Shown piece by piece: positions 1 to 64,000 of a DNA stretch of 64,000 nucleotides. Position 1 is the stretch's first letter. The number at the start of each line of letters is the position of its first letter. The notes beneath the pieces were generated by a model. That model was not told the DNA's origin. It saw only the letters and a program-made list of their open reading frames with translations, and did not search any database. Origin of the DNA: a virus; IMG/VR virus record IMGVR_UViG_3300025430_000015, positions 24,644 through 88,643 of that record; one strand, given 5' to 3'. A program made the position numbers and the translations under genes.

Positions 1-2
1 CA

Positions 3-2126
3 GTAACAACTAATTCTGCAGGCGTTGAAACACTTACAAACAACCAAGCACCTGATGGTGGTATTGGTACTAAAATTTCTGTTAGCCAAGCAAAACCATT
101 TATTACAACAGGAATTGGTGGGAATCCAGCTTATTTCCCAGGGCCTAACTCAATGAACCCAGTTAATTCTTCATTGATTACTGAAGACATTTATTATTGT
201 TCAGCCCCATTTTCTTATTTAAATCTACAAAACCAAACTGAAATTAATAATGCCAAAACTTGGTTGGCACAAAACCACGTTACGGGTAAAAACGATGGAA
301 GACTTTTACTATTAATCAATCAAAGATATAATAAAGTTGTTGCTGTAAGAACAACTAGTGTTCCACAAAAAACTACAGGAAAAAACAACCAAGCAATTGT
401 TGATAAAAGTGTTGATTATTTTCAAGTACACCCTGGTGTAATAGCATATCTTACAAATAACGCAAACGATCCTAAATCGTATGACCCTAAAAATGCTACA
501 AGCAGTATGTACTCAGAAGTTACTTACTTATGGGCAGATCAAACTGTAGTTAACGTTGGTCCACAGAATGGTCTTAATTCAAATCTTATTCAAACAAATG
601 CTAGTGTTAATTCTCAAGATGTATTAAACAATACAGCAATCGTTAATTCAGTTATTAGTAATATGAGAACTCAAGTTGGTCATACTAAATATGTTTATGG
701 TGGCAGAACTCCAGGGGTTGGTTTTGATTGTTCTGGTCTGGTTCAATGGGCATGGAATACAGAATTTAAAAAAAGAAACGTCAATGCTTCATTGAATGCT
801 AATACAAATTCTCAATTTGGTTCTCTTGCGCCGAGTGACAAACAAATGGTCAACGGTCCAGTTCCTTTAAACAACCAAATTTTAGGAACATATTTTGGTG
901 TGAATGCGCAACCACAAGCTGGTGATGCTTTGTATTTTTATAATATGCCAAAAGCAGGTGGAGATAATACACCACCACCGAACCACGTGGCAACATTAAG
1001 CATTGACTTTGGTCAACCTGGACCAAATGGTGAAAAAGCTAACCCCGATCAAGGTTGGTACATTGCAGCACAAACAAGCTCAGGGCCATTAAAAGATCAA
1101 ATTGTTGAACAACCAATATATTGGAGCCAAATTGTTGGCGGTTATAATAATAAAAAAGCTCAAAGCAATGGTTCTATTTATTTAGGAGCTAGACGACCTT
1201 TGTCATTGTTTGGTGGCGCTACTACAACTTTAAATTCAAATAGTTCAAACAATGGTAGTTATTATAATGCTAATGACCCATCACAAAGGTCTGCTTTAAA
1301 CCTTACCAACGCTTTTAATACTCTTTTTCAAGCTCCACAATTTGACGTAAGAGCAAGTGTTATCCAAGGTTCACCAAGAGCGTTTTTACTTGATAACCCA
1401 GTAATGCAAGACATTACACAAATTATGGGTGCTGGTCTTCGTCTATACCAAAGTGCGCCAAATGGTGACTTTGTTGCCTGGTTCCCTGATTACTATGGTA
1501 TTTATGGCACTGATCCAGTTATGGATATTAGCCCAGTAGAAATTATGGATTTCCAAATTTATCATGATGACAACCAATTAGCTACTCACGTAGGTGTCAT
1601 CGGTGATACTACCGGTATTGGTCAACAAGTTAGTTTCCAAGATTATATTACAACAAATGGTATTGTTAGCATCCAAGATACAAGCACTATGGAAATTTTG
1701 TTTGGTACTTATTTGGTTCAAAACAATACTAATAACAATACTACAGGAAATACTCCAACATCTACTAACTTAAAAAATGTCCTTACATTTTTGAATAGAT
1801 ATGGTATGCGACCAATGGTCCAAGAGCAAAGTGTTATTCACAGTCATGCTATTGAATATTTATATGCTTTACAACAATTTATGCTTCAATGGGTTAACCA
1901 ATTTGTTAGCACTGTCCAACTTACATTTATGCCTGAACTTTATCCAGGTATGAGAATAAAGATAAACATGGATCAAAATAACGTTTATCATTTTTATGTA
2001 ATGGGTGTTACTCACCAGGGTAGCCGTTCTGGTGGATTTACTACACAAGTACAATTAACTGCTCCTATGAAGGGTAATAAGATTCTTCACTATGGGCTTG
2101 ATCTAGTGCCGAATGTAATATCATGA
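3..2126 (+). CDS. Baseplate/tail-tip hub protein with NlpC/P60 peptidase domain (5' end outside window)
   Basis: The frame is open back to the left edge, so the N-terminus is missing; the first Met in the window is at 153 and is probably internal. Numbering from that Met, an NlpC/P60 cysteine peptidase lies at about 165-300, with nucleophile Cys193 in GFDCSGLVQWAW and a probable catalytic His278 in PNHVATL. The C-terminal part (about 385-655) looks like a gp27/gpD-type tail hub. Family knowledge: such proteins sit at the tail tip and cut peptidoglycan peptide bonds during DNA entry. It overlaps the collar-domain gene by four bases, and baseplate genes follow. The peptidase call is strong; the hub role is inferred from context and size. 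Confidence 0.8.
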   Translation, partial: VTTNSAGVETLTNNQAPDGGIGTKISVSQAKPFITTGIGGNPAYFPGPNSMNPVNSSLITEDIYYCSAPFSYLNLQNQTEINNAKTWLAQNHVTGKNDGRLLLLINQRYNKVVAVRTTSVPQKTTGKNNQAIVDKSVDYFQVHPGVIAYLTNNANDPKSYDPKNATSSMYSEVTYLWADQTVVNVGPQNGLNSNLIQTNASVNSQDVLNNTAIVNSVISNMRTQVGHTKYVYGGRTPGVGFDCSGLVQWAWNTEFKKRNVNASLNANTNSQFGSLAPSDKQMVNGPVPLNNQILGTYFGVNAQPQAGDALYFYNMPKAGGDNTPPPNHVATLSIDFGQPGPNGEKANPDQGWYIAAQTSSGPLKDQIVEQPIYWSQIVGGYNNKKAQSNGSIYLGARRPLSLFGGATTTLNSNSSNNGSYYNANDPSQRSALNLTNAFNTLFQAPQFDVRASVIQGSPRAFLLDNPVMQDITQIMGAGLRLYQSAPNGDFVAWFPDYYGIYGTDPVMDISPVEIMDFQIYHDDNQLATHVGVIGDTTGIGQQVSFQDYITTNGIVSIQDTSTMEILFGTYLVQNNTNNNTTGNTPTSTNLKNVLTFLNRYGMRPMVQEQSVIHSHAIEYLYALQQFMLQWVNQFVSTVQLTFMPELYPGMRIKINMDQNNVYHFYVMGVTHQGSRSGGFTTQVQLTAPMKGNKILHYGLDLVPNVIS

Positions 2127-3391
2127 GTGTTACAGGAAATCCATATGATAAAAAAATGGGCGTTATTAAAGTACGCCTTACATCACTTCCACAACTTCAT
2201 CCTTTTAGCCTAGCAAACAATGCTGCACAAAATTATTATTGTCTAGCTTTAGACACAAAAGGTTTTCAAGTTGAAATCGATCTCCAAGCTATGCCACCAG
2301 GAGTTACACTTGCTCAATTACAACCTAACCAAGTTTGGTGGGTAGAAAAAAGAACAACATTATATAGGTTATATCTATACGGTGGCATATTTGATAGCAC
2401 AAAAAATCAAGTAGTTAGTACAACACCTCTACCGAGCAGTGCAGCAACAGGAGGAGTACCTGCAGGAACGCTTCTTGATTTTGCTGGCCCTGTTGCACCA
2501 TCTGGGTATCTTCTATGTGATGGATCTAGTTATTCTACAACTACATATAGTGGTCTATTCAATGCCATTAGTTATACATGGGGTGGAACTGGATCTAGTT
2601 TTAACGTACCTGATCTTAGAGGTCGTACAACGATTGGTGCAGGCAGTGGTACAGGGCTTACCCTTAGAGCTTTAGCTACTTATAGCGGTGAAGAAACTCA
2701 CGTATTGGTATCTGGAGAAACTCCTTTAGTAGCTCACTCCCATGGATTCTCAGTGCCTGCACAAACAGGCCTTACAACTAGTACAGGAACTAGCAATACT
2801 GTCAGTTTGAATACAGCCGGTGGATCTACTGGTTCAGGATCTACAGGAACTGGTACTACCAATTCAACTACTACTGTGGCAGGTAGTGCTAGTATTAGTT
2901 CTGGTACTACAGGAACCGGTACTGCTAATATTAGTGCTAGTACAAGTGTAAGTATAACAGATCCTGGTCACACACATAGTGCTGGATCTTATGCTTTTAT
3001 GGTATACAACACTACTGGTGGTGGAAACCTTTATGGTACCGGAACCCCTAGTAACCACTTTGGTACTGCTAACCCAACTCAATCTGCAACAACAGGTATT
3101 ACTTCTAGTGCTACTACTTCTGGTAGTGACTCTGGTCACACTCACAGTCTATCTGGTGTTAGTGTTAGCATCCCTTCACTCACCGTTAATGGTGCTACTA
3201 TACCTGCACTTTCGATTCCATCTCTTTCTATTGCTTCTCAAGCAGTTACCGGTAGCGTATCTATTCCTGGTCTTGCTTTTACAGTGCCTGCCCAAACGGG
3301 GCTTACAACCAGCGGAAACACCGCTACAACAGCTTCTGGCCACAATAATATGCAGCCATATGCCGTAGTTACCAAGATCATCAAGTATTGA
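2123..3391 (+). CDS. Tail fibre/collar protein with phage tail-collar domain and HxH motifs
   Basis: Starts inside the upstream gene (ATGA overlap). Residues 1-90 form a compact domain of unknown type. A tail-collar domain follows at about 113-190, with the hallmark APSGYLLCDGSSYSTTTYSGL and a later PDLRGRTTIGAG. The rest is a Ser/Thr/Gly-rich beta repeat region with two GHTHS motifs. HxH pairs of this kind bind metal along the shaft of T4 gp12-like short fibres. Probable role is receptor contact or a baseplate fibre. The low-complexity repeats suggest fast variation of the tip. The collar domain is clear; the receptor role is inferred. Confidence 0.8.
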   Translation: MSVTGNPYDKKMGVIKVRLTSLPQLHPFSLANNAAQNYYCLALDTKGFQVEIDLQAMPPGVTLAQLQPNQVWWVEKRTTLYRLYLYGGIFDSTKNQVVSTTPLPSSAATGGVPAGTLLDFAGPVAPSGYLLCDGSSYSTTTYSGLFNAISYTWGGTGSSFNVPDLRGRTTIGAGSGTGLTLRALATYSGEETHVLVSGETPLVAHSHGFSVPAQTGLTTSTGTSNTVSLNTAGGSTGSGSTGTGTTNSTTTVAGSASISSGTTGTGTANISASTSVSITDPGHTHSAGSYAFMVYNTTGGGNLYGTGTPSNHFGTANPTQSATTGITSSATTSGSDSGHTHSLSGVSVSIPSLTVNGATIPALSIPSLSIASQAVTGSVSIPGLAFTVPAQTGLTTSGNTATTASGHNNMQPYAVVTKIIKY

Positions 3392-3423
3392 TGTATAAAA
3401 AGCCCTATTTTGCCTAAGATACT

Positions 3424-3876
3424 ATGAAGACTATAACAGTTAGCAACGGTGATATTAAACTTAGTACAGGAAAAATACAGTTTTCCACAGGTAATGCTAA
3501 GTTAGTACAAGACATATCTTTATGGCTAAAAGAACCCATTGGCACTGGATTCACCACGCCTAACTTTGGTAGCCTATTGCCACAATTGGTTGGTGGGACA
3601 CAATCTGCATCAACCATTAGTACAGTAACAAACGAAATCATTCGCGTATTACAACTATACCAGGGTCAACAAGCATTATATCTACAACAAGCACAAAATA
3701 CAGCACAGCTTGCCAACTGGAATAAAAGTGAAATTATACAAAACATTGTATCGGTAAATGTATCGATACAGAATACAACAATATTTGCCGCTATTGCTTT
3801 AAACACTTTGAATAACAATACGGTAAATCTTAATCTGACGATCAATAGCAACGGAGTGAATATAACTAATGGCTGA
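3424..3876 (+). CDS. Baseplate wedge protein, gp25/GpW-like
   Basis: 150 aa. The segment KLVQDISLWLKEPIGTGFT followed by TPNFGSLLPQLVGG matches the conserved core of gp25-like baseplate proteins, and the helical stretch about 65-95 fits too. In T4 and related myoviruses gp25 nucleates sheath assembly on the baseplate. It lies between the collar gene and the baseplate-J gene, as expected for this module, and overlaps the J gene by eight bases. No good Shine-Dalgarno is visible before the ATG, so translation may be coupled to the upstream gene. Confidence 0.75.
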   Translation: MKTITVSNGDIKLSTGKIQFSTGNAKLVQDISLWLKEPIGTGFTTPNFGSLLPQLVGGTQSASTISTVTNEIIRVLQLYQGQQALYLQQAQNTAQLANWNKSEIIQNIVSVNVSIQNTTIFAAIALNTLNNNTVNLNLTINSNGVNITNG

Positions 3877-6346
3877 TACCTCAGGAGTTCTCGCTAGGCT
3901 ACAAGCCGCCCTTTCAGTATACGACCCCACCTGGGACGTCAGCGTTGGTACAGCCACGTATAAAATCCTAGAATCTGTTGCAAAAGAAATTGCTCTTGCT
4001 AACAATAACTCTGTTCTTCAAACATATAGTTATGATGTTAACACAAAGAATGGTATTGAATTAGATACATTTTGTAACTTGTTTGGTGTTTATCGCCAAT
4101 TTGGTAAAAGAGCTTCTGGGCTTGCAACTTTTTCTGTTAATACTCCATCAACTAACATTATTGATATCCCACTAGGTACACAAATTGCTGTACCAATTGG
4201 CACTAATTATACGTCTGCAATTTACTACGCAACTTCTGCACCAGCAATTATTGGCGTTGGTAGCACATCCGTTGACGTTCCAATCATTGCAACACTACCT
4301 GGAGCTTATGGCAATGTACCAACTGGTGCAATTACTACAAAAGTTAGTTCACTTGTTGGTATTACATCAGTAGTTAACAATAGTGCAATAACTGGTGGTC
4401 TTGACCCAGAAAGTGATGCTTCTTTACGAGCTAGATGGCAAAGCACAGCTTTTAACAACAACATTGGTACACAAGGTAAGTATATTCTTACTGCTCTTCA
4501 AGATCCAAACGTAACTCTTGCTAACACAGTTAGTCAACAGACTTTCTATAGCGAACAACTACAAATTAATTCATCAATCAGTGGAACAGGCAATGCATTT
4601 ACCATGCTGCTTGTAGCTTATTCTGGTATGACTAGCGTAATTAGTGGTACTACTTTTAGTGGGACCACAGTCGTTGCAAGCAGTGGATTTACCGGTTCAG
4701 TTACTGGTAGTGCGTTAGCTTCTGGAATAACTGCAATGATCAGTGGTGTTGCACCAAACTATCAAATTGTTGCATCACCTAACTCAAATACTAATACAGT
4801 CAATGGAACAGGTGTTTTAATTAATTATAGCGCAGGTTTACCATATCGTATAATGATTGGTAGCGGTACTTCTATCCCAGGTGCAAGCGTTACTACCAGT
4901 GGCGTTACCACTGTAAGTGGTGTTAGTTACTATAGTTATATTCAAAGTGCAAACCCTGACATTGGTACTAGCGGTACATTGTCATATAATGGTACTTTTG
5001 GTGGATATGTCTACCCGCAGGGTAATGAATTAATTGGTTCAAACCTTAATACGCCTTCACAAATAGTATACGCAAACAACACTGATTATTACTATCCTAC
5101 AAACCCAACTGCCCCTCTAGTAGTAACTATTGCAAACAATGCCAACCAAACTGCACTATTTGCTGGCAACCAAATACAATTAATTTCAGAATATTGCCCA
5201 GCATCAAGTAGGTCTATAACACTTGCTAGTGGTAATTTTATTGATATCTTTATTAATGGTACGTCAGCTTCTTCAGCAACTGAACAAGTTGTTCAAGTTG
5301 TTTTTAATCCATCATTTACTTTAAGTTCAGGCAACGCGATTGCTAGTCTAAACACTGTTAACTACACATTGGCTAGTGGTGCTGTAGCAACTACAAACTC
5401 AACAATTGCTAATGATATTTATATCCCATTAAACCAACAACCTGTTATCAACTTCCCATCTCAGTTGTCTACATCAACTAGTGGAATAGCAGACAATATT
5501 TATCTTTACAATGTTGGCACAAGTAGTGGTACTACTTACCCAATTGCTTTAAATAAATATCCATGGGTAACGTTTACAGGTACGGTTGTATCAGGAGCAA
5601 CTACGAATGGAACAACATTTATTCCAGTAACAAATGCCAATGGTCTATCACAGTTATACCCAGGTTTAGCACTCGCTAATAGTGCAATTGCATCAGGATC
5701 TGGTTACTATATTACACAAGTAACATCCAGTGGTGTTTATGTAAATCAAAATATTACTGCACCATCAGGTACTGCAACTACAGCAGCAATTAGCGGTAAA
5801 ACTTTAGTTTACCCAATTTATGACACAACAGACAATAAAAATAGTGTACTACAAACAACTGGCCTTGCATTTGATGTAACAACGCCACCAAGTGGTTGGC
5901 CTGCATTGCCAACACTTATGTCATGGTTGAAATACAACCATAATTATAATAGCGATGTAGTTTCTGTAGAAACGTTGGTACAACAAAGTAGACCATTAGG
6001 AACAAACACTCTTGTTCACCAAGCAAACTATATCAACCTGGTTCTTAACCTTAGAATTGTGTTCTCATCTGGGTTTACTCCAACTTCAGTTGAAACAAAT
6101 ATTGCTAATAACCTTGCTACTTATTTTAGTAGTTTTTATTATCTTGGAAGTATTTCTTTCTCGACTCTTGCAGCTCAAATCCTATCAGTGCCAGGGGTAT
6201 CAAACGTTAAAGTAACAAGTATTAATACTGTTGCTTTAGATGGAACAATACTCACTACACAATCTAGTGATTTTAACCTTGCAAGCAACCAATTACCATT
6301 GCTTAACGCAATTAACTTTACAGTTAAGGGAAATAGTAATTTCTAA
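3869..6346 (+). CDS. Baseplate J-like protein (gp6/gpJ family)
   Basis: 825 aa. The N-terminal part carries the baseplate-J pattern: a domain rising to NKTNGIELDTFC-type sequence near 75-85, then GTQIAVPIGTNYTSAIYYAT, then GAYGNVPTGAITTKVSSLVG and the typical GGLDPESDASLRARW segment near 180-195. The middle is expanded by Ser/Gly/Thr-rich beta sequence, so the protein is long for the family. The C-terminus (from about 690) resembles the J-family end, with LNLRIVFSSGFTPTSVETNI. It would form the baseplate wedge of a contractile tail. It overlaps the next gene by one base. Confidence 0.85.
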   Translation: MADTSGVLARLQAALSVYDPTWDVSVGTATYKILESVAKEIALANNNSVLQTYSYDVNTKNGIELDTFCNLFGVYRQFGKRASGLATFSVNTPSTNIIDIPLGTQIAVPIGTNYTSAIYYATSAPAIIGVGSTSVDVPIIATLPGAYGNVPTGAITTKVSSLVGITSVVNNSAITGGLDPESDASLRARWQSTAFNNNIGTQGKYILTALQDPNVTLANTVSQQTFYSEQLQINSSISGTGNAFTMLLVAYSGMTSVISGTTFSGTTVVASSGFTGSVTGSALASGITAMISGVAPNYQIVASPNSNTNTVNGTGVLINYSAGLPYRIMIGSGTSIPGASVTTSGVTTVSGVSYYSYIQSANPDIGTSGTLSYNGTFGGYVYPQGNELIGSNLNTPSQIVYANNTDYYYPTNPTAPLVVTIANNANQTALFAGNQIQLISEYCPASSRSITLASGNFIDIFINGTSASSATEQVVQVVFNPSFTLSSGNAIASLNTVNYTLASGAVATTNSTIANDIYIPLNQQPVINFPSQLSTSTSGIADNIYLYNVGTSSGTTYPIALNKYPWVTFTGTVVSGATTNGTTFIPVTNANGLSQLYPGLALANSAIASGSGYYITQVTSSGVYVNQNITAPSGTATTAAISGKTLVYPIYDTTDNKNSVLQTTGLAFDVTTPPSGWPALPTLMSWLKYNHNYNSDVVSVETLVQQSRPLGTNTLVHQANYINLVLNLRIVFSSGFTPTSVETNIANNLATYFSSFYYLGSISFSTLAAQILSVPGVSNVKVTSINTVALDGTILTTQSSDFNLASNQLPLLNAINFTVKGNSNF

Positions 6347-7302
6347 TGGCTGGTAATCTTTTCCCCACTGCTTTGCACTCTACCTTTATACAAAAGGTAA
6401 GTAATTTTCCAGATGATATTTATGATTTTAATAGTGGTGATGACCTCACCACGTTAATGAATATTTTGCTTGGCAACAGTGGTACTGGACAACTTAACAA
6501 CCTACAGCTTGCTGCAAGGCTTGGTCAGCAAAATATAGAATTTAATAATTTAGATACAATACTTGGATTAATTCTTAATGTAAAAAGAACTGCTCCTGAA
6601 ATCTATAGTTTTGCTACAAATCCTTTTATTGATCAATTGACTGATGCTCAATGGCAAGAAATCAGTACAAAAGATGCAAGTTATCGTGAAAGACTTATGG
6701 GAGCTGCAGAAGCTTTTCAAATAGGTTCAACGCTGTGGGGCGTTCTCACTATGTGTGAAGCATTAACACAAACAAAGTTTTATGTTGTAGAAAGTTGGAG
6801 AACACCCGGTTATGGAAGATCGGGCGTTAACCCAGCCCAAGAAATAGTTCTTATTCCTTTAATGGATTCTACTAACAATAGTGGTTTCTTTACTTGGGAT
6901 CAAAGCAAAGTTAATACAATTTTGAATACTATAAAGTATTTTACATTTAATAATTTTGTAATTAGCTTTGGTTCGCCTATTAATACACTTACTCAAATTT
7001 CTGGAAACTACGTAGCAACTAACGGTGGTTATTCAGAATACTTTCATTTGCAAACATCTGTGAATGCAAACGGTTTGAACTCACCTGGAAATATACAACC
7101 AGGTGCTAACACAAGATATTGGGTAAAGAATAATACAAGCAGCGTAGCTCCACATTTTGCTCACTTGCAAACACAAGAAATAATTATTGACTTAACAGGG
7201 AATATTAATTTTGTTAGCAGTACTGATCCAACTGGTTTCCCAGAAAACAGCGTTGCTCTTCCTTCTATCCAAGTTACATCAACAGTCTATGGTGCACAAT
7301 AA
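6346..7302 (+). CDS. Baseplate/tail protein following gpJ
   Basis: 318 aa, no family recognised with certainty. A helical stretch at about 105-150 (ASYRERLMGAAEAFQIGSTL) is followed by beta-rich sequence with two Trp-containing motifs. Its position directly after baseplate J, with one-base overlaps on both sides, is where gpI-like wedge proteins sit in P2-like and actinophage modules. Baseplate wedge is therefore the best guess from context only. Confidence 0.5.
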   Translation: MAGNLFPTALHSTFIQKVSNFPDDIYDFNSGDDLTTLMNILLGNSGTGQLNNLQLAARLGQQNIEFNNLDTILGLILNVKRTAPEIYSFATNPFIDQLTDAQWQEISTKDASYRERLMGAAEAFQIGSTLWGVLTMCEALTQTKFYVVESWRTPGYGRSGVNPAQEIVLIPLMDSTNNSGFFTWDQSKVNTILNTIKYFTFNNFVISFGSPINTLTQISGNYVATNGGYSEYFHLQTSVNANGLNSPGNIQPGANTRYWVKNNTSSVAPHFAHLQTQEIIIDLTGNINFVSSTDPTGFPENSVALPSIQVTSTVYGAQ

Positions 7303-10300
7303 TGCCAATTTTACCAAACAATACAGACCCCTCAAAAGAATACGTAACGCAATCGGTTAATCCGCCTTTAACTATTGACGGTGTTGTCTATAATAAAATT
7401 TATTCACACACTGGTGTAATTGATACTTTATCAAATATTCAAAGCACTGGATATTCAGATCCCAATGTAAACATTTTTAATCAATCAAATAGTATTATTA
7501 GTTTTGATCCACAACTACAAAAATCATGGATCTCAAGTACTGATTTTGGTGGACCTACAAGTAATCCTGTAGTAATTACTTACGATATTGTAAATACTAC
7601 TTATTACAACAATATTGTTTTTGATGTGCTTAACGTACCTTGTTTTGTTGAGATACTAGACGAGAATGATAATCCATTGCCCGGTTCCTCAACATTCTCA
7701 ATTGCCGGTGGTGGAGACATTTACACAACTACTAATTGGTTGCGTTTAGAATACAATGCACCAACTAACCCAACACCAGCTACAGTATCAGGTACAAATG
7801 GAACAAGTAATTTTACTTATCCATTAACTGGTGTAAGCGAAATATCTATTCGCATTACAAGGAATAAAACTGTTCAATCTAACTCGGGTAATGGAAATAC
7901 TTTAACAAATATTGCTTATTCAGTAGGTGTACAAAACTTTAGTATCAAATTAATTGTTAAAAATAATTCTGATATTCCTGCCGCGGTTGTTAGTGGTTCT
8001 AATTCTATTATTACACAAAATCGTTTTAATTTTGTAGAAACATATTCTTATTCAGTTAATAGTGTTTCTAATATGTTTGTTAATGATTCAACATATTGGA
8101 AATGTGCTCCACAACCTGTAAAAGACTCAATCGTATATTTTTATATGAAAGTTAGCGATCCAACGCCAAAAACAATTAATAGACTATACATTGATCCATT
8201 GTACAGTGGTTGCAAATTTAATGTCTATTACACTATTCAATCAACAATTAGTGGTACAGTAGATCCAAGCACTTTCTCTTGGACGCCTATTCAAAGAGAT
8301 TTTTCTTTAAGAAAAGGTTTATACGATTTACCAACCGTAAGCTGCACGTATTTAAAAATTGAATTTATAAAACTTATACCAGAAGTATATGACCTGCCAT
8401 TGGATTCAATTAATAAAACTATTAATGTTTTTCCTTATGATGTTGAAAATTACTTCTCTCAACTAGAAGCAAATATTATTGACGGTAATGCAGTAAAATA
8501 TGCAATTACTAACCCAGGTGCTATTGGTGTTTCAACTATCTTAAACCAACAGATTAGTAACTCAACTATCCTGGGTAATGCAACTGCAAATATTGGTAAT
8601 AATTCTACTTTTCCAAGTCTTGCAAATCTTAACTCAACACAGATTAATAATCCTACTACACAATCTATAAATACAAGTTCATATATCATTGACCCAAGTA
8701 TTAGTTACAAACTATTAGATTCTAATGGTAATTATAACTATAGTTCATATAATGAATTCCTTCAAAGAAGATTTCCAGACAATCGTGTCCATGTTTATAA
8801 TCAAGTAAACATTAATCAAACTTGGCACCAAGCCTACTTTACTGGTATTAGATACATTACTTCATTTTTTGAAAATAATTTTGATGATCTACGTGGAACA
8901 CCACAAAATTTTATTTCAAGCAATGGATCAAACACAGGATTCTCTAGCCAAGGTGTTGATTACATTAACCTTAATGTTGACGAAATTGCAGTAACACCAT
9001 GGTTCTCTACCATTGATAGTTTTAACGCATTTAATATTGGTGGTTTAACTACTGACTGGCAAAGTTTTTTAACTCAAGGCAATACAATTAGCAATGATAA
9101 TACATTGATGAATAACATTAGTGCTGCAACTTTAAGCACCATGCTCATTAATGCTAGCGGTACAAAAATAGGTACGCTTGGTACAAGTACTATTTATGCA
9201 ATATCTGGTCAACCTAATACTCAATATGGTATCCAATCAGCAGCGTATTCTTTTGGCAATAATATTCTTAATTACTACAACGCTAATTTCCTACCATACT
9301 CTGGATCAATTTTAAATTGGTCAGGTCTTGGTGGTACTACAATAACTGGTACATCTGTAAATTATTATAATCCATCAACGGGTCTTAGTGGCACTGCTAG
9401 CGGACTAAGTGTTAGCGGTGGGAACTATACAGCAGCATTTAACTTTACTATACCAAACGTCAATGCAAGTGGTATCCAAACTTGGCAATTGCAATTTGGT
9501 GCACCATCGTTTGGTGTAGTTGGTTATGCAAGCTATACACAAGCCGGTGGGTTTAATTACTACTTTTTAACCAATGTCCAAGCTTCTGGTTCTACTAATA
9601 TTAGTCTAAAAACTAGATTTATTAATCCAACAACTAATAATGTAATCTCTGGAACTACTGTGAGTGGTAGTACAGTTGCTGTAACTTCTGGATTTAATAT
9701 AGCTACTGTTACTGGAACTAATTATAGCACTTCAATACCATCAAATACAATTCAATTAGTGATTAGTGGTAGCGCAAGCGTACCATATTCACTATATCAA
9801 TTAGGTGTTTTCACTCAACCAACTAATAAATGGATTGGGCCATCCGACCATAGCAATATGAGAGTTAGTGGAACAGTACGTGTACTATTGCCAAAAAATA
9901 ATGCAGGAACTTATAGAGCAAGTCTTATTGGCACTGATGTATTAGGTAACTTATCTGAACTAGCTTATAAAATTTATACACCAGGAACTATGCCAATAAA
10001 TACTTGGTTCGATGTAGAACTAGAAGGATTTACCGGTAGCAATTACGTATCATTCGTAATGGTTATAAGGCAGATTGTACCAACAATTAACGAAATTTTT
10101 TATGTAAGTATGCTTGCACCATTCTATCACCCAGTGCGTTATGAATTTACTAATACACAAAACAACAATATTACTGGAAAAACAGGTTGGTATCCAATCA
10201 CTCTTGGTGTAAATGATGCAAATAGTTTTATAAGTACTGCATCTGGATTACCAGCCAGTGGAATACAAATACGTATGACAGCTCTAGACCCTAATGTTTA

Positions 10301-10514
10301 TGTAACTGGAGTAAGTATTATTCCACAATATAAACAAAACTCATATTACTCTAATCTTGATATAAATTACATTGGAGTGAGTAAAACCAACGAAATTAGT
10401 TCACGACGTAATATTAGTAGTAAACCTTATTTTCAGTTGAATTCTGAATATCATCCAGCTATTTTTAATATAAATAGGATCTCAAGCAATGTAAATCTTT
10501 ACAACGTAGATTGA
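7302..10514 (+). CDS. Large beta-rich tail fibre/baseplate structural protein
   Basis: 1070 aa, rich in Asn, Ser, Thr and Tyr, with long beta-type stretches and almost no charged helices. Segments such as MRVSGTVRVLLPKNNAGTY near 865 look like carbohydrate-binding or jelly-roll modules. No enzymatic motif was seen. It ends the tail operon, and the next gene starts after a 31-base gap. By size and place it is likely a peripheral baseplate or fibre protein. Confidence 0.55.
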   Translation: MPILPNNTDPSKEYVTQSVNPPLTIDGVVYNKIYSHTGVIDTLSNIQSTGYSDPNVNIFNQSNSIISFDPQLQKSWISSTDFGGPTSNPVVITYDIVNTTYYNNIVFDVLNVPCFVEILDENDNPLPGSSTFSIAGGGDIYTTTNWLRLEYNAPTNPTPATVSGTNGTSNFTYPLTGVSEISIRITRNKTVQSNSGNGNTLTNIAYSVGVQNFSIKLIVKNNSDIPAAVVSGSNSIITQNRFNFVETYSYSVNSVSNMFVNDSTYWKCAPQPVKDSIVYFYMKVSDPTPKTINRLYIDPLYSGCKFNVYYTIQSTISGTVDPSTFSWTPIQRDFSLRKGLYDLPTVSCTYLKIEFIKLIPEVYDLPLDSINKTINVFPYDVENYFSQLEANIIDGNAVKYAITNPGAIGVSTILNQQISNSTILGNATANIGNNSTFPSLANLNSTQINNPTTQSINTSSYIIDPSISYKLLDSNGNYNYSSYNEFLQRRFPDNRVHVYNQVNINQTWHQAYFTGIRYITSFFENNFDDLRGTPQNFISSNGSNTGFSSQGVDYINLNVDEIAVTPWFSTIDSFNAFNIGGLTTDWQSFLTQGNTISNDNTLMNNISAATLSTMLINASGTKIGTLGTSTIYAISGQPNTQYGIQSAAYSFGNNILNYYNANFLPYSGSILNWSGLGGTTITGTSVNYYNPSTGLSGTASGLSVSGGNYTAAFNFTIPNVNASGIQTWQLQFGAPSFGVVGYASYTQAGGFNYYFLTNVQASGSTNISLKTRFINPTTNNVISGTTVSGSTVAVTSGFNIATVTGTNYSTSIPSNTIQLVISGSASVPYSLYQLGVFTQPTNKWIGPSDHSNMRVSGTVRVLLPKNNAGTYRASLIGTDVLGNLSELAYKIYTPGTMPINTWFDVELEGFTGSNYVSFVMVIRQIVPTINEIFYVSMLAPFYHPVRYEFTNTQNNNITGKTGWYPITLGVNDANSFISTASGLPASGIQIRMTALDPNVYVTGVSIIPQYKQNSYYSNLDINYIGVSKTNEISSRRNISSKPYFQLNSEYHPAIFNINRISSNVNLYNVD

Positions 10515-10545
10515 TTTTCTCTGTTGTTTATGGTAATATTTACTC

Positions 10546-12405
10546 ATGCCTTCAGAGAAGACTATATATGTTCAAAAGAGTAAATTACTCAATGGAGTAC
10601 TAAGATACAGCTCCTTGGACCCTGAAGTCAAGAAAAAACTTTTGATGCTTGATAATTACGGTACTTTAAAAAACCGTGACAGGATTGATGAGTTTGCTCA
10701 GCTTGTAGAAAATAATGATTATTCTTTAATTTTTGAGGATAAAGAAGCTGAAAACGATTTTATAGATTTACAGATGTGCAGTTCTGAACCATATGAAGTT
10801 AATAGCCCTTTTTTGGTTGAGAACCATTTATTCCCTTTTCAGCATGTTGGACTTAATTATGTCTGGAAGCAAATGCTCTCAGAAAACCCACAAGTATTAG
10901 TCCAGTGGGATACAGGTGCAGGCAAAACTTTATTGAGTTGCCTCACTAGCCAGAAACTGTTTGATCATGGTGCCATTGACAAGGTGCTGGTCTTTTCAAA
11001 GAAGATCAAACAATACGACTGGGAACAGGAGTTTAAGCGGATGACACACTTAACTGTTGAACGTGTAACAGAAAAGATGACTCGCAAAGCTCGCCACGCC
11101 ATGTACGAAAAAAACACTAACCAAGTATTAGTTCTTAACTACGAAAAAGTACGTGAAGGCAATATGGCTAAAGTGCCAGGCCAGAGAAAGAAAGTTAAGT
11201 CCTACGACCGTACAGATTTATTGCAAATTCTGAACATGATCAAGGGGCAACGTGTACTTATCATTATTGATGAAGCACAAAAAATCAACAGCGGAGAAAG
11301 TCTGTTGGGAGAAGGTTTTCATACTCTTATTAACACACCGGATAGCGAAACAAAAGCTCTAGCATTAACGGCTACACCATATACGACTAGCCCATTGAAC
11401 ATCCGTAATATTTTTTCTGTAGTAGCCCCTGGTATTCCTGACGTTAGTGACATGAAACGTGATGTTTTTAAACGTTTTTACGGTAAAGAGTTCAGCATGT
11501 ATAGCAATGGTTTTGTACAAGAACTATATGTAAAAGAATGGGATCGTGCAAAACTTTCTTTATTAGGTAAGAAACACGAAAATTGGACTCACATTGCAAT
11601 GAAAAGCGATCCCATTATTGCTGCACAGTTCCCTGAAAGCACTCCAAAAAAGCTTGTATATGAACTTTCTGATATTGACCGTGCTATTTATGATTGGGCT
11701 GAAGAACAAGCTCGTGAACGTTATAATCCAGATAACCAAGTTGCTAACTGGAGCTATATTGACGTACTCCGTATGATTTGCAATACCACTGAAGGTCTTA
11801 AAAACAGTAATGGTAAGTTTGCTAAAGAAATTGTTGCAGAGTTTGGTAATGACATCAGCATCCAGAATAGTGCAAAATATCAGTTGATTATAAATAATCT
11901 TGACGTTTATTTTGAAAAAAATGAAAAAGTTGTTTTGTTTACATATTGGACAAACGGCACTCTATTTCCATATTACGAAGCGTTAAAAGCACAATACCCA
12001 GATGTTCTTATTTTGCCTATCTGGGGAGTTGGAATGAGCACTGATCAGTCAGCAGAAAACATGAAACTATTTAATGCTGCTAAAGGTCCAGCTGTATTAA
12101 TTACAAGTGATGTACTCCAAGAAGGTGCAAACCTTTATGCACCATACCTTTGGAACATTGAAGTACCACGTACATATGCAGATTACAAACAACGTAAAGA
12201 TCGTATCAATCGTGCCGATTCTCGCTCAAAAGGAGTTGACAAAACATGGGTATATCGTCCAGTAGCTGTAAATACTATTGAAGAAAGAGTAGATGCAAAA
12301 GTTTTGAGACGGAGAGCGGAAGCAGAAGCAATTCGTGGTATTATAGACGAGCATGCTGACATGGAAGACACTATTGATGTAACACCGTTTGGATTTTTGT
12401 TTTAA
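10546..12405 (+). CDS. SNF2-like superfamily 2 DNA helicase/translocase
   Basis: 619 aa. Walker A is WDTGAGKT with Lys127. Motif II is IIIDEAQK with Asp242-Glu243 (the DEAQ form seen in phage SNF2-like proteins). Motif III is LTATPYT. The second RecA-like lobe has VVLFTYW near 470, and motif VI is in YKQRKDRINRADSRSKG near 550, with the Arg residues expected for ATP hydrolysis. It would use ATP to move on or remodel duplex DNA. Related phage helicases act in replication or recombination. The preceding 31 bases hold no strong Shine-Dalgarno. Confidence 0.85.
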   Translation: MPSEKTIYVQKSKLLNGVLRYSSLDPEVKKKLLMLDNYGTLKNRDRIDEFAQLVENNDYSLIFEDKEAENDFIDLQMCSSEPYEVNSPFLVENHLFPFQHVGLNYVWKQMLSENPQVLVQWDTGAGKTLLSCLTSQKLFDHGAIDKVLVFSKKIKQYDWEQEFKRMTHLTVERVTEKMTRKARHAMYEKNTNQVLVLNYEKVREGNMAKVPGQRKKVKSYDRTDLLQILNMIKGQRVLIIIDEAQKINSGESLLGEGFHTLINTPDSETKALALTATPYTTSPLNIRNIFSVVAPGIPDVSDMKRDVFKRFYGKEFSMYSNGFVQELYVKEWDRAKLSLLGKKHENWTHIAMKSDPIIAAQFPESTPKKLVYELSDIDRAIYDWAEEQARERYNPDNQVANWSYIDVLRMICNTTEGLKNSNGKFAKEIVAEFGNDISIQNSAKYQLIINNLDVYFEKNEKVVLFTYWTNGTLFPYYEALKAQYPDVLILPIWGVGMSTDQSAENMKLFNAAKGPAVLITSDVLQEGANLYAPYLWNIEVPRTYADYKQRKDRINRADSRSKGVDKTWVYRPVAVNTIEERVDAKVLRRRAEAEAIRGIIDEHADMEDTIDVTPFGFLF

Positions 12406-12406
12406 T

Positions 12407-12435
12407 TTGACTCTGGTCCCATATCGTGATATGTT
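12407..12435 (+). promoter_or_regulatory. Candidate sigma70-type promoter
   Basis: TTGACT at 12407-12412, a 17-base spacer and TATGTT at 12430-12435. It lies in the gap after the helicase and before the Rpf-like gene. The same AATTTGACT start recurs at the promoter candidate before 17381, which supports a shared promoter type. Confidence 0.5.
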
Positions 12436-12503
12436 TTATAAACTTAAAGAAGGGAGATCTATTGAAAACTAACTGACCTTATTGTTAGAGAGATAGGATA
12501 ATC

Positions 12504-12910
12504 TTGAGACGTTTAATTACAATCTCAGTATTAGCTGTCAGTATGGTTATTAATCATGTTGGAGCTAGCACCCCAAAAGTATTAACAAACAAAGAAACAC
12601 CAAAAGTGGTTCAAAAGATTAAAAAAGTAGTATATCCAGTGATATTGTTTTCTAGGCCAATTATGTTGGCTTGGGAAAAAGTTAACATCTGTGAAATGGG
12701 TGGTAACTGGCATTACATAGGCCCCTACTACAGTGGTGGACTAGGAATGACTAATATTAACTGGATTATATTAACTGGATTAAATTTGGCGGTTTAAAAT
12801 TTGCCAAGAATGCAGGATTAGCAACACCAGAAGAGCAGGTAACAATTGCTCGTGAGATCGAAAAAAGTGGCTACGTTCCTGACCAATATGGTTGCGGACA
12901 AGGCTGGTAG
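12504..12910 (+). pseudogene. Secreted Rpf/transglycosylase-like protein, broken by a 14-bp tandem duplication
   Basis: Starts at TTG 12504 with a purine-rich stretch before it. An N-terminal signal-like hydrophobic segment (MRRLITISVLAVSMVI) is followed by a resuscitation-promoting-factor-like fold: WEKVNICEMGGNWHYIGPYY, with a Glu in the catalytic position, then SGGLGMTNINW. As sequenced, the frame stops at 12797. Removing one copy of the duplicated 14 bases at 12754-12782 restores reading to the TAG at 12908-12910 through NWIKFGGLKFAKNAGLA and a C-terminal YGCGQGW, about 130 aa. That matches the normal Rpf domain length. Likely a small cell-wall-cutting enzyme used in lysis. Confidence 0.7.
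12754..12782 (+). repeat. 14-bp tandem duplication breaking the Rpf-like gene
   Basis: TATTAACTGGATTA occurs twice without a gap (12755-12768 and 12769-12782), plus one matching base on the left. Its length is 2 mod 3, so it shifts the frame of the gene it lies in. Confidence 0.95.
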
Positions 12911-12925
12911 AGGAGAAAATAATAA

Positions 12926-13141
12926 ATGGCAATTAATAAGTATGATCAGATCCAACGAGACATGATGGACATGATCACCAGTGGTCAGATGCATAGTACC
13001 TTGATTGGTAAGACCATTGCTGTGGGCGGAAATAGCCCACGATCACTCCAAGAAATTGAAGATTTTGTAGAATATATCATAAATTTGCTTAAAAAAGCAG
13101 AGCAATTCCGAAAGGATAATGTAAAAAAGAGCAAAAGATAG
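12926..13141 (+). CDS. Hypothetical small protein
   Basis: 71 aa, with AGGAG 10 bases before the ATG. Mostly helical (MINKYDQI-like start, then LQEIEDFVEYIINLLKKAEQFRK) with a basic tail. Family not recognised. It directly follows the Rpf-like gene. Confidence 0.65.
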   Translation: MAINKYDQIQRDMMDMITSGQMHSTLIGKTIAVGGNSPRSLQEIEDFVEYIINLLKKAEQFRKDNVKKSKR

Positions 13142-13174
13142 CTAATGAAGTGAGAGAGCTTTACAGCCTCTCCA

Positions 13175-13240
13175 GAAGGGCCTGGTCTTCCTCGGGAGTT
13201 GCAGTCGGTGTTCATACCTTGACTCCTCCCGAGGCCCTTC
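13175..13240. other. Long GC-rich stem-loop between operons
   Basis: GAAGGG (13175-13180) pairs with CCCTTC (13235-13240), and CCTCGGGAG (13190-13198) pairs perfectly with CTCCCGAGG (13226-13234). There is a 9-base bulge on the left side and a 27-base loop. No T-run follows on the plus strand. It lies in the 123-base gap before whiB, so it could be a terminator, an mRNA-end hairpin or a leader structure. Confidence 0.6.
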
Positions 13241-13264
13241 CAGCTATCAATCTTTCCAATAATT

Positions 13265-13750
13265 ATGGATACTAAAATTGATTATAAATGGCAAAAAGAG
13301 TCTGCCTGTAAAGGAATGGATATTGAGTTGTTCTATCCATCGCATGGTAAAGCTCCATCAAAACAACTATCAGACAAATGCGATGGTTGTCCAGTATCCA
13401 CACAATGCCTTGATCATGCACTCAAATATGAAGAATATGGGCATTGGGCTAATACAGGACCAACTGAACGTAGAGAATTACGTAATAAACTTGGCATAGA
13501 ATTGGTTAATATTAATATTGCGTTTCTAAATAATCAATATATTGAAGAAGAAGAAAAAGTTGAATCTACTTCTATAAAAATTAAAGGACGTGGTCGTAGA
13601 CCAGCAGATTGTGGGACACGTTCTGGTTATGGTGCACACAGGCGAAAAAAAGAAATCCCATGCGAAGCATGCCGTGCTGCACAGAATGCAAGCGTTAAAG
13701 AGTTTAATAAAAATAAAAAAGACAAAGAAAGTGATCCATTTTATCAATGA
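13265..13750 (+). CDS. WhiB-like Fe-S transcription regulator with extra C-terminal Cys motif
   Basis: 161 aa. The four cluster cysteines of the WhiB family are Cys15, Cys39, Cys42 and Cys48 (spacing C-x23-C-x2-C-x5-C), in DKCDGCPVSTQCLDHA. The usual GVWGG turn is altered to GHWANTGPTERREL. The C-terminal third has a basic GRGRRPADCGTRSGYGAHRR stretch and CEACRAAQ, a phage/actinobacterial DNA-binding-type module. WhiB proteins are found in actinobacteria and their phages and act with the principal sigma factor. This is one of the two best pointers to the host group. It overlaps the next gene by four bases. Confidence 0.9.
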   Translation: MDTKIDYKWQKESACKGMDIELFYPSHGKAPSKQLSDKCDGCPVSTQCLDHALKYEEYGHWANTGPTERRELRNKLGIELVNINIAFLNNQYIEEEEKVESTSIKIKGRGRRPADCGTRSGYGAHRRKKEIPCEACRAAQNASVKEFNKNKKDKESDPFYQ

Positions 13751-14442
13751 AAATTGGCTTAGTAATTCCTGTTCTTAATAATTTTGATCAAGCAATAGAT
13801 ATGATCTATAGTGCTAATAGTGAGCATAATGTAAAGTTTTATATCCAACCACAATACCGTTATCAAGTTCCATTAGCTAAAGCATGGAATACTGGTATCA
13901 AGAATGCAATTACTGATGGGTGTGATGTAATCATTGTAAGCAATGATGATGTTCTATTTTCTGAAAAGACTATAGATTATTTAGCTCGTGAAACTAAAGC
14001 AATGCCCGATGATTATGTAATGGCATTCCCAGTAGACATGTTTGATGCTTTAAGTGACCCATCACAAATCTTATGGGATGATGAAATAGTTGGCGATGTT
14101 TCATACGCTGTTGAAGATCAAAGTTACGCTTGTTTTGCAATACGACCAGACTTTTTTGAAAAGTGTGGAACGTTTGATGAGAATTTTGATCCAGCTTGGT
14201 GGGAAGATACTGATATGAAATATCGTATCAAGTTGCTTGGATACAAAACTATACAAACAAGCATCCCTTACGTGCATATTAGACACCAGACTACAAAAAA
14301 ACTCACTCAACCTCTTAATTCGTTGAAGAGCGGTCAGTATTATGAAAAAAAGTGGGGAAGTACTCGTAAAGACTTGAAAGAGGTCTATGCTAAGCCCTAT
14401 AATGATCCTAATATGAGTCCAAGAGAATGGAAGAATTCATGA
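13747..14442 (+). CDS. Glycosyltransferase, GT2-like (GT-A fold)
   Basis: 231 aa. It has a GT-A start (KIGLVIPVLNNFDQAIDMIY), a nucleotide-sugar-binding NDD motif in VIIVSNDDVLF near 60-70, and an acceptor-side EDTDMKYRIKLLGYK segment near 155-170 with the ED dyad typical of GT2. First of three glycosyltransferase genes with overlapping ends, so they are probably one operon acting on one glycan. The substrate could be phage DNA, virion proteins or host surface; the sequence does not tell. Confidence 0.8.
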   Translation: MKIGLVIPVLNNFDQAIDMIYSANSEHNVKFYIQPQYRYQVPLAKAWNTGIKNAITDGCDVIIVSNDDVLFSEKTIDYLARETKAMPDDYVMAFPVDMFDALSDPSQILWDDEIVGDVSYAVEDQSYACFAIRPDFFEKCGTFDENFDPAWWEDTDMKYRIKLLGYKTIQTSIPYVHIRHQTTKKLTQPLNSLKSGQYYEKKWGSTRKDLKEVYAKPYNDPNMSPREWKNS

Positions 14443-15713
14443 GCAAGATTAAGGTACTAGCGTGGGGTGACTATGCTTGTAGCACAGGGTTTGGTACCGT
14501 GATGAAAAATATCATGGGAGAACTGTACAAGACTGGCAGCTATGACATTGACGTAGTTGGTGTTAATTATGATGGTGGGCCTTACGATACAACTCTTTGG
14601 CCTGGTCGCCTATGGCCTGCTATTAGTGCTTTACGTACACAAGGACCATACGGAGATGTTTTTGGTCGTCAAGTGTTCCTAGACCTCCTTGCTCAAGGCG
14701 ATTATGACATCGTATTTATTGTTCAAGATACGTTTATTGTATTGGATATTGTTCCTCAAATTCTTGAATTGCAACGTACTAAGCCAAATACGTTCTCGAC
14801 TATTTACTACTATCCATTCGATTGTGCTCCACGTGAAGAATGGGTCAACCAATGTGTATCTAGTTTTGACTTCCCTGTTGCTTATACTGAGTACGCAAAG
14901 AACGAAAGCCGTAAAGTAATTGGTAACATTGCTGATAAGCAAGATGTTATTTACCATGGAACCAATACTAAAGACTTCTTTCCACTATCACCAGAAGAAA
15001 AGAAACAAGCTAAAAGCATGATCTTCCCTATGCTTCAAGATAAATTTTTGATTACGAATGTTAATCGTAACCAAGGTCGCAAAGATGTTTCAAGAAGTCT
15101 TATGATCCTTAAAGAATTACGCAATATGGGAGTAGAGGATGCGTTCCTTTACATGCATATGCAAGAAAAAGACTTTGGTGGAAGTATTCTTGAAATGGCT
15201 CGTGCACTTGGGCTAGATCCAAATAAAGATTTTACTGTACCAGACCCAAGGCAATTTGGTGCACACAGCGGATTCCCAATTGAATTCCTTAACCAAATCT
15301 ACAACGCTAGCGATGTTTACCTTACCACTACTCACGGTGAAGGTTGGGGCCTAAGTATCACAGAAGCAATGTCTACTAAGACACCTGTTGTTGCTCCTGA
15401 TAATACATCAGTCCCTGAAATTCTTGGCGATGACCGTGGTTGGAGAATCCCTAGTGGGCACACCCCATCTCATTGGATTATTAAAGATAATGATAATGAA
15501 CGTATGCGTCCATTAATGAGCGTTGAAGATGCTGCTAAGACTATTAAGCACATTATGGATAATCCAAAGGAAGCTGCAGAACGTGCAGAGAAAGCCTATG
15601 AATGGGCATCTACAAACACTTGGGAAGCCATTGGTAAGCAATGGATGAATGTATTTAATCGTGCTACCAATAAAGCTAAGATGGCACGAAAACTTAAGGA
15701 ACAGGCAAAGTGA
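14439..15713 (+). CDS. Glycosyltransferase, GT4-like (GT-B fold)
   Basis: The start at 14439 (ATGA overlap with the upstream gene, GGAAG five bases before) is preferred over an ATG at 14427; 424 aa. The C-terminal Rossmann domain carries the GT4 signature: YNASDVYLTTTHGEGWGLSI near 285-310, then EAMSTKTPVVAPDNTSVPEI with the E-x7-E pattern that holds the nucleotide sugar. The N-terminal half (WGDYACSTGFGTVM) fits a GT-B acceptor domain. Second gene of the glycosyltransferase operon. Confidence 0.85.
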   Translation: MSKIKVLAWGDYACSTGFGTVMKNIMGELYKTGSYDIDVVGVNYDGGPYDTTLWPGRLWPAISALRTQGPYGDVFGRQVFLDLLAQGDYDIVFIVQDTFIVLDIVPQILELQRTKPNTFSTIYYYPFDCAPREEWVNQCVSSFDFPVAYTEYAKNESRKVIGNIADKQDVIYHGTNTKDFFPLSPEEKKQAKSMIFPMLQDKFLITNVNRNQGRKDVSRSLMILKELRNMGVEDAFLYMHMQEKDFGGSILEMARALGLDPNKDFTVPDPRQFGAHSGFPIEFLNQIYNASDVYLTTTHGEGWGLSITEAMSTKTPVVAPDNTSVPEILGDDRGWRIPSGHTPSHWIIKDNDNERMRPLMSVEDAAKTIKHIMDNPKEAAERAEKAYEWASTNTWEAIGKQWMNVFNRATNKAKMARKLKEQAK

Positions 15714-16474
15714 CTCGACGTGTAGTTAGCATTACCCCATTTTATAACGAGACGCATATCCTTGAATTGCGGCTTGGCATTTTAGAAAATGTGGTTGATC
15801 GCTTCTACACGATTGAAGCTAACAAAACTTTTACTGGTCTTGATAAACCAATGCTTGCTAATACCATCAAGCACCCAAAACACACAGTTGTAGAGATTGA
15901 GTTTCCTGAGGGCCTTAGTGAGTGGGGCAAAGAAAATTATCAACGGGATGTTATTCTAGATTTATCAGAATATAATGATGATGATATTGTTCTTATTAAT
16001 GACTTAGATGAAATTCCTAACCCTAAAACTATTGAATTTCTTATTGAGAACTTTGATCCTGATTTCACATATTCATTTGAAATGGTTATTCATCAATATT
16101 ATTTAAATAACCAAAACCTTGGTGAAGGTATATGGTGGAAGGCTAAGGCTTGCAGCGTAGGCGAATACCGTCGAGCTGGGTTTAATGCTACTCAACTTAG
16201 GTTAGGTGTAAACTCTTTAAATATCCCCAATGGTGGATGGCACTGGACTTTTTGTGGAGATACTACATTCATTAAAAACAAGATTGAAGCTTTTGCTCAT
16301 ACAGAATGTAATACTGACCAAATTAAATCAAACCTTGATTTGAATTTTGAGAACAATGCTGATACACTTGGTCGTGGATACGAACTAAAACTAGTAGATA
16401 TAGATTCAGATTTTTATCCAGATTATCTAAAAGATAACAAGAAAAAATACAGTAAGTATATCAAGGAGCTATAA
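15710..16474 (+). CDS. Glycosyltransferase, GT17-like
   Basis: 254 aa. The start ITPFYNETHILELRLGILEN, followed by VVDRFYTIEANKTFTG, is characteristic of GT17 (beta-1,4-N-acetylglucosaminyltransferase-like). A DLDEIPNP motif near 95-102 supplies the metal-binding acidic residues, and WHWTFCGD near 180 is also typical. It overlaps both neighbours by 1-4 bases. Third step of the same glycan pathway by context; donor and acceptor unknown. Confidence 0.8.
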   Translation: MTRRVVSITPFYNETHILELRLGILENVVDRFYTIEANKTFTGLDKPMLANTIKHPKHTVVEIEFPEGLSEWGKENYQRDVILDLSEYNDDDIVLINDLDEIPNPKTIEFLIENFDPDFTYSFEMVIHQYYLNNQNLGEGIWWKAKACSVGEYRRAGFNATQLRLGVNSLNIPNGGWHWTFCGDTTFIKNKIEAFAHTECNTDQIKSNLDLNFENNADTLGRGYELKLVDIDSDFYPDYLKDNKKKYSKYIKEL

Positions 16475-16656
16475 TGGATTTTGATGAGTGGTTAAAATAT
16501 GGAGTAGATAATGGTTTCTGCTCAGAACAGTTCTGCAGTACCCATGATGGTTTTCCTATGCATGATAGCGAAGAAAAGTCATGGGAAGACGGTGGAGACC
16601 CTTGTGCACATGTTGTGCGCTTGGGATCATATAATGATTGGAACATAGGAGAATAA
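16474..16656 (+). CDS. Hypothetical small acidic protein
   Basis: 60 aa, acidic, with two Cys/His-containing stretches (FCSEQFCSTHDGFPMH, DPCAHVVRLG). It shares its first base with the stop of the GT17 gene and is probably translated by coupling. No family recognised. Confidence 0.6.
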   Translation: MDFDEWLKYGVDNGFCSEQFCSTHDGFPMHDSEEKSWEDGGDPCAHVVRLGSYNDWNIGE

Positions 16657-16658
16657 TA

Positions 16659-16844
16659 ATGGGTGCAGGACAAAACTTTTTGAATTGGTTGCAAGGAACT
16701 TTTGGTGGTAATAATGGACCCGGCATTCCAGACCTTCCACTTCCAATGGGAGATAAAGCTCCAACAGCAAAGCCAAAGAAAGATAAACCAGCAGTGAAGA
16801 AAGCAGCACCTAAGAAGGCTGCACCAAAGAAAAAGGAACAATAA
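16659..16844 (+). CDS. Small protein with Lys/Ala/Pro-rich tail
   Basis: 61 aa from the ATG at 16659, with GGAGAA eight bases before. An N-terminal amphipathic segment (MGAGQNFLNWLQGTFGG) is followed by a histone H1-like tail of repeated KKAAPKKAAPKKK. The tail suggests DNA or RNA binding, or charge neutralisation. Unknown otherwise. Confidence 0.65.
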   Translation: MGAGQNFLNWLQGTFGGNNGPGIPDLPLPMGDKAPTAKPKKDKPAVKKAAPKKAAPKKKEQ

Positions 16845-17011
16845 TGCACGTAATGTTAGTACTAATTTTACCAGCATTGTTTTTTATGGGTGTTGGCGCT
16901 TTTATTCATATGTTTAGCCAAGGTGTAAAGAATGGTATTTATCAAAAGACCAAAGCACCTGAGAAGAAAAACTCATGTGGTGGCAACTGTAATTGTAAAT
17001 GTAAGAAGTAA
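16844..17011 (+). CDS. Small single-pass membrane protein with C-terminal Cys cluster
   Basis: 55 aa. One membrane segment (VMLVLILPALFFMGVGAFI) is followed by a basic stretch and a tail CGGNCNCKCKK with four cysteines. It overlaps its neighbours by one base at each end, which supports it as a real gene. The Cys tail could bind metal, or form disulphides if outside the cell. Function unknown. Confidence 0.55.
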   Translation: MHVMLVLILPALFFMGVGAFIHMFSQGVKNGIYQKTKAPEKKNSCGGNCNCKCKK

Positions 17012-17247
17012 TGGCTAAAGATTTAAATTGGGCAGCAAAGACTATGCTAGAATTAGCACAGATCCCAGCTCAGCCAAAACTTATTGCTGCGTTTAGTAAT
17101 TATAGTGCTAATACAATGTGGGTTAAAGGTGTTATCAAGTCTGCATCGCGTAGGGTTGTTAATGATATGAGCAACCCTTATTTTGAACAAGCAATGGATA
17201 TTTTACGTGAAAATGGCATAGACGTAAATATCTATGATACTAATTAA
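17011..17247 (+). CDS. Hypothetical protein
   Basis: 78 aa, helical N-terminus (KDLNWAAKTMLELAQIPAQP) and a C-terminal MDILRENGIDVNIYD. No family recognised. Last gene before the tRNA, overlapping the upstream gene by one base. Confidence 0.6.
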   Translation: MAKDLNWAAKTMLELAQIPAQPKLIAAFSNYSANTMWVKGVIKSASRRVVNDMSNPYFEQAMDILRENGIDVNIYDTN

Positions 17248-17253
17248 AGTATT

Positions 17254-17329
17254 GCCCTAGTAGCTCAACGGATAGAGCATCGGAGTTCTAACCCGCAGGT
17301 TGCAAGTTCGAGTCTTGCCTGGGGCACCA
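17254..17329 (+). tRNA. tRNA-Arg (anticodon TCT), CCA encoded, imperfect anticodon stem
   Basis: 76 nt cloverleaf. Acceptor GCCCTAG pairs with CTGGGGC (one G-T), followed by A and an encoded CCA. D-stem GCTC/GAGC, T-arm GCAAG-TTCGAGT-CTTGC. The anticodon loop is GTTCTAA, giving anticodon TCT. The anticodon stem TCGGA/CCCGC has only three paired positions, with T-C and A-C at its ends, and position 32 is G. It is either decaying or atypical. It would read AGA, a codon common in this low-GC phage. Confidence 0.8.
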
Positions 17330-17331
17330 AT

Positions 17332-17360
17332 TTGACTTTTATAGTAGTCAACAGTAAAGT
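17332..17360 (+). promoter_or_regulatory. Candidate sigma70-type promoter
   Basis: TTGACT (17332-17337), a 17-base spacer and TAAAGT (17355-17360), just behind the tRNA and 20 bases before the next ATG, which has AAGGAG ahead of it. Same -35 form as at 12407. Confidence 0.5.
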
Positions 17361-17380
17361 ATTAAAAAGTAAGGAGTTAT

Positions 17381-17734
17381 ATGAGAACCAAAACAAGGTT
17401 GCTTAGAAGTGGTTTACAAATAGCACTAGGTGCTGAGCTTGTTTCAGTTAGTAAAAGGATGAAACAATATCAGAATGAGACTCAGCTTGCAAAAGCTACT
17501 CCCATAGAAGTGCCTGTAGCACCGCCAGTAAATAAAGAGTATCAGTATGTCATGCGTGAAAAAGCAATTAAGCAAATTAATACTGTACTTAATGAACTAA
17601 TTAATGCTACTATGATGAATGATATTTATATTGAACCAAACATCTTAAACCAGGCAAAAGAACTTATGGACTTGTTTGCTTGGATTATTGAAAGTAGTCC
17701 CGAAGAAAAGGAAGCATATGGAACTCAAGCTTAG
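17381..17734 (+). CDS. Hypothetical helical protein
   Basis: 117 aa, preceded by AAGGAG. Basic N-terminus, then predicted helices (EKAIKQINTVLNELINATMM, NQAKELMDLFAWIIE). No family recognised. First gene behind the tRNA-linked promoter. Confidence 0.65.
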   Translation: MRTKTRLLRSGLQIALGAELVSVSKRMKQYQNETQLAKATPIEVPVAPPVNKEYQYVMREKAIKQINTVLNELINATMMNDIYIEPNILNQAKELMDLFAWIIESSPEEKEAYGTQA

Positions 17735-18023
17735 TGTAAGCATTGGAGGCACTCTCCAAGTAAAGAACGCCAAAGGCGAATGGGATTGGATCAAGCCAGA
17801 AGTTGGTTGTGAGATTATACTTCATCATGGTGAGATCACAGAACAATTGCAAGAGCAATTTGCTGCTATGTGGGATCAAGTCGTTGGTCCTCAATTTAAG
17901 AATGTAGTCAGCGAACTTATTGCTGAACCAGTCGCTGTTGTAGAAGAAACTACAGAAGAAGAATCTACAGAAACGTCAGAGGAGAACGAAAAGCCTAATG
18001 TAGATGAGGATGATTACTACTAA
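17718..18023 (+). CDS. Hypothetical protein with acidic tail
   Basis: The start at 17718 (GGAAG seven bases before, 17-base overlap with the upstream gene) is preferred to a longer frame from 17676; 101 aa. The N-terminal part is beta-like (MELKLSVSIGGTLQVKNAKG). The C-terminal 35 residues are nearly all Glu, Thr, Ser and Asp. Unknown function. Confidence 0.65.
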   Translation: MELKLSVSIGGTLQVKNAKGEWDWIKPEVGCEIILHHGEITEQLQEQFAAMWDQVVGPQFKNVVSELIAEPVAVVEETTEEESTETSEENEKPNVDEDDYY

Positions 18024-18178
18024 TGACTGAATGTAAACATTGTGGCATGCCAATCGTTAAGTATCTAAACCCAGGTAGCTGGGACATTATTGGCGAAGAC
18101 GACAATTGGGTCCACTTAGAAGATCAAAATACTATAACTAAACATACTGCTAAACCTGATTGGGATACTAAGTCATGA
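18023..18178 (+). CDS. Small zinc-ribbon-like protein
   Basis: 51 aa, TAATG overlap with the upstream gene and ATGA overlap with the next. It starts MTECKHCGMPI (a CxxC knuckle) and contains WVHLEDQNT and a later His. One of several tiny CxxC proteins in this genome. Function unknown. Confidence 0.55.
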   Translation: MTECKHCGMPIVKYLNPGSWDIIGEDDNWVHLEDQNTITKHTAKPDWDTKS

Positions 18179-18741
18179 CCGTGCTATCTGCAGCTATTAC
18201 AAAAATGGATGGCATTGTCATCGCTGCTGACTCTCAAATCTCCTTTGATTATTCTAAGAGCGATGAAGGCCCAGGTAAATTATGGATGGACAAAGACCGT
18301 AGGTATATATTCGGTGGCTGTGGAAGCATTAGAGCTATGCAAGTTATACAATATTGGACTGAATGGCCCGAGTTCCGTGAATTTCATGAAGTAGATAAAT
18401 TTGCTGTAAAAGATATTGTTCCTGCTATGCGTGAAGCTTTGAATGAACACGGTGCTCTTGAAAGCTCAAAAAAAGTAGAGACTTTTGGTGCTGGCATTAT
18501 TATGGCATGGGATAGCAATCTTTTAATTATTGATGAAGATTTCAGCGTTACTATTCCAGTTAGTGGAAGATGGGCAATGGGATCAGGAGCAAGCGAAGCA
18601 TTTGGCAGTTTGGGTGATCAAGGCCCATGGACTAAAACAGATGTTATTAAAGCAGCACGCACTGCAGCAAAAACAGCTCAAGGTGTTGGTGGAGATATTT
18701 ACTACATCACAACAAAGAGCATGGAAATCAGAAAGGCTTAA
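18175..18741 (+). CDS. Proteasome-beta/HslV-like Ntn-hydrolase
   Basis: 188 aa. The N-terminus MTVLSAAITKMDGIVIAADS has the Thr that would become residue 1 after Met removal, the Asp of IAADSQ near mature position 18, and a Lys near mature 34. These are the catalytic Thr/Asp/Lys order of 20S proteasome beta and HslV subunits, each shifted by one. A glycine-rich GSGASEAFGSLGD segment near 140 matches the family's second signature. It may degrade proteins or process virion proteins. No partner ATPase is adjacent; the MoxR-like gene at 59620-60381 is far off. Fold call good, activity inferred. Confidence 0.7.
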   Translation: MTVLSAAITKMDGIVIAADSQISFDYSKSDEGPGKLWMDKDRRYIFGGCGSIRAMQVIQYWTEWPEFREFHEVDKFAVKDIVPAMREALNEHGALESSKKVETFGAGIIMAWDSNLLIIDEDFSVTIPVSGRWAMGSGASEAFGSLGDQGPWTKTDVIKAARTAAKTAQGVGGDIYYITTKSMEIRKA

Positions 18742-18747
18742 GCCAGT

Positions 18748-18776
18748 TTGATTCCTTTCAACTATTATGTTAATAT
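18748..18776 (+). promoter_or_regulatory. Candidate sigma70-type promoter
   Basis: TTGATT (18748-18753), a 17-base spacer and TAATAT (18771-18776), 29 bases before the ATG of the next gene, which has AAGGAG. Likely start of the replication-gene transcript. Confidence 0.55.
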
Positions 18777-18805
18777 AAATACAAACACAAGTAAGGAGAA
18801 TAATA

Positions 18806-19495
18806 ATGGGTCAACCAATCATGCCAAAGCGCAAGGGACTATCAACTGGGAACCTACAGGAGGTTACAGAACCTTTGTATGGAGAATCACCCAAAGCTGC
18901 TACCCGAGCTGAAGTCCGTAGAAATAGTGCAACCGATGTTAACTTAGTTAACCTTGATGAAGTTATGGGTTCTGTGTTGGAAGAGCTAGGCAAAACAGAC
19001 ATTAGTCAACCACACCCTGAAATCACACCTTTTCAAATTGATACACTTGCTACAGAGCTTGTAGCTGTACGCAATGCTAAAGACGTTATTGAAGGCCGTG
19101 AGAGTGCTCTTAAAGCATATGCAACAGAAGTAATTAATATGCGCATTGCATCTACAGGTAAAGATTACGCCACAGAAAGTGGTTACCTTGTAAGCCCTGA
19201 GAATGGCGTTAAATTATCCAAAGAAGTATCTGGTGGCAAACTTAATATTGATGTTGATCTTTTGTTTGATGTATTAGACCACGATCAATTTATTTCAGTC
19301 GTTAACATTGTTGAGACAATTACAAAAACTCAAAAGCCTGATGGTGGTGTAAGCACAGTCGAGTCACGTGTCTATGAACTCAATGAAGAGTGTTTAGAAA
19401 AACAACTCAAGCTTGGCAATATTGGCATGGAGCAAATTGTAAAGGCAACAACCCCAGGCAAGGTGCGTTCAGCCTTTTATGTCAGAAGCATCTAA
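18806..19495 (+). CDS. Hypothetical protein at head of replication block
   Basis: 229 aa with a good Shine-Dalgarno (AAGGAG). The first 50 residues are polar and disordered-looking. A helical region at about 75-110 contains ELVAVRNAKDVIEGRESALK, and the protein ends in GKVRSAFYVRSI. It sits where actinophages often carry a conserved protein of unknown role before the FEN-type nuclease. No catalytic motif seen. Confidence 0.7.
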   Translation: MGQPIMPKRKGLSTGNLQEVTEPLYGESPKAATRAEVRRNSATDVNLVNLDEVMGSVLEELGKTDISQPHPEITPFQIDTLATELVAVRNAKDVIEGRESALKAYATEVINMRIASTGKDYATESGYLVSPENGVKLSKEVSGGKLNIDVDLLFDVLDHDQFISVVNIVETITKTQKPDGGVSTVESRVYELNEECLEKQLKLGNIGMEQIVKATTPGKVRSAFYVRSI

Positions 19496-19826
19496 TAAAC
19501 CAAAAAGATTAATAAAACTACGTGACGATGATCAAATCTACACGCAGACTATGGCTGCAGCATTTTTTGATTTAACTCCAAGAGCTTTTAAGAAAAAAGA
19601 AAAATATTTTATTGATTCAATGGGCAACCCTATTGAGATCGCTAGAACACCTGGTGGTTATCGTCATTACAGTCTAAATGACATTCTTAAAATTGCTCAT
19701 TCATTGCGTAGGGCAAATAAGATGACAGATAGGCAACTACGTTTAATAGTATTAAGAGTAGACGCTTTTAAAGAACCAATAAAGAAACATCGTCTAAGAT
19801 ATCGAAAAGGCAACAATCCAACATGA
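19479..19826 (+). CDS. MerR-type winged-helix DNA-binding protein
   Basis: 115 aa. QTMAAAFFDLTPRAFKKKEK is the first recognition helix pair, and RTPGGYRHYSLNDILKIAHS is the MerR wing motif with the conserved R-x-YR-Y pattern, then LRRANKMTDRQL. There is no long dimerisation coil, so it is a minimal MerR-like or excisionase-like protein. Likely a regulator of the replication block. It overlaps the previous gene by 17 bases and the next by four. Confidence 0.75.
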   Translation: MSEASNKPKRLIKLRDDDQIYTQTMAAAFFDLTPRAFKKKEKYFIDSMGNPIEIARTPGGYRHYSLNDILKIAHSLRRANKMTDRQLRLIVLRVDAFKEPIKKHRLRYRKGNNPT

Positions 19827-20770
19827 ACAAGAAAACATTATTACTGTTTGATGGGCATAATGTGTTCATTAGATCATTTAGTGGTTTGATGAGGCAGGGG
19901 CTGAGCGCTCCAGATGGTTCAGGCACTTGGGGAATCTATGGTGCTTTTAATGTAATTGCTAGTATGGTTAGAAAACATAAACCTACGCATGTTCTTATTG
20001 CTTTTGATAAAGGCCGTAGTGCCAAACGTTTAGCCATTGATCCTGAATACAAAGCTAATCGTGATAAGAAACGTGATCCAAAAAACACAATGGATAACGC
20101 ATTCTCTTTAGAGTTTAAACCGCAATTAGAAACATTTAAATTTCTTTGTTCTAAAAGCGGCATACCTTTTATGAGCATAGAAGACGTAGAAGCAGACGAT
20201 ATTATTTCTACTGCGGCATTGGGTAATGCTGGTATTTTTGATAAGATTGTAATCGTCAGTGCAGACCATGATTTACATCAATTGATACGACCAAATATAA
20301 CTGTTATAAAACCTAGCATTAGCTACAAAGATATTGATGAAGAAGTCAATGACATGGAATCTATCATGTTAGAGTGGGGCGTAGAACCTTGGAGGCTTCC
20401 TGAGATCTGGGCTTTGATGGGTGACAAGGGTGACAATGTTAAAGGTATTCCTGGCATTGGACCTAAGAAGGCTACAAAACTTATTGCTGATTATGGCAAT
20501 TTAGAAGAAGTTCTTGAAAAAGAATCTAAAGTTAAAGATCATATAAATATAGTGCGCAAAGCAAAATCATTGATTGAGCTTAGCCATGATGAAGATTTAC
20601 CATTCCCACCATTGGGGGATCTACAGTTTACGCCTGTACAACCTAAAACTGAAAACGCTGATGAATTAGAACAATTGTTTGATGAACTTGGGTTTATTCA
20701 GGTAAAAGATAGATGGAGACATTTCACTTTATGGAATGATGTGATCCCTTTTGGTAGGAAACTGCGATGA
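19823..20770 (+). CDS. 5'-3' exonuclease / flap endonuclease (FEN, PIN-like)
   Basis: 315 aa. The acidic metal-binding residues are in LLLFDGHNVFIRSF (start), HVLIAFDKGRSAKR, IEDVEADDIISTAALGN and VSADHDLHQLI. A helix-hairpin-helix follows in GDKGDNVKGIPGIGPKKATK. This is the layout of phage T5/T4-type 5' nucleases that remove RNA primers and flaps. Overlaps the next gene by four bases. Confidence 0.9.
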   Translation: MNKKTLLLFDGHNVFIRSFSGLMRQGLSAPDGSGTWGIYGAFNVIASMVRKHKPTHVLIAFDKGRSAKRLAIDPEYKANRDKKRDPKNTMDNAFSLEFKPQLETFKFLCSKSGIPFMSIEDVEADDIISTAALGNAGIFDKIVIVSADHDLHQLIRPNITVIKPSISYKDIDEEVNDMESIMLEWGVEPWRLPEIWALMGDKGDNVKGIPGIGPKKATKLIADYGNLEEVLEKESKVKDHINIVRKAKSLIELSHDEDLPFPPLGDLQFTPVQPKTENADELEQLFDELGFIQVKDRWRHFTLWNDVIPFGRKLR

Positions 20771-21899
20771 TTAATGAATGGATTATTAATCCATCGGTGG
20801 ATATGGTTGCTGTTTTAGCACAATATGGCAGGTTTCTAGAAACTGACTATCGTATGCTAATCGAAAGTATGGGAGTACCTTCTACTTTTGAAGAATATAC
20901 AGAAAAGACAGGTAGGCGGTTTCTTATTGTTGGCGCCAAAGAAACACCAGGTCTAATAGCAAAAAGTGCATACTTATGCCTCAAGCTAGCTGGTCCTGAT
21001 AGTGTTGTCGTAAAAGTACCAACACTTGATGAAAGTTTTTTGTTGCAAAATGTATTTGAGCATCACGCTGGTGATGTACGAAATAAGATATTTGTATCGC
21101 ATGGTGATGAATTAAAGCTTAGTAGCGAATGGCGAGATGAGATTGAAAATGCAACTGATATAATTGTATTTGGTAGCCAAAACGCTTTAGTAGCGAATGG
21201 CGAGATGAGATTGAAAATGCAACTGATATAATTGTATTTGGTAGCCAAAACGCTATGGAAGCATTTCGTGAGTACGAGACAGTTGATCGACGTGTATGGG
21301 AACATGGTTTTAAATTTAGTTTTGGTTTAGTGCGTGCTGAGTATTTGACTCCAAGCATTATTAACGAAATATGTTTTGATTTTTTCAGTTACTACGGTGA
21401 AGGTTGTTTAGCACCAAAATTCTATTTTATTGTTGGTAAGCTAAGCAAAAAAATTGCTAAACAATTTAGTGAAAACATGTCTTCATTCTATGGAGAGTAC
21501 ATCGAAGAATATAGAGAAAAGCTACCTTTAACAAGAAAAAGCGAACTCGTACAGGTAACTCTTGATTCAAAGTATGCATATGATTATGTTCGCCTTGGCG
21601 ACTTGAATTCTGATGATATCTTTGATACTCTTTATGGTGATGTAAGATTAATTGTAGTAGATGATTTAGATGAAGTCAGTTATTTCATTCATGAATGGAG
21701 TGACAATATCAGTACTGTTGCTATAAATATGCAAGATGATCCAGCTATGATGGATTTATTGGATGACCATATGGTTATCCGTATTTGTAATATTGGTGAG
21801 ATGCAGTTCCCTGAATTCTTTGAACAATATGACAGCGTAGATGACTTTAATATTTATGTTGGTGACGAGATCGAAAATGATCCCTACGACAGTCTTTAG
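20767..21899 (+). pseudogene. LuxC-like acyl-CoA reductase (aldehyde-dehydrogenase superfamily), broken by a 68-bp tandem duplication
   Basis: As sequenced there are two frames, 20767-21231 and 21255-21899. Removing one copy of the 68-bp repeat joins them into 354 aa. The joined protein matches the LuxC pattern: GAKETPGLIAKSAYLCLKLA (nucleotide-binding strand-helix), IIVFGSQNAMEAF at the join, HGFKFSFGLV, then FDFFSYYGEGCLAPKFYF with the candidate catalytic Cys at joined position 191, and near the end RICNIGEMQFPEF, which resembles the RxCPxGxMQxP ending of LuxC. LuxC reduces fatty acyl groups to aldehydes. Such a gene inside a phage replication block is unexpected. Family call by motif only. 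Confidence 0.6.
21119..21254 (+). repeat. 68-bp tandem duplication breaking the LuxC-like gene
   Basis: Positions 21119-21186 are repeated exactly at 21187-21254; the flanks differ at the first base on both sides. The length is 2 mod 3, so it shifts the frame. Confidence 0.97.
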
Positions 21900-21933
21900 A
21901 ACTTACAAAAGTAAGAAATAAAAGGAAGGTAAT

Positions 21934-22209
21934 ATGACAGTTTCTTCAAAACGAAGAAAAAAGATTAGAGTAATAATTAATAGTTATTCTCAATCAAAAT
22001 TATTTAAAACAATGTTAACTATTGGTTTTGGCATTGCAACGATTATAATGCTACCATTGTTTATTGTTGCTATACCATTCATATTTGCATGGGATGTAGC
22101 AGGTATTTTTATGGAAAATAATATTATTAAGGAAGAAAGCATGGATGCTGTTAAAAGTAAGTGGGGAGAATTTTCTCTTGATTTCGATAGCTGGAAGAAG
22201 AACGTTTAA
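21934..22209 (+). CDS. Small membrane protein
   Basis: 91 aa with a strong AGGAAGG leader. Basic N-terminus, then one long hydrophobic span (TIGFGIATIIMLPLFIVAIP, extending into FIFAWDVAGIF), then a charged tail. Likely one or two membrane passes. Overlaps the next gene by one base. Function unknown. Confidence 0.65.
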   Translation: MTVSSKRRKKIRVIINSYSQSKLFKTMLTIGFGIATIIMLPLFIVAIPFIFAWDVAGIFMENNIIKEESMDAVKSKWGEFSLDFDSWKKNV

Positions 22210-22586
22210 TGGAAAATTTAGCTCAGCAAACTGAAACAATGTTTGAACGCAACATAGCTATTATTGCAAGTAGAAAACAAGAAGTTCAGGTCTTTAGTGA
22301 TGGTTTCGTTTATGTCGGGTATCTATGTGGGCTTGATGAAAAATGGGTACAATTATATGGCCACGAAGAGAATGACAAGAATAATGTTGATACCATGTGG
22401 CGTTTCCTGTTAATCAATAAGAATAATATCTCAGCAATTGGACCGAATGGTAATGGGCTATACGACATTGATCAAGTGACACGCGAATGGATTAGCAAGA
22501 AGATTCAGATGTTTTCAGATGTATGTGATAAGTTTCTATCAGTTAGAGGAATAAAGAAAAATGACGATCGAAAAGAAAAGTTTTGA
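22209..22586 (+). CDS. Hypothetical protein, possibly Sm-like beta barrel
   Basis: 125 aa. The segment QEVQVFSDGFVYVGYLCGLD followed by KWVQLYGHEEND has the look of an Sm-like or OB-type small barrel. The C-terminal half is helical and basic. Weak call; no clear family. Confidence 0.6.
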   Translation: MENLAQQTETMFERNIAIIASRKQEVQVFSDGFVYVGYLCGLDEKWVQLYGHEENDKNNVDTMWRFLLINKNNISAIGPNGNGLYDIDQVTREWISKKIQMFSDVCDKFLSVRGIKKNDDRKEKF

Positions 22587-23028
22587 TGGGCCTTTGGCCA
22601 ATTACGACGACAATAGCTACGACGATGTTGTAGAAGTAGTCCCAGTAGAAAGCAAGAATGAGCTTGTAAAAGAGATTGATCTTGCTAATGCAGAACCACG
22701 TGAGCTTTTGATATATTTTGCATCCCGTTATAAAGAAGTGCATGGCTACGAATATGTGGTTGAATGGATTAAGGAAGTTGCTATCTTTAAAAGCTTTAAA
22801 GAGCGTTACAAAGTTGATGCAGGCCCTATGGTTGCTTTGCTATTCGATAAGCACAAAGGCAAAATCAACGACATGGTGATGACCGTAACAGCCTTTAGTA
22901 AAGGCAGTAAATGGATTCAGGACACCTTATACATTCAGTTACAACAAGATAAGATAAAAGAAGAAAACCGACCAAGTTCAGAAGGGTTAATGAATACAGA
23001 TGACTTCCTTAAACGATTCGCTGTTTGA
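22561..23028 (+). CDS. Hypothetical replication-block protein
   Basis: 155 aa, overlapping the upstream gene by 26 bases and the loader gene by 29. Acidic N-terminus, then helices (EPRELLIYFASRYKEVHGYE, VEWIKEVAIFKSFKERYKVD). Its place just before the DnaC-like loader suggests a replication accessory role; no motif proves it. Confidence 0.6.
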   Translation: MTIEKKSFDGPLANYDDNSYDDVVEVVPVESKNELVKEIDLANAEPRELLIYFASRYKEVHGYEYVVEWIKEVAIFKSFKERYKVDAGPMVALLFDKHKGKINDMVMTVTAFSKGSKWIQDTLYIQLQQDKIKEENRPSSEGLMNTDDFLKRFAV

Positions 23029-23800
23029 TTGGCAAAACGACTACGTAAATATTAAGTTTGATTTCTTGTCAGACGATGAGATTGATTATTTAGAGCTTAA
23101 GTATCCTCAGTTTGAAACGTTTAATAAACGAGGCTGCCCAACGTGTGAAGGCCATAATTGTGGTGACTGTAAAGCGCAGTTGCAACTTTATAAGCATTAC
23201 CTACGTGCAGGCATTGGACTAAATTATCAACGACTTGGTTTTGAAGACTTCCATGGCGATGCTAAAGCATTAGACCTTGCTAACGTTTATCTAAGCCAAC
23301 ACAAACAGTTTGTTAAGGGTGGCATGGGTCTGATGTACCACGGCTCATGGGGTACTGGTAAGACTCTTCTTACTAGCCTTATTGCTAAAGAACTAGTAAA
23401 GCTTGGCTACACAGTTTACTTTGCTACGTTTACCCAAATGGTTGATGAATTTACCCGAGGGTGGGGTAGTAATGAAGACAAGGCACGATTCGAGAGCAAG
23501 GTTGTTAAGAGCGATGTGTTCTTTTTAGATGACATCGGTAAAGAGTTTCGTACCAAGAATAACTTGAGTGAAGCTACATTTGACCACGTGCTCCGTCAAC
23601 GTGCATTGGACAATCGTCCTACTTTTATCACCACGAACATGACAATTGAGGAATTGAATGAGGGTTACGGTAGTGCTATATTTTCTCTCCTAAAGGAAAG
23701 AATGATTGTCCACAACATGGAGGGCGTTGATTACCGAGAGTTTGCTCGTAACCGTACGCTTGATGAAATTAAGAACGACACAGTACGCAAAATTATCTAA
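23000..23800 (+). CDS. DnaC/DnaI-like AAA+ helicase loader with N-terminal zinc finger
   Basis: 266 aa. Zinc-finger cysteines Cys46, Cys49, Cys54 and Cys57 lie in GCPTCEGHNCGDC. The AAA+ domain has Walker A HGSWGTGKT (Lys121), Walker B VFFLDDIG near 175-182, and sensor I FITTNMTIEELN near 210. This is the architecture of DnaC/IstB-type loaders, which place the ring helicase on DNA. The helicase gene follows 14 bases later. Confidence 0.85.
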   Translation: MTSLNDSLFDWQNDYVNIKFDFLSDDEIDYLELKYPQFETFNKRGCPTCEGHNCGDCKAQLQLYKHYLRAGIGLNYQRLGFEDFHGDAKALDLANVYLSQHKQFVKGGMGLMYHGSWGTGKTLLTSLIAKELVKLGYTVYFATFTQMVDEFTRGWGSNEDKARFESKVVKSDVFFLDDIGKEFRTKNNLSEATFDHVLRQRALDNRPTFITTNMTIEELNEGYGSAIFSLLKERMIVHNMEGVDYREFARNRTLDEIKNDTVRKII

Positions 23801-23814
23801 TAGAAAGTAAGAAG

Positions 23815-25095
23815 ATGGACATTGAAAAGTCGATAGTAAAGCATTTTGACAAGTTAGAAAGTTTCAACACAATTTGGGATAAGGGGGTACGTAGCGAACA
23901 CTTCTTTGATGATGGTGTACGTGAACTGTTTGATTACAGCCTTGACTATTACGTTCGTAGTGAGTTCAAGAGTACAGTAACTCGTGACTTCCTAGAGACT
24001 AAATTTGAAGACTATTTTGTTCGTAATGAGTGGCCAGAAGAAGAATACTTAGTTGGTGTTCTTATCGAGGAACTTATGACTAAGTACCGCAAGGCAACCA
24101 CCCAGAGCGCACTGCTTAAGGCAGCTAATGCGCTTGAGGAAGATCCTGAAGTCGGTATTAGTATGGCACTTAATAGCCTTACACGTATCCAAAGTGACAC
24201 AAGTACACGTGAGCGTATTGAAATTTATGGTGATGGTTACGAACGTCGTGTTAATGAATACATGGACGAAGTATCTAACCCAACCAAAGATAAGAAGGGA
24301 ATCTATCTTGGTTGGGATGCATTGAATGACCATATGTACGGCATCCAGAAAGGTGAACTTGCGGTTGTCGTAGGTATTCCTAACGTTGGTAAGTCATGGG
24401 TTGGATCGGTTATTGCTCTTGAAGCAGCACGACGTAAAACTAAAGTTTACTTTGCATCATTAGAGCTTCGTAAAGAACTAACTCTAATGCGTCTTGATTG
24501 TCTTGTTAGTGGTGTGCCGTATGCTCGCTACGAACGTGGACAACTAACTCCTAATGAGTTAAAACGTCTTAAGGAAGCTCGTGAAGAAGTTATGGAGTTT
24601 GGTGAATATCTTCTTATTGACTCACCTAGTCGTAAGTCTGAACGTAGCGTTATGGAGTTGTACTCAAAAGCTAAGCACTGGGGTGCTGAACTAATGGTTG
24701 GGGACCAATTGTCATGGATCTCAACCGAGAAGAGTTATGGTTCAGCAAGTAACTTCCAAACTCTACAGATGTCTGAAGTGATCACTGACGTAGCTTCTAC
24801 TAACCGAGAGATGGGTATGGCTTCTGTATGGCTTGCTCAGTTCAACCGTGAAGCTATGAAGAAGAAGAATGGTCGTGGTGGTCTAGCTCAGATTGGTCTT
24901 AGTAGTACCATTGAACAAATTGTGGACATGGCTATTGGTATCGGTGCTACCAAAGAAATGAAGCAGCAAGAAGCACTTGTTATGGATATCCTTAAAAGCC
25001 GTCGTAGTGACCTAAAATCATGGATGATGGGTTTTGAGCTAAAGGATCGTACATCACTCCAAGTTGTTCGTGAATACGAGGATAATAATGATTGA
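23815..25095 (+). CDS. Replicative DNA helicase, DnaB-like
   Basis: 426 aa. A short N-terminal helical domain leads into the RecA-like core: Walker A VGIPNVGKSW with Lys193, FASLELRKELTLMRLDCLVS (the catalytic Glu region), GDQLSWIST near 302-310 as Walker B, and VWLAQFNREA near 340. Shorter than cellular DnaB, as in other phages. It unwinds the fork and works with the loader before it and the primase after it. Confidence 0.9.
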   Translation: MDIEKSIVKHFDKLESFNTIWDKGVRSEHFFDDGVRELFDYSLDYYVRSEFKSTVTRDFLETKFEDYFVRNEWPEEEYLVGVLIEELMTKYRKATTQSALLKAANALEEDPEVGISMALNSLTRIQSDTSTRERIEIYGDGYERRVNEYMDEVSNPTKDKKGIYLGWDALNDHMYGIQKGELAVVVGIPNVGKSWVGSVIALEAARRKTKVYFASLELRKELTLMRLDCLVSGVPYARYERGQLTPNELKRLKEAREEVMEFGEYLLIDSPSRKSERSVMELYSKAKHWGAELMVGDQLSWISTEKSYGSASNFQTLQMSEVITDVASTNREMGMASVWLAQFNREAMKKKNGRGGLAQIGLSSTIEQIVDMAIGIGATKEMKQQEALVMDILKSRRSDLKSWMMGFELKDRTSLQVVREYEDNND

Positions 25096-25225
25096 GAAAA
25101 CTCCTAAAGAAATGGGCGAAGATGCCCTTAGAGATTTAAGCCCAGAAGATAAAGCATTTTTAGAGAAGGTCAAAAAAGATAATAAAGACTTTTTAGAACA
25201 TTTGAAGAATGATAAGTTTATCTGA
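25088..25225 (+). CDS. Small charged helical protein between helicase and primase
   Basis: 45 aa, starting inside the helicase end and ending inside the primase start. Contains LSPEDKAFLEKVKKDNKDFL, a charged helix. Possibly a bridge peptide or accessory; unknown. Support comes from the tight overlaps and frame only. Confidence 0.45.
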   Translation: MIEKTPKEMGEDALRDLSPEDKAFLEKVKKDNKDFLEHLKNDKFI

Positions 25226-26216
25226 TATCTTCACTAACTTAGACGCCAGGGTTGTTCTCCAAGACATTATTGGGGTAGGAGAACTAATAGAGAACGGTGA
25301 TGAATATATTCACTCATGCCCACTCCCATTTGGCATGCATAAGAATGGTGACTCCAACCCAAGTGCTAGTTTAAATAAGGATACCCTACTTTTTAACTGC
25401 TTTACTTGTGGTGGAGGTAGCGTCATTTGGCTAGTCCAGAACTGCCTAAATGTCACTAAAGATGAGGCTATTTCTGTCCTAAAGAATGAGGTAACAGAAC
25501 TCAAGGTTATCTCGATTGAGGACTTCACCAAGAAGCTAGAGGGTGTTTTTGGTACCGCTCAGCAGAGCAAGACAGAAATCCCTATTTATAGCGAAAACCT
25601 CCTTAACAGATGGCAAGGAACTTGCGATTATTTGACCGTTAGAGGGGTCTCAGAGGCCGTTCAGCGGGAGATGCGCACAGGGGTAGAGAGAGCACGGCCC
25701 GAAATATCTAAAGTCCAAGGAGAAGAGCATATGGTGACCCTAGATAGGGTCGTACTGCCACACTTTATGAAGGGCAAGCTTATTGGCTGGGTAGCCAGAA
25801 AGATCGAAGATGTGCCAGGTGTTCCCAAGTATAGGAATTCCAAAGGGTTCCCTCGTGGGTCATGGTTATACAACCTTGATAATAACCTTAACAGCGACCA
25901 CGTGTATGTTGTGGAGAGTCCTATGAGCGTCCTTGTGCTCAAATCCAGGGGTATTGACAATGTCGTTGCGACCTTCGGCGCAAAAGTAGACAATCAACAG
26001 ATTAATCTGCTTCGCAGGTTTTCTAAGGTGACTATCTTTATGGATGGTGATGCACCTGGAAGAGCTGCTACGCAACATCTTGTAGACGAGTTGAGTTGTT
26101 ACACAAAACTTGCTATCATTGAAACACCGGACGACGAAGATCCTGCTACACTGCTGGAGATTCCTAGTTCAATGAACTCAATGGAATGGCAGTTAACACA
26201 TCAAGGAGTATCATGA
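25209..26216 (+). CDS. DnaG-like primase (CHC2 zinc domain plus Toprim)
   Basis: 335 aa. The zinc domain has Cys37, His44, Cys64 and Cys67 (HSCPLPFGMHKNG and FNCFTCGGGS). The Toprim part has YVVESPMSVLVLKSRG (the catalytic Glu) and FMDGDAPGRAA near 275-285 (the DxD). Shorter than bacterial DnaG, with no C-terminal helicase-binding domain. It makes RNA primers for the DnaE polymerase. Part of the loader-helicase-primase run. Confidence 0.9.
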   Translation: MISLSDIFTNLDARVVLQDIIGVGELIENGDEYIHSCPLPFGMHKNGDSNPSASLNKDTLLFNCFTCGGGSVIWLVQNCLNVTKDEAISVLKNEVTELKVISIEDFTKKLEGVFGTAQQSKTEIPIYSENLLNRWQGTCDYLTVRGVSEAVQREMRTGVERARPEISKVQGEEHMVTLDRVVLPHFMKGKLIGWVARKIEDVPGVPKYRNSKGFPRGSWLYNLDNNLNSDHVYVVESPMSVLVLKSRGIDNVVATFGAKVDNQQINLLRRFSKVTIFMDGDAPGRAATQHLVDELSCYTKLAIIETPDDEDPATLLEIPSSMNSMEWQLTHQGVS

Positions 26217-26311
26217 GTTTTATTACTAGCATTCATCACTGGCTTAATAGCCACGTTTTTGATATGGTACTGGCCTATTGGTTTTATGCTTGGGCTAGAA
26301 GAATTTTTTAA
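26213..26311 (+). CDS. Tiny possible membrane peptide
   Basis: 32 aa with an AAGGAG four bases before the ATG and an ATGA overlap with the primase stop. Contains FDMVLAYWFYAWARRIF, a hydrophobic helix. Real start signals, but too short for a family call. Confidence 0.4.
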   Translation: MSFITSIHHWLNSHVFDMVLAYWFYAWARRIF

Positions 26312-26316
26312 GTAAT

Positions 26317-26346
26317 TTGATTTATGGTGGAGACATGTGGTACCGT
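26317..26346 (+). promoter_or_regulatory. Weak candidate promoter before the SSB gene
   Basis: TTGATT (26317-26322), an 18-base spacer and TACCGT (26341-26346). The -10 is poor, but the -35 matches the other phage promoters here. A perfect palindrome lies directly downstream. Confidence 0.35.
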
Positions 26347-26351
26347 AGTAA

Positions 26352-26365
26352 TTGTCCTAGGACAA
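26352..26365. promoter_or_regulatory. 14-bp perfect palindrome, operator candidate
   Basis: TTGTCCTAGGACAA is a perfect inverted repeat just behind the candidate promoter and 43 bases before the SSB start. Position and symmetry fit a dimeric repressor site controlling an abundant protein. Confidence 0.5.
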
Positions 26366-26408
26366 CTGAATTAATAAACTAAAATATAAACCAAAGGAAT
26401 AAACTAAA

Positions 26409-27233
26409 ATGGCACTAAAAAAAGGAATGGCTGCAGTACGTGAAAGCATCGAGCGTTCACAGAAGAGTAGTGGTCCTCGTACATACGAGACAACCAACTG
26501 GTTCTACTGGTCCGCTGGTGAGAGCAAAGCTCTTCGTTTTCTAACTGACTCAGCTGATATTTATGTTGTACCTGTTCACGAGAATGTACCATCGCATGAT
26601 GGTAAGAAGAAGACATTTGTATGCCGTGAAGCATTCGATGCTAAGTGCGAACTTTGTGCACGCGAAGTTGGCGCACCTGGTCGTTACCGTCGTGATGTAG
26701 GCTACGGTATAGCTATTCTGCGTGAAGAAGTGCGTGAAGACGGCAAGATTACCGGATACCGTGACGTTACTTCTGAGTACACTGAGACTGTTGATGGCAA
26801 GGTTGTTACTAAGAAGAAGCCATACGTGGGTATTGTATCCCAGGGTATGCGTAATTTCTGGAATCAGATTGCTGTTATCTCAGAGAAGTATGGTTCACTC
26901 CGTGACCGTGAAATTGAAATCATGCGTCAAGGTGCTGGAACCGATACTACATACATGGCATTCGCTCTACCTGAGAAGGAGATCGAAAACATGGATTCAC
27001 GTTACGCTAAGTTCGTCCCTGATGTTGAGGCGTTCCTAAACCGTATCGGTAGCCAAGAGTACTACGATGCTCAGCTACACGGTGTTGTCAAGGAAAAGGA
27101 GACTGGTGATAAACCAGCTTCTACTCCAGTTGCTACAAGCGACGATGATGAGTACGGTGACGAAGAATACGTCGCAATTGAAGAGGAGACCACTGCTGAG
27201 CGACTCCGTCGAAAGATGGCTAACCAGCAGTAA
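26409..27233 (+). CDS. Single-stranded DNA-binding protein, gp32-like
   Basis: 274 aa. Aromatic/basic N-terminal part (TTNWFYWSAGESKALRFL), then a metal-binding set His57 or His63, Cys72, Cys80 and Cys83 in VCREAFDAKCELC, and an OB-like core. The C-terminus is acidic (EYGDEEYVAIEEETT), as in SSB proteins that recruit partners through an acidic tail. It sits between primase and polymerase and has its own promoter candidate and palindrome. Confidence 0.7.
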   Translation: MALKKGMAAVRESIERSQKSSGPRTYETTNWFYWSAGESKALRFLTDSADIYVVPVHENVPSHDGKKKTFVCREAFDAKCELCAREVGAPGRYRRDVGYGIAILREEVREDGKITGYRDVTSEYTETVDGKVVTKKKPYVGIVSQGMRNFWNQIAVISEKYGSLRDREIEIMRQGAGTDTTYMAFALPEKEIENMDSRYAKFVPDVEAFLNRIGSQEYYDAQLHGVVKEKETGDKPASTPVATSDDDEYGDEEYVAIEEETTAERLRRKMANQQ

Positions 27234-27241
27234 GGTTTGAT

Positions 27242-27292
27242 TACCTGGTAGGGTGGGGGCTAACCCGACACGGCTTACTACTCTACCAGGTA
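27242..27292 (+). other. Strong stem-loop after the SSB gene
   Basis: TACCTGGTAG (27242-27251) pairs perfectly with CTACCAGGTA (27283-27292); the loop contains a second GGGT/ACCC helix. No T-run follows, so it may be an mRNA-stabilising end, a factor-dependent terminator or a leader structure for the GroES gene. Confidence 0.6.
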
Positions 27293-27386
27293 TTCATTAC
27301 ACATGAAAAATTTTATTATTGATTTAGGTGACTACTTTCATATCAAAGAAGGCTTACCAATATTCCTCAAACACGAAAGAGATGCT

Positions 27387-27677
27387 ATGCCATTTAATGC
27401 ATTAGAAAACAAAGTAATTATTAAAGTCGCCGTTGTGGAAGAAAAAACCGAAAGCGGTCTATTCATTCCTGACACTGCCACTGCCATGCCAGAGACTGGT
27501 ACCGTTGTATCTGTAGGCCCAGGTCGAACGGCTGCCAATGGTCAAACTATCCCAACTGGAATTAATGTAGGGGATACAGTATTGTTTGAACGACGCGCTG
27601 CACAAAAAGTAGAGATCGAGGAAGAAGAATATCTTGTGTTCCTTACGGATCACATCCTTGCTATTGTAGGAGAATAA
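27387..27677 (+). CDS. GroES-like co-chaperonin (Cpn10)
   Basis: 96 aa from ATG 27387, which has GAAAGAG five bases before; a longer frame from 27303 lacks a Shine-Dalgarno and has no GroES match in its first 28 residues. It starts PFNALENKVIIKVAV; the mobile-loop region is EEKTESGLFIPDTA; the core ends GDTVLFERRAAQKVEIEEEE and LAIVGE. Length equals normal GroES. Phage GroES proteins such as T4 gp31 work with host GroEL to fold the capsid protein. Confidence 0.85.
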   Translation: MPFNALENKVIIKVAVVEEKTESGLFIPDTATAMPETGTVVSVGPGRTAANGQTIPTGINVGDTVLFERRAAQKVEIEEEEYLVFLTDHILAIVGE

Positions 27678-27679
27678 CT

Positions 27680-27853
27680 ATGAAGTTGTTTCTTCAAATA
27701 CTTGTACCTATTCTAGCTTACCTAGGTATTGGCGCCATGGGAGCTAAAAATAAAGATGATTGGAAATACATTATCTTTTTACCATTCTACTTGGCTATAT
27801 TTTTAGGAATCTTTTGCCTACTAGTTCTATTTCTCAAATGGTTGTATGCATGA
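27680..27853 (+). CDS. Small two-pass membrane protein
   Basis: 57 aa. Two hydrophobic spans (LFLQILVPILAYLGIGAMGA and IIFLPFYLAIFLGIFCLLVL) joined by a KNKDDWK loop. ATGA overlap with the next gene. Could be a holin-like or membrane-stress protein, but nothing beyond topology supports that. Confidence 0.6.
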   Translation: MKLFLQILVPILAYLGIGAMGAKNKDDWKYIIFLPFYLAIFLGIFCLLVLFLKWLYA

Positions 27854-28080
27854 ACACTGAATGGTTTACCAATTATGATGGTAAACACATACACATAGTT
27901 GGTGCTAAACGGTTGCCACGTAAACGTAAAAAGTTAGTCACAATAATTTATCAATGTTTGCCAAACGATAAATCTAGGGAATATTTTGTAACTAGTCCCA
28001 AATATATTGATAGAGTAGAAAAACAATTAGTAGAAAAGAATAGCAATGACAGATCGGTTAGTACACTTACACACGCATAG
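27850..28080 (+). CDS. Hypothetical basic protein
   Basis: 76 aa from ATG 27850 (ATGA overlap). Basic, beta-like (DGKHIHIVGAKRLPRKRKK, then LVTIIYQCLPNDK). Its last 35 bases overlap the polymerase start. No family recognised. Confidence 0.6.
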   Translation: MNTEWFTNYDGKHIHIVGAKRLPRKRKKLVTIIYQCLPNDKSREYFVTSPKYIDRVEKQLVEKNSNDRSVSTLTHA

Positions 28081-31000
28081 TGAGCATAGTTTTTTAGATG
28101 GTCTTTCAACGATTGACCAGGTAGTGAACCGCGTTGTAGATCTTGGGCAAGAAGCTGTTGCTATCACTGATCATGGTGAATGCAGCGGTCACCTTCGTCT
28201 TCAAAAAGCAGCTGACAAAGCTGGCATCAAACCTATCTTTGGTATGGAAGGTTATTTCACCGAAGATCGTTTTGAGAAGAGTGGTCGAAAAGGTGAAAAC
28301 TATGACCACATGACTATTGTTGCTATGAATAACAAGGGACTCGAGAACCTTTGGGCATTGAGTAGCCTTGCTTATATTGAAGGTAGTTACTACACTAATG
28401 CACGTTTTGACTGGGAATTGTTAGAGCGTTACAACGAAGGTCTCATTGTTACTGGTGGTTGCATGGGTGGTTGCATTGGTAAACACCTTAAAGATGGTGA
28501 GAACCATGAGAAGGCTATTGAACGCATTGCTAGATACCAAGCTATTTTCGGTGACCGTTTCCATCTAGAATTGCATACTTATCTTGACCCTGAAAGCAAT
28601 GAATGGAATCTTCGTGTTGCTGAAGCAGCATTAGACTACAGCGTTCCTCTTTTATCTGTTAGTGATTCTCACTACGCTGAGCCTGAGCAATGGTTTGCTC
28701 ATGAACTCATGACTGCGGTGCAGATGGGTAAAACCATTCATGATCCTTCACGTTTTTCTTATGGGCCTAATCAACTATGTATTTTTTCTGAGGAAGACAC
28801 TCGCAGCAGGCTTAGCTATCTTCCTGAATCAATTGTTGACCAAGCTATCAATCGTACTAATGAAGTTGCACAGATGTGTGACGCACGTATTCCTGGCTCA
28901 CGTAAAATGCCAGTATTTTATTCATCACCTGCTATGGACGAGCGTAAGTTTCGTGAGACTGTAGAAGAAGGATTCAACCGTAAGATTGTTGGTCATGTAG
29001 CAGAAGATATGCTACAGACATACCGTGATCGTCTTGATTTTGAGATCGATGTTATTGTTACTCGTGGTTTTCCTGGGTACTTCTTGACCGTTCAAGAAAT
29101 TATTAATTGGAGTAAAGAAAATGAATTCTTGGTTGGTCCTAGCCGTGGCTCTGTGGGAGGTAGTCTTCTTGCTTATTGTATGGATATCACAACGGTAGAC
29201 CCTATTCCTGCAAACCTTATCTTTGAACGTTTTCTAAATCCTGAGCGTGTGAGTATGCCCGATATTGATATTGACATGCCTAAGAATGAACGATACCTTG
29301 TTCGACAGCACTTAGAAGAGCGTTACGGTAAACATAACATTGCAAGCATTGGCACTTTGAATACTCTTGGGCCAAAGCAATCTTTGCGTGATATCTGTCG
29401 CGGCCTTGGTATTGACAAAGATGATACACAAAAGATGATCGATATCATTGATGATGACTGGAATATTAAAAACCGTGGAGCTACGTGGGAAGACGTAGAA
29501 AAACAATACGCTAAAGAGTATGCACCTTATATTATTAAATATCCAAAGCTATTTGAGAACTTACCTGAGTTTGTTAATCACATCCGGCATACTAGTGCAC
29601 ACGCTGCAGGTATTGTAATCAGTAAAGAATCTCTTCTAGGGGTTATGCCACTGCGTTATAGCCCACAGAATGATGATATCCGTACACAGTTTGACATGAA
29701 TGAGATAGATGAGTTGGGTTTTGTAAAGATTGACTTGCTCGGTCTACGCACTCTCAGCACACTAATGGTTGCGCTAGATCTTATCAAACGTAATAATGGT
29801 GGAACATTGCCTTTCAAGCATTTCTACGAATGGGACCATGACTGGGAAACCTATTACGATGACCCAGCAGTATGGGATGCTATTTGCACAGGCCACAACA
29901 TTGGTTTATTCCAGATTGAAACAGGTCAGCTACGCTCTTTGGTAAAACGTTTTCAACCACGCAGTATTGAAGACCTTTGTACAATGATTGCTATTTATCG
30001 TCCTGGCATTACTCGTTCTGTGGATAGCGAGACTGGTTTAAATCTACTTGAAATGTATATGCAAAAGCGTGAAGGCAAGCGTCCTGTCAAATACAAGCAC
30101 CCAATGTTAGAGAAGATCCTTGGGGTGTCATACGGTTCATTCGTATACCAGGAACAGATTATGGAAACTTGCCACATCCTTGCTGGTTATACCATTCCAG
30201 AAACTGACCGTGTTCGCAAGGCTGTTTCTAAGTCTAACTATGAAGACATGAAAGATGAAGCTGAGATCTTTGTACAAAAATGCATAGACAATGGTATTGA
30301 TAAAAAGACTGCAGAATCTATCTTTGATGACATGCGTGCATTTGGTATGTATGGTTTTAACAAGAGCCACGGTTACGGATACTCTATGCTATCTTACTGG
30401 ACTGCTTGGGTTAAGTATTACTACCCACGTGAGTTTATGACTGCTCTATTCCGTACTAACCCATCTGACAGTGTTACCTACACTCGTGAAGCACGACGCA
30501 TGGGCATCCAGGTTCTTGGGCCTGACATCAACGAAAGTGAAGGAAACTTTACACTCACATCATCTGGTATTATCCGTTATGGACTTAGTAGTGTTAAATA
30601 TGTTGCTAATGCTGCAGCGGAGTTACAGAAACTTGGTCCGTACAAAGACATGGAGGATTTCCTTGCCCGTGTACCTACCAGAAAAGTAAACAAACGTGCT
30701 GTTATGTCTATGATTAAGTGTGGCGTATTTGATAGCGTTTGTGGTGATACTAAGCAGGCATTATATGAGTACTGCAAAACAAGGAAAGAGTTTAGGAAAT
30801 TAGATGATAGTTGCAACGTTGACTGTACTTATTGTGCTGGTCGTTTTACTTTATTTGAGTGCTTCGCAGAGAACCAGGAATATATCACGCTACGGGGGCA
30901 ACACGAGCAGGAGCTATTGGGAACTATGGTTAGTATTGATCCTCTTGCTGCTTATATTGATGTAATCGAAGAGGAGCAGACTTATCCAGGAGAGAAACGT

Positions 31001-31336
31001 ATGTTCCAGGGTGAGAAAGCTATGCTAGGTGGCATGGTTACTCAGATTAAACCATTGATTACTAAAAAGGGTAAGAACCCTGGTGCTGAGATGTGCCAAT
31101 TATGGATTGAATTACCGATTAATAATTTTGATGAGGATGGTTTGCTTGAAGAGGAAGATGAAGAAAGCTCTACGAAAGATGAAAGCGTTCAAATCGTGGC
31201 CTTCCCAACAACGTACGCAAGAGTCAAAAAAGATCTTGAGATCGGCACGCCGGTTTTGGTGGAAGTAGAAAAACTACAAGATGGGTTGAGCCTAAGAAGT
31301 TTATTTCGACTTGACTTATTAAAACCGGCAGTGTAA
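28046..31336 (+). CDS. dnaE: DNA polymerase III alpha subunit (DnaE-like)
   Basis: 1096 aa. N-terminal PHP domain (LVHLHTHSEHSFLDG, ITDHGECSGH, VSDSHYAE). The polymerase active site is PDIDIDMP with Asp406 and Asp408, preceded by GPSRGSVGGSLLAYCM. Fingers and thumb follow (GFVKIDLLGLRTLS, FNKSHGYGYSMLSYW). A Cys cluster near 930 (CNVDCTYCAGRF) is an unusual metal-site-like insertion. The C-terminus is shorter than bacterial DnaE, with a weak OB part. A separate DnaQ-like exonuclease is at 45465-46232. It is the phage's replicative polymerase. Confidence 0.95.
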   Translation: MTDRLVHLHTHSEHSFLDGLSTIDQVVNRVVDLGQEAVAITDHGECSGHLRLQKAADKAGIKPIFGMEGYFTEDRFEKSGRKGENYDHMTIVAMNNKGLENLWALSSLAYIEGSYYTNARFDWELLERYNEGLIVTGGCMGGCIGKHLKDGENHEKAIERIARYQAIFGDRFHLELHTYLDPESNEWNLRVAEAALDYSVPLLSVSDSHYAEPEQWFAHELMTAVQMGKTIHDPSRFSYGPNQLCIFSEEDTRSRLSYLPESIVDQAINRTNEVAQMCDARIPGSRKMPVFYSSPAMDERKFRETVEEGFNRKIVGHVAEDMLQTYRDRLDFEIDVIVTRGFPGYFLTVQEIINWSKENEFLVGPSRGSVGGSLLAYCMDITTVDPIPANLIFERFLNPERVSMPDIDIDMPKNERYLVRQHLEERYGKHNIASIGTLNTLGPKQSLRDICRGLGIDKDDTQKMIDIIDDDWNIKNRGATWEDVEKQYAKEYAPYIIKYPKLFENLPEFVNHIRHTSAHAAGIVISKESLLGVMPLRYSPQNDDIRTQFDMNEIDELGFVKIDLLGLRTLSTLMVALDLIKRNNGGTLPFKHFYEWDHDWETYYDDPAVWDAICTGHNIGLFQIETGQLRSLVKRFQPRSIEDLCTMIAIYRPGITRSVDSETGLNLLEMYMQKREGKRPVKYKHPMLEKILGVSYGSFVYQEQIMETCHILAGYTIPETDRVRKAVSKSNYEDMKDEAEIFVQKCIDNGIDKKTAESIFDDMRAFGMYGFNKSHGYGYSMLSYWTAWVKYYYPREFMTALFRTNPSDSVTYTREARRMGIQVLGPDINESEGNFTLTSSGIIRYGLSSVKYVANAAAELQKLGPYKDMEDFLARVPTRKVNKRAVMSMIKCGVFDSVCGDTKQALYEYCKTRKEFRKLDDSCNVDCTYCAGRFTLFECFAENQEYITLRGQHEQELLGTMVSIDPLAAYIDVIEEEQTYPGEKRMFQGEKAMLGGMVTQIKPLITKKGKNPGAEMCQLWIELPINNFDEDGLLEEEDEESSTKDESVQIVAFPTTYARVKKDLEIGTPVLVEVEKLQDGLSLRSLFRLDLLKPAV

Positions 31337-31363
31337 TCTGATAACAGTAAGAAAGGAAAATAT

Positions 31364-31498
31364 ATGTCAAAACTATCAGTGTGGCGTTGCCCTAAATGCA
31401 AGCAAGAGATACAAGCTCTTGCAACTGAGGTAACACACAAATGCCCAAGCAACAAAAATCTTCTTGTTCAATGGGAAAGTGCAGGCAAAGATGAATGA
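31364..31498 (+). CDS. Small zinc-ribbon-like protein
   Basis: 44 aa with AAAGGAAA eight bases before the ATG. CPKCKQEI and a later HKCPS give a C-x2-C ... H-x-C set. Overlaps the next gene by eight bases. Unknown. Confidence 0.6.
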   Translation: MSKLSVWRCPKCKQEIQALATEVTHKCPSNKNLLVQWESAGKDE

Positions 31499-31658
31499 GA
31501 TAATCATCAATGCTAATCTTAAATTGAGTCCAATAGCTTTAATCCGTTATGGTAAAGCTCTTAGAAAGTCAGGTTTAACGCCTGATGACTTTATTTTGCA
31601 AGCAGTAGCTACTATGATTTACGAGACTTTAGGAGAAGATGAGTATGAAGTACAATGA
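31491..31658 (+). CDS. Hypothetical small protein
   Basis: 55 aa from ATG 31491, just inside the previous gene. Contains KLSPIALIRYGKALRKSGLT and a helical DDFILQAVATMIYETLG, a layout like small ribbon-helix-helix proteins. Weak call. Confidence 0.5.
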   Translation: MNEIIINANLKLSPIALIRYGKALRKSGLTPDDFILQAVATMIYETLGEDEYEVQ

Positions 31659-31941
31659 GTTAGAACACAGCCATATTAGCCTCCGTACACATGAGGATGG
31701 CGAATGTTTAGGTGATGTATGCACTATCCATATGCGTAGTGATCACCATATGCGTGGCTTCCCACAATTTTATCGATTCGATCGTGGGATTATGGAACGC
31801 AAATGCACTCATGGAATTGGTCACCCAGACCCAGATGATATTAATATTATCAATGGTGCTGACGATGGTGCACATGCTTGTGATGGTTGTTGCCTAAGAT
31901 TTGCAACTGAAGAAGAATACAAAAGTGCTAAGGTAAAGTAA
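31639..31941 (+). CDS. Cys/His-rich hypothetical protein
   Basis: 100 aa. Two ATGs (31639, 31645) follow an AGGAG; the second has better spacing. It is rich in Cys and His (GDVCTIHMRSDHHMRG, KCTHGIGHPDPDD, HACDGCCLRF), so it probably binds metal. Function unknown. Overlaps the next gene by one base. Confidence 0.6.
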   Translation: MSMKYNELEHSHISLRTHEDGECLGDVCTIHMRSDHHMRGFPQFYRFDRGIMERKCTHGIGHPDPDDINIINGADDGAHACDGCCLRFATEEEYKSAKVK

Positions 31942-32363
31942 TGCAAACATTTTTACCATACGAAAGTTTTACTAAATCTGCTTCTGTGCTTGACCGTCAA
32001 CGTTTAGGGAAACAACGTGTAGAAAATCTACAAGTAATCAAAGCATTAATTACTCCTGGATATGGTTGGCAAAATCATCCAGCAGTAAAGATGTGGCGTG
32101 GTCACGAATACACACTTCTTAAATACCAAGAAGCTATCTGCAATGAATGGACTGGTCGTGGCTACAAAGATACATGCCTTGAAAAATCCATAGATTTACT
32201 TGCTGGTTATCCTATTGGCATAACCAAACCAGAATGGTTAGGTGACGTAGAGTTTCATGAATCTCACCAAAGCAATCTTTTACGTAAATTCCCAGAACAC
32301 TATTCACAATATTTTACAAATGTACCAGATAATCTTGAATACGTCTGGCCAATAGGAGCATAA
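31941..32363 (+). CDS. MSMEG_6728-like / pyrimidine-dimer-glycosylase-related protein
   Basis: 140 aa. MQTFLPYESFTKSASVLDRQ followed by RLGKQRVENLQVIKAL and YGWQNHPAVKMWRGHEYTL is the conserved pattern of the MSMEG_6728 family, frequent in actinobacteria and their phages and distantly tied to T4 endonuclease V. A DNA repair role is suggested by family but not shown. The Arg-Leu-Gly-Lys-Gln-Arg core is intact. Confidence 0.75.
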   Translation: MQTFLPYESFTKSASVLDRQRLGKQRVENLQVIKALITPGYGWQNHPAVKMWRGHEYTLLKYQEAICNEWTGRGYKDTCLEKSIDLLAGYPIGITKPEWLGDVEFHESHQSNLLRKFPEHYSQYFTNVPDNLEYVWPIGA

Positions 32364-32536
32364 TGAGTTACAACAGTAGAGAACGATACCACCAAATGAT
32401 GCGTCGCAAAGAACGAGAAACTCAGCTATACATGGAAATGCATCCACCAAAGAATAATATGAGTGCAACTGAAGCGATGAGTCGTATTGTATTCCCAGAA
32501 TATTACGAAAAGGAAGATGATGCAAATAACAATTGA
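32363..32536 (+). CDS. Small charged protein
   Basis: 57 aa, TAATG overlap. Basic helical start (MSYNSRERYHQMMRRKERET) with many Met and Arg, acidic end. Overlaps the following small gene. Unknown. Confidence 0.5.
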   Translation: MSYNSRERYHQMMRRKERETQLYMEMHPPKNNMSATEAMSRIVFPEYYEKEDDANNN

Positions 32537-32639
32537 TATTGATCAACGTACATATAACCACTTGAAATCAATGGCAGAAATTGATAGAATGACCGTTGAA
32601 GAATTTATTCAAGAACTTGTAGAGGAAAACTATGGCTAA
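32520..32639 (+). CDS. Tiny ribbon-helix-helix-like protein
   Basis: 39 aa. A beta start MQITIDIDQRTYNHLKSMA, then TVEEFIQELVEE: one strand and two helices, as in small RHH DNA-binding proteins. It overlaps the recA start. Short, so uncertain. Confidence 0.45.
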   Translation: MQITIDIDQRTYNHLKSMAEIDRMTVEEFIQELVEENYG

Positions 32640-33785
32640 AGATGCTATTGAATCATTAATTAAAGAACTTAATAAGTTCACTCCTGAAGGTAGCACTAAG
32701 CCCATTGCTTTCCGTGGTAATAACATTGAGCGCATTAATGCTATCCCTACATTCACTCCAGCATTGTCTTACTTGCTTGCAGTTGGTGGATGGCCAGAAG
32801 GTAAACTAATCGAGTTCTTTGGCAAGGAACACTCAGGTAAAAGTTCATTCGCTTTGATGGCATTGAAAGATTGCTATGACTACTACAAGGGTGAGAAGCT
32901 TGTTGCTTATGTAGACCTAGAACACCGTTTTAATCCTGAATGGGCTGAGAAGCTTGGGCTAAAGGTAGACGAAAGCCTTATCGTTGTGCAACCACCAGAT
33001 GCTGAAACAGGAACTGACATGATGGTTAGCCTAATTAAGTCAAAAGAAGTTTGTGCAATCGTATGGGATTCGACTGGTGCTGCAGCTACAAAACATAGCA
33101 TGCAACAACTTACTGATAAAAATGATCGCATGGGTGGCAACGCTGCAGTGATGAAACGCAACGTCCAAACTGTTGCTCCATTAGCTAACCTTTATGGTGT
33201 GACTTGTTTCTACCTTAACCAACTTCGTGCAGACATGGATGGATACAACCGACCTATGACTCCAGGTGGCCACGCAGTAAAACACGCTATGTCAGTACGT
33301 ATATATTTACGCCCTGGTAGTGACAAATACTTTGACAAAATCAATGGTGAGAATGTACAAGTTGGTTTCCCTGTTGTTATGAAGACAATGGTGAGAATGT
33401 ACAAGTTGGTTTCCCTGTTGTTATGAAGACAGTAAAAAATAGTTACGGTCCTCCATTCCGTGAAGGTTGGACTGATTTCTATAATCAGCCAAATGTATTT
33501 CTAGATCACCCAGGTGTTGACACTAAACGTGATCTTGCTCGTATGGGTATCCTTTTAGGTGTAGCACAACGTGCCGGTGCATGGTTTTCTTGGAAAGATA
33601 TCAAGGCACAGGGTCGTGACTCATTTTTTGATCAGATTTGGGAAAGTGGACGTGGTGCAGAGTTTGAAGCAGAAATCGTTGCTGCTATCAAAAAGGGTTC
33701 AAGTTTTGCTGAGGTAGAACAAGATGAATTCTTTGGTCGACCTTTGACCGTAGACAGCGATGACGTTAACGATCCGGACGTGTGA
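32632..33785 (+). pseudogene. recA: RecA-like recombinase, broken by a 44-bp tandem duplication
   Basis: As sequenced the frame stops at 33426 and continues in another frame at 33423-33785. Removing one 44-base copy gives 369 aa. Walker A is FFGKEHSGKSS with Lys70; the catalytic Glu is in AYVDLEHRF; Walker B is CAIVWDST; loop L2 region and YLNQLRADMDGYNRPMTPGG near 195-215. The join reads PVVMKTVKNSYGPPFREGW, matching the conserved RecA segment around KxxxPPF. It catalyses strand exchange in phage recombination. RecA loss would be surprising in a working phage, so the duplication needs checking. Confidence 0.85.
33342..33431 (+). repeat. 44-bp tandem duplication breaking recA
   Basis: 33342-33385 is repeated exactly at 33386-33429, with two more matching bases. 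The length is 2 mod 3, the same remainder as in the other two duplications. Confidence 0.97.
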
Positions 33786-33964
33786 TGATGACTGAAGAAT
33801 ACGAAGAAGAACAAGGTGTATCTATTGAGATTGATCCAGAAGGTTGGCCAGAAGATCTGGCTGGTATTCTAATCAATGGCAAAGCTTTCTATATTGTTGA
33901 TGGAGTAGTAACGATTACAGGCGATCCTATTTGGAAGTTTGGGGTTATTGCCGATGACGATTAA
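33785..33964 (+). CDS. Small acidic protein
   Basis: 59 aa, starting in the recA stop (TGATG). Acidic N-terminus (MMTEEYEEEQGVSIEIDPEG), then a beta-like ILINGKAFYIVDGVVTITGD. Unknown. Confidence 0.5.
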   Translation: MMTEEYEEEQGVSIEIDPEGWPEDLAGILINGKAFYIVDGVVTITGDPIWKFGVIADDD

Positions 33965-34067
33965 ACATTTTTGCCATAAATGCAATTTATATTTTTATCG
34001 TGCTGTAGACTTTATACTCCATAGACAAGAGCATATGAAAGAAGAACAAAATGAAATTGCGAAATGA
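33954..34067 (+). CDS. Tiny C2H2-type zinc-finger-like protein
   Basis: 37 aa. KHFCHKCNLYFYRAVDFILH followed by RQEH has C-x2-C ... H-x4-H spacing like one classical zinc finger. Overlaps both neighbours. Unknown role. Confidence 0.5.
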   Translation: MTIKHFCHKCNLYFYRAVDFILHRQEHMKEEQNEIAK

Positions 34068-34194
34068 AAAATCGTTTACCTATACCGATGAAAGCTTTCA
34101 CATTGAAGCTACCGGTATTTCTTCAAAAGACTTTTTTAGAATTGTTAATGAATTAAAGAATAACCACGTCGAGGATGAAGAGAATGACAACTGA
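34051..34194 (+). CDS. Hypothetical small protein
   Basis: 47 aa, with AAAGAAG ten bases before. Beta start, then a helix (SSKDFFRIVNELKNNH) and an acidic tail. Unknown. Confidence 0.45.
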   Translation: MKLRNEKSFTYTDESFHIEATGISSKDFFRIVNELKNNHVEDEENDN

Positions 34195-34354
34195 ATGGGA
34201 AACCGCTAAGTGTAAAAACTGCAGGCGTAAGCTTGGAGATGATCGAGAAATTATTAAGAGTGGTAGTGGTGTTTGGGTACACAATAACCCCATTAATTAT
34301 GATCTTAAATGCCATCCGTTTCACCAATACGTAGCAGAACCATTGGAAGATTAA
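34184..34354 (+). CDS. Small zinc-ribbon-like protein
   Basis: 56 aa. AKCKNCRRKLGDD (CxxC) and a later KCHPFHQYV. The layout (CxxC, GVWVH, C/H pair) resembles the CxxC proteins at 18023, 34681 and 35063, suggesting a small paralogous set. Confidence 0.5.
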   Translation: MTTEWETAKCKNCRRKLGDDREIIKSGSGVWVHNNPINYDLKCHPFHQYVAEPLED

Positions 34355-34370
34355 GAAGAGAGAAAAGATA

Positions 34371-34694
34371 ATGACAACTCCTAAGAAAGCACAAGATGTA
34401 ACACCATTTGAACAAGTGGTTGCTGAGATTATGGCTATGCATACAAAGAAGCAGGCTGATTATGGTCGTGCAGATGTTGGCGACCCATTCGCTAACGTAC
34501 GTGCTAGTGAAGATTTTGGGATACCGGGGTGGATAGGTGCTGTAGTTAGAGCTAACGATAAAGTTAGGCGTCTACAAAAAGCTGCCCGTGGTGGTAAATT
34601 AGTTAATGAATCTATTGAAGATTCATTGCTTGATGCAGCTGTTTATTTTATGATTGCTCTTTGTTTGTTTAGGGAAGAAAATGGGAATAAATAA
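34371..34694 (+). CDS. Nucleotide-modification-associated / MazG-like protein (DUF1599 type)
   Basis: 107 aa. KKQADYGRADVGDPFANVRA, then GAVVRANDKVRRLQKAARGG and ESIEDSLLDAAVYFMIALCL match the DUF1599-type domain found beside phage nucleotide-metabolism genes. The fold is related to all-alpha NTP pyrophosphatases, so it may hydrolyse or sense nucleotides. Overlaps the next gene by 14 bases. Confidence 0.7.
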   Translation: MTTPKKAQDVTPFEQVVAEIMAMHTKKQADYGRADVGDPFANVRASEDFGIPGWIGAVVRANDKVRRLQKAARGGKLVNESIEDSLLDAAVYFMIALCLFREENGNK

Positions 34695-34815
34695 GTGCCC
34701 CGAATGCAATGAAGATCTTCGTCTTATCACCGAAGGAAGCGATGCTTATTGGATCCATGATGATGCTGACTTAGCAAACAATCCAGAATGTTTTTTAAGG
34801 AACGTTGCAGAATGA
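34681..34815 (+). CDS. Small zinc-ribbon-like protein
   Basis: 44 aa. MGINKCPECNEDLRL (CxxC), then AYWIHDDADLANNPECF. Same layout as 34184 and 35063. ATGA overlap with the next gene. Confidence 0.5.
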   Translation: MGINKCPECNEDLRLITEGSDAYWIHDDADLANNPECFLRNVAE

Positions 34816-35063
34816 TTGATGCTCAACAATGGTTAAAAGAATTTCGTAATAAAGATAAAGCCAATTGGGAAACTTTTGAAGTTGAATTGGAAGATGACGA
34901 GTTTGTAAAAGTCAAGCAAGCTGCATCTATTCTTGGTATGAATGTTGAAGAATACTGCAATTATGCTTTAGTAAAAGCTTTGGATGGGTATAAATGCCCT
35001 ACATGCAATAAATTAAGGTTGGATATGTCTCAAAGTTGTAGTAATTGTGGGGAAATAGACTAA
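34812..35063 (+). CDS. Hypothetical protein with C-terminal zinc ribbon
   Basis: 83 aa from ATG 34812 (ATGA overlap). A helical DDEFVKVKQAASILGMNVEE region resembles a ribbon-helix-helix start. The C-terminus has CPTCNKLRLDMSQSCSNCG, a complete four-Cys ribbon. Possible DNA-binding protein. Confidence 0.55.
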   Translation: MIDAQQWLKEFRNKDKANWETFEVELEDDEFVKVKQAASILGMNVEEYCNYALVKALDGYKCPTCNKLRLDMSQSCSNCGEID

Positions 35064-35212
35064 TGATTTGTGATAAATGCAAAGAACCTGTGCATGTCGG
35101 TGAAGTTTGGTGGGTGCACGATAAGACAAATGATACATGGTGTGACCCCTTGCAAAGTCAGTTCTCTATCGAGTATAATACAATTAAACCTGTGTTTGAA
35201 GAAGAGGATTAA
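35063..35212 (+). CDS. Small zinc-ribbon-like protein
   Basis: 49 aa, TAATG overlap. MICDKCKEPVHVGEVWWVHD, then TWCDP. Same CxxC...WWVHD...C layout as its neighbours. Unknown. Confidence 0.5.
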   Translation: MICDKCKEPVHVGEVWWVHDKTNDTWCDPLQSQFSIEYNTIKPVFEEED

Positions 35213-35214
35213 TA

Positions 35215-35388
35215 ATGGATGTCTGTAAGCACGGCAAGACTAATGAGTTTGGCACTTTCATGCCTTATTATTCATATTTCTGTCCTGACTGCAATAACCG
35301 TATTATCCCACAAGAAATGAATCCATGCGACCATCCAAAGAGACGTGATGGAAGCTGCGTAAAGAAAGGCTGTAACGGTAAAGCATAA
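35215..35388 (+). CDS. Small Cys-rich protein
   Basis: 57 aa. Cysteines in DVCKHGK, YFCPDCNNR, NPCDHPKR and SCVKKGCNG form up to two metal sites. Overlaps the next gene by one base. Confidence 0.5.
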   Translation: MDVCKHGKTNEFGTFMPYYSYFCPDCNNRIIPQEMNPCDHPKRRDGSCVKKGCNGKA

Positions 35389-35633
35389 TGAACGTTGGAG
35401 ATCGTGTAGCACACGTTAACTTACTAGGAACTATTGTTGGAGTATCTGCAAAAGGACTACCAGTCATTGAATGGAATGATAGTGAATTCACTGAAGAAGA
35501 TCCAGACACACTCTTGGTAGTTGAATTGCCAGAAGAACTAAATCCAGAAAACGAAGTAGCCGAACCTACGGAGAATAATAATGGAACCACTGAACAAACC
35601 ACTGAACAAACCACTGAAACAACTAATAGTTGA
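35388..35633 (+). CDS. Small KOW/SH3-like protein with Thr/Glu repeat tail
   Basis: 81 aa. MNVGDRVAHVNLLGTIVGVS then GLPVIEWND looks like a small SH3/KOW barrel. The C-terminal TEQTTEQTTETT comes from a 12-bp DNA repeat that also codes the start of the next gene in another frame. Unknown role. Confidence 0.55.
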   Translation: MNVGDRVAHVNLLGTIVGVSAKGLPVIEWNDSEFTEEDPDTLLVVELPEELNPENEVAEPTENNNGTTEQTTEQTTETTNS

Positions 35634-35784
35634 AGCTCTAAAGAGCCTAGAAGGGTTCATGGAGACTGGCGCTGATAGTTCTTATCACAGTTACGATAGA
35701 GGGCGCTATGATACATATCATGTTGTGCTTGGGTGGATTAACCAATTAGAAAGAGAAAATGGGGAAGTTCCAACAGAAGTTTAG
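35581..35784 (+). CDS. Hypothetical small protein
   Basis: 67 aa, AGAATAATA before the ATG, overlapping the previous gene by 53 bases. It starts MEPLNKPLNKPLKQL, read from the 12-bp repeat. The rest is helical, with YHSYDRGRYDTYHVVLGWIN. Unknown. Confidence 0.5.
   Translation: MEPLNKPLNKPLKQLIVEALKSLEGFMETGADSSYHSYDRGRYDTYHVVLGWINQLERENGEVPTEV
35585..35618 (+). repeat. 12-bp tandem repeat read in two overlapping frames
   Basis: ACCACTGAACAA occurs two and three-quarter times. One gene reads it as Thr-Thr-Glu-Gln and the overlapping gene as Pro-Leu-Asn-Lys. The 12-bp unit keeps both frames open. Confidence 0.85.
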
Positions 35785-36172
35785 CCAACGTCAAGAACGT
35801 GAGCTAGAAGAGCAATGGCCAATGGCCAAGAGAACTATTGGTTCAGGTGCTAAGTGGGAGAAGGCAGACCTTCAAACACAAGAGTACCAGAACATAGAGT
35901 TCATGATTGAATGCAAGAGCACACAAAGCTCAAGCTTTTCCATTACTAAAACTATTTGGAACACTGTTAAAAGCCATGCTCAGAACAAGAGTTGGCTTAG
36001 TCGTCCGGTACTTGCTGTACGTTTGTACGGTCCTACTATTGAAATGACTGAGTGGGGGGAAAGAGAAAACACTCCTGAAACTTTACCAGTCGAGCTTGAC
36101 CTTATCGTAATAGATAAGGATGATTTTCTTGAATTATACGAAGATTACATAAGACTAAAAGAGAATGAATAA
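35759..36172 (+). CDS. PD-(D/E)XK nuclease-like protein
   Basis: 137 aa, with AAAGAGAAA before the ATG. SGAKWEKADLQTQEYQNIEF followed by MIECKSTQSSSFSI gives the Glu...E-x-K core (IECKS) of a restriction/Holliday-type nuclease fold. Likely a resolvase or repair nuclease. Third nuclease of this fold within 2 kb (with 36460 and 37231). Confidence 0.6.
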   Translation: MGKFQQKFSQRQERELEEQWPMAKRTIGSGAKWEKADLQTQEYQNIEFMIECKSTQSSSFSITKTIWNTVKSHAQNKSWLSRPVLAVRLYGPTIEMTEWGERENTPETLPVELDLIVIDKDDFLELYEDYIRLKENE

Positions 36173-36387
36173 TGTGGTCGTGGATCCTAGCAGTTGTCGG
36201 AAGCTTTGGTGTTTTTACTATAGGTAGTAAAAATATCTATGGATGGGTTGTTCTATTCTTGAATGAATGTTTATGGGTTGCTTATGCTTTGCATACACAT
36301 CAATATGGTTTTATTTTTGCTTCTGCTTTATACATGGGTACATACATTAGAAACTATTTGAACTGGAAAAAAGATGATAAAGAATAG
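36172..36387 (+). CDS. Small multi-pass membrane protein
   Basis: 71 aa with three hydrophobic stretches (WSWILAVVGSFGVFTIGS, WVVLFLNECLWVAYAL, FIFASALYMGTYI) and a basic/acidic tail WKKDDKE. PnuC-like fragments look similar, but no ligand residues are clear. Unknown. Confidence 0.55.
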   Translation: MWSWILAVVGSFGVFTIGSKNIYGWVVLFLNECLWVAYALHTHQYGFIFASALYMGTYIRNYLNWKKDDKE

Positions 36388-36463
36388 AATTGTTGATCTA
36401 ATTTTTATGGTGCTGGGAACGGTACTTGTGACTGAAATTACTATGAGAAAGAAAAATAAGTGA
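36374..36463 (+). CDS. Tiny membrane peptide
   Basis: 29 aa. RIVDLIFMVLGTVLVTEI is one hydrophobic helix with a basic end. Overlaps the genes on both sides. Supported by overlap pattern only. Confidence 0.35.
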   Translation: MIKNRIVDLIFMVLGTVLVTEITMRKKNK

Positions 36464-37209
36464 GTTTTTTAGAACGCACTCTGGCTACATACCAGAACAA
36501 TGAGCCTATTACTCCTCATATTGAGGAGGCTTTGATCCATGCAGATTGGCCTGAAGAATACCCTGTAAAGGTATTTAATAAAGAACGTAAGTTTGATAAC
36601 ATGTATCATCCCTCATCAGACGTAACAGCTGGTGAGTTGCAATTATATTATAAATTCCATCCAGAATTGAGGTTACAATGTCAAGAAGAAAGAATAAGTC
36701 CAACACTGCAAATGACCTTTCAAGTGGGTTCAGCTTTTCACAGTATTATTCAGAGCATGTTAATCCATTTAGGTTTTACGACTATGGAAGAAGTAGAAGT
36801 AAAGTTCAAAAACGAAGAAAGAATGTGCGCTGGCGCAGTAGATATCTTGAAACTACAAACTCCAGATGGAGAACAATTCTTAGTAGATATAAAAAGTTGT
36901 AATCAACTACCTAAAGAAGCTAGTTACCAATACCAGATGCAATTGCGTACATACCAGGATAATTGTCCCGGTGCTCCAGATCGTATGGCATTGCTATTCA
37001 TTCAAAAGTCTTACCCACATAAGATTAAAACCATTGAAGTATTTAAGGATCAAAATGAACTCGATAAACTCTACGATAAGTGGGATAGAGTTCGAGTGGC
37101 CATCAGAAATAATGATACCACTGGACTCAAACACTGCTGTAACGGCCCTACAGATGAAGTTTTTCTCAGCTGCCCTGCAAGGAAAATTTGCGAATATTGG
37201 AATAAATGA
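36460..37209 (+). CDS. Cas4/RecB-like PD-(D/E)XK exonuclease with C-terminal Cys set
   Basis: 249 aa, GTG start overlapping the previous gene. TFQVGSAFHSIIQSM (motif with His), CAGAVDILKL (Asp), FLVDIKSCNQL (D-x-K) and YQYQMQLRTYQ (Q-x3-Y) give the full RecB-type nuclease set. The end HCCNGPTDEVFLSCPARKIC resembles the Fe-S cysteines of Cas4/AddB-type nucleases, though the N-terminal partner Cys is not obvious. Likely DNA-end processing in recombination. Confidence 0.75.
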   Translation: MSFLERTLATYQNNEPITPHIEEALIHADWPEEYPVKVFNKERKFDNMYHPSSDVTAGELQLYYKFHPELRLQCQEERISPTLQMTFQVGSAFHSIIQSMLIHLGFTTMEEVEVKFKNEERMCAGAVDILKLQTPDGEQFLVDIKSCNQLPKEASYQYQMQLRTYQDNCPGAPDRMALLFIQKSYPHKIKTIEVFKDQNELDKLYDKWDRVRVAIRNNDTTGLKHCCNGPTDEVFLSCPARKICEYWNK

Positions 37210-37230
37210 GTACATGTTTGGGAAATTGTT

Positions 37231-37572
37231 TTGACATCACCACAAAAGGCTAAAGGCTCCCAATGGGAGAGAGACATTGCAAAATACTTTAACGAACGTG
37301 GCTACCCAGATGTAGAACGTCGCTATGGTGCTGGAGCTACCCTGGATAAGGGTGACATCAATGGCGTTAAAGATACCGTGATTGAGGCTAAGAATGTAGC
37401 CAAGATCACGCTTGCATCCATCATGGATGAAGCACTTGTTGAGCAGAAGAATGCCAAGAAACGATTTGGTATTAGTATCATTAAGCGTCGTAATAAAAGT
37501 GCTAAGGAAGCATATGTTGTTATGACGTTAGAACAATGGATTGATCTTTACTCATATTACGTAAATAATTAA
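37231..37572 (+). CDS. Holliday-junction-resolvase/VRR-type PD-(D/E)XK nuclease
   Basis: 113 aa from a TTG start. KGSQWERDIAKYFNERGY (Glu), then DKGDINGVKDTVIEAKN (D...E-x-K) is the compact Hjc/VRR-NUC core. It would cut branched DNA at recombination or packaging. The start has only a weak GGGA before it. Confidence 0.75.
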   Translation: MTSPQKAKGSQWERDIAKYFNERGYPDVERRYGAGATLDKGDINGVKDTVIEAKNVAKITLASIMDEALVEQKNAKKRFGISIIKRRNKSAKEAYVVMTLEQWIDLYSYYVNN

Positions 37573-37618
37573 TGATTAACCTTTACAAATGCTATTATAA
37601 AATGGTATTTTTGTAAGG

Positions 37619-38179
37619 ATGAATAATAACAGATCGTTACGTAAGGGACTAAGTGGGCTTACAGAGCCCGAGCTTGGCATGGAGCACAACGATAAATTCA
37701 ATGAACTTCATTCGTTTGCAGTCCGTGCATTTGATTGGAAAGATCGTCCAGAAGAAAAAGAGATGCTCGACAGTATTGAAGTTCTCGTAGAGAAATTCTT
37801 GTATGATTACCTAAATCCTGCTGAAGTTATCATAGCTAAATTCAACACTGATGCTAACATGGGTGAGGTAGAAGCTGAACGTTTATTTCTCAATCTACAG
37901 AGTACAATCGTATCGATTGAAGAAGAAGTTACCCGTAGGTATCTTAAGGCACAATTTAGCTATTATATGCTAGATGATAAGTACTGGGAGAATTACCGAA
38001 AAGGTAATGGAACTACTAATGATCTAACTGCTCGTGCACGTATGGAGACTCGTGACGATCGTTATTTTTATTTTGTTCAATACGCTGCATGGCGTATCAT
38101 CAATGACAAAGTGCAAAGTCTAAAAGCTACGCAGAGGCATATACAAAACAAGATCTATCGTTCTGGGTACAGAACATGA
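37619..38179 (+). CDS. Hypothetical helical protein
   Basis: 186 aa. Long helices (EKEMLDSIEVLVEKFLYDYL, LQSTIVSIEEEVTRRYLKAQ). ATGA overlap with the sigma-like gene. No family recognised. Together with the genes after it, it may belong to the late-transcription or packaging group. Confidence 0.6.
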   Translation: MNNNRSLRKGLSGLTEPELGMEHNDKFNELHSFAVRAFDWKDRPEEKEMLDSIEVLVEKFLYDYLNPAEVIIAKFNTDANMGEVEAERLFLNLQSTIVSIEEEVTRRYLKAQFSYYMLDDKYWENYRKGNGTTNDLTARARMETRDDRYFYFVQYAAWRIINDKVQSLKATQRHIQNKIYRSGYRT

Positions 38180-38544
38180 GCGACACGCCACCTCAAAGAA
38201 AAAGTCGTAAACAAGAAGTTATCAGAGGAAAGATGACATGGCAAATTCTTGAACGACTCTTGAATAATTATTGGGAGTGGTATGAAGTTTATCAAACAAC
38301 AGGTAACCCTGAGTTGCAACTGTTGAATGGAATTACCGTCAACATCTATGACATTTTGAAAGGAATAGATCGTTTGCCTCCTCGCCAGAAGCAAGCAGTC
38401 GTACTATCATGTTTGGAAAACAGAAAAGAAGTAGAAGTAGCGAGGATAATGGGATTCACGAAGTGGAGCTCCCAGGTGGGGATGTACAAGAGGAAAGCAC
38501 TGAAGACGTTGTGCGAGACAGTGTGGAAGTCAGAAGTAGACTAA
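38176..38544 (+). CDS. Sigma-factor region-4-like protein
   Basis: 122 aa. IDRLPPRQKQAVVLSCLENR followed by EVARIMGFTKWSSQVGMYKR and KALKTL matches the sigma70 region-4 helix-turn-helix that binds the -35 element. No region 2 is present, so it probably acts as an adaptor or partial sigma that redirects host RNA polymerase to late promoters. It precedes the terminase and structural-type genes. Confidence 0.7.
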   Translation: MSDTPPQRKSRKQEVIRGKMTWQILERLLNNYWEWYEVYQTTGNPELQLLNGITVNIYDILKGIDRLPPRQKQAVVLSCLENRKEVEVARIMGFTKWSSQVGMYKRKALKTLCETVWKSEVD

Positions 38545-38903
38545 GCACTGACGATCAGTTCTCTGCTTTAGAAGAGAAATATTTTGAACGTTTACCACAA
38601 AATTGGGATGAAATGAACATGGGTGCTAAACTAGATTGGTTTGGTCACCGTATCCTGCTTGATCTTCGTGAAGAAACTGGTCGTGATGCCACTAGAGACT
38701 GGGGATTCCTCAGTGATTACCAATTAGAGCGTCGCAGAAGACGAGAAGTACAAAGCAAACTTATTGGTGGGTGGGATGATCTACCACCAAGACAAGGTGT
38801 ATTCCGTAGAGTACACGTAGACAAGAATAACTTTTTGACAGGCGATAATAAAACAAAGCCAGAAGATAAGAGGCCAGAGGGTAACAATGGACAGAAGAAC
38901 TAA
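38409..38903 (+). CDS. Hypothetical protein (start uncertain)
   Basis: 164 aa if started at 38409, which would overlap the sigma-like gene by 136 bases without a Shine-Dalgarno. GTG codons at 38511 and 38523 are shorter alternatives. The core KYFERLPQNWDEMNMGAKLD and LDWFGHRILLDLREETGRDA is helical. Basic stretch RRRRREVQSK. Unknown. Confidence 0.55.
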   Translation: MFGKQKRSRSSEDNGIHEVELPGGDVQEESTEDVVRDSVEVRSRLSTDDQFSALEEKYFERLPQNWDEMNMGAKLDWFGHRILLDLREETGRDATRDWGFLSDYQLERRRRREVQSKLIGGWDDLPPRQGVFRRVHVDKNNFLTGDNKTKPEDKRPEGNNGQKN

Positions 38904-39615
38904 AGAATACAAAGAGCTAGTCCACATGACTCCCACCACTCAGGAGTTGTTGAGCGAAGAAATTGATGGTGAACTATATCTGTATAAATATTCACCACAA
39001 TGCAAGATTTGTAATACCAGTGAAGACCTCAGAAATATCATCGATTCACTCCTATTGTTTCCAAAGACCTATAAAGAAGTTCTTCAGTCAATCCAGTCGT
39101 TACAGGATAAATTAGGCATCGTAGGTGATGACCGTATAAATTATGAGAATATTCGTAACCACCAGAAGCGGCACCTTCCTTTTGATAAAGCGATGGTCAG
39201 AGAAACTGTTGAGCGGCGTGCTCGTGAAAAGAATCGTAGTATTTTAGATACTAGTGAAAGATTACTCACTGCTGAAGCTTTCTATGAAGTTATTGTAGCC
39301 AAAGGATGGGAAGAGATTGCCAAGGGTCACACTCAACCTACTTTGAACCAAACCATGGAAGCCATGGAGAGGTTACAAAAGCTTGAGAAAGAAGGACAAG
39401 AAGACTATCGTCCAGAAGAGCTTATTAATCAATTGGATATTATTCTTATGGCTGTTCGTGAAGTATTGCCTCCAGATATGAAAGAAGCACTTTTTCGTAA
39501 AATTGAAGAGTTCCAAACTGCTGATAAGAAACATAAGAACCCACAGGCTCTCAGGGAAGCTGATATCGATATAGATGATTATGTCGATGAAGATCTTTTA
39601 GAAGAAGATCTATAA
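38887..39615 (+). CDS. Possible small terminase subunit
   Basis: 242 aa, helical. CKICNTSEDLRNIIDSLLLF then INYENIRNHQKRHLPFDKA resembles a helix-turn-helix DNA-binding start, with NHQKRHL as in several phage small terminases. The C-terminus is very acidic (DIDIDDYVDEDLLEEDL). Upstream of structural-type genes and 8.5 kb before the large terminase. Context guess. Confidence 0.4.
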   Translation: MDRRTKEYKELVHMTPTTQELLSEEIDGELYLYKYSPQCKICNTSEDLRNIIDSLLLFPKTYKEVLQSIQSLQDKLGIVGDDRINYENIRNHQKRHLPFDKAMVRETVERRAREKNRSILDTSERLLTAEAFYEVIVAKGWEEIAKGHTQPTLNQTMEAMERLQKLEKEGQEDYRPEELINQLDIILMAVREVLPPDMKEALFRKIEEFQTADKKHKNPQALREADIDIDDYVDEDLLEEDL

Positions 39616-39688
39616 ACCCTCCATTTTCCATGTTTTAATGTAAAAACTCCGTTAAAACGCTAAAGATATTGTAGACGTAGGGGTATAT

Positions 39689-40171
39689 ATGGCTGAAAAT
39701 CAACCAAAAAAGTGGTCTAGACAAAAGAATGTCGTAGAAACTGCTATTGAACCACGTCGTCTAAGCTATTCTGACCGTATTTTTGACCCATATGATCCAG
39801 ATCATCCAGATCCAGAAATGCGTTCTGGCGGTGGTGGCATCCAAATTAGCGATTATGCTGAGGATGCTGACCGTCAAAAATACAATAGAAACACTGGACA
39901 TGCTTTATTTGATCGTCAAAACGAAGGTACTGGAACAGGTACTCCTAGCCTTTACTCATTCCAACGTGGTGTAAGAATCGCTGCAGGTTTATTGTCACGT
40001 CGTTCTAGAAACGATGCTTGTGTTAGGTGTGGTGTTGGGAAAAAACCACGAAAGATGAAGCAAGTAGAAATATCAGTCCCACCTTATTTTGCTTACGCTT
40101 GCAAAAGTAATTGCAGAGACTGGAATACTGAAAAGAATCCTTACGGCGCTAGACTTAGAAAAAACATGTAA
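39689..40171 (+). CDS. Hypothetical structural-region protein
   Basis: 160 aa after a 73-base gap. Polar N-terminus, RDWN and CVRCGVGKKPRKMK (CxxC) near 112-125, plus another Cys pair in ACKSNCRDW: likely a zinc site. One-base overlap with the next gene. Unknown. Confidence 0.55.
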   Translation: MAENQPKKWSRQKNVVETAIEPRRLSYSDRIFDPYDPDHPDPEMRSGGGGIQISDYAEDADRQKYNRNTGHALFDRQNEGTGTGTPSLYSFQRGVRIAAGLLSRRSRNDACVRCGVGKKPRKMKQVEISVPPYFAYACKSNCRDWNTEKNPYGARLRKNM

Positions 40172-40998
40172 TGCTTAACGAACCAGAAATAAGTAAGGTA
40201 GGTCAAGACTATGCTGTTAAAGCAGGTCGACTTTTGCCGCTCGTAAAAGATACTGGTAAATACAACATCACTTATCTTTATAAGAACCTTCACAAGAATG
40301 CTGACAAAGTAACTAATCGTGGAGAGTTCAACTACCCAGTACTCCAACACAGTTTTGATGGCCAAAATCATTCATTCAGTAATTCACCAGAGTTTTCTGA
40401 ACAATTTAATAAATATATCCCACAATTAAAAACATTGTACGAGATGAATCTAGAAAATCAGAAGCCGGACGGCACAAGGGTTACAGCACCATGCGTGTCT
40501 TTGAATAAGACACACGGCGATGATGAAACTTTAAATGATTACATGAAGCGTAAGTTACCACTTGATGATATTAAAGGTTTAAGAACACCTCAAATTAATG
40601 AAGAGGCTATCATTCCATGCCAAGAATTTCACTGCAATAAATGCAGTTCTTGCAAACCACACCAGGAAGAATTTGTTAAGTCTATGCAAGGTATCCTTTC
40701 ACATGATGCTAATACTGGCGATGGTATGAGAAACTTTCACGTAAAAAACCTTTTAACTACGTTAAATAGCTGGGCAGCTCACCAAGATGAGCGTGGGCAT
40801 AATGATGAAACTGTTGGTGACCATAAATTTGATCATGATCATTATGGGCATAGCTTATTTTCTACTGCATTGAGAGAGATGTCTAACAATCTACACAGAG
40901 CATATGAAAATGACTGGATTAAATCAGGTGGTAAGGGCGGTGGCACTCATCGAGACCACCTTGGTCAAGAATACGGTAAGAAAACGGAAGCCTACTAA
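40171..40998 (+). CDS. Hypothetical protein with C4 motif
   Basis: 275 aa. Middle region IPCQEFHCNKCSSCKPHQEE contains four Cys and two His. The rest is polar (many His, Asn, Asp), with YENDWIKSGGKGGGTHRDHL near the end. It shares its style, including a Cys-x2-Cys with a following helix, with the next, much longer gene. Likely virion-associated by position. Confidence 0.5.
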   Translation: MLNEPEISKVGQDYAVKAGRLLPLVKDTGKYNITYLYKNLHKNADKVTNRGEFNYPVLQHSFDGQNHSFSNSPEFSEQFNKYIPQLKTLYEMNLENQKPDGTRVTAPCVSLNKTHGDDETLNDYMKRKLPLDDIKGLRTPQINEEAIIPCQEFHCNKCSSCKPHQEEFVKSMQGILSHDANTGDGMRNFHVKNLLTTLNSWAAHQDERGHNDETVGDHKFDHDHYGHSLFSTALREMSNNLHRAYENDWIKSGGKGGGTHRDHLGQEYGKKTEAY

Positions 40999-43745
40999 TG
41001 AAGATAAGTGAAATCTTTAAACGTCGCAATACACGTGAATCTGCAGGGCAATCAACTGAACCCAACCCATTCGGTATGGGTACTACAGTTGAACGTAAGA
41101 ACCTATTAGACGATAACCAAACAGTTGTACGTAATGAAATAACAACACCAGGTAGTCTAAAACCTATTGCTCTTGCTAGCCCAGAAGAATGCAACTGCGC
41201 TCAAAAACTAAACGTTTTGAGCTCTTCACCAAAACTTAGAATACCAAGTGATGCAAGTTCACAATCAATCAATGAACAATTGGAAAGTATTAAGAATACT
41301 CCTAAGGATAAAAAAGATTTCCATAAGCAAGTAGTTAACAAGTGGTTGGGAATGATGAATGAAACTGATGATAAGAAACGTCATGAGAATGTCAATGTTC
41401 TTCAAAGTCTAAAAAGAACCAACCCAACTGCAGATAATCGTTATGAATTCCAAAACCACTTACTCATGCATCTTTACAATGCTGGCATGTCTCATAGAGA
41501 TCTTGGTATAAAAGACAGTGAACTTGGTGAACAATTTAAACAGACACAAGGTCTATCACAAGTTGAACAGAATGTTGCTAAGTCTACACACCAATATAAT
41601 CAAAATAACTGTGGTGTTTGCCAACAATATTTAGACTCTTTCAAAAACCATGTACGAAAGTATAAAGATGGTATTGACAATATTTCTATGATGACTACAA
41701 AAAATAAACCAGAGGATTCTGGTAAGTCTGCTGATGAACTTGTTAAGTCACTTTATGATGATTACCAAACGGGTAACAAGTCAAGAACAAAAGATTCAAG
41801 CGCGGCATCTGCTATAGATACGTTATCTAACTGGGATGAACACAGTAAGAATGCACATGGTTATTCATTTAATAGCGATTATGATAAGTACACACCTGTT
41901 GCTAGAGACAAGTCATTTATTCGTAGTACATACGATAGGTTAAAGGGTTACTCTGGTGGTTGGTCAAGAGGAAAAAATGTACCACTAACAGGCAACCCAT
42001 TCGAAGAGCGTAAGCCAGGTGGTGAATTAAGAACAGAGGAAGAACTTTCTACTAAAGAAAAAAAGAAAGTTGATATCATAAAGACTCGTCAAAAGTTCCA
42101 AGAACCTTCTGCTATATCTACTAGAGAAACACTTTACCCATTACCACCTGTAGAAACTAAGGGTATGACTGCTGATGAAGCAGAAGCTGCCTATGAGAAT
42201 AGAAGAAGCCTGTTAGAAAAAGACGAGCAAGGGCAAAGCATTCTTACTCCTATTCAAAAGAGAAAAGATACCGGTGGCACTCTTAGAACAGTTATAGAAT
42301 TGCCTAATAAAACAATTACATATTTTCCGCAACAGAAAAAATACAATCAAGATTTTTCAGAAAACACTGTGGGTGGTCCATTTTCTGTAACACCAAAACC
42401 GCCTGTTCAAACATACAATGCTGCTGATGATCCACGCAATAAACTATTTCAAGATGTTGTTAGCGCTGGAGAACACCCAGAGATCATCAAGCCTAGCCTG
42501 CGTGAAGGTATAAATGCTACACTTCCACGTCAGCACAAGTACTTGTTCCAAAAGGCTGGCATTGAACCAGAGACTGCTGGTCTAAAGGAATACTCAGAAA
42601 AACTGCAAGCTTACAAGAATCAACCCACACACTACAGCGTTGATACAGGTAAGAAAGAAACAGTCGAAGAGCCACAGACCGAGAAGCGCAACTTAATTGA
42701 AAGAAATGGTGAGCTTCTTCCATACGAAGAAACGTATCACAAAGAACACAAAGAATTCTTGCAAAAATTAAATACTGAAGGCAATGAATACTTACCCTTG
42801 CGAAGTGATGGCAAACCAGCAAAGCTCAAAAACATAGCACACGATTGGACTAGCGAAGAAGACGATAAGTGGATAAAAGATTGGCACTCAAAGAATTCAA
42901 AGACTGAAGTATCGTACTCAGCACCTTCAGATAAATTTTCTCCTCCTGTTAAGAATGAAAAACTCGTAGCACCAGTACGACAAGAAATTCCTAAGCTAGA
43001 TAACAGTGGTAAGCAGATCACGAAGACTGTAACTAAATCAATCTACGAGGAACGTCCTATCCCTGCTGAACAAATGATCCCAGAACCATCACAGGAATCT
43101 TTAGCAAATGCTCAATCTAAATACAATGAATCATTTGATAATGCTTTGAGCAAGGTTTACCCAAACTATACCAAAGAACAAGCAATGAATGCTCTACAAA
43201 ATGAGCACGAAGGCGTCGTAAATAACCTAGAAAAGCAACACCAACGCAGTCTGCAAACCCGTAACCGTCGTATTAACGCAAGCAAGGAAACAATTATGTT
43301 TAATTCAAAGAATAAGAAAGAATCACACATCGATCTGTCAGTCATTCCTGGCATGGTAGAACATGGTATAAAGGATGTTGGTCATATGCTCAACACCGTA
43401 CGTAACCAATGGGACCAAGCACGCCAGAATACTAACCAATCAATGAAAGGTGATGCAACCGTTCAACTTTTAGGTGAAGCTGCTGCTGCTGGTTTTGGTG
43501 GCAAAAAGTTGCTTGACAAGTACAAGAACTGGGTAAACACACCAGGCAAGCGTAAGGATGACGAAGAAGACGGTGAAGCACCACGTCAAGCTAGCCTACG
43601 CAATGCTAAAGCAAAGCTCGAAGCTGCAAAAAAGTCAAAAACTTGCGAAAAGTGTGGCAAGAAGTGTAGCGATGATAAGGAATGTAAGGCTAACATTGAA
43701 GAACGTAGACGTTCACAGTCAGCTGACAACGCTTACAACGATTAA
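40998..43745 (+). CDS. Large hydrophilic protein with Cys pairs, likely virion-internal
   Basis: 915 aa, highly charged, low hydrophobicity. NNCGVCQQYLDSFKNHVRKY near 200 echoes a motif of the previous gene. Long disordered-looking Glu/Lys/Pro/Thr stretches (400-780) lead to a helical end with GEAAAAGFGGKKLLDKYKNW and a C-terminal CEKCGKKCSDDKECKA zinc-like knuckle. No enzyme motif seen. Could be a scaffold, internal head or injected protein. Confidence 0.5.
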   Translation: MKISEIFKRRNTRESAGQSTEPNPFGMGTTVERKNLLDDNQTVVRNEITTPGSLKPIALASPEECNCAQKLNVLSSSPKLRIPSDASSQSINEQLESIKNTPKDKKDFHKQVVNKWLGMMNETDDKKRHENVNVLQSLKRTNPTADNRYEFQNHLLMHLYNAGMSHRDLGIKDSELGEQFKQTQGLSQVEQNVAKSTHQYNQNNCGVCQQYLDSFKNHVRKYKDGIDNISMMTTKNKPEDSGKSADELVKSLYDDYQTGNKSRTKDSSAASAIDTLSNWDEHSKNAHGYSFNSDYDKYTPVARDKSFIRSTYDRLKGYSGGWSRGKNVPLTGNPFEERKPGGELRTEEELSTKEKKKVDIIKTRQKFQEPSAISTRETLYPLPPVETKGMTADEAEAAYENRRSLLEKDEQGQSILTPIQKRKDTGGTLRTVIELPNKTITYFPQQKKYNQDFSENTVGGPFSVTPKPPVQTYNAADDPRNKLFQDVVSAGEHPEIIKPSLREGINATLPRQHKYLFQKAGIEPETAGLKEYSEKLQAYKNQPTHYSVDTGKKETVEEPQTEKRNLIERNGELLPYEETYHKEHKEFLQKLNTEGNEYLPLRSDGKPAKLKNIAHDWTSEEDDKWIKDWHSKNSKTEVSYSAPSDKFSPPVKNEKLVAPVRQEIPKLDNSGKQITKTVTKSIYEERPIPAEQMIPEPSQESLANAQSKYNESFDNALSKVYPNYTKEQAMNALQNEHEGVVNNLEKQHQRSLQTRNRRINASKETIMFNSKNKKESHIDLSVIPGMVEHGIKDVGHMLNTVRNQWDQARQNTNQSMKGDATVQLLGEAAAAGFGGKKLLDKYKNWVNTPGKRKDDEEDGEAPRQASLRNAKAKLEAAKKSKTCEKCGKKCSDDKECKANIEERRRSQSADNAYND

Positions 43746-43764
43746 TAAATAAAGAAAGAAGACA

Positions 43765-44253
43765 ATGGCCATTACAGACCCAAATGAAATTGGTGGTATC
43801 CGCCCTGAAGATGTAAAGCAGACGCCTGAGCAGATTGCTCAAGTCAATGCATTCCTTGCACAACAGAAGCGTGAAGAAGAAGAGCTTGGTAAAGAACAAC
43901 CTATCGAGCTTATGGAATCTGAACTCATGGGAGTATGGAAGCTACTTCAAGAACTACAGGCTAAGTATGGTAACCGTAAAGGTAGCTTTGAAAACCTCAC
44001 GTCTCTAAAGAGTGAAGCAGACGAGAAGTTCCATGCTCTTGGATTTCAGGTCGTTGTCGACTGGGTTCTCCCAGGTATTAGTCAAAAGCCTACACCTCCA
44101 ACGATTACTATTGTAGGTCGTATTGATGGCAGCGAGTTCAACAATGAGCAAAACCGTTACGAGACTGGTAAGGGTGTTGCTGACGATTACTACGACATGA
44201 AGCGTAAGGCATTGAAGCTGCCTAACAAAAAGCTTATTCTTCCAGGACAGTAA
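43765..44253 (+). CDS. Hypothetical protein
   Basis: 162 aa with AAAGAAAGAAG before the ATG. Helical N-terminus (TPEQIAQVNAFLAQQKREEE), then a mixed domain with VVVDWVLPGISQKPTPPTIT and GRIDGSEFNNEQNRYETGKG. Typical of phage structural-region proteins; function unknown. Confidence 0.55.
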   Translation: MAITDPNEIGGIRPEDVKQTPEQIAQVNAFLAQQKREEEELGKEQPIELMESELMGVWKLLQELQAKYGNRKGSFENLTSLKSEADEKFHALGFQVVVDWVLPGISQKPTPPTITIVGRIDGSEFNNEQNRYETGKGVADDYYDMKRKALKLPNKKLILPGQ

Positions 44254-44259
44254 ACTATC

Positions 44260-45465
44260 ATGGCAGACAAGATCAGTGGCTCTCACAATGAGAATAATGA
44301 AGAGGACTTCGAATACCCGAAGCACGTCTACATGTCTCCTGCTGAGAAAATTAAAGATCTTGGCATGTCTGGTAGCGAAGTCAATGACATTAACGAAACT
44401 AAGAATTTAAACTCTAACGATTATTTTAATGCTAGATACCAAGGTGCTACTCACAATGAAGTAATGGATGCTAGCTCATGGGATAGAGGATCTGTCAAGC
44501 CAGTCCCTGTAGAAGAAATGGTATACAACCCTGTAAAAAAGGTTCATATTAAATCTACATACATGTGGGACCCACACGTTTCTAATTATGCTAATGCAAG
44601 AGGCAATGGTGCTTCTCACGAAGAAGCTAATGAGGTCCACTCAAAGGGACTTAACCTAAGTGATTACTCCATGGGTAGAAAAAGAGGATTGTCTCACGTT
44701 GATGCAATGGATTCTATCAGGCCAACGTTCAATTCAGTTGGAGAAACGGTTAGCGTAGAACCAACCACAGACGAGTATGCTGAAGCTAGAAGCCTAGATA
44801 TTGATCCAGATACATTTGATAAGGCCACATACAAGCGTGTACGAAACGCTGGTGCTCCTCACAAAAATGTAATTGATGCATCTAACCGTGGCATACCAGT
44901 TGAAGATTATGAAGCTGCTCTAAAAAACAACGGTGGTAACCACTTGAAAGCAGTTGATGAAGCACTGCGTTATCAAGATGATTACAAAGAGAACATGTCT
45001 AACAACTCTACTATCGTTGCTCACAATACAGAACAGATGAGCAATAACAAAAAATTGATCGATGACAACTCTGAAGCATTCAATGGATTAGTTTCAGAAC
45101 TGTTTGGCCATCACATGTCATTGAAAGCTAAGCCATCGTTTGATAATGGTGGTGATGGGTACGTTGATGCTCCATGGCGTCGTCGTGCTAATGAATGGGT
45201 AATGAACGAATGTTCTAAGCTAGATCCATCGCTTAAACCACACGTAGGCAAAAGCATCCATGACCCAGAAGCAATTCTTTCTCCTGATGATTACAGTCAA
45301 AAAGTAAATCACTTGCTCACAAAGAATCAATATGGCCATATGTTTGCAAATACTTTGAAAGATTATGTGTCACAAAGAAGGAAGCAGAATGCTCTTATCA
45401 ATATTGGTGAGAGTCATTTCATTCCATCTGGATACAAGCACGAATTATATGAAGAGGAAAACTAA
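44260..45465 (+). CDS. Protein with about 33-residue repeats of D/NY..AR..GA.H.E..DA type
   Basis: 401 aa. At least five repeats: NDYFNARYQGATHNEVMDA, SNYANARGNGASHEEANEV, SDYSMGRKRGLSHVDAMDS, ATYKRVRNAGAPHKNVIDA and EDYEAALKNNGGNHLKAVDE. Each looks like a helix-turn-helix hairpin, so the middle probably forms a solenoid. The C-terminus (from about 280) is a separate helical domain. Similar repeats occur in actinophage proteins of unknown role. One-base overlap with the exonuclease gene. Confidence 0.55.
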   Translation: MADKISGSHNENNEEDFEYPKHVYMSPAEKIKDLGMSGSEVNDINETKNLNSNDYFNARYQGATHNEVMDASSWDRGSVKPVPVEEMVYNPVKKVHIKSTYMWDPHVSNYANARGNGASHEEANEVHSKGLNLSDYSMGRKRGLSHVDAMDSIRPTFNSVGETVSVEPTTDEYAEARSLDIDPDTFDKATYKRVRNAGAPHKNVIDASNRGIPVEDYEAALKNNGGNHLKAVDEALRYQDDYKENMSNNSTIVAHNTEQMSNNKKLIDDNSEAFNGLVSELFGHHMSLKAKPSFDNGGDGYVDAPWRRRANEWVMNECSKLDPSLKPHVGKSIHDPEAILSPDDYSQKVNHLLTKNQYGHMFANTLKDYVSQRRKQNALINIGESHFIPSGYKHELYEEEN

Positions 45466-46232
45466 TGTTTAATTCTAAACTAAAAAGTTTTTTCCGTATT
45501 GGATCGCTTGATACACCTAAAGATCTAACTAAGCACTTCGAAGTACCTAAGCTGATGGTTGCATTCGATACTGAATCAACTGGCCTTAATACTAAAATAG
45601 GTTATGATAAATATCAAAAGAGAGATATTAAAAAAGAAGATTTAGATGAACCGATTTCTTATGGTCTTGTTGTTTATCGTGATGGTGTACACCGACCAGA
45701 AGAGAATCAACACTTTCTTGTAAAGCCTCAACAAAAAATAAACCCTGCTGCACAAGCAGTGCATGGATGGTCTGCGGAGAATTTAGAAGCTAGTCACAAT
45801 GGTCATTACTTTAAGATGGAACCAAATGGGTTTTACATGCCTGCGCTTGATCCAAAAATTGGTATCAATAAGATTGCTAACTTATTGAGTGATTATCAAA
45901 AACAAGGTGCAGTTATTGTTGGTGCTAACCACAAGAATTATGACATGGGTCTGCTAAAGAACACCTATATGAAGTATAACAATGGTATGCCATTGCACTC
46001 AAGTGGATTTAATCCAAGTTCAGCAAAGATGATTGATGTTATTGAACACGATAGAGCCATTGACCCAGGATATCCAAGTAACCACCCACAATACCGCAGC
46101 CGTAGCTTGACTAACCTATGTCAGCACTATGGTGTAGACCCAGGTGGACACAAAGCGCTTGATGATGCTCGTGCCTCTGCAGATGTTTTGCTTAAGCAAA
46201 TAGAATTTAATAAAAAGAAGGGGTCCCTCTAA
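45465..46232 (+). CDS. DnaQ-like 3'-5' exonuclease (DEDDh)
   Basis: 255 aa. VAFDTESTGL supplies Asp35 and Glu37; VGANHKNYDMGLLKN gives the middle Asp; HKALDDARASADVLL gives the final His-x4-Asp. A VHGWSAENLE segment is typical of DnaQ/RNase T. It could proofread for the DnaE polymerase, although its place among structural-type genes is odd. Confidence 0.85.
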   Translation: MFNSKLKSFFRIGSLDTPKDLTKHFEVPKLMVAFDTESTGLNTKIGYDKYQKRDIKKEDLDEPISYGLVVYRDGVHRPEENQHFLVKPQQKINPAAQAVHGWSAENLEASHNGHYFKMEPNGFYMPALDPKIGINKIANLLSDYQKQGAVIVGANHKNYDMGLLKNTYMKYNNGMPLHSSGFNPSSAKMIDVIEHDRAIDPGYPSNHPQYRSRSLTNLCQHYGVDPGGHKALDDARASADVLLKQIEFNKKKGSL

Positions 46233-46471
46233 TGGATTGGAACCTACGTTACGCCACGGTAGGCGAAAGTGGTATTGATTACTCAAAAGCTTCTCCTTGT
46301 ACAAAGGGTAAAGAATGCGGGTTTTGTAAGCATCTTGACAAGATTGAGGCAGGAAATAAGGACGAAACAGGCAAATCTGTTGACCAAGACCATGCAGAAA
46401 CCATTAAAAGAGTACGTAAAATGCACCAAGGTAGTATAGAATCCCTTAAAAAGGAACAAAAAAATGCGTAA
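46232..46471 (+). CDS. Small hypothetical protein with CxxC
   Basis: 79 aa. SPCTKGKECGFCKHLDKIEA carries three Cys and a His. Its C-terminal helix is charged (KRVRKMHQGSIESLKKEQK). Overlaps both neighbours. Unknown. Confidence 0.55.
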   Translation: MDWNLRYATVGESGIDYSKASPCTKGKECGFCKHLDKIEAGNKDETGKSVDQDHAETIKRVRKMHQGSIESLKKEQKNA

Positions 46472-47072
46472 AATCTCAAGAGCTGAAGAACAATACAATA
46501 GCCTAAATTTCCGTACAGCAGATGCTGATGAAGGTGAAAAGTGTATGTCTCCCAATGGAGTATCATACGAATCTGCTGCAGCCACTGGTGGAAGAACCAC
46601 TTGTGGAAGACCAGCTGTAGGATATGGATTTAACAAGAAACCTACTTGTGGTGGAAAAACTTGTGCCAGGATAGAATATACACATTATTTAGGTTCTGTT
46701 AAACCATGGGGGCAAGAAGAACACTTTCGTGTTGTAGATAATGATACTCCACTAACTGAAGGTGGCCCTAGATGTGAAGGCTGCGGAGGTAAAATGCAAG
46801 AACATGGTAGCAATGGTTCTGTATGTAGGAATAGAGCATGCAATAAAAGGGATATGGTTATAACTTCTGCCATTACTAAAAATGTTCAAGAGAATAAATG
46901 GAAATATTATCCAACACTTTCGACCAATAACGGTGTCTCGCGTAAAGAAACAGAACACTGTGGTCGTTGCGATATTGTTATGGATGAATCTAAAAAGTCT
47001 AATCGACCTATCAATAAAACATTTGGTAAAATCTGCAAAGATTGTCACGATGTATTAAAGTCTGGTGAATGA
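46464..47072 (+). CDS. Multi-zinc-finger hypothetical protein
   Basis: 202 aa. Cys pairs in GRTTCGRPAVG, TCGGKTCARIEY, PRCEGCGGKMQEH, VCRNRACNKRDM and HCGRCDIVMDE, with a last IPCKDC-like ICKDCHDV. About four zinc sites. Probably a nucleic-acid or virion protein. Unknown. Confidence 0.55.
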   Translation: MRKISRAEEQYNSLNFRTADADEGEKCMSPNGVSYESAAATGGRTTCGRPAVGYGFNKKPTCGGKTCARIEYTHYLGSVKPWGQEEHFRVVDNDTPLTEGGPRCEGCGGKMQEHGSNGSVCRNRACNKRDMVITSAITKNVQENKWKYYPTLSTNNGVSRKETEHCGRCDIVMDESKKSNRPINKTFGKICKDCHDVLKSGE

Positions 47073-47785
47073 TGTCATTCAATGAAAGATATGCTAAAGA
47101 AGAAGGCAAAACCTTTACCCCTCCAAAGGGAGTACAATCTGCTGCTCGTAAGGCACTCAAGTGGATTGAAGAAGGACACGCTGGTAGTGGATTTACAGGC
47201 GTAGGCCGTGGTCGTGCTCACCAACTCGCTAATGGTGAGGCAGTTAGCTTAAGTACTATTAAGCGCATGCACTCATTCTTTTCACGTCACCGTGTAGACA
47301 AGCAAGGTAAAGATTGGAATAAGCCAAGCCCAGGCAAGGTTGCATGGTATGCATGGGGTGGAGACGCTGGTGCATCATGGGCAGCTGGCATTGCTGAGAG
47401 CCATGACGGTAAGAAAAAAGAAGCTAGTCTTGCAGACATGGCACACAACGTTGTAACTCACCTTCCCACAGTAGTCCCTGCTGTTGCTGCTGAAGCAGCT
47501 GCTATAACTGGGTTGGTAAAAACTATTAAAAAAAATAGAAATAAGCCTGCTCCTGCTACAGGCTCTGATGAAGCATACAATGCTACTGGATTTATGTCAC
47601 CTAGTCAAATACAAGACTACAAAAACAAAGATGCTGTTGAAAAAAATTCTTCTTTTGATGAACGTTATGCTAACGAAAAGACTGAGGCTTCTTTTCGTGC
47701 TATGATGCAAAGTAAGCATGGCAATGTGTTGTTTGATGACAGTGACTGGCGCAATGATTACAGTGATCTAGATTCAGACTGGTAA
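47069..47785 (+). CDS. Phage protein with conserved PPKGV/HxGxGF domain
   Basis: 238 aa, starting at either of two ATGs in the previous gene's stop. FTPPKGVQSAARKALKWIEE, HAGSGFTGVGRGRAHQLANG, then FSRHRVDKQGKDW and SPGKVAWYAWGGDAGASWAA form a domain that is widespread as an insert in phage structural and maturation proteins, without known function. A hydrophobic AAITGLVKTIKK stretch follows. It also has short SFDERYANE repeats shared with the first residues. Confidence 0.6.
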   Translation: MMSFNERYAKEEGKTFTPPKGVQSAARKALKWIEEGHAGSGFTGVGRGRAHQLANGEAVSLSTIKRMHSFFSRHRVDKQGKDWNKPSPGKVAWYAWGGDAGASWAAGIAESHDGKKKEASLADMAHNVVTHLPTVVPAVAAEAAAITGLVKTIKKNRNKPAPATGSDEAYNATGFMSPSQIQDYKNKDAVEKNSSFDERYANEKTEASFRAMMQSKHGNVLFDDSDWRNDYSDLDSDW

Positions 47786-47788
47786 ATA

Positions 47789-48136
47789 ATGAACTGGTCT
47801 GAGCGTTATGCTATTGCTAATGAACGTGAATTCAATCAAGCTATGGGCAATGAATTTGGTTCAATGAGCCGTGCATTCATGGATCACTATGCTGATATGT
47901 ATGGTCGTCATCAAGAGGCTATAGGACAATTAAACCGTAGACTTATGAATACATATGATCCAGATAAAAAAGATATTATGCGTGAAGGAATTGGCAAACA
48001 TGAACATTGCCGTTTTTTAATTAATGGTATTATGGGTAAACATAACGTTAATGCGGAGACTGGTGATGATGAAGACCATTACAAATCAGTCGCTAATGAT
48101 GCATTTAATCACAGCAATGGTATACTAAGTAATTAA
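47789..48136 (+). CDS. Hypothetical protein
   Basis: 115 aa. Starts NWSERYAIANEREF, the same SF(N/D)ERYA-type opening as the previous gene. Helical, with HEHCRFLINGIMGKHNVNAE. Unknown; directly before the large terminase with one-base overlap. Confidence 0.55.
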   Translation: MNWSERYAIANEREFNQAMGNEFGSMSRAFMDHYADMYGRHQEAIGQLNRRLMNTYDPDKKDIMREGIGKHEHCRFLINGIMGKHNVNAETGDDEDHYKSVANDAFNHSNGILSN

Positions 48137-50127
48137 TGGCAAAAGTAACCAAAAATAGTAATGCTAATATTCTTAAGGGACAACAGGATTTCTTCGAGAT
48201 AGCTAAGAAAAGCTTAATTGAAACGCCTGATCTCCCTGACATTGTCACGTTTGCTGAGCATCGTGAGTTCCTAGGGCGTAGGTTATATCCTCGTCAAAAG
48301 ACCCTACTTCGCCTTATATGCCTAGAAACAGAGCATATGACTGACTATGATCTAGAAGTTATAGATGAATGGACAAAGGGTTTTGATCGCAACGGCACTA
48401 GCATAGGTATCTCTCCAGATATCTGGGATCGTGTCAATTATCTTAAAGCTAATGGGTATAAGCATTTCCGTGAAGTGGTGAACATCACTGGCCGTCGTGG
48501 TGGTAAAGGCCACATCGGTGGTATCATCGGTGCTTATATTAACTGGGGTCTGCTTATGCTAGATGATCCTCAGTACCACTATGGAATCGATAAGTCAAAA
48601 GACATGTATATGTTCTGTGTGGCTACCAACATTCAACAGGCCAAGCAATTTCAATTTGCTGACCTTGCCAACACTATCATTGATGCTCCATGCTTTCAAC
48701 CATATATTGCTGATGCTAAAGAACACTTTGTTGCTCTGCGCACACCAGCAGACCTTAGAAGAATTGCTGCCTTTGAAGCCAGAGGCATTCGTCCTAGTCG
48801 ATTAATTGCCAGTGTTAGAAATATGGCAGTAACAAGTAACTCTAAGGCTAGTCGTGGAGCCGCTGCATTCGGCGTTATGTTTGATGAGTTTGCACACATG
48901 CTAGTGGGTACGGGTGGCTCACGTACAAGTGAAGAAGTATACAATGCTATTACTCCTGCATTGGACCAATTTGGTAAAGATGGGTTTATTTATATCCCAA
49001 CATCGCCGTTTACTAAAGTTGGTAAAGCATATAGCCTATATGAATCAGCTATTGAGCGGGACGCAGAAACAGATACACCAGCTTATCCTGACATGATGAT
49101 GGCACAGCTACCATCGTGGGGACCTTACGAAGATTGGGATGATCCACGTGCCACTGGTGGTTTTGAATTCCGTGGCGCTCCTCAGACATATGATGATGCT
49201 ATGAAGCGTTTAGAGAAACGTGAACCTGATGCATTTAAGGTAGAACGTCTTTCCCAATGGGCTGAAGTTACCAATGCTTATCTTAATCCTAAAATGGTTG
49301 AGCGTATGTTTGAACCATTTGTAGATGCCGAAGGCGAGACCAGGATCCTTGAACAACAATACGAAGGTAAATTTAGCATAATTTATAACGGTCACTGTGA
49401 CCCATCAAAGAGTGGTGCAAACACCGCAGCGATGATTGGACACGTTGAGAAGATACCTGACCTAGAAGATGGTGAAGAATGGTATCACGTTATTATTGAC
49501 TGGATGAAAGTCTGGAACCCAGAAGATTACGATGAGCATCAGCTTGATTATGAAGAGATTGAAGAAGAACTTGTACGTACGCTATGCGATTTCCGTACAA
49601 CTAAGGTATTTTCATTTGACCAGTACGGTGCATTTGTAACGCTGCCTAGGCTAAAGAAACGTCTAAAGCAAGTGAATCCTCCACATAAGGTTGTCATTCG
49701 TGAAGAGAAGTTTACTGCGCAAAGCAATATGCACAGAGCAGAACGTTTCAAGTCTGCAATTGGTATGAATTGGATCCACTCATACCGTGATAACTACGGT
49801 CCCGATGGTAGTAGCTTATTGGAACAGGAGCTTAAGTTCCTACAAGAAGTCAATGGTCGAGTGCGCAAACAAGATTTTGGACCTATCCGTACAGAAGACC
49901 TTTCCGACTGCATCATGGTAATTGTTGATGGCTTGCTTGAAGACAACTTCGTTAAGCTAGAAATGCGTGACCGACTAAGCAATACTAATCTTTACCCAGG
50001 TGCTAAAGGTGGTTACCACACCCGTAATGGGTCAGACAACATACCACTTACTGCTAGAGATAAACTACGTAAGTTTGGTGCTCAAAGATCTGCAAAAGAT
50101 TATGGTGGTATGAAGAGAGGTCGTTAA
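48136..50127 (+). CDS. Terminase large subunit
   Basis: 663 aa. The ATPase part has GRRGGKGHIGG with Lys124 as Walker A and VMFDEFAHM with Asp250-Glu251 as Walker B. The nuclease part starts with IIYNGHCDPSKSGANTA (metal-binding Asp near 425) and continues FSFDQYGAFVTLPRL and LSDCIMVIVDGLLED near the end. It drives DNA packaging into heads and cuts concatemers. Last plus-strand gene; its stop is one base from the stop of the convergent minus-strand gene. Confidence 0.9.
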   Translation: MAKVTKNSNANILKGQQDFFEIAKKSLIETPDLPDIVTFAEHREFLGRRLYPRQKTLLRLICLETEHMTDYDLEVIDEWTKGFDRNGTSIGISPDIWDRVNYLKANGYKHFREVVNITGRRGGKGHIGGIIGAYINWGLLMLDDPQYHYGIDKSKDMYMFCVATNIQQAKQFQFADLANTIIDAPCFQPYIADAKEHFVALRTPADLRRIAAFEARGIRPSRLIASVRNMAVTSNSKASRGAAAFGVMFDEFAHMLVGTGGSRTSEEVYNAITPALDQFGKDGFIYIPTSPFTKVGKAYSLYESAIERDAETDTPAYPDMMMAQLPSWGPYEDWDDPRATGGFEFRGAPQTYDDAMKRLEKREPDAFKVERLSQWAEVTNAYLNPKMVERMFEPFVDAEGETRILEQQYEGKFSIIYNGHCDPSKSGANTAAMIGHVEKIPDLEDGEEWYHVIIDWMKVWNPEDYDEHQLDYEEIEEELVRTLCDFRTTKVFSFDQYGAFVTLPRLKKRLKQVNPPHKVVIREEKFTAQSNMHRAERFKSAIGMNWIHSYRDNYGPDGSSLLEQELKFLQEVNGRVRKQDFGPIRTEDLSDCIMVIVDGLLEDNFVKLEMRDRLSNTNLYPGAKGGYHTRNGSDNIPLTARDKLRKFGAQRSAKDYGGMKRGR

Positions 50128-50128
50128 C

Positions 50129-50407
50129 CTATTCTTCTTCAATATCAAAGATATCTTTGTTATATTGAGTCGCTGCTGATAACGTATTGAGATATATATC
50201 CATTGCACCTTCTAAACCTAGGTCAGCTTCTAAACTGTTTCTAATTTCAGTAGGTGATTTCCCTGTATCTTTTGCAATTGTTATAATACATGTTAATAAC
50301 ATTTTATTATAATAATCCACAATCTTTTCAATTGCTTCAAACCCTACTTCATGTGCTACCAAAGCCATACTAATTTGATCTTGTTTATTAACAAATGGAT
50401 CTTCCAT
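50129..50407 (-). CDS. Hypothetical helical protein
   Basis: 92 aa. Helical throughout (ISMALVAHEVGFEAIEKIVD, LLTCIITIAKDTGKSPTEIR). Shine-Dalgarno AAAGGAAA before the ATG. It ends one base from the terminase stop. Last gene of the minus operon. Confidence 0.6.
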   Translation of the reverse strand: MEDPFVNKQDQISMALVAHEVGFEAIEKIVDYYNKMLLTCIITIAKDTGKSPTEIRNSLEADLGLEGAMDIYLNTLSAATQYNKDIFDIEEE

Positions 50408-50419
50408 TACATTTCCTTT

Positions 50420-50617
50420 CTATTGTAAAACATGTGCTTCTATATACCAGATTTCACCATTGGGTAAAATAGTTTCCCAAAATCCCATAGTGTCCTCATG
50501 TTCTTGCCATCCTTCTAAATTCAAAGCATTCTTTGCTGCATCTAAGTTAGAATAAATGCCAGAGATTTCGGCAGCGCCATCTCCAACATCATATAGTAGG
50601 GCGTATACTATTGTCAT
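50420..50617 (-). CDS. Hypothetical small protein
   Basis: 65 aa. VYALLYDVGDGAAEISGIYS, then LDAAKNALNLEGWQEHEDT; ends WYIEAHVLQ. A small alpha/beta domain of unknown family. Overlaps the WhiB gene by 29 bases. Confidence 0.55.
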   Translation of the reverse strand: MTIVYALLYDVGDGAAEISGIYSNLDAAKNALNLEGWQEHEDTMGFWETILPNGEIWYIEAHVLQ

Positions 50618-50909
50618 TGTTAAATAACTCCTTCATTGCCCATTCTATACGTTCTTTAGCATCCATGCCACCCCACCAGCCTTCGTCTAGGTTGCGCACT
50701 GCTTCGTACCTACATTCCATCATAACAGGACAATCTTTGCATATATTTTTGAGCTTGTGACGTTGGCTTAATGTAGGCATAGAACTAGCATAAATAAAAT
50801 CACTAGTGTTTTTACCATAACAATTGCCTTCTTCTGCCCAAGTAAGGCCTTTATTATCGGGTAAAGTTTGAACTAACTCTTTTAACTTCCACCTACTAAT
50901 CTTACTCAT
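50589..50909 (-). CDS. Second WhiB-like Fe-S transcription regulator
   Basis: 106 aa. Cluster cysteines Cys30, Cys57, Cys60 and Cys66 (GNCYGKN, ICKDCPVMMECRYEA), then EGWWGGMDAKERIEW, which is close to the classic GVWGG turn. It lacks the basic extra module of the first WhiB (13265), so the two likely have different targets. AAGGTAATA before the ATG. Confidence 0.9.
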   Translation of the reverse strand: MSKISRWKLKELVQTLPDNKGLTWAEEGNCYGKNTSDFIYASSMPTLSQRHKLKNICKDCPVMMECRYEAVRNLDEGWWGGMDAKERIEWAMKELFNNDNSIRPTI

Positions 50910-50913
50910 ATTA

Positions 50914-51597
50914 TTACCTTTCTATCGATGATTGATTTATATTTGCTTTCATACCACTATCTATTCCATCATTATATCCTGATGATGCTACAATTTTACG
51001 TTGAGTAGCAGGATGACGATCTAATTTTTGGAAATATTCTTCAATTGCATGTTGTTTATTTCTAACAACTAATGCAACTGATGTATTGTTTGTTTCATTA
51101 ATAACTTTTGTTTTTGATTCTCTTATACGTTCATTGATTGTTATACAATAACCGCCAAAGAAACCTTTAACCCAAGTTTTAGTATGTATTTTTTCTTTGC
51201 TATTCTTTTTAATTTTATTTAGCTTAATAAACATTTCATTGACCATGTCTAAAGATAAAATATTATATAATGTTAAACATAATTCAATATCACTCTTGTA
51301 TCCATAGATCATGCAATATTCTTCGCCTCGTAAAACTTTGCAAAAGTTATGCTTTGCAATTGAATTAAGCAATACACTCTTATCAATAGCATATGGTTTA
51401 GGTGTTTCAATACGTCTAGCAACAATATTTCCTTCACCAATATGATCATGAAGTTGAGCTTCTTCAATTTGATATTTGGTAATTAACTCTTGTGCTAATG
51501 ATTGTGCTGAACTTACTTCACCAGGTTTGTCACTACTATCTGCAACGCGAAGTAGTTTCTGAACCTTAGAAATAATATCAGACAACTGCATAACCAT
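50914..51597 (-). CDS. DUF2786-type protein
   Basis: 227 aa with a very strong AAAGGAGG. The start ISKVQKLLRVADSSDKPGEV followed by SAQSLAQELITKYQIEEAQL is the DUF2786 domain, common in phages, of unknown function. The rest (FFGGYCITINERIRESKTKV and a C-terminal SGYNDGIDSG) fits the longer members. First gene behind hammerhead 1. Confidence 0.75.
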   Translation of the reverse strand: MVMQLSDIISKVQKLLRVADSSDKPGEVSSAQSLAQELITKYQIEEAQLHDHIGEGNIVARRIETPKPYAIDKSVLLNSIAKHNFCKVLRGEEYCMIYGYKSDIELCLTLYNILSLDMVNEMFIKLNKIKKNSKEKIHTKTWVKGFFGGYCITINERIRESKTKVINETNNTSVALVVRNKQHAIEEYFQKLDRHPATQRKIVASSGYNDGIDSGMKANINQSSIER

Positions 51598-51611
51598 AGT
51601 ATTACCTCCTT

Positions 51612-51681
51612 TCTTTTAGTCTAGCCTCATCGGTGTAGAGACAACTACCTTCTACATACGCCTCACGGCGTTTCGGCTTTA
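51612..51681 (-). ncRNA. Hammerhead ribozyme 1 (type II), between 51682 and 50914 genes
   Basis: On the minus strand: stem II AGCC (51678-51675) with GGCT (51626-51623); GAAA at 51674-51671; stem III ACGCC-GTGA-GGCGT; cleavage triplet GTA, predicted cut between 51657 and 51656; stem I TGTAGA/TCTACA; core CCGATGA at 51633-51627 (U4 replaced by C). TAGT in loop I can pair with ACTA downstream (51620-51617). Same strand as the flanking genes. It would split the transcript so that the DUF2786 mRNA starts with stem I. Confidence 0.75.
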
Positions 51682-51924
51682 TTATAAAGCGTCTTTTAAA
51701 TCACAGAATAACTTATGAAAATGATCCATTTGTTCTCCCATTGCATTGATTGCTTTATTAAACATATCTGATAAACTTTCATAAAAAGTGATATCAAGAG
51801 TGTTTTTGTTTTCGTTATAGATTTTAAACCCATTTAACAACTCATCTAAACGATAACCAATCGTAGAAATATTGTTGATAAGTTCGCTTACTTTCTCTAA
51901 CTTTTCTTCATTACTTACTGTCAT
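51682..51924 (-). CDS. Hypothetical helical protein
   Basis: 80 aa. One long helical protein (LEKVSELINNISTIGYRLDE, LSDMFNKAINAMGEQMDHFH). GGTAATATG start context. Unknown. Hammerhead 1 lies directly behind it. Confidence 0.55.
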   Translation of the reverse strand: MTVSNEEKLEKVSELINNISTIGYRLDELLNGFKIYNENKNTLDITFYESLSDMFNKAINAMGEQMDHFHKLFCDLKDAL

Positions 51925-51979
51925 ATTACCTAACTTAAATATTTAATGCAACCAATTTAAAATTAATGTTTCATACTTA

Positions 51980-52156
51980 CTATTTTACCTCCATAGGTTT
52001 ATATTCACTACAATATGTCTCAAACTTGTTTTTACGAGTCCAAGATCCACATTCACGGCATTCTCCAGACTCTAAATCTTCAAATTCTGGATTCTGACTA
52101 ATGTTCCATAAATGTGCTTCATATTCATGATCGCACCAACAATCTGGTTCATTCAT
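51980..52156 (-). CDS. Small zinc-ribbon-like protein
   Basis: 58 aa with AAGGAG seven bases before the ATG. CWCDHEYEAHLWN then GECRECGSWTRKNKF and a late Cys. This CxCxH ... CxxC set resembles one short zinc ribbon. Unknown. Confidence 0.6.
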   Translation of the reverse strand: MNEPDCWCDHEYEAHLWNISQNPEFEDLESGECRECGSWTRKNKFETYCSEYKPMEVK

Positions 52157-52165
52157 ATTTGCTCC

Positions 52166-52372
52166 TTACTTGATATTATCTAATGCATTATTAAGTATTT
52201 CAGTTATTTCTTTTTCTTTATCTCCTGTTTCTGTATTTTGATCAGGAAAAACCCATTCATCAATATTAGGAATGTAAACAGTTTTACCTTTTTCAAATTT
52301 AGCAAAAGTAGTAGGCCAATCTATAAGCCAACCATTTTCTTCTGACCATTTTACTACACAATGATATTCCAT
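52166..52372 (-). CDS. Hypothetical small protein
   Basis: 68 aa. EYHCVVKWSEENGWLIDWPT, then GKTVYIPNIDEWVFPDQNTE and a helical end. Beta-rich. Its start overlaps the previous stop (TAATG). Unknown. Confidence 0.55.
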   Translation of the reverse strand: MEYHCVVKWSEENGWLIDWPTTFAKFEKGKTVYIPNIDEWVFPDQNTETGDKEKEITEILNNALDNIK

Positions 52373-52503
52373 TATGTTTCCATTTCTATAATTATTTCTT
52401 CTAGTTGATTACAACGATCTAATAAATTAGATATAACATCTTTAGCTTCTGCTAATGTAGTTGGTTCTGTTAAACCAAAGTCATTTAATGTTAATTCTAT
52501 CAT
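52372..52503 (-). CDS. Tiny helical protein
   Basis: 43 aa. IELTLNDFGLTEPTTLAEAK followed by NLLDRCNQLEEIIIE: a short coiled coil. One-base overlap with the next gene. Unknown. Confidence 0.45.
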   Translation of the reverse strand: MIELTLNDFGLTEPTTLAEAKDVISNLLDRCNQLEEIIIEMET

Positions 52504-52505
52504 TA

Positions 52506-52643
52506 TTAATTAAATCCATAATGCTCAAAGATTTGAGCTCTAGCATCTTCAAGTTCATTATTGAGGTCTTGCAATGTACGATTATCAATACTCTTATCAT
52601 TACCAAACCAATCAATTAGATCTTGTCTAGTTACTTCATTCAT
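52506..52643 (-). CDS. Tiny helical protein
   Basis: 45 aa with GAAGGAG before the ATG. NEVTRQDLIDWFGNDKSIDN, then a helix LQDLNNELEDARAQIFEHYG. First gene behind hammerhead 2; its leader is a copy of the end of the gene at 52940. Confidence 0.5.
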   Translation of the reverse strand: MNEVTRQDLIDWFGNDKSIDNRTLQDLNNELEDARAQIFEHYGFN

Positions 52644-52697
52644 TTTACTCCTTCTCTCTTATATTTGCTACTATGCGTAATGCTTCTGTTCCTTACT

Positions 52698-52760
52698 ATT
52701 AGCCTATCTTATCAATGCATGGTGGCTAATCCATACAGACGCCTCCCGGCGTTTCGATTC
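52698..52760 (-). ncRNA. Hammerhead ribozyme 2 (type II) with compensated U3-A8 core
   Basis: Minus strand: stem II ATC (52758-52756) with GAT (52708-52706); GAAA at 52755-52752; stem III ACGCC-GGGA-GGCGT with a GNRA loop; cleavage triplet GTC, predicted cut between 52738 and 52737; stem I TGTATGG/CCATGCA (7 bp); core TTGATAA at 52715-52709. Relative to CTGATGA, C3 is U and G8 is A, so the C3-G8 pair becomes U3-A8. Loop I ATTAGCC (52730-52724) pairs perfectly with GGCTAAT (52704-52698), a 7-bp pseudoknot. Confidence 0.8.
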
Positions 52761-52764
52761 TTTA

Positions 52765-52947
52765 CTATTCTATTTCCTCAATAATTATATCATTGATAGT
52801 ATTTTTAATAGCAAATCCATTGTGTTCTAACCATCCCAATGCTTCTTTTTCAATTACATCGTCATCTTCAGAGTCAGATGTAATCGTAGTTATGAGCACA
52901 GCATAGTCAAACACAAACTGTACATTATATATATATGTTTTACTCAT
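52765..52947 (-). CDS. Hypothetical small protein
   Basis: 60 aa. KTYIYNVQFVFDYAVLITTI then EKEALGWLEHNGFAIKNTIN: beta-alpha. Starts inside the previous gene's end, behind GAGAAGGAG. Hammerhead 2 follows its stop after four bases. Unknown. Confidence 0.55.
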   Translation of the reverse strand: MSKTYIYNVQFVFDYAVLITTITSDSEDDDVIEKEALGWLEHNGFAIKNTINDIIIEEIE

Positions 52948-53104
52948 TCTCCTTCTCTCTTATATTTGCTACTATGCGTAATGCTTCTGCAAATCCTTGA
53001 GCAAATCCATTCTCAAAATCAGTTTGCTTAGCCATTGCTAAGTTAATGTGATGACGAGTTTCATTACTCAATTGATAAAAAGATTTGTCTAATTTTTTAC
53101 CCAT
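52940..53104 (-). CDS. Hypothetical small helical protein
   Basis: 54 aa. KLDKSFYQLSNETRHHINLA then FENGFAQGFAEALRIVANIR. AAAGGAATAATA before the ATG. Its 3' end is the source of the 41-bp repeat. Unknown. Confidence 0.5.
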   Translation of the reverse strand: MGKKLDKSFYQLSNETRHHINLAMAKQTDFENGFAQGFAEALRIVANIREKENE

Positions 53105-53106
53105 TA

Positions 53107-53523
53107 TTATTCCTTTGTTGTAACTAAACTATTAAGATAAATAAATACCTCAAAAGGTACTGGCTCTAGTTCCCAATTCCATACAACATCGTCTTCGTTG
53201 TAGTTTTGCCAGTCAACTTTATCATAGTTAACTACCTTAATACCAACAGTTTGGTCAATGTGATTTACAACAACTAACTTCCATGTATCACCATGAAGAG
53301 AAAGTCCGATACCATATCCAGTATCAGACATTACATCATCTTTAATCATTTCACTGAAGATAATACGGTTAAGGTATTCGTCATCACTCCAACGACCCTT
53401 GCCACGTACTATAGCGTCAGCTACAACGTTTTCTAGATGACTAGCTCCCCAATGGGTATATAGATAGATAGAATGCTCTGATCCATATGTACCAATAAGT
53501 TGTACTTGTCCACGGTCTCCCAT
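53107..53523 (-). CDS. Hypothetical phage protein
   Basis: 138 aa. Starts MGDRGQVQLIGTYGSEHSIY then LYTHWGASHLENVVADAI, a pattern I associate with a common phage protein of unknown function. YGIGLSLHGDTWKLVVVNHI near 80-100 is beta-rich. Its leader follows tRNA-like element A and a GNRA hairpin. Confidence 0.6.
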   Translation of the reverse strand: MGDRGQVQLIGTYGSEHSIYLYTHWGASHLENVVADAIVRGKGRWSDDEYLNRIIFSEMIKDDVMSDTGYGIGLSLHGDTWKLVVVNHIDQTVGIKVVNYDKVDWQNYNEDDVVWNWELEPVPFEVFIYLNSLVTTKE

Positions 53524-53560
53524 GATTACCTACTTTCTTACTTGTTTGTTTATTTGTTTA

Positions 53561-53618
53561 ACGTCTCCCGACGTAGTGCCTTGAGTAGGAGTCGAACCTA
53601 CTCTACGACCATCAAGGC
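53561..53618 (-). ncRNA. tRNA-like minihelix A plus GNRA hairpin
   Basis: Minus strand: acceptor GCCTTGA (53618-53612) pairs at all seven positions with TCAAGGC (53584-53578), then A as discriminator. T-arm GTAGG-TTCGACT-CCTAC has a perfect tRNA T-loop. A 10-base linker TGGTCGTAGA replaces the D-arm, anticodon arm and variable region. No CCA follows. Behind it is ACGTC-GGGA-GACGT (53574-53561), a GNRA hairpin, and then an A-rich leader with AAGAAAG. Lies between the genes at 53625 and 53107 in the sense direction. Confidence 0.85.
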
Positions 53619-53624
53619 TACCAT

Positions 53625-54008
53625 TTACCACCAACTATCGTAATATATTTCCATATCTTGTCCAATAGCTTTCATAGCATCATCAATAAACTTAAGGTCA
53701 ATTTCTCTATCTTCTGGTAAACTTTCACCAAAGAAAAAACCTTGAGTTACTGGGAGTTTTTCATGTATTACAGCATGTCTTAAATTAACAAGGTCTTGAA
53801 ATGTTACTCGAACTGGTTGACAGTTAAAAACACCTTCTCCACCTTTACTTTCATATAACTTTTCCATCCAACCTTGAATGTTAGGATGTTTACGCCATTG
53901 AGCAATTAAAAAGACTTTATCTTCAGATTGTTCATGAGTCCAAACATAACTTAAATCTGTATTGTTTGGATGAGGCATAACAGCATATGCATATTGGTCT
54001 AATCCCAT
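53625..54008 (-). CDS. Conserved phage protein of MGLDQYAY type
   Basis: 127 aa. MGLDQYAYAVMPHP, then AQWRKHPNIQGWMEKLYESK, VFNCQPVRVTFQDLVNLRHA, PVTQGFFFGESLPEDREIDL and IYYDSWW match a widespread phage protein, often mislabelled phosphoglycerate kinase, of unknown function. AAAGGAAAC before the ATG, behind tRNA-like element B. Confidence 0.75.
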   Translation of the reverse strand: MGLDQYAYAVMPHPNNTDLSYVWTHEQSEDKVFLIAQWRKHPNIQGWMEKLYESKGGEGVFNCQPVRVTFQDLVNLRHAVIHEKLPVTQGFFFGESLPEDREIDLKFIDDAMKAIGQDMEIYYDSWW

Positions 54009-54044
54009 TATGTTTCCTTTCTTACTTATTTATTTACTTGTTTG

Positions 54045-54099
54045 TGTCTCCCGACAGCACCCCAAGATAGAATCGAACTATCTTACAACCATTTGGGGT
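54045..54099 (-). ncRNA. tRNA-like minihelix B plus GNRA hairpin
   Basis: Minus strand: acceptor ACCCCAA (54099-54093) with TTGGGGT (54065-54059), seven pairs, discriminator G54058. T-arm GATAG-TTCGATT-CTATC. The linker ATGGTTGTAA (10 bases) shares TGGTYGTA with elements A and C. Behind it TGTC-GGGA-GACA (54056-54045), then an A-rich leader ending in AAGAAAGGAAAC. Acceptor and T-stem sequences differ from element A while pairing is kept. Confidence 0.85.
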
Positions 54100-54107
54100 T
54101 ACCTTAG

Positions 54108-54764
54108 TTAGCTAGGCCAACTAATAGGAATTTCTTTACCATTAATAACAATGATTTTAGGTGTTTCCATTGCTTTATCAACAGCTTCAGATACTTCTTT
54201 AATTGTTTCCATCATAATAGATGGCATTGCTGCTAAACGTTGTTTCACCTCAGCTTCAACTGCTTGTTGCATTTCTGCATCAGACATAGTTGGAGCTAAA
54301 AACTCTTCCATAATTGGATCTTCTTCAATAGCATCTTCTGTTGTTACTGCTGCAGAAGTTGTTGCAGAAGGAACAGAAGTTTTATTTATATAACTTCCGT
54401 TAATAATATAATATGGATAAAGTAAGGATTTCTTACCAGGAGCACCTTCATTTAACGATATAGACAACATCTTAGTAAGGAATTCTTCACGACCAGCTTC
54501 TTTGCTTGTGTGTTTAGAATTCACATCTTTGATGTAATCTTCAATTACAGCTTTAGCTGCTTTGTGATCAGTAAAGTAGAATCTACCAATTACACGACGA
54601 GCACGAGCATCTTCTGAATTGTACCACGTACAACGTACAAATACTTCAGAATAATAATCTCCGTGTTCTTTGTGTACAGTAAATGCTAGGTCTACAACAT
54701 CACGAGTACGGTTGGAAGTCCAACCAGCACCATTAGCTTTAGCTACCCAAGTCATTTCTGACAT
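54108..54764 (-). CDS. Hypothetical protein
   Basis: 218 aa. N-terminal domain with WVAKANGAGWTSNRTRDVVD and VFVRCTWYNSEDARARRVIG, then a flexible Ser/Thr/Ala/Glu stretch and a coiled-coil end (EIPI after METIKEVSEAVDKAMETPK). Unknown. Behind hammerhead 3, with GTGAGATAAT leader. Confidence 0.6.
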   Translation of the reverse strand: MSEMTWVAKANGAGWTSNRTRDVVDLAFTVHKEHGDYYSEVFVRCTWYNSEDARARRVIGRFYFTDHKAAKAVIEDYIKDVNSKHTSKEAGREEFLTKMLSISLNEGAPGKKSLLYPYYIINGSYINKTSVPSATTSAAVTTEDAIEEDPIMEEFLAPTMSDAEMQQAVEAEVKQRLAAMPSIMMETIKEVSEAVDKAMETPKIIVINGKEIPISWPS

Positions 54765-54790
54765 ATTATCTCACTTTCTTTTTCTTACTA

Positions 54791-54854
54791 TTGACCTATC
54801 TCATCAGTGCATGGAGGTCATCCCATACATACCCCTCCCGGGGTTATCGACTAA
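54791..54854 (-). ncRNA. Hammerhead ribozyme 3 (type II), GAUAA variant
   Basis: Minus strand: stem II GTC (54851-54849) with GAT (54800-54798); core half GATAA at 54848-54844, one U more than GAAA; stem III ACCCC-GGGA-GGGGT; triplet GTA, predicted cut between 54830 and 54829; stem I TGTATGG/CCATGCA; core CTGATGA at 54807-54801 intact. Loop I TGACCT (54820-54815) pairs perfectly with AGGTCA (54797-54792). Lies between the genes at 54855 and 54108. Confidence 0.75.
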
Positions 54855-55013
54855 TTAATCGATTGACTGCAATGGTACACCAAAATAGTCATTAAGACCT
54901 TCTTGTACACCACAAGGTGAACAAATATCAGTCTTGTTATCAACCCTAGACAAAGCAGGATATCCTGTCCAAGATTCTTTACAAAGTGGACATATAAATG
55001 TTTTTACTGTCAT
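54855..55013 (-). CDS. Small zinc-ribbon protein
   Basis: 52 aa, ATGA overlap with the upstream stop. FICPLCKESWTGYPAL and DICSPCGVQEGLND give two CxxC knuckles, a full four-Cys zinc ribbon. Hammerhead 3 starts right after its stop. Confidence 0.6.
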   Translation of the reverse strand: MTVKTFICPLCKESWTGYPALSRVDNKTDICSPCGVQEGLNDYFGVPLQSID

Positions 55014-55210
55014 GATTTTTCTATCATCCCTTCAGGCATTTTACAATAGCCATTTTCTATTAAATCCATAGCCATACGACCATAGTGTCCTTGTAGTTTC
55101 CAAGCCATACCATTGTCAATTAACTCTTGAAAAAGTTGGATAATTTCATTACCATCAAGTTCATCTTGTTCATAACTTATTATTTTATTTGTTAAATCAT
55201 TAATAATCAT
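55010..55210 (-). CDS. Hypothetical small helical protein
   Basis: 66 aa. IINDLTNKIISYEQDELDGN then QELIDNGMAWKLQGHYGRMA with EIIQLFQELIDNG. This matches a short phage protein of unknown function with the W-LQGHYGR-A motif. One-base overlap with the previous gene. Confidence 0.6.
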   Translation of the reverse strand: MIINDLTNKIISYEQDELDGNEIIQLFQELIDNGMAWKLQGHYGRMAMDLIENGYCKMPEGMIEKS

Positions 55211-55599
55211 TATTTATCTTCTTCAAGTTGCCAATTAAATTTATCATCTTGTACTTGATTTAATTCATCATACAATGATTGAGCCATTTTTGCATGTTCT
55301 TCAGGCGTAGAAGGTACTTGTGACCTAAAATCAACACCAAATACAACGCCTACGTTACTAGCAAATGTAATAAGGTTTTGTAAAACCTCAGTACCTGCTT
55401 TAACAGCTTGGTCAAATGTATGTTTGAAGTCATCTGACTCTACATAACTATTAAACTCTGAAGGAAGTTCACCAGTTACATATTGACGATAAGCTTCAAT
55501 GGTTGTCTGAATTGTGATTTGCATTTTAATACACATCATCAAATTATCAACTTCATTTTTAATGAGTTGTAATTTTAATTCATCTGACATGTTGTCCAT
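55210..55599 (-). CDS. Hypothetical helical protein
   Basis: 129 aa, helical (DELKLQLIKNEVDNLMMCIK, TFDQAVKAGTEVLQNLITFA). Leader behind hammerhead 4 has AAGAAAGAGAG. Unknown. Confidence 0.55.
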   Translation of the reverse strand: MDNMSDELKLQLIKNEVDNLMMCIKMQITIQTTIEAYRQYVTGELPSEFNSYVESDDFKHTFDQAVKAGTEVLQNLITFASNVGVVFGVDFRSQVPSTPEEHAKMAQSLYDELNQVQDDKFNWQLEEDK

Positions 55600-55627
55600 C
55601 TTACTCTCTTTCTTGTTTAACTATTAT

Positions 55628-55691
55628 CTGACTTGTCTCATCAGTACCCAAGTTGTCATCTTAGGTATACCCCTCACGGGGTTATCGACTA
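55628..55691 (-). ncRNA. Hammerhead ribozyme 4 (type II), overlapping a stop codon
   Basis: Minus strand: stem II GTC (55689-55687) with GAC (55637-55635); GATAA at 55686-55682 as in hammerhead 3; stem III ACCCC-GTGA-GGGGT; triplet GTA, predicted cut between 55668 and 55667; stem I TACCTAAG/CTTGGGTA (8 bp, one G-T); core CTGATGA at 55644-55638 intact. Loop I TGAC (55658-55655) pairs with GTCA (55632-55629). The G of stem II is the last base of the TAG stop of the upstream gene. Confidence 0.8.
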
Positions 55692-56087
55692 ACGATAATG
55701 TCTATATATTTTTGTATCATAAGATTCATCAAAATCTGGTTGTTCAGGAGATGGTGCTCCTTGCCATTCAGATAAAGTCTTAAGAAACCATGTTTCTGCT
55801 GCTGCATCATCTTTACCATAAAAAACATAGCATAATGTTAACACAGCATCAACTGCTTCTTTAGCTATCCAACTACTTGTAAACTCCCTGGTCAAAAGTA
55901 TTTCTTTCTTTTTTGTACCAGGAATAGGACGCATTACTTGTAATATAGCATTATGATTCATAAGATTACTTTGTACGCCTGCTTTTAATGATAAATATAA
56001 ATTAACATTAGTTCTATAATAAACAGTAGTCTTACAATTCCATGATACTTCATCACGAGAACGACGCCAATTAACTTGTCTTGACAT
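55689..56087 (-). CDS. Hypothetical protein
   Basis: 132 aa. RQVNWRRSRDEVSWNCKTTV, then beta-rich VYYRTNVNLYLSLKAGVQSN and a helical DAVLTLCYVFYGKDDAAAET. AAGGAAGAAC before the ATG. Its stop codon is part of hammerhead 4. Unknown. Confidence 0.55.
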   Translation of the reverse strand: MSRQVNWRRSRDEVSWNCKTTVYYRTNVNLYLSLKAGVQSNLMNHNAILQVMRPIPGTKKKEILLTREFTSSWIAKEAVDAVLTLCYVFYGKDDAAAETWFLKTLSEWQGAPSPEQPDFDESYDTKIYRHYR

Positions 56088-56105
56088 GTTCTTCCTTTAT
56101 TTTAA

Positions 56106-56339
56106 TTATAACCAATTGCTAAAATCTTTTAATAATTGATGTATTTCTCCAGTTGTATAACCATCTTCAATGTTATTAACTTCTTCACCGTTAACGTTAT
56201 ATATACCTGAATCTAAATTCCCTGCTAGTTTCTTTAATAAATCAAGAAACAATTCTTGAAATTTAGGAAGTTGGTCTGGAGTATCGAATGATATTTCGAT
56301 CTTCATCTTGTTTCCTTGTTGCTCACCGCTTACTCTCAT
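56106..56339 (-). CDS. Hypothetical small protein
   Basis: 77 aa from the ATG at 56339, which overlaps the upstream stop and has GAGGAGG four bases before. An inner ATG at 56306 with AAGGAAAC is an alternative. Core MKIEISFDTPDQLPKFQELF, then LDLLKKLAGN. Unknown. Confidence 0.55.
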   Translation of the reverse strand: MRVSGEQQGNKMKIEISFDTPDQLPKFQELFLDLLKKLAGNLDSGIYNVNGEEVNNIEDGYTTGEIHQLLKDFSNWL

Positions 56340-56677
56340 AATTCCTCCTCATGGTTATTACTGCATTCACAATCTGATGCGTGAAAAGATTTATCACTAA
56401 ATTCTTCTCCAAATAAATACTTAGCATGCTTTTGAATAATCTTAAGAAGAGTTGCCATGTTAATGTTTACAATCTCTGATATGCTTTTGATTGATTCACC
56501 AACAATTGGTATTTTATCTTCATCAACTTCATGCCAATGCTCAACCGCACCATGTAACCACATAGTAGGTTCACCCATATCCATGAATAGTGTCTTAATT
56601 TCACCTATCATATTACCATAGTTGATTCTGTCACTAGTTTCATGGTCTAAGGCAGCAGTGAATTGCTGTTCATCCAT
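56336..56677 (-). CDS. Hypothetical protein
   Basis: 113 aa with AAGGAG seven bases before the ATG. Contains DRINYGNMIGEIKTLFMDMG, MWLHGAVEHWHEVDEDKIPI and a Cys/His-containing end (HASDCECSNNHEEEL). Unknown. First gene behind the 570-base non-coding segment. Confidence 0.55.
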   Translation of the reverse strand: MDEQQFTAALDHETSDRINYGNMIGEIKTLFMDMGEPTMWLHGAVEHWHEVDEDKIPIVGESIKSISEIVNINMATLLKIIQKHAKYLFGEEFSDKSFHASDCECSNNHEEEL

Positions 56678-56699
56678 AATTACTCCTTACTTGTTTTGT

Positions 56700-57240
56700 T
56701 TGTTTAAGTGGGCATTTTAACGTCATACCCAGGACGGAGAGTTACAAAAGCTCACTCACAAGGCTAGTGGTTACCTTCACACCACTCAGGTCGTTGGCTC
56801 ACCTATACCACCAACAGGTCGCTAATTAAGGTTTAGACTGACCTCCATGAGCTTCCCCTCATGATGAGTATGTAGTACGATACAAGCGTGTGGGTGCGTT
56901 TGAGTCTGCACCACAATTAGACTCGGTCCCATATAACCGATAAAAGTTATATGGGATTGCCACGTTTTTTGGGTCAGTGACCTAGACCTCATAGTGTGTT
57001 GTTAAGGATGTTACTTCCTACCTAAGCTTCCCCTTTAGGCTGGGTTTGTGAATACAAGACTTGCAACTAGGCACTCTGGATTAATACAACATCCAATCTG
57101 GCGGGTTGACATAGCTGGCATCACAGATCAATAAAGCCCCCTGGCCTATCCAGAAGGGCTATGGAGATGCAACAACAAGAAGGAAAAGCACTCTCCATAA
57201 CCCATCTCAATAGGCTATGTAGAGACTTCATTCTTGTTAA
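56700..57240 (-). ncRNA. Large structured non-coding segment, ncRNA candidate
   Basis: The 56678-57249 gap has no supportable gene but many helices on the operon strand: a 12-bp stem (57156-57167 with 57192-57203, one G-T), a GC hairpin followed by TTTATT (57135-57160, terminator-like), an 11-bp perfect stem (56927-56937 with 56946-56956), and GAGTCT/AGACTC beside it. Two hairpins, at 57021-57039 and 56846-56863, have different 5-bp stems but the same loop GGGGAAGC. It ends in a normal AAGGAG leader. It may be a large phage ncRNA of the ornate type (GOLLD/ROOL-like in size), which I cannot confirm. Confidence 0.6.
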
Positions 57241-57249
57241 TAATTGATA

Positions 57250-57549
57250 TTAAAGAATCTCTTCTGCCGAGGCAATAATCTTCTTTAATTCACTTGGAAA
57301 ATATACTCCGTTATTCTCAAGAGATATTTGAAGCTCTTTAAGAATATCAACAAAATTACGAATCATCTCAATTAAGAGATTACGTTGCATTTCCAGTGAT
57401 TCAGCCTTTTCATTGTAAAGGCCAACCAATTTATTAACCTTACCAAAAGTCTCAACTAGTTTCAATGCACGATTGCGCATTGCTTCAAGGTCTTCACTTT
57501 CAGTAAACTTGTCACGAATATTCTGCAACTGTTCTTCTGTTACTATCAT
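57250..57549 (-). CDS. Hypothetical coiled-coil protein
   Basis: 99 aa from the ATG at 57549; the frame is open to a GTG at 57576, but the ATG has the standard ACAAGTAAGAAAG leader. Helical: EEQLQNIRDKFTESEDLEAM, RALKLVETFGKVNKLVGLYN, EMIRNFVDILKELQISLENN. Unknown. Confidence 0.6.
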   Translation of the reverse strand: MIVTEEQLQNIRDKFTESEDLEAMRNRALKLVETFGKVNKLVGLYNEKAESLEMQRNLLIEMIRNFVDILKELQISLENNGVYFPSELKKIIASAEEIL

Positions 57550-57616
57550 TTTATTTACTTTCTTACTTGTAGCCACACTTAATGGTAGTGACCTTCACCA
57601 TGGGTAAAACAATTTA

Positions 57617-57991
57617 CTATTCACTATCTTTTGGCATGTAATGATCTTGATGGCCACAACGACCTTCGTTTTCATCACATAAAGGGTGGTGTTGATCATG
57701 AAGCATGAATGGTGCACCAAGAACTTTAACAGCTTCTTTTTGCATTTCTTCATAAAACTCATTTAACTGATTAATTGCAAGCCCAAGCCCAAGTGGGAAT
57801 ACTTTTGTAATAAGATTTAAGTCATCTTCTGACCTATCCTCATCTAATAGCATTGCTGCAATTTTAGTAAATGGTTCCATGATTGTACCCATCTCAACGC
57901 CCCAATCTTTAATACGATTGAGGTAATCAGCATGAGCAATACGTGCCTCTGCTGCTTCGTCAAGTGTTAGGTCGAGATCAAACTCTTCCAT
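57617..57991 (-). CDS. Hypothetical protein
   Basis: 124 aa with AAAGGAG. Helical (DLDLTLDEAAEARIAHADYL, MEPFTKIAAMLLDEDRSEDD), with a Cys/His-rich end HDQHHPLCDENEGRCGHQDH that may bind metal. Unknown. Confidence 0.6.
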   Translation of the reverse strand: MEEFDLDLTLDEAAEARIAHADYLNRIKDWGVEMGTIMEPFTKIAAMLLDEDRSEDDLNLITKVFPLGLGLAINQLNEFYEEMQKEAVKVLGAPFMLHDQHHPLCDENEGRCGHQDHYMPKDSE

Positions 57992-58126
57992 ATTACTCCT
58001 TTTATTGCTTACTTACAGGACCAATTACGGCCCACTGCATACCAAATAGTATGCATGGCACCTGAGGGTCGCTTGATAGACCCCCAGGTCTCTGAGTTTA
58101 TATAACGTTACTCAGGGAACGCGTGA
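57992..58126 (-). other. Gap with four successive hairpins
   Basis: On the minus strand: CTGAGT/ACTCAG; ACCTGGGGGTC/GACCCTCAGGT (11 bp, one G-T) with loop TATCAAGC; TGCATAC/GTATGCA; and GGGCC/GGTCC, then the AAAGGAG leader. No hammerhead core or T-loop seen. Same place in the operon logic as the ribozyme and minihelix gaps. Confidence 0.6.
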
Positions 58127-59623
58127 TTAAGACTTGCCAAGCAAAGCAGAACGAATAGGACCGGCAGGCTTATTAATAAGCTTACCTTTCTTAAACATTG
58201 ATACTGCTTCTTCAACACTAGGAATCATAATGATCTTGTGTTTCTTGACGAGTTTAGCACACTGAATGATTATTTGATCATTCTGTCCACTACCCATAGA
58301 TGTAACTTGGCCGTCACTGACCCAGACAATGTCTTCGCCATGCTTACGACGACGAATTGCCCACGTCAATGCAGTACCGTCAACACCATTGTTCATACCA
58401 CCGATGTCACCGGTGTCTCGAACACGCCAACCACGATCAGCGAGTAGCCAAGCGTTGGGGCTGTCGCCACCACAATCACTATATGCCATAATGACTGCGG
58501 CAGGAGCTGCCTCAACAATCTCTTCGATGTCTGACTGTTTCAAATTCATAGAACCTGATATGTCAATAACAACGATGCCACCCTTAACTTTGATTTTCTG
58601 TCCAAAGATCCTACGTTCTGGATCTGTAAGCAGACGTGATGGGTAAGAGACACGACGACCTGATTGCATACCACGCTTTTTACGGCGCATATAACCTTTA
58701 ACCTCAACGGTTAGTGGCTTGTCATCAGCCCAGACTAACTTACCAAATTCGCCATTGTCATAGTCAAATTCGAAATCATCTGGCATATCATCAGTGTTGA
58801 GTGTAACAGGTTGATCACCAAGTGTATTCTTGTCAGGATCAAACTTATCAGGATCACCATAGTTAGCTGCACGCTGCTCTTCTTTCTTGCTGTGTATATC
58901 CTTAATGTCTTTAGGGGCTTTGTACCCAGAAGACACATAGTCAGCAATATCAGAAGCAGCATACAGAGTGTGACGAAAACCAGTTGGGATATTAAAATTA
59001 CTGTTAAACCTTACTGGAATGGTATCACCTAACTCAGATGCTGTGCCATTGAAATTGGTTTTCATTGACTTATTGAGTTGACGCAGTCGTTGACTCCATT
59101 CAGGTCTAACGGAACGAATTCCGCTAGCAAAAGAGTCGAAACTCTTAGTGCTATGATTCTGAACAGTGAATTGAACTGCTGCATCCCAAGATCGCATATC
59201 ACCAGCTGTAGCCAACCGCTTACCAAAAGTCTTTTCAGCTCCGGTAGGCTCGTGATCCAACTGCTTGACTTTAGCAAACTGTTCTGTAATCGCATTGATG
59301 CGAGCTTGCTCAGCAACACGTAATACATCGGCTGTAATACCGTTGTTATTGTATGCTTTAGCAATACCAGAATAGATTGATGAGTCAAGAGGAGTAACAC
59401 GAGCTTCGATAAGCTTCTCAAGCTGTAGACGCTGTGAATGGCTATCCCCCGAAAGAGGAATAGCCATTATACCAGCAATGAAGTCTACTTTAGCTCCGAA
59501 GTCACCGACAGTTGGAACAATTTCCCAATTGATTGGATCCTTAACATCCTCACGGAATGAAGTAATAACGTTTGGTAACGGCATTACTTCATCTTCAAGG
59601 TAGCTTGGAGTCACTTCACTCAT
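58127..59623 (-). CDS. VWA-domain protein, MoxR partner
   Basis: 498 aa. The C-terminal von Willebrand A domain has the metal site GGIVVIDISGSMN (Asp354, Ser, Ser), then GVDGTALTWAIRRR (Thr) and DIVWVSDGQVTSMG (Asp). The N-terminal 300 residues are mostly helical with a charged linker (KKEEQRAANYGDPDKFDPDK). It overlaps the MoxR-like gene by four bases. MoxR-VWA pairs act together as chaperone or metal-insertase systems in bacteria, so this is probably such a pair with a phage-specific client. Confidence 0.85.
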   Translation of the reverse strand: MSEVTPSYLEDEVMPLPNVITSFREDVKDPINWEIVPTVGDFGAKVDFIAGIMAIPLSGDSHSQRLQLEKLIEARVTPLDSSIYSGIAKAYNNNGITADVLRVAEQARINAITEQFAKVKQLDHEPTGAEKTFGKRLATAGDMRSWDAAVQFTVQNHSTKSFDSFASGIRSVRPEWSQRLRQLNKSMKTNFNGTASELGDTIPVRFNSNFNIPTGFRHTLYAASDIADYVSSGYKAPKDIKDIHSKKEEQRAANYGDPDKFDPDKNTLGDQPVTLNTDDMPDDFEFDYDNGEFGKLVWADDKPLTVEVKGYMRRKKRGMQSGRRVSYPSRLLTDPERRIFGQKIKVKGGIVVIDISGSMNLKQSDIEEIVEAAPAAVIMAYSDCGGDSPNAWLLADRGWRVRDTGDIGGMNNGVDGTALTWAIRRRKHGEDIVWVSDGQVTSMGSGQNDQIIIQCAKLVKKHKIIMIPSVEEAVSMFKKGKLINKPAGPIRSALLGKS

Positions 59624-60381
59624 GATAGTGTGAACTCAGGAGTGAGTGTACCAATCTTGAGAGCATCGATGATTGGATCAGCCATTTTGCCGAACACCAT
59701 ACGAGCTGCACGCTCTACGCCAAAGCCAGGAGCAGAACGAAGCTGCTCGAAAGCCTTGAATGAACGTAGAGAAGCACGTTGGCCAGGTCGGCCTGCAACA
59801 ATAACTGCTGCAAGCTGACGCAATTCCACAGGCAATGCTGCGATCAAAGCTGCTGGATGAGCAGCATCAATCTTGATTGCAATTGGGAATCTGTCCTTAA
59901 GTGCAGTTGGCAACTCGTCCATGTCTTCCAAGTTAGTGGTCATCACAGCCGAGAACCCTGGATTTGGAGTAAACAACTCTCCAGTGTAGGGGTGCTTGAA
60001 TGATGATGATTCAACACTGTCTAGGAATGCAAGCAAAGTTGACTGTACGTCACCACCAGCTTTGTCGATCTCGTCAACAACGAGTCGAGCACCAGTAGTA
60101 CCATTGCCGATCCAGGAGCGTAATGCAGCACCTGGGACAAAGGTGAATCCACCAACCTCGTTAGGCATAACTGAACCTGATACGTCAGCATTTGTCATAT
60201 CCTCTGAGCAGATAAGACGCTCGGAGCCAGCTTCATTGATGCCGAAGTTGAGGCCAGAGTATGTCTTACCAGTGCCTGGAGGGCCGTAAAGGATGACACG
60301 GTCTACACCGGCCGCCAGCACGTCCTCCAAGTCCTTGTAGCATTGAGGGACAGGGATGCCTTGGTATGTTGCTTCACTCAT
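59620..60381 (-). CDS. MoxR-like AAA+ ATPase
   Basis: 253 aa. Walker A LYGPPGTGKT with Lys39, Walker B LVVDEIDKAG with Asp103-Glu104, sensor I AVMTTNLEDMDELP, arginine-finger region LKDRFPI, then a lid domain. Small for the MoxR group, but all ATPase residues are present. It forms an operon with the VWA protein. Its leader follows tRNA-like element E. Confidence 0.85.
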   Translation of the reverse strand: MSEATYQGIPVPQCYKDLEDVLAAGVDRVILYGPPGTGKTYSGLNFGINEAGSERLICSEDMTNADVSGSVMPNEVGGFTFVPGAALRSWIGNGTTGARLVVDEIDKAGGDVQSTLLAFLDSVESSSFKHPYTGELFTPNPGFSAVMTTNLEDMDELPTALKDRFPIAIKIDAAHPAALIAALPVELRQLAAVIVAGRPGQRASLRSFKAFEQLRSAPGFGVERAARMVFGKMADPIIDALKIGTLTPEFTLS

Positions 60382-60404
60382 GATTTACTTACTTTCTTCT
60401 TGTT

Positions 60405-60504
60405 TATTTTAGTTTGTAGTGCTTCCTTAGCACCAGGGCAGTCACTTATGTGACTCCGGCACTGCAGGTGGGAATCGAACCCACAACATCCTCCATGCTG
60501 CAGT
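60405..60504 (-). ncRNA. tRNA-like minihelix E plus two hairpins
   Basis: Minus strand: acceptor ACTGCAG (60504-60498) with CTGCAGT (60467-60461), seven pairs, discriminator G60460 followed by CCG. T-arm GTGGG-TTCGATT-CCCAC. The linker CATGGAGGATGTT has 13 bases. Behind it AGTCAC-ATAA-GTGACT and then GTGCT-AAGGA-AGCAC, then an A-rich leader with AAGAAGAAAG. Upstream a CCCT/AGGG hairpin (60505-60526 region) follows the stop of the previous gene. Confidence 0.8.
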
Positions 60505-60526
60505 CCCCCTTATTTAGGGAAATATA

Positions 60527-61000
60527 CTACTTTATTGCATGTACAGTCATTTTGCCATTGTGACGGTCAAAGTTAACTTTAACTTTCTTGTAACCCTTGA
60601 CTCGTGCCTCTTTACGCAATTTAGTTTCAATTGCTTGAGCATTCATCTGATGGATAGGCAAGATAGCAGCTAATTCCTTATAACCAATAACATGACTATT
60701 TCCATCAAGGATTTCGTCAAGCCACCAATTCAATTCAGACCATTTAATTATTACTGATGGTTTTGTATAAGGACGACGCAATGATTTGCTACGTGCATTC
60801 ATTGAATTAACCTTAGTTGGCGGTTTAGCTTTGGTAGCTACGGCTGCTGTTCCCTTACTTGCAGGTTTAACAGAACTATCAAATGATTCAATCAATTCGA
60901 TAACCTGAATAACTTGACTTCGGGTAGCAGGACGCCCAAGAACTGTGTCAGTTAACTCTAACGCAGTCTTGATCACCTGGCTCATCTTACTGTTGGACAT
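60527..61000 (-). CDS. Hypothetical DNA-binding-like protein
   Basis: 157 aa, Ala/Lys-rich middle (KPASKGTAAVATKAKPPTKV) and a C-terminal domain WSELNWWLDEILDGNSHVIG, ELAAILPIHQMNAQAIETKL and KGYKKVKVNFDRHNG. Basic overall. Possibly a nucleoid-like or regulatory protein; no firm family. AAGGAGG before the ATG. Confidence 0.55.
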   Translation of the reverse strand: MSNSKMSQVIKTALELTDTVLGRPATRSQVIQVIELIESFDSSVKPASKGTAAVATKAKPPTKVNSMNARSKSLRRPYTKPSVIIKWSELNWWLDEILDGNSHVIGYKELAAILPIHQMNAQAIETKLRKEARVKGYKKVKVNFDRHNGKMTVHAIK

Positions 61001-61033
61001 TATGTCCTCCTTCTTTGTTTGTTGTTTTTGTTG

Positions 61034-61089
61034 TGCCTCCCGGCAGCACCCCAGGCAAGAGTCGAACTTACCTTACGACCATCGGGGAT
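61034..61089 (-). ncRNA. tRNA-like minihelix C plus GNRA hairpin
   Basis: Minus strand: acceptor part CCCCG (61087-61083) with TGGGG (61053-61049); ends less perfect than A, B and E. T-arm GGTAAG-TTCGACT-CTTGCC (6 bp, one G-T). Linker contains ATGGTCGTAA, as in A and B. Behind it TGCC-GGGA-GGCA (61045-61034), then an A/C-rich leader. Between the genes at 61096 and 60527. Confidence 0.75.
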
Positions 61090-61095
61090 ACCGTA

Positions 61096-61623
61096 TTACT
61101 TACATATCTTCAAATCTGGACCCCATTCGGGAACCAAACTGTGATTACGTTGGTAATACCAGACAGCCACAAGTGATTGTTGATCACCAGTTGCTGCCTG
61201 TGGTGTAGCAGGCAATCCATGTATGTACCCTCTAGCATAATTCCATATGGATGGAATAAACTGATACCAACCAGCCGCCTTAGTGTGTATCTCAACACTA
61301 GTTAAGTGGTTTCTAGACTCATGGTATCGAATACAGGCAAACTGTGCTTGTATATGGATAGGCAATTGTCTTGTTGGATCAGTTGCAGAAGGCCATGCGG
61401 CTGTTACATCTGTGGACATTGTATTCCATTGCATCAGAGCAGGAACCTCGTGCTTAACCACAATTGGCATGGTTTTCTCATACCAGTGCAGATTAGCCTT
61501 AGTTACTGTCTGAACCTGATGTGGAAGCGCGGGCGGGCGTGCAGCAAATACTTGCCCCGAAATTCCTAAACTTCCCATCAATAGCAATGAAGTACATATA
61601 CACAGCTTACGCAGTGTTTCCAT
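61096..61623 (-). CDS. Secreted transglycosylase/Rpf-like protein
   Basis: 175 aa. Signal peptide (KLCICTSLLLMGSLGISGQV, then FAARPPAL). Catalytic domain: FACIRYHESRNHLTS with Glu in the lytic-transglycosylase position, then HTKAAGWYQFIPSIWNYARG and TGDQQSLVAVWYYQRN. AAGGAGCAAG leader. Family knowledge: such enzymes cut glycan chains of peptidoglycan. Second such protein in the window (see 12504). Confidence 0.75.
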   Translation of the reverse strand: METLRKLCICTSLLLMGSLGISGQVFAARPPALPHQVQTVTKANLHWYEKTMPIVVKHEVPALMQWNTMSTDVTAAWPSATDPTRQLPIHIQAQFACIRYHESRNHLTSVEIHTKAAGWYQFIPSIWNYARGYIHGLPATPQAATGDQQSLVAVWYYQRNHSLVPEWGPDLKICK

Positions 61624-61722
61624 GTACCTTGCTCCTTTCTTATTTGGAGTGATTCTTACTAACTTCTTTATTAATCACCCCATCGGCCCCCTCCCCTCAT
61701 CGGGAGGAGACCTGTGCAATGA
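61624..61722 (-). other. Gap with nested hairpin
   Basis: On the minus strand TTAATCA, beginning in the stop region of the upstream gene, pairs with TGATTAA and encloses CCTCCC-GATGAG-GGGAGG. It contains GATGA but no GAAA, so it is not a recognisable hammerhead. A normal AAAGGAG leader follows. Confidence 0.5.
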
Positions 61723-62124
61723 TTAAAACTGGCTTACACCATCACGCTCTGGATTGTACAAATCAATATGCTGATTCTGTACAAGATGGAAGAAAGAGTT
61801 CGCGATCTTATGTTCCGTACAGCTATTAACTGACTGGAACGGACCGTGCTTAACCTCTGAACGGATCACTTTCTTAGTGTCCTGAAACAGAGATTTTGCG
61901 GTGACCTCTTTCAACCTGGGAGTACTAGATATAAGTTGCCAGACACCCGCGGGGGAGACTTCCATCTTAACCACCGCAAAGGTATCTGACAAATCAAAAC
62001 AACCAACGTGTATATGATGACGGCCAAAGTACTCCAGCCACTCATCAAAGACATAGCCCAAAGGACTATCTTCTACACGTACTTGATTGTACTTCCAGCA
62101 CGCGCTGTGAAGTGTCATTAGCAT
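61723..62124 (-). CDS. Hypothetical protein
   Basis: 133 aa. Two Mets at its start (62124, 62118). WKYNQVRVEDSPLGYVFDEW, HIHVGCFDLSDTFAVVKMEV, RLKEVTAKSLFQDTKKVIRS. Alpha/beta, unknown. Next to the parS-like segment; AAGTAAGGTAG before the ATG. Confidence 0.55.
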   Translation of the reverse strand: MLMTLHSACWKYNQVRVEDSPLGYVFDEWLEYFGRHHIHVGCFDLSDTFAVVKMEVSPAGVWQLISSTPRLKEVTAKSLFQDTKKVIRSEVKHGPFQSVNSCTEHKIANSFFHLVQNQHIDLYNPERDGVSQF

Positions 62125-62518
62125 AACACTACCTTACTTTCTTGTTATTTACTTAGCTTGCATACCCCCAAGCCAGGGAAGGATATATCTGTACTCCCGT
62201 ACATAGATAACCCTGTAGCCACCACCATACCTTTATATGATGATGACTACACAGCCACCTATAAACTGCATGTATACCTAAGGTATCCACACCACTTTAC
62301 ACCACATCGCTCCACATCAAACCACTATGCTCCATATGAGTACCATTATAGTGGTAAAGAGAGTGCCTTAGATATGTGTAAACATGTCTCAAAATATGCC
62401 CATTTTTATAATATATAGGAAATAAACGGCCACATAGCATAATAAGCTATTACCTTACTATGATCCGATCTTATGCCCTAAGTAAATAAGCTATTATATG
62501 TATATCGGATCGATATAA

Positions 62519-62534
62519 TGTTCCACGTGGAACA
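62519..62534. promoter_or_regulatory. parS-like palindrome 1
   Basis: TGTTCCACGTGGAACA, a perfect 16-bp palindrome. It matches the bacterial parS consensus TGTTTCACGTGAAACA except for one symmetric T-to-C/A-to-G change. Chromosomal ParB binds such sites and spreads from them. Confidence 0.7.
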
Positions 62535-62618
62535 TACTGACTAACATATGCGGAGATCCAATACACCCGTATATTATTTCCTTACTAGGGTATTAGCTTA
62601 TTAGCATAATAGCCTATA

Positions 62619-62634
62619 CGTTCCACGTGAAACA
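62619..62634. promoter_or_regulatory. parS-like site 2
   Basis: CGTTCCACGTGAAACA matches TGTTNCACGTGAAACA at every position except the first. It starts exactly 100 bp from site 1 and 14 bases from the end of the gene at 62648. Confidence 0.7.
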
Positions 62635-62647
62635 TATCGAACTTGAA

Positions 62648-62956
62648 TTAGAAGCTTAGCTCTATTCCATCCAGAGCCCACTCTGATACTAATGGGCATA
62701 TGGTATAGGTAAGTTTGATGGGCTTAGATGAGTAGTTTGTTTCCCCGACGACATGCGCGGAGATAGTATCTTCCTCATCATTAATAACCCACTTGGTAGG
62801 TGCTATACCATAGAACTCAGTCATACTAATGACTGCCATTTCCACGGATGGAAAACTATCTTGTATAACACCACACCTGGTCTTAGCCTTATGGACAATC
62901 CTATCCCATAGAGTAGGCCGGTCAATCCAAGTTATCACAAATCGCTCTTCGATCAT
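62648..62956 (-). CDS. Hypothetical protein
   Basis: 102 aa. FVITWIDRPTLWDRIVHKAK, SFPSVEMAVISMTEFYGIAP, then a beta-rich end. GAGAAAGGAATATAATC before the ATG, behind tRNA-like element D. Unknown. Confidence 0.55.
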   Translation of the reverse strand: MIEERFVITWIDRPTLWDRIVHKAKTRCGVIQDSFPSVEMAVISMTEFYGIAPTKWVINDEEDTISAHVVGETNYSSKPIKLTYTICPLVSEWALDGIELSF

Positions 62957-63003
62957 GATTATATTCCTTTCTCTTACTTATATTTAGTTTCCCCATAAGG
63001 GAG

Positions 63004-63049
63004 CACCTCGGAGGGGAATCGAACCCCTCCAAGCCCACCAGGGCGAGGT
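63004..63049 (-). ncRNA. tRNA-like minihelix D
   Basis: Minus strand: acceptor ACCTCG (63049-63044) with CGAGGT (63010-63005), discriminator G63004. T-arm GGAGGGG-TTCGATT-CCCCTCC (up to 7 bp, the outer pairs compete with the acceptor). The linker CCCTGGTGGGCTT contains a tiny CCC-TGGT-GGG hairpin. Behind it TCCC/GGGA hairpin and AGAGAAAGG leader. Between the genes at 63070 and 62648. Confidence 0.75.
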
Positions 63050-63069
63050 TACCTACTACTTACAACCTA

Positions 63070-63837
63070 TTACAGGTTGTTCTTGATGCTCTTGAATGTC
63101 TCAAGGAATAGCATCTGCTGGAACAGCTTCTTCTGGTCCTCAGCCATCTCTTCCACAGTCTCCTGTGAGAGCTTGTTGAGTGCTTCAGAGTACGTGTTGA
63201 TAACACCGCTGGCCTGAACGTGGTTCAGAACGGTGTCGTACACTACAGGTGAACCGAGAGCGATTGCACGGTTCTTGGTAGCACCTGTCTCTGGAAGCAT
63301 GTAGAACTTCTGCTGTGCCAGATCCTTAACGTACAGCTTGATGCGTAGCTCAGCACCGTTCAGCTTCTCGTACTGCTCAATTGCAGTTACGATGCCACTG
63401 GTTACGTACTGGCGCTGACGCAGCACCTCGTAGTACTGACGACCCTTCTTGTCCGTCAACAGTCCAGAGTTGATAATGAACTGTGTACGGGAACGGTTGT
63501 ACTTACCCGAGTACGCCATAGATGGAGTAACGATGTCGCTTGGCTCGATGCGAGTAGCAACTTCTACAAGCTTACGACCGTACTCGAGGTTCTGGTTAGT
63601 GAACACATCGAATACACGTCCCATGCTGTAGTCGTTGTCTTGCTTAGCCATGCTGATAGCGTTGCCAGCAATCTGGTCGTAGGTGAATCCACCCAAGATC
63701 AGATACTGAACAGCGTCCACCAACATCGTGTGCTCTGCTGACGACTCCACTGATGTGTCAACGAAGGCTGCACGTAATACTTCTTGTGCCTCCTCTGCTG
63801 TCATTGATACAGTGTTGGATACATTGAATTCTGACAT
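63070..63837 (-). CDS. Hypothetical helical protein
   Basis: 255 aa. Long helical N-terminal half (TAEEAQEVLRAAFVDTSVES, LVDAVQYLILGGFTYDQIAG), then RIKLYVKDLAQQKFYMLPET and a helical end. GAAGGAAGAC before the ATG. No family recognised. Codon use is richer in C-ending codons than its small neighbours, which suggests high expression. Confidence 0.6.
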   Translation of the reverse strand: MSEFNVSNTVSMTAEEAQEVLRAAFVDTSVESSAEHTMLVDAVQYLILGGFTYDQIAGNAISMAKQDNDYSMGRVFDVFTNQNLEYGRKLVEVATRIEPSDIVTPSMAYSGKYNRSRTQFIINSGLLTDKKGRQYYEVLRQRQYVTSGIVTAIEQYEKLNGAELRIKLYVKDLAQQKFYMLPETGATKNRAIALGSPVVYDTVLNHVQASGVINTYSEALNKLSQETVEEMAEDQKKLFQQMLFLETFKSIKNNL

Positions 63838-64000
63838 ATTGTCTTCCTTCTTTTCTTATTTATTTGTTTCCTCAGTTCCGCTGAGTTACCGGTACTGCTG
63901 TTACTCCTGCATCCCTGCAGTGGTAACGTCCCTAGGTCAGATTTGACCCTGACCCTCCGTTGGACTGGAGTCTAGGTGGATAGCCTAGATAGGGTAACCC
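63838..64000 (-). other. Gap at right edge with cloverleaf-like fold and GNRA hairpin
   Basis: On the minus strand CCCTA (63994-63990) pairs with TAGGG (63934-63930) and encloses three hairpins: CTAGG/CCTAG, CTCC/GGAG and GGTCAG/CTGACC. This is a four-way junction like a tRNA, but without GG in the D-loop, a proper T-loop or CCA. Behind it CTGCA-GGGA-TGCAG (a GNRA loop again) and CTCAG/CTGAG, then the leader. Confidence 0.45.

Follow-up and report, generated by a model that had tools for sequence, protein, structure and literature searches.

Five tRNA-like minihelices, each made of an acceptor stem and a T-arm, occupy gaps between minus-strand genes in the viral DNA analysed here (64,000 nt, referred to as the window), and related viruses exchange such elements with hammerhead candidates at the same gene borders. 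What is observed is their structure, placement and interchange; cleavage is inferred, with no RNA data and no known host. We are fairly confident that the minihelices mark cutting sites on a polycistronic transcript of the phage. Because related viruses swap them with hammerheads at the same spots, both kinds are read in this way, which suggests that together they mark where long phage messages are cut into pieces with protected ends.

Structure and placement of the minihelices

The five minihelices are confirmed as real and not chance structures: a strict descriptor detects five in the window, compared to a mean of 0.025 and a maximum of 1 in 200 dinucleotide shuffles. All are present on the minus strand where the first-pass annotation had located them, although it set each start one base too low, on what is the discriminator base (Table 1). 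Their T-loops follow the pattern TTCGAYT (TTCGATT in three, TTCGACT in two), and the strand 3' of the loop comprises 12 nt, all paired, in 5/5 elements, split between acceptor and T-stem as 7+5 bp in three and as 6+6 or 5+7 bp in the others. These splits agree with the earlier description of the same T-loops with a T-stem of at least 5 bp and an acceptor of 5–7 bp. The motif TGGTYGTA was correctly assigned to three of the five linkers, while linker length, previously given as 10–13 nt, was measured as 10–14 nt.

A stop codon lies just upstream of each element and the next start on the same strand shortly downstream. Directly 3' of each T-arm stack, a purine and a C precede a short hairpin, and the same-strand start codon comes at 47–79 nt.

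Table 1. Minihelices, hairpins that follow them and putative hammerheads in the window.
Feature	Position	Strand	Description	Following gene	Basis
Minihelix 1	63005..63049	(-)	6+6 bp, 14-nt linker; discriminator base 63004	102-aa gene	
Minihelix 2	61048..61089	(-)	5+7 bp, 11-nt linker; discriminator base 61047	157-aa gene	
Minihelix 3	60461..60504	(-)	7+5 bp, 13-nt linker; discriminator base 60460	AAA ATPase gene	
Minihelix 4	54059..54099	(-)	7+5 bp, 10-nt linker; discriminator base 54058	127-aa gene	
Minihelix 5	53578..53618	(-)	7+5 bp, 10-nt linker; discriminator base 53577	138-aa gene	
Hairpin after minihelix 1	62990..63003	(-)	predicted 5' start of the downstream message after cleavage		fold
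Hairpin after minihelix 2	61034..61046	(-)	GGGA loop		fold
Hairpin after minihelix 3	60433..60459	(-)			fold
Hairpin after minihelix 4	54045..54057	(-)	GGGA loop		fold
Hairpin after minihelix 5	53561..53576	(-)	GGGA loop		fold
Putative type II hammerhead	55635..55689	(-)	GAUAA replaces GAAA; conserved in G002	129-aa gene	descriptor
Putative type II hammerhead	54798..54851	(-)	GAUAA replaces GAAA	218-aa gene	descriptor + Rfam RF02276
Putative type II hammerhead	52706..52758	(-)	core UUGAUAA (U3-A8); same in G002	45-aa ORF	descriptor
Putative type II hammerhead	51623..51678	(-)	core CCGAUGA (C at position 4)	227-aa gene	wider descriptor

In 23/23 distinct elements a hairpin starts at base 1–4 of the presumed cleavage product and the discriminator is a purine; C comes next in 22 of them, and the base after that is mostly T. 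Only this purine-C, and not CCA, is present 3' of the acceptor. The base 5' of the element is A in 13, G in six, T in three and C in one. U before the 5' end is favoured by RNase P, so this position, being mostly A, offers no support as a signal for the enzyme. A GG in the linker was considered as a possible imitation of the D-loop that would dock on the T-loop. It is found in all 23 linkers but also in 87% of shuffled ones, and the chance product of 0.034 over the 23 distinct linkers is drawn from related sequences, which are not independent. Since the linkers are so G-rich, the GG is weak evidence, and docking is kept only as a possibility.

ARAGORN detected none of the five minihelices, its sole tRNA in the window being an ordinary tRNA-Arg at 17254 on the plus strand, and Rfam searched at the gathering score gave the same tRNA-Arg only. 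Below that score, the Rfam tRNA model matched 60460–60504 (23.9 bits, E 0.29), with the other four unlisted. No anticodon arm with a 7-nt loop exists in any of the five, so they do not qualify as decoding tRNAs. A covariance model (R1), built solely from 11 elements of other phages and searched in 1.49 Mb, recovered the elements at 54059 (E 3.3e-6), 60461 (E 1.3e-3) and 63005 (E 0.01) and missed those at 53578 and 61048 (E<=1, same 1.49 Mb). A looser scan permitting one mismatch yielded 45 matches, ordinary tRNAs included, compared to 2 in reversed sequence. The MAFFT alignments A1 and A3 left the 5' acceptor unaligned and were for this reason excluded from counting.

Related phages and interchange with hammerheads

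Related uncultured phages contain about 26 distinct minihelices (23 distinct ones with the near-copy records G000 and G023 left out, two more, and one with a mismatch). A start codon was found 36–79 nt 3' of 23 of the 24 elements examined for placement, and in the orientation check every element shares its strand with the next gene. Acceptor strands and T-stem keep their pairing through sequence change, with the caveat that the aligned rows were picked for pairing. The gap before the 138-aa gene carries a minihelix in 9/11 records with a located gene, the window's own phage included (eight by descriptor, and G006 by eye, with one mismatched pair); the exceptions among the 11 are G003 and G004. 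These minihelices mostly differ in letters between records. Absence of T-loop and acceptor pairing from such gaps in relatives had been named beforehand as what would refute a use of the elements, and this outcome did not occur. The strict short-linker form was not found by descriptor in G003, G004 and G005.

Three more distant loci with the 138-aa gene (L191–L193) have no minihelix, an observation that runs counter to retention in relatives.

Four other gaps in this block of genes match type II hammerheads, whose self-cleavage is inferred from sequence alone. The architecture (looped stems I and III, short stem II, NUH cut site) is present in 4/4, with the core changed in each relative to the reference CUGANGA / GAAA. 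Only 54798..54851 reaches RF02276, with 24 bits, below the gathering score of 37, and the window hammerheads may be weak, as none has a fully standard core. Matches in the relatives G026 and G008 are above the Rfam gathering score, and the 51623..51678 gap holds a hammerhead in G003, G007, G008 and G026 as well. The first hammerhead descriptor gave one match in the reversed control and one poor match in G003, while with the score cut of the later descriptor the reversed control was free of matches. Both minihelix and hammerhead are absent from several other gaps in the block.

Interchange is most direct at the 218-aa gene, where the gap, listed for the window in Table 1, contains a hammerhead in G001 and G002 and a minihelix in the relatives G007 and G008. 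The 218-aa proteins across this exchange are 29–31% identical (E 4e-27 or better) and have the same neighbours. The gap before the AAA gene carries the minihelix in the window, cloverleafs lacking an anticodon loop in six relatives (3–5 nt loops at the anticodon position, by fold) and a hammerhead in G026; in G002 it has a new sequence despite AAA proteins that are 92% identical. This second case is less direct because the AAA protein of G026 sits on a long branch of the tree. By descriptor, 68 of 78 AAA loci, mostly of more distant relatives, are without either element, and the AAA gene thus does not need one. Exchange at the same borders suggests one function for both kinds.

Beyond these relatives, R1 gave six matches at E<=0.1 in four of nine cultured actinobacterial phages, four of them inside annotated tRNAs and two partial T-arm matches, and the strict descriptor found no element in E3 or Finch. 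Neither megablast with window positions 52500–64000 nor tblastn with the AAA and 255-aa proteins produced a match in the phage collection. Weak matches of the 138-aa protein (33–35%, among 20 listed of 39 records) are mostly in Streptomyces phages. The pattern of a T-loop with its following hairpin identified nine stretches in eight viral contigs, seven already known and one a new relative, and a single bacterial genome stretch, in which no minihelix was detected by the descriptor.

Proposed role and alternative explanations

As far as the available parts of the sources indicate, RNase P gauges the acceptor/T-arm, the D-loop being dispensable and a T-loop or similar loop required (PMC4919913); acceptor and T-stems stacked into 12 bp are cut efficiently, and the RNase P RNA binds the 3' RCC (PMC11221534). 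In their 12-bp acceptor/T stack with a T-loop, the minihelices have the structure of a putative substrate for RNase P and RNase Z. In the host, RNase P would cleave 5' of the element and RNase Z just 3' of the discriminator base, freeing a minihelix of 42–46 nt. The same cuts would release the upstream message, and the downstream one would have a hairpin starting no more than four bases from its new 5' end, and this may slow its decay. A hammerhead would need no enzyme for the same result and would supply the 5' hairpin from its stem I. In this way the phage could uncouple stability and dosage of neighbouring genes on one transcript. It appears probable that the lineage possesses exchangeable cutting marks (a hammerhead, an anticodon-less cloverleaf or the smallest natural tRNA-enzyme substrate), each before a 5' hairpin, with host tRNA maturation acting as a general message cutter.

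The minihelices could instead be functionless remnants, whether tRNA genes in decay or pieces of att sites, from which the D and anticodon arms have disappeared. The AAA gap, with cloverleafs in relatives and a minihelix in the window, does look like arm loss, and tRNA gene fragments from integration are common in prokaryotes, according to the accessible portion of PMC9897764. Decay is nevertheless difficult to reconcile with pairing kept through sequence change (in rows picked for it), with an acceptor and T-stem sum that stays 12, with constant place and orientation, and with the new sequence at the G002 AAA gap beside such similar proteins; that the five sequences are all different also speaks against a host att-site fragment. 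In addition, hammerheads occupy the same gaps elsewhere. This interchange, unseen in the first-pass annotation, strengthens its argument for use over decay, and we consider remnants very unlikely.

tRNA-like leaders that bind proteins exist, and the elements might likewise be sites for an aminoacyl-tRNA synthetase, EF-Tu or a phage protein, regulating translation of the next gene without cutting. This is unlikely: the tRNA elbow is recognised by many proteins (PMC4810234, in the part available), but the elements end 36–79 nt before the start codon, leaving the ribosome site uncovered, and hammerhead interchange would need a separate explanation. Free minihelix RNAs with a trans role, such as that of a decoy for host nucleases against tRNA or its tail, would bear a tRNA-like acceptor, and the accessible text of PMC12851939 describes a bacterial immune system that attacks tRNA tails; fixed placement before genes, the following hairpin and hammerhead replacement would remain unexplained, however, making this role most unlikely. 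As stable hairpins located in gaps, the elements also invite comparison with intrinsic terminators or other plain hairpins, for which hardly any room is left, since purine-C and a second hairpin, without a T-run, follow the 3' strand, a terminator scan lists none of the five and shows no excess (8 vs 7.1 in shuffles), and a terminator would not keep T-loop letters.

Comparison with known systems

As cutting marks, the minihelices recall mitochondrial tRNA punctuation, in which RNase P and RNase Z excise intergenic tRNAs and release the messages. Those are full, functional tRNAs, whereas the elements described here lack an anticodon and mostly a D-arm, and are followed by a 5' hairpin. The mascRNA of MALAT1 is a small tRNA-like RNA marking an RNase P and RNase Z cut, but it is eukaryotic and makes a single 3' end on one long RNA, while the minihelices are phage-borne; the Rfam mascRNA model (RF01684) matches 60461–60504 only at chance level (E 2.3). 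To our knowledge, non-tRNA substrates of RNase P are single cases, whereas here a single design recurs many times within one gene block and is retained across phages. In bacteria they include tmRNA, 4.5S RNA, phage M3 and C4 RNAs and some polycistronic mRNAs and, like the minihelices, are tRNA-like or hairpin structures, some phage-borne or in operons, as far as the available part of PMC11143913 extends. Laboratory acceptor/T-stem minihelices likewise have a 12-bp stack sufficient for RNase P (PMC11221534, as available), but they are designed, while those described here are genomic, with T-loop and linker, and seemingly represent repeated natural signals. No account of intergenic minihelices in phages was found in the literature searched, which left out most subscription journals and preprints.

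Prophage-clustered type II hammerheads, in which loop I forms a pseudoknot with bases after stem II, flank single genes or short blocks and were proposed to cut long phage transcripts into mRNAs of operon or gene length (Perreault et al. 2011, PMC3088659, in its accessible portion). Design and suggested role are the same as for the putative hammerheads here, although that portion does not mention tRNA-like elements in this role or an interchange, and minihelices are not self-cutting. If our proposal is true, a virus employs the tRNA maturation of its host to cut mRNAs in general, a compact means to split bacterial operons. The 2011 paper could only suggest transcript processing, whereas the interchange makes the role of hammerheads in phages directly testable.

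The minus-strand gene block and its elements

The window covers the right-hand portion of a virus record of 88.6 kb, and a 116-kb record (G001) represents the same phage (99.9-100% identity). Because its terminase (38-44% identity among 30 matches listed) and DnaE-like polymerase (34-35% among 40 matches listed) are closest to those of large Rhodococcus, Gordonia and Mycobacterium phages, an actinobacterial host is likely, as judged from sequence, and has not been shown. The block comprises about 20-30 small genes (mechanical ORF calls), with the AAA ATPase in its middle.

Positions of described features (window coordinates unless another sequence is named)
Feature	Position	Strand	Next gene
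Gene block	50129-63837	-	
Minihelix	63005-63049	-	102 aa
Minihelix	61048-61089	-	157 aa
Minihelix	60461-60504	-	AAA ATPase
Minihelix	54059-54099	-	127 aa
Minihelix	53578-53618	-	138 aa
Type II hammerhead	55635-55689	-	129 aa
Type II hammerhead	54798-54851	-	218 aa
Type II hammerhead	52706-52758	-	45-aa ORF
Type II hammerhead	51623-51678	-	227 aa
Region with strong predicted fold	56678-57249	-	
Gap with long hairpin	61624-61722	-	
Gap with long hairpin	62125-62300	-	
Second cloverleaf, G007	111452-111520	+	
Small genes and tRNAs, Karimac (MH590599.1; L194)	91-104 kb		

In each of the five minihelices the 5' acceptor strand leads through a linker into the T-stem and its TTCGAYT loop, and the closing 3' strand of 12 nt is paired. 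The T-loop, T-stem and acceptor design described in the first-pass annotation holds in every copy, while its linker of 10-13 nt is extended to 10-14 nt. Downstream of every element stands a purine, next a C, and beyond them a short hairpin. The distance from the upstream stop to the minihelix is 6-22 nt in four cases (6 nt in the fifth, from coordinates), and 47-79 nt separate the minihelix from the next start.

A mismatch-free descriptor matched five times in the window, against a mean of 0.025 and a maximum of 1 in 200 dinucleotide shuffles. Among 21 records or parts, which include near copies (G000/G001 and G007/G023), forward matches occurred in 12, and none in reversed sequence; the lone match in G014, with a 4-nt linker, is probably due to chance. 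When T-stem and T-loop were sought first and the acceptor ignored, a 12-bp acceptor also accompanied 67 of 78 arms in gaps, ordinary tRNAs included, versus 2 of 10 within genes.

The hammerhead descriptor detected four elements in the window and none in 120 shuffles, and 14 across 20 records or parts with none in reversed sequence. No window hammerhead has a wholly standard core (GAUAA for GAAA in two, U3-A8 in one, C at position 4 in one). Rfam model RF02276 gave E<=0.1 in 8 of 24 records: 7/12 of the window-phage group, 0/3 for the additional loci L191-L193, and 1/9 cultured phages, the match being in Rhodococcus phage E3 at E 0.034. The cut-off was exceeded only in the related records G026 and G008; a match in one of 14 control genomes stayed below it.

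A stretch of roughly 570 nt in the block lacks a convincing gene and has a strong predicted fold (-183 kcal/mol, no shuffle control).

Conservation and interchange in related phages

Structure, place, conservation and interchange of the elements are shown. About a dozen related records, gathered through block proteins and a pattern, have identical block gene order. They carry 23 distinct minihelices (three nearly identical), two more in G026, and one in G006 with a mismatched end pair. All point in the direction of the next ORF; several also lie across short ORFs from the mechanical calls, most of them antisense. Loss of T-loop and acceptor pairing in relatives had been set beforehand as a refutation test, and the minihelix before the 138-aa gene is kept in 9 of 11 records with that gene. 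It is missing in G003 and G004, and also in three further loci (L191-L193). Upstream of the 138-aa homologue in L191 and L193, TTGACA and TGCTATAAT are present, perhaps as its own promoter, although their spacing is 22 nt.

Pairing holds in 98.5% of pair cells across 11 elements from other phages, and in only 49-54% when partners are slid by one column. Both sides change in 9/12 pairs (26 cells vs 7.6 shuffled), and the number of pair types is no higher than in shuffles. This count is not independent, because its rows had been picked for pairing. A model built from these elements recovers three of the five in the window.

The AAA gap is occupied by a minihelix in the window phage and G002, with different letters despite 92% identical AAA proteins; by a cloverleaf with a D-arm and a 3-5 nt loop at the anticodon-loop position in G003-G008; by a smaller form in the near-identical G020-G022 (three-armed by eye, while the predicted fold differs); and by a hammerhead in G026. 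The G026 AAA protein is only 45% identical, on a long tree branch, and its gene still lies between the 175-aa gene and the same downstream gene as in the window. In G007, a second cloverleaf has a 4-nt loop replacing the anticodon loop and is called by ARAGORN as a tRNA of unknown kind.

Before the 218-aa gene, G001 and G002 have a hammerhead and G007 and G008 a minihelix, with the neighbouring 129-, 127- and 138-aa genes in unchanged order. Variant hammerheads were recognized there by eye in G006, G021 and G022, and only a stem-loop with pseudoknot letters remains in G003 and G004. Before both the 129-aa and 218-aa genes of these two records, this remnant, without a catalytic core, resembles a hammerhead 3' product; the 5' pseudoknot itself may be useful. 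The 227-aa gap holds a hammerhead in G001, G003, G007, G008 and G026, and by eye in G002 and G006.

The automatic table of gap elements reads "none" in many cells, and gaps before the 133-, 175-, 124-, 113- and 132-aa genes have neither minihelix nor hammerhead in any record. Long, nearly perfect hairpins were seen in element-free gaps of the window and before the 157-aa gene in G003, G004, G007 and G008; they resemble RNase III substrates and perhaps represent a third way of cutting. Since the descriptors found neither element in 68 of 78 AAA gaps (80 loci, two with too little sequence), the putative cutting marks are a habit of one lineage and not of the AAA gene.

Putative cutting in front of genes

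The known activity of hammerheads is self-cleavage, and RNase Z accepts acceptor/T-arm minihelices. As tRNA-like elements take the place of hammerheads, the simplest common task would be cutting of the transcript in front of the gene. A hammerhead cut would give the downstream RNA a 5'-terminal hairpin, stem I, and minihelix removal would expose an end carrying the adjacent hairpin. If RNase Z cuts as presumed, this hairpin begins at base 1-4 of the product in 23/23 minihelices. Enzymatic cutting, the order of cuts and a gain in stability are inferences, with no RNA ends, transcription units or host known. The records are fragments. Because RNA evidence of any sort is lacking, we rate the reading as a whole as likely and no higher.

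In Streptomyces phage Karimac, small protein genes alternate with ordinary tRNA genes, one annotated as tRNA-OTHER, possibly an earlier stage of tRNA punctuation.

According to the study of prophage hammerheads (Perreault et al. 2011, PMC3088659), type II hammerheads have the pseudoknot, core positions 3 and 8 covary, to U3, and a U4C variant has reduced activity. The study also describes clusters of hammerheads within prophages and proposes them as sites where phage transcripts are cut.
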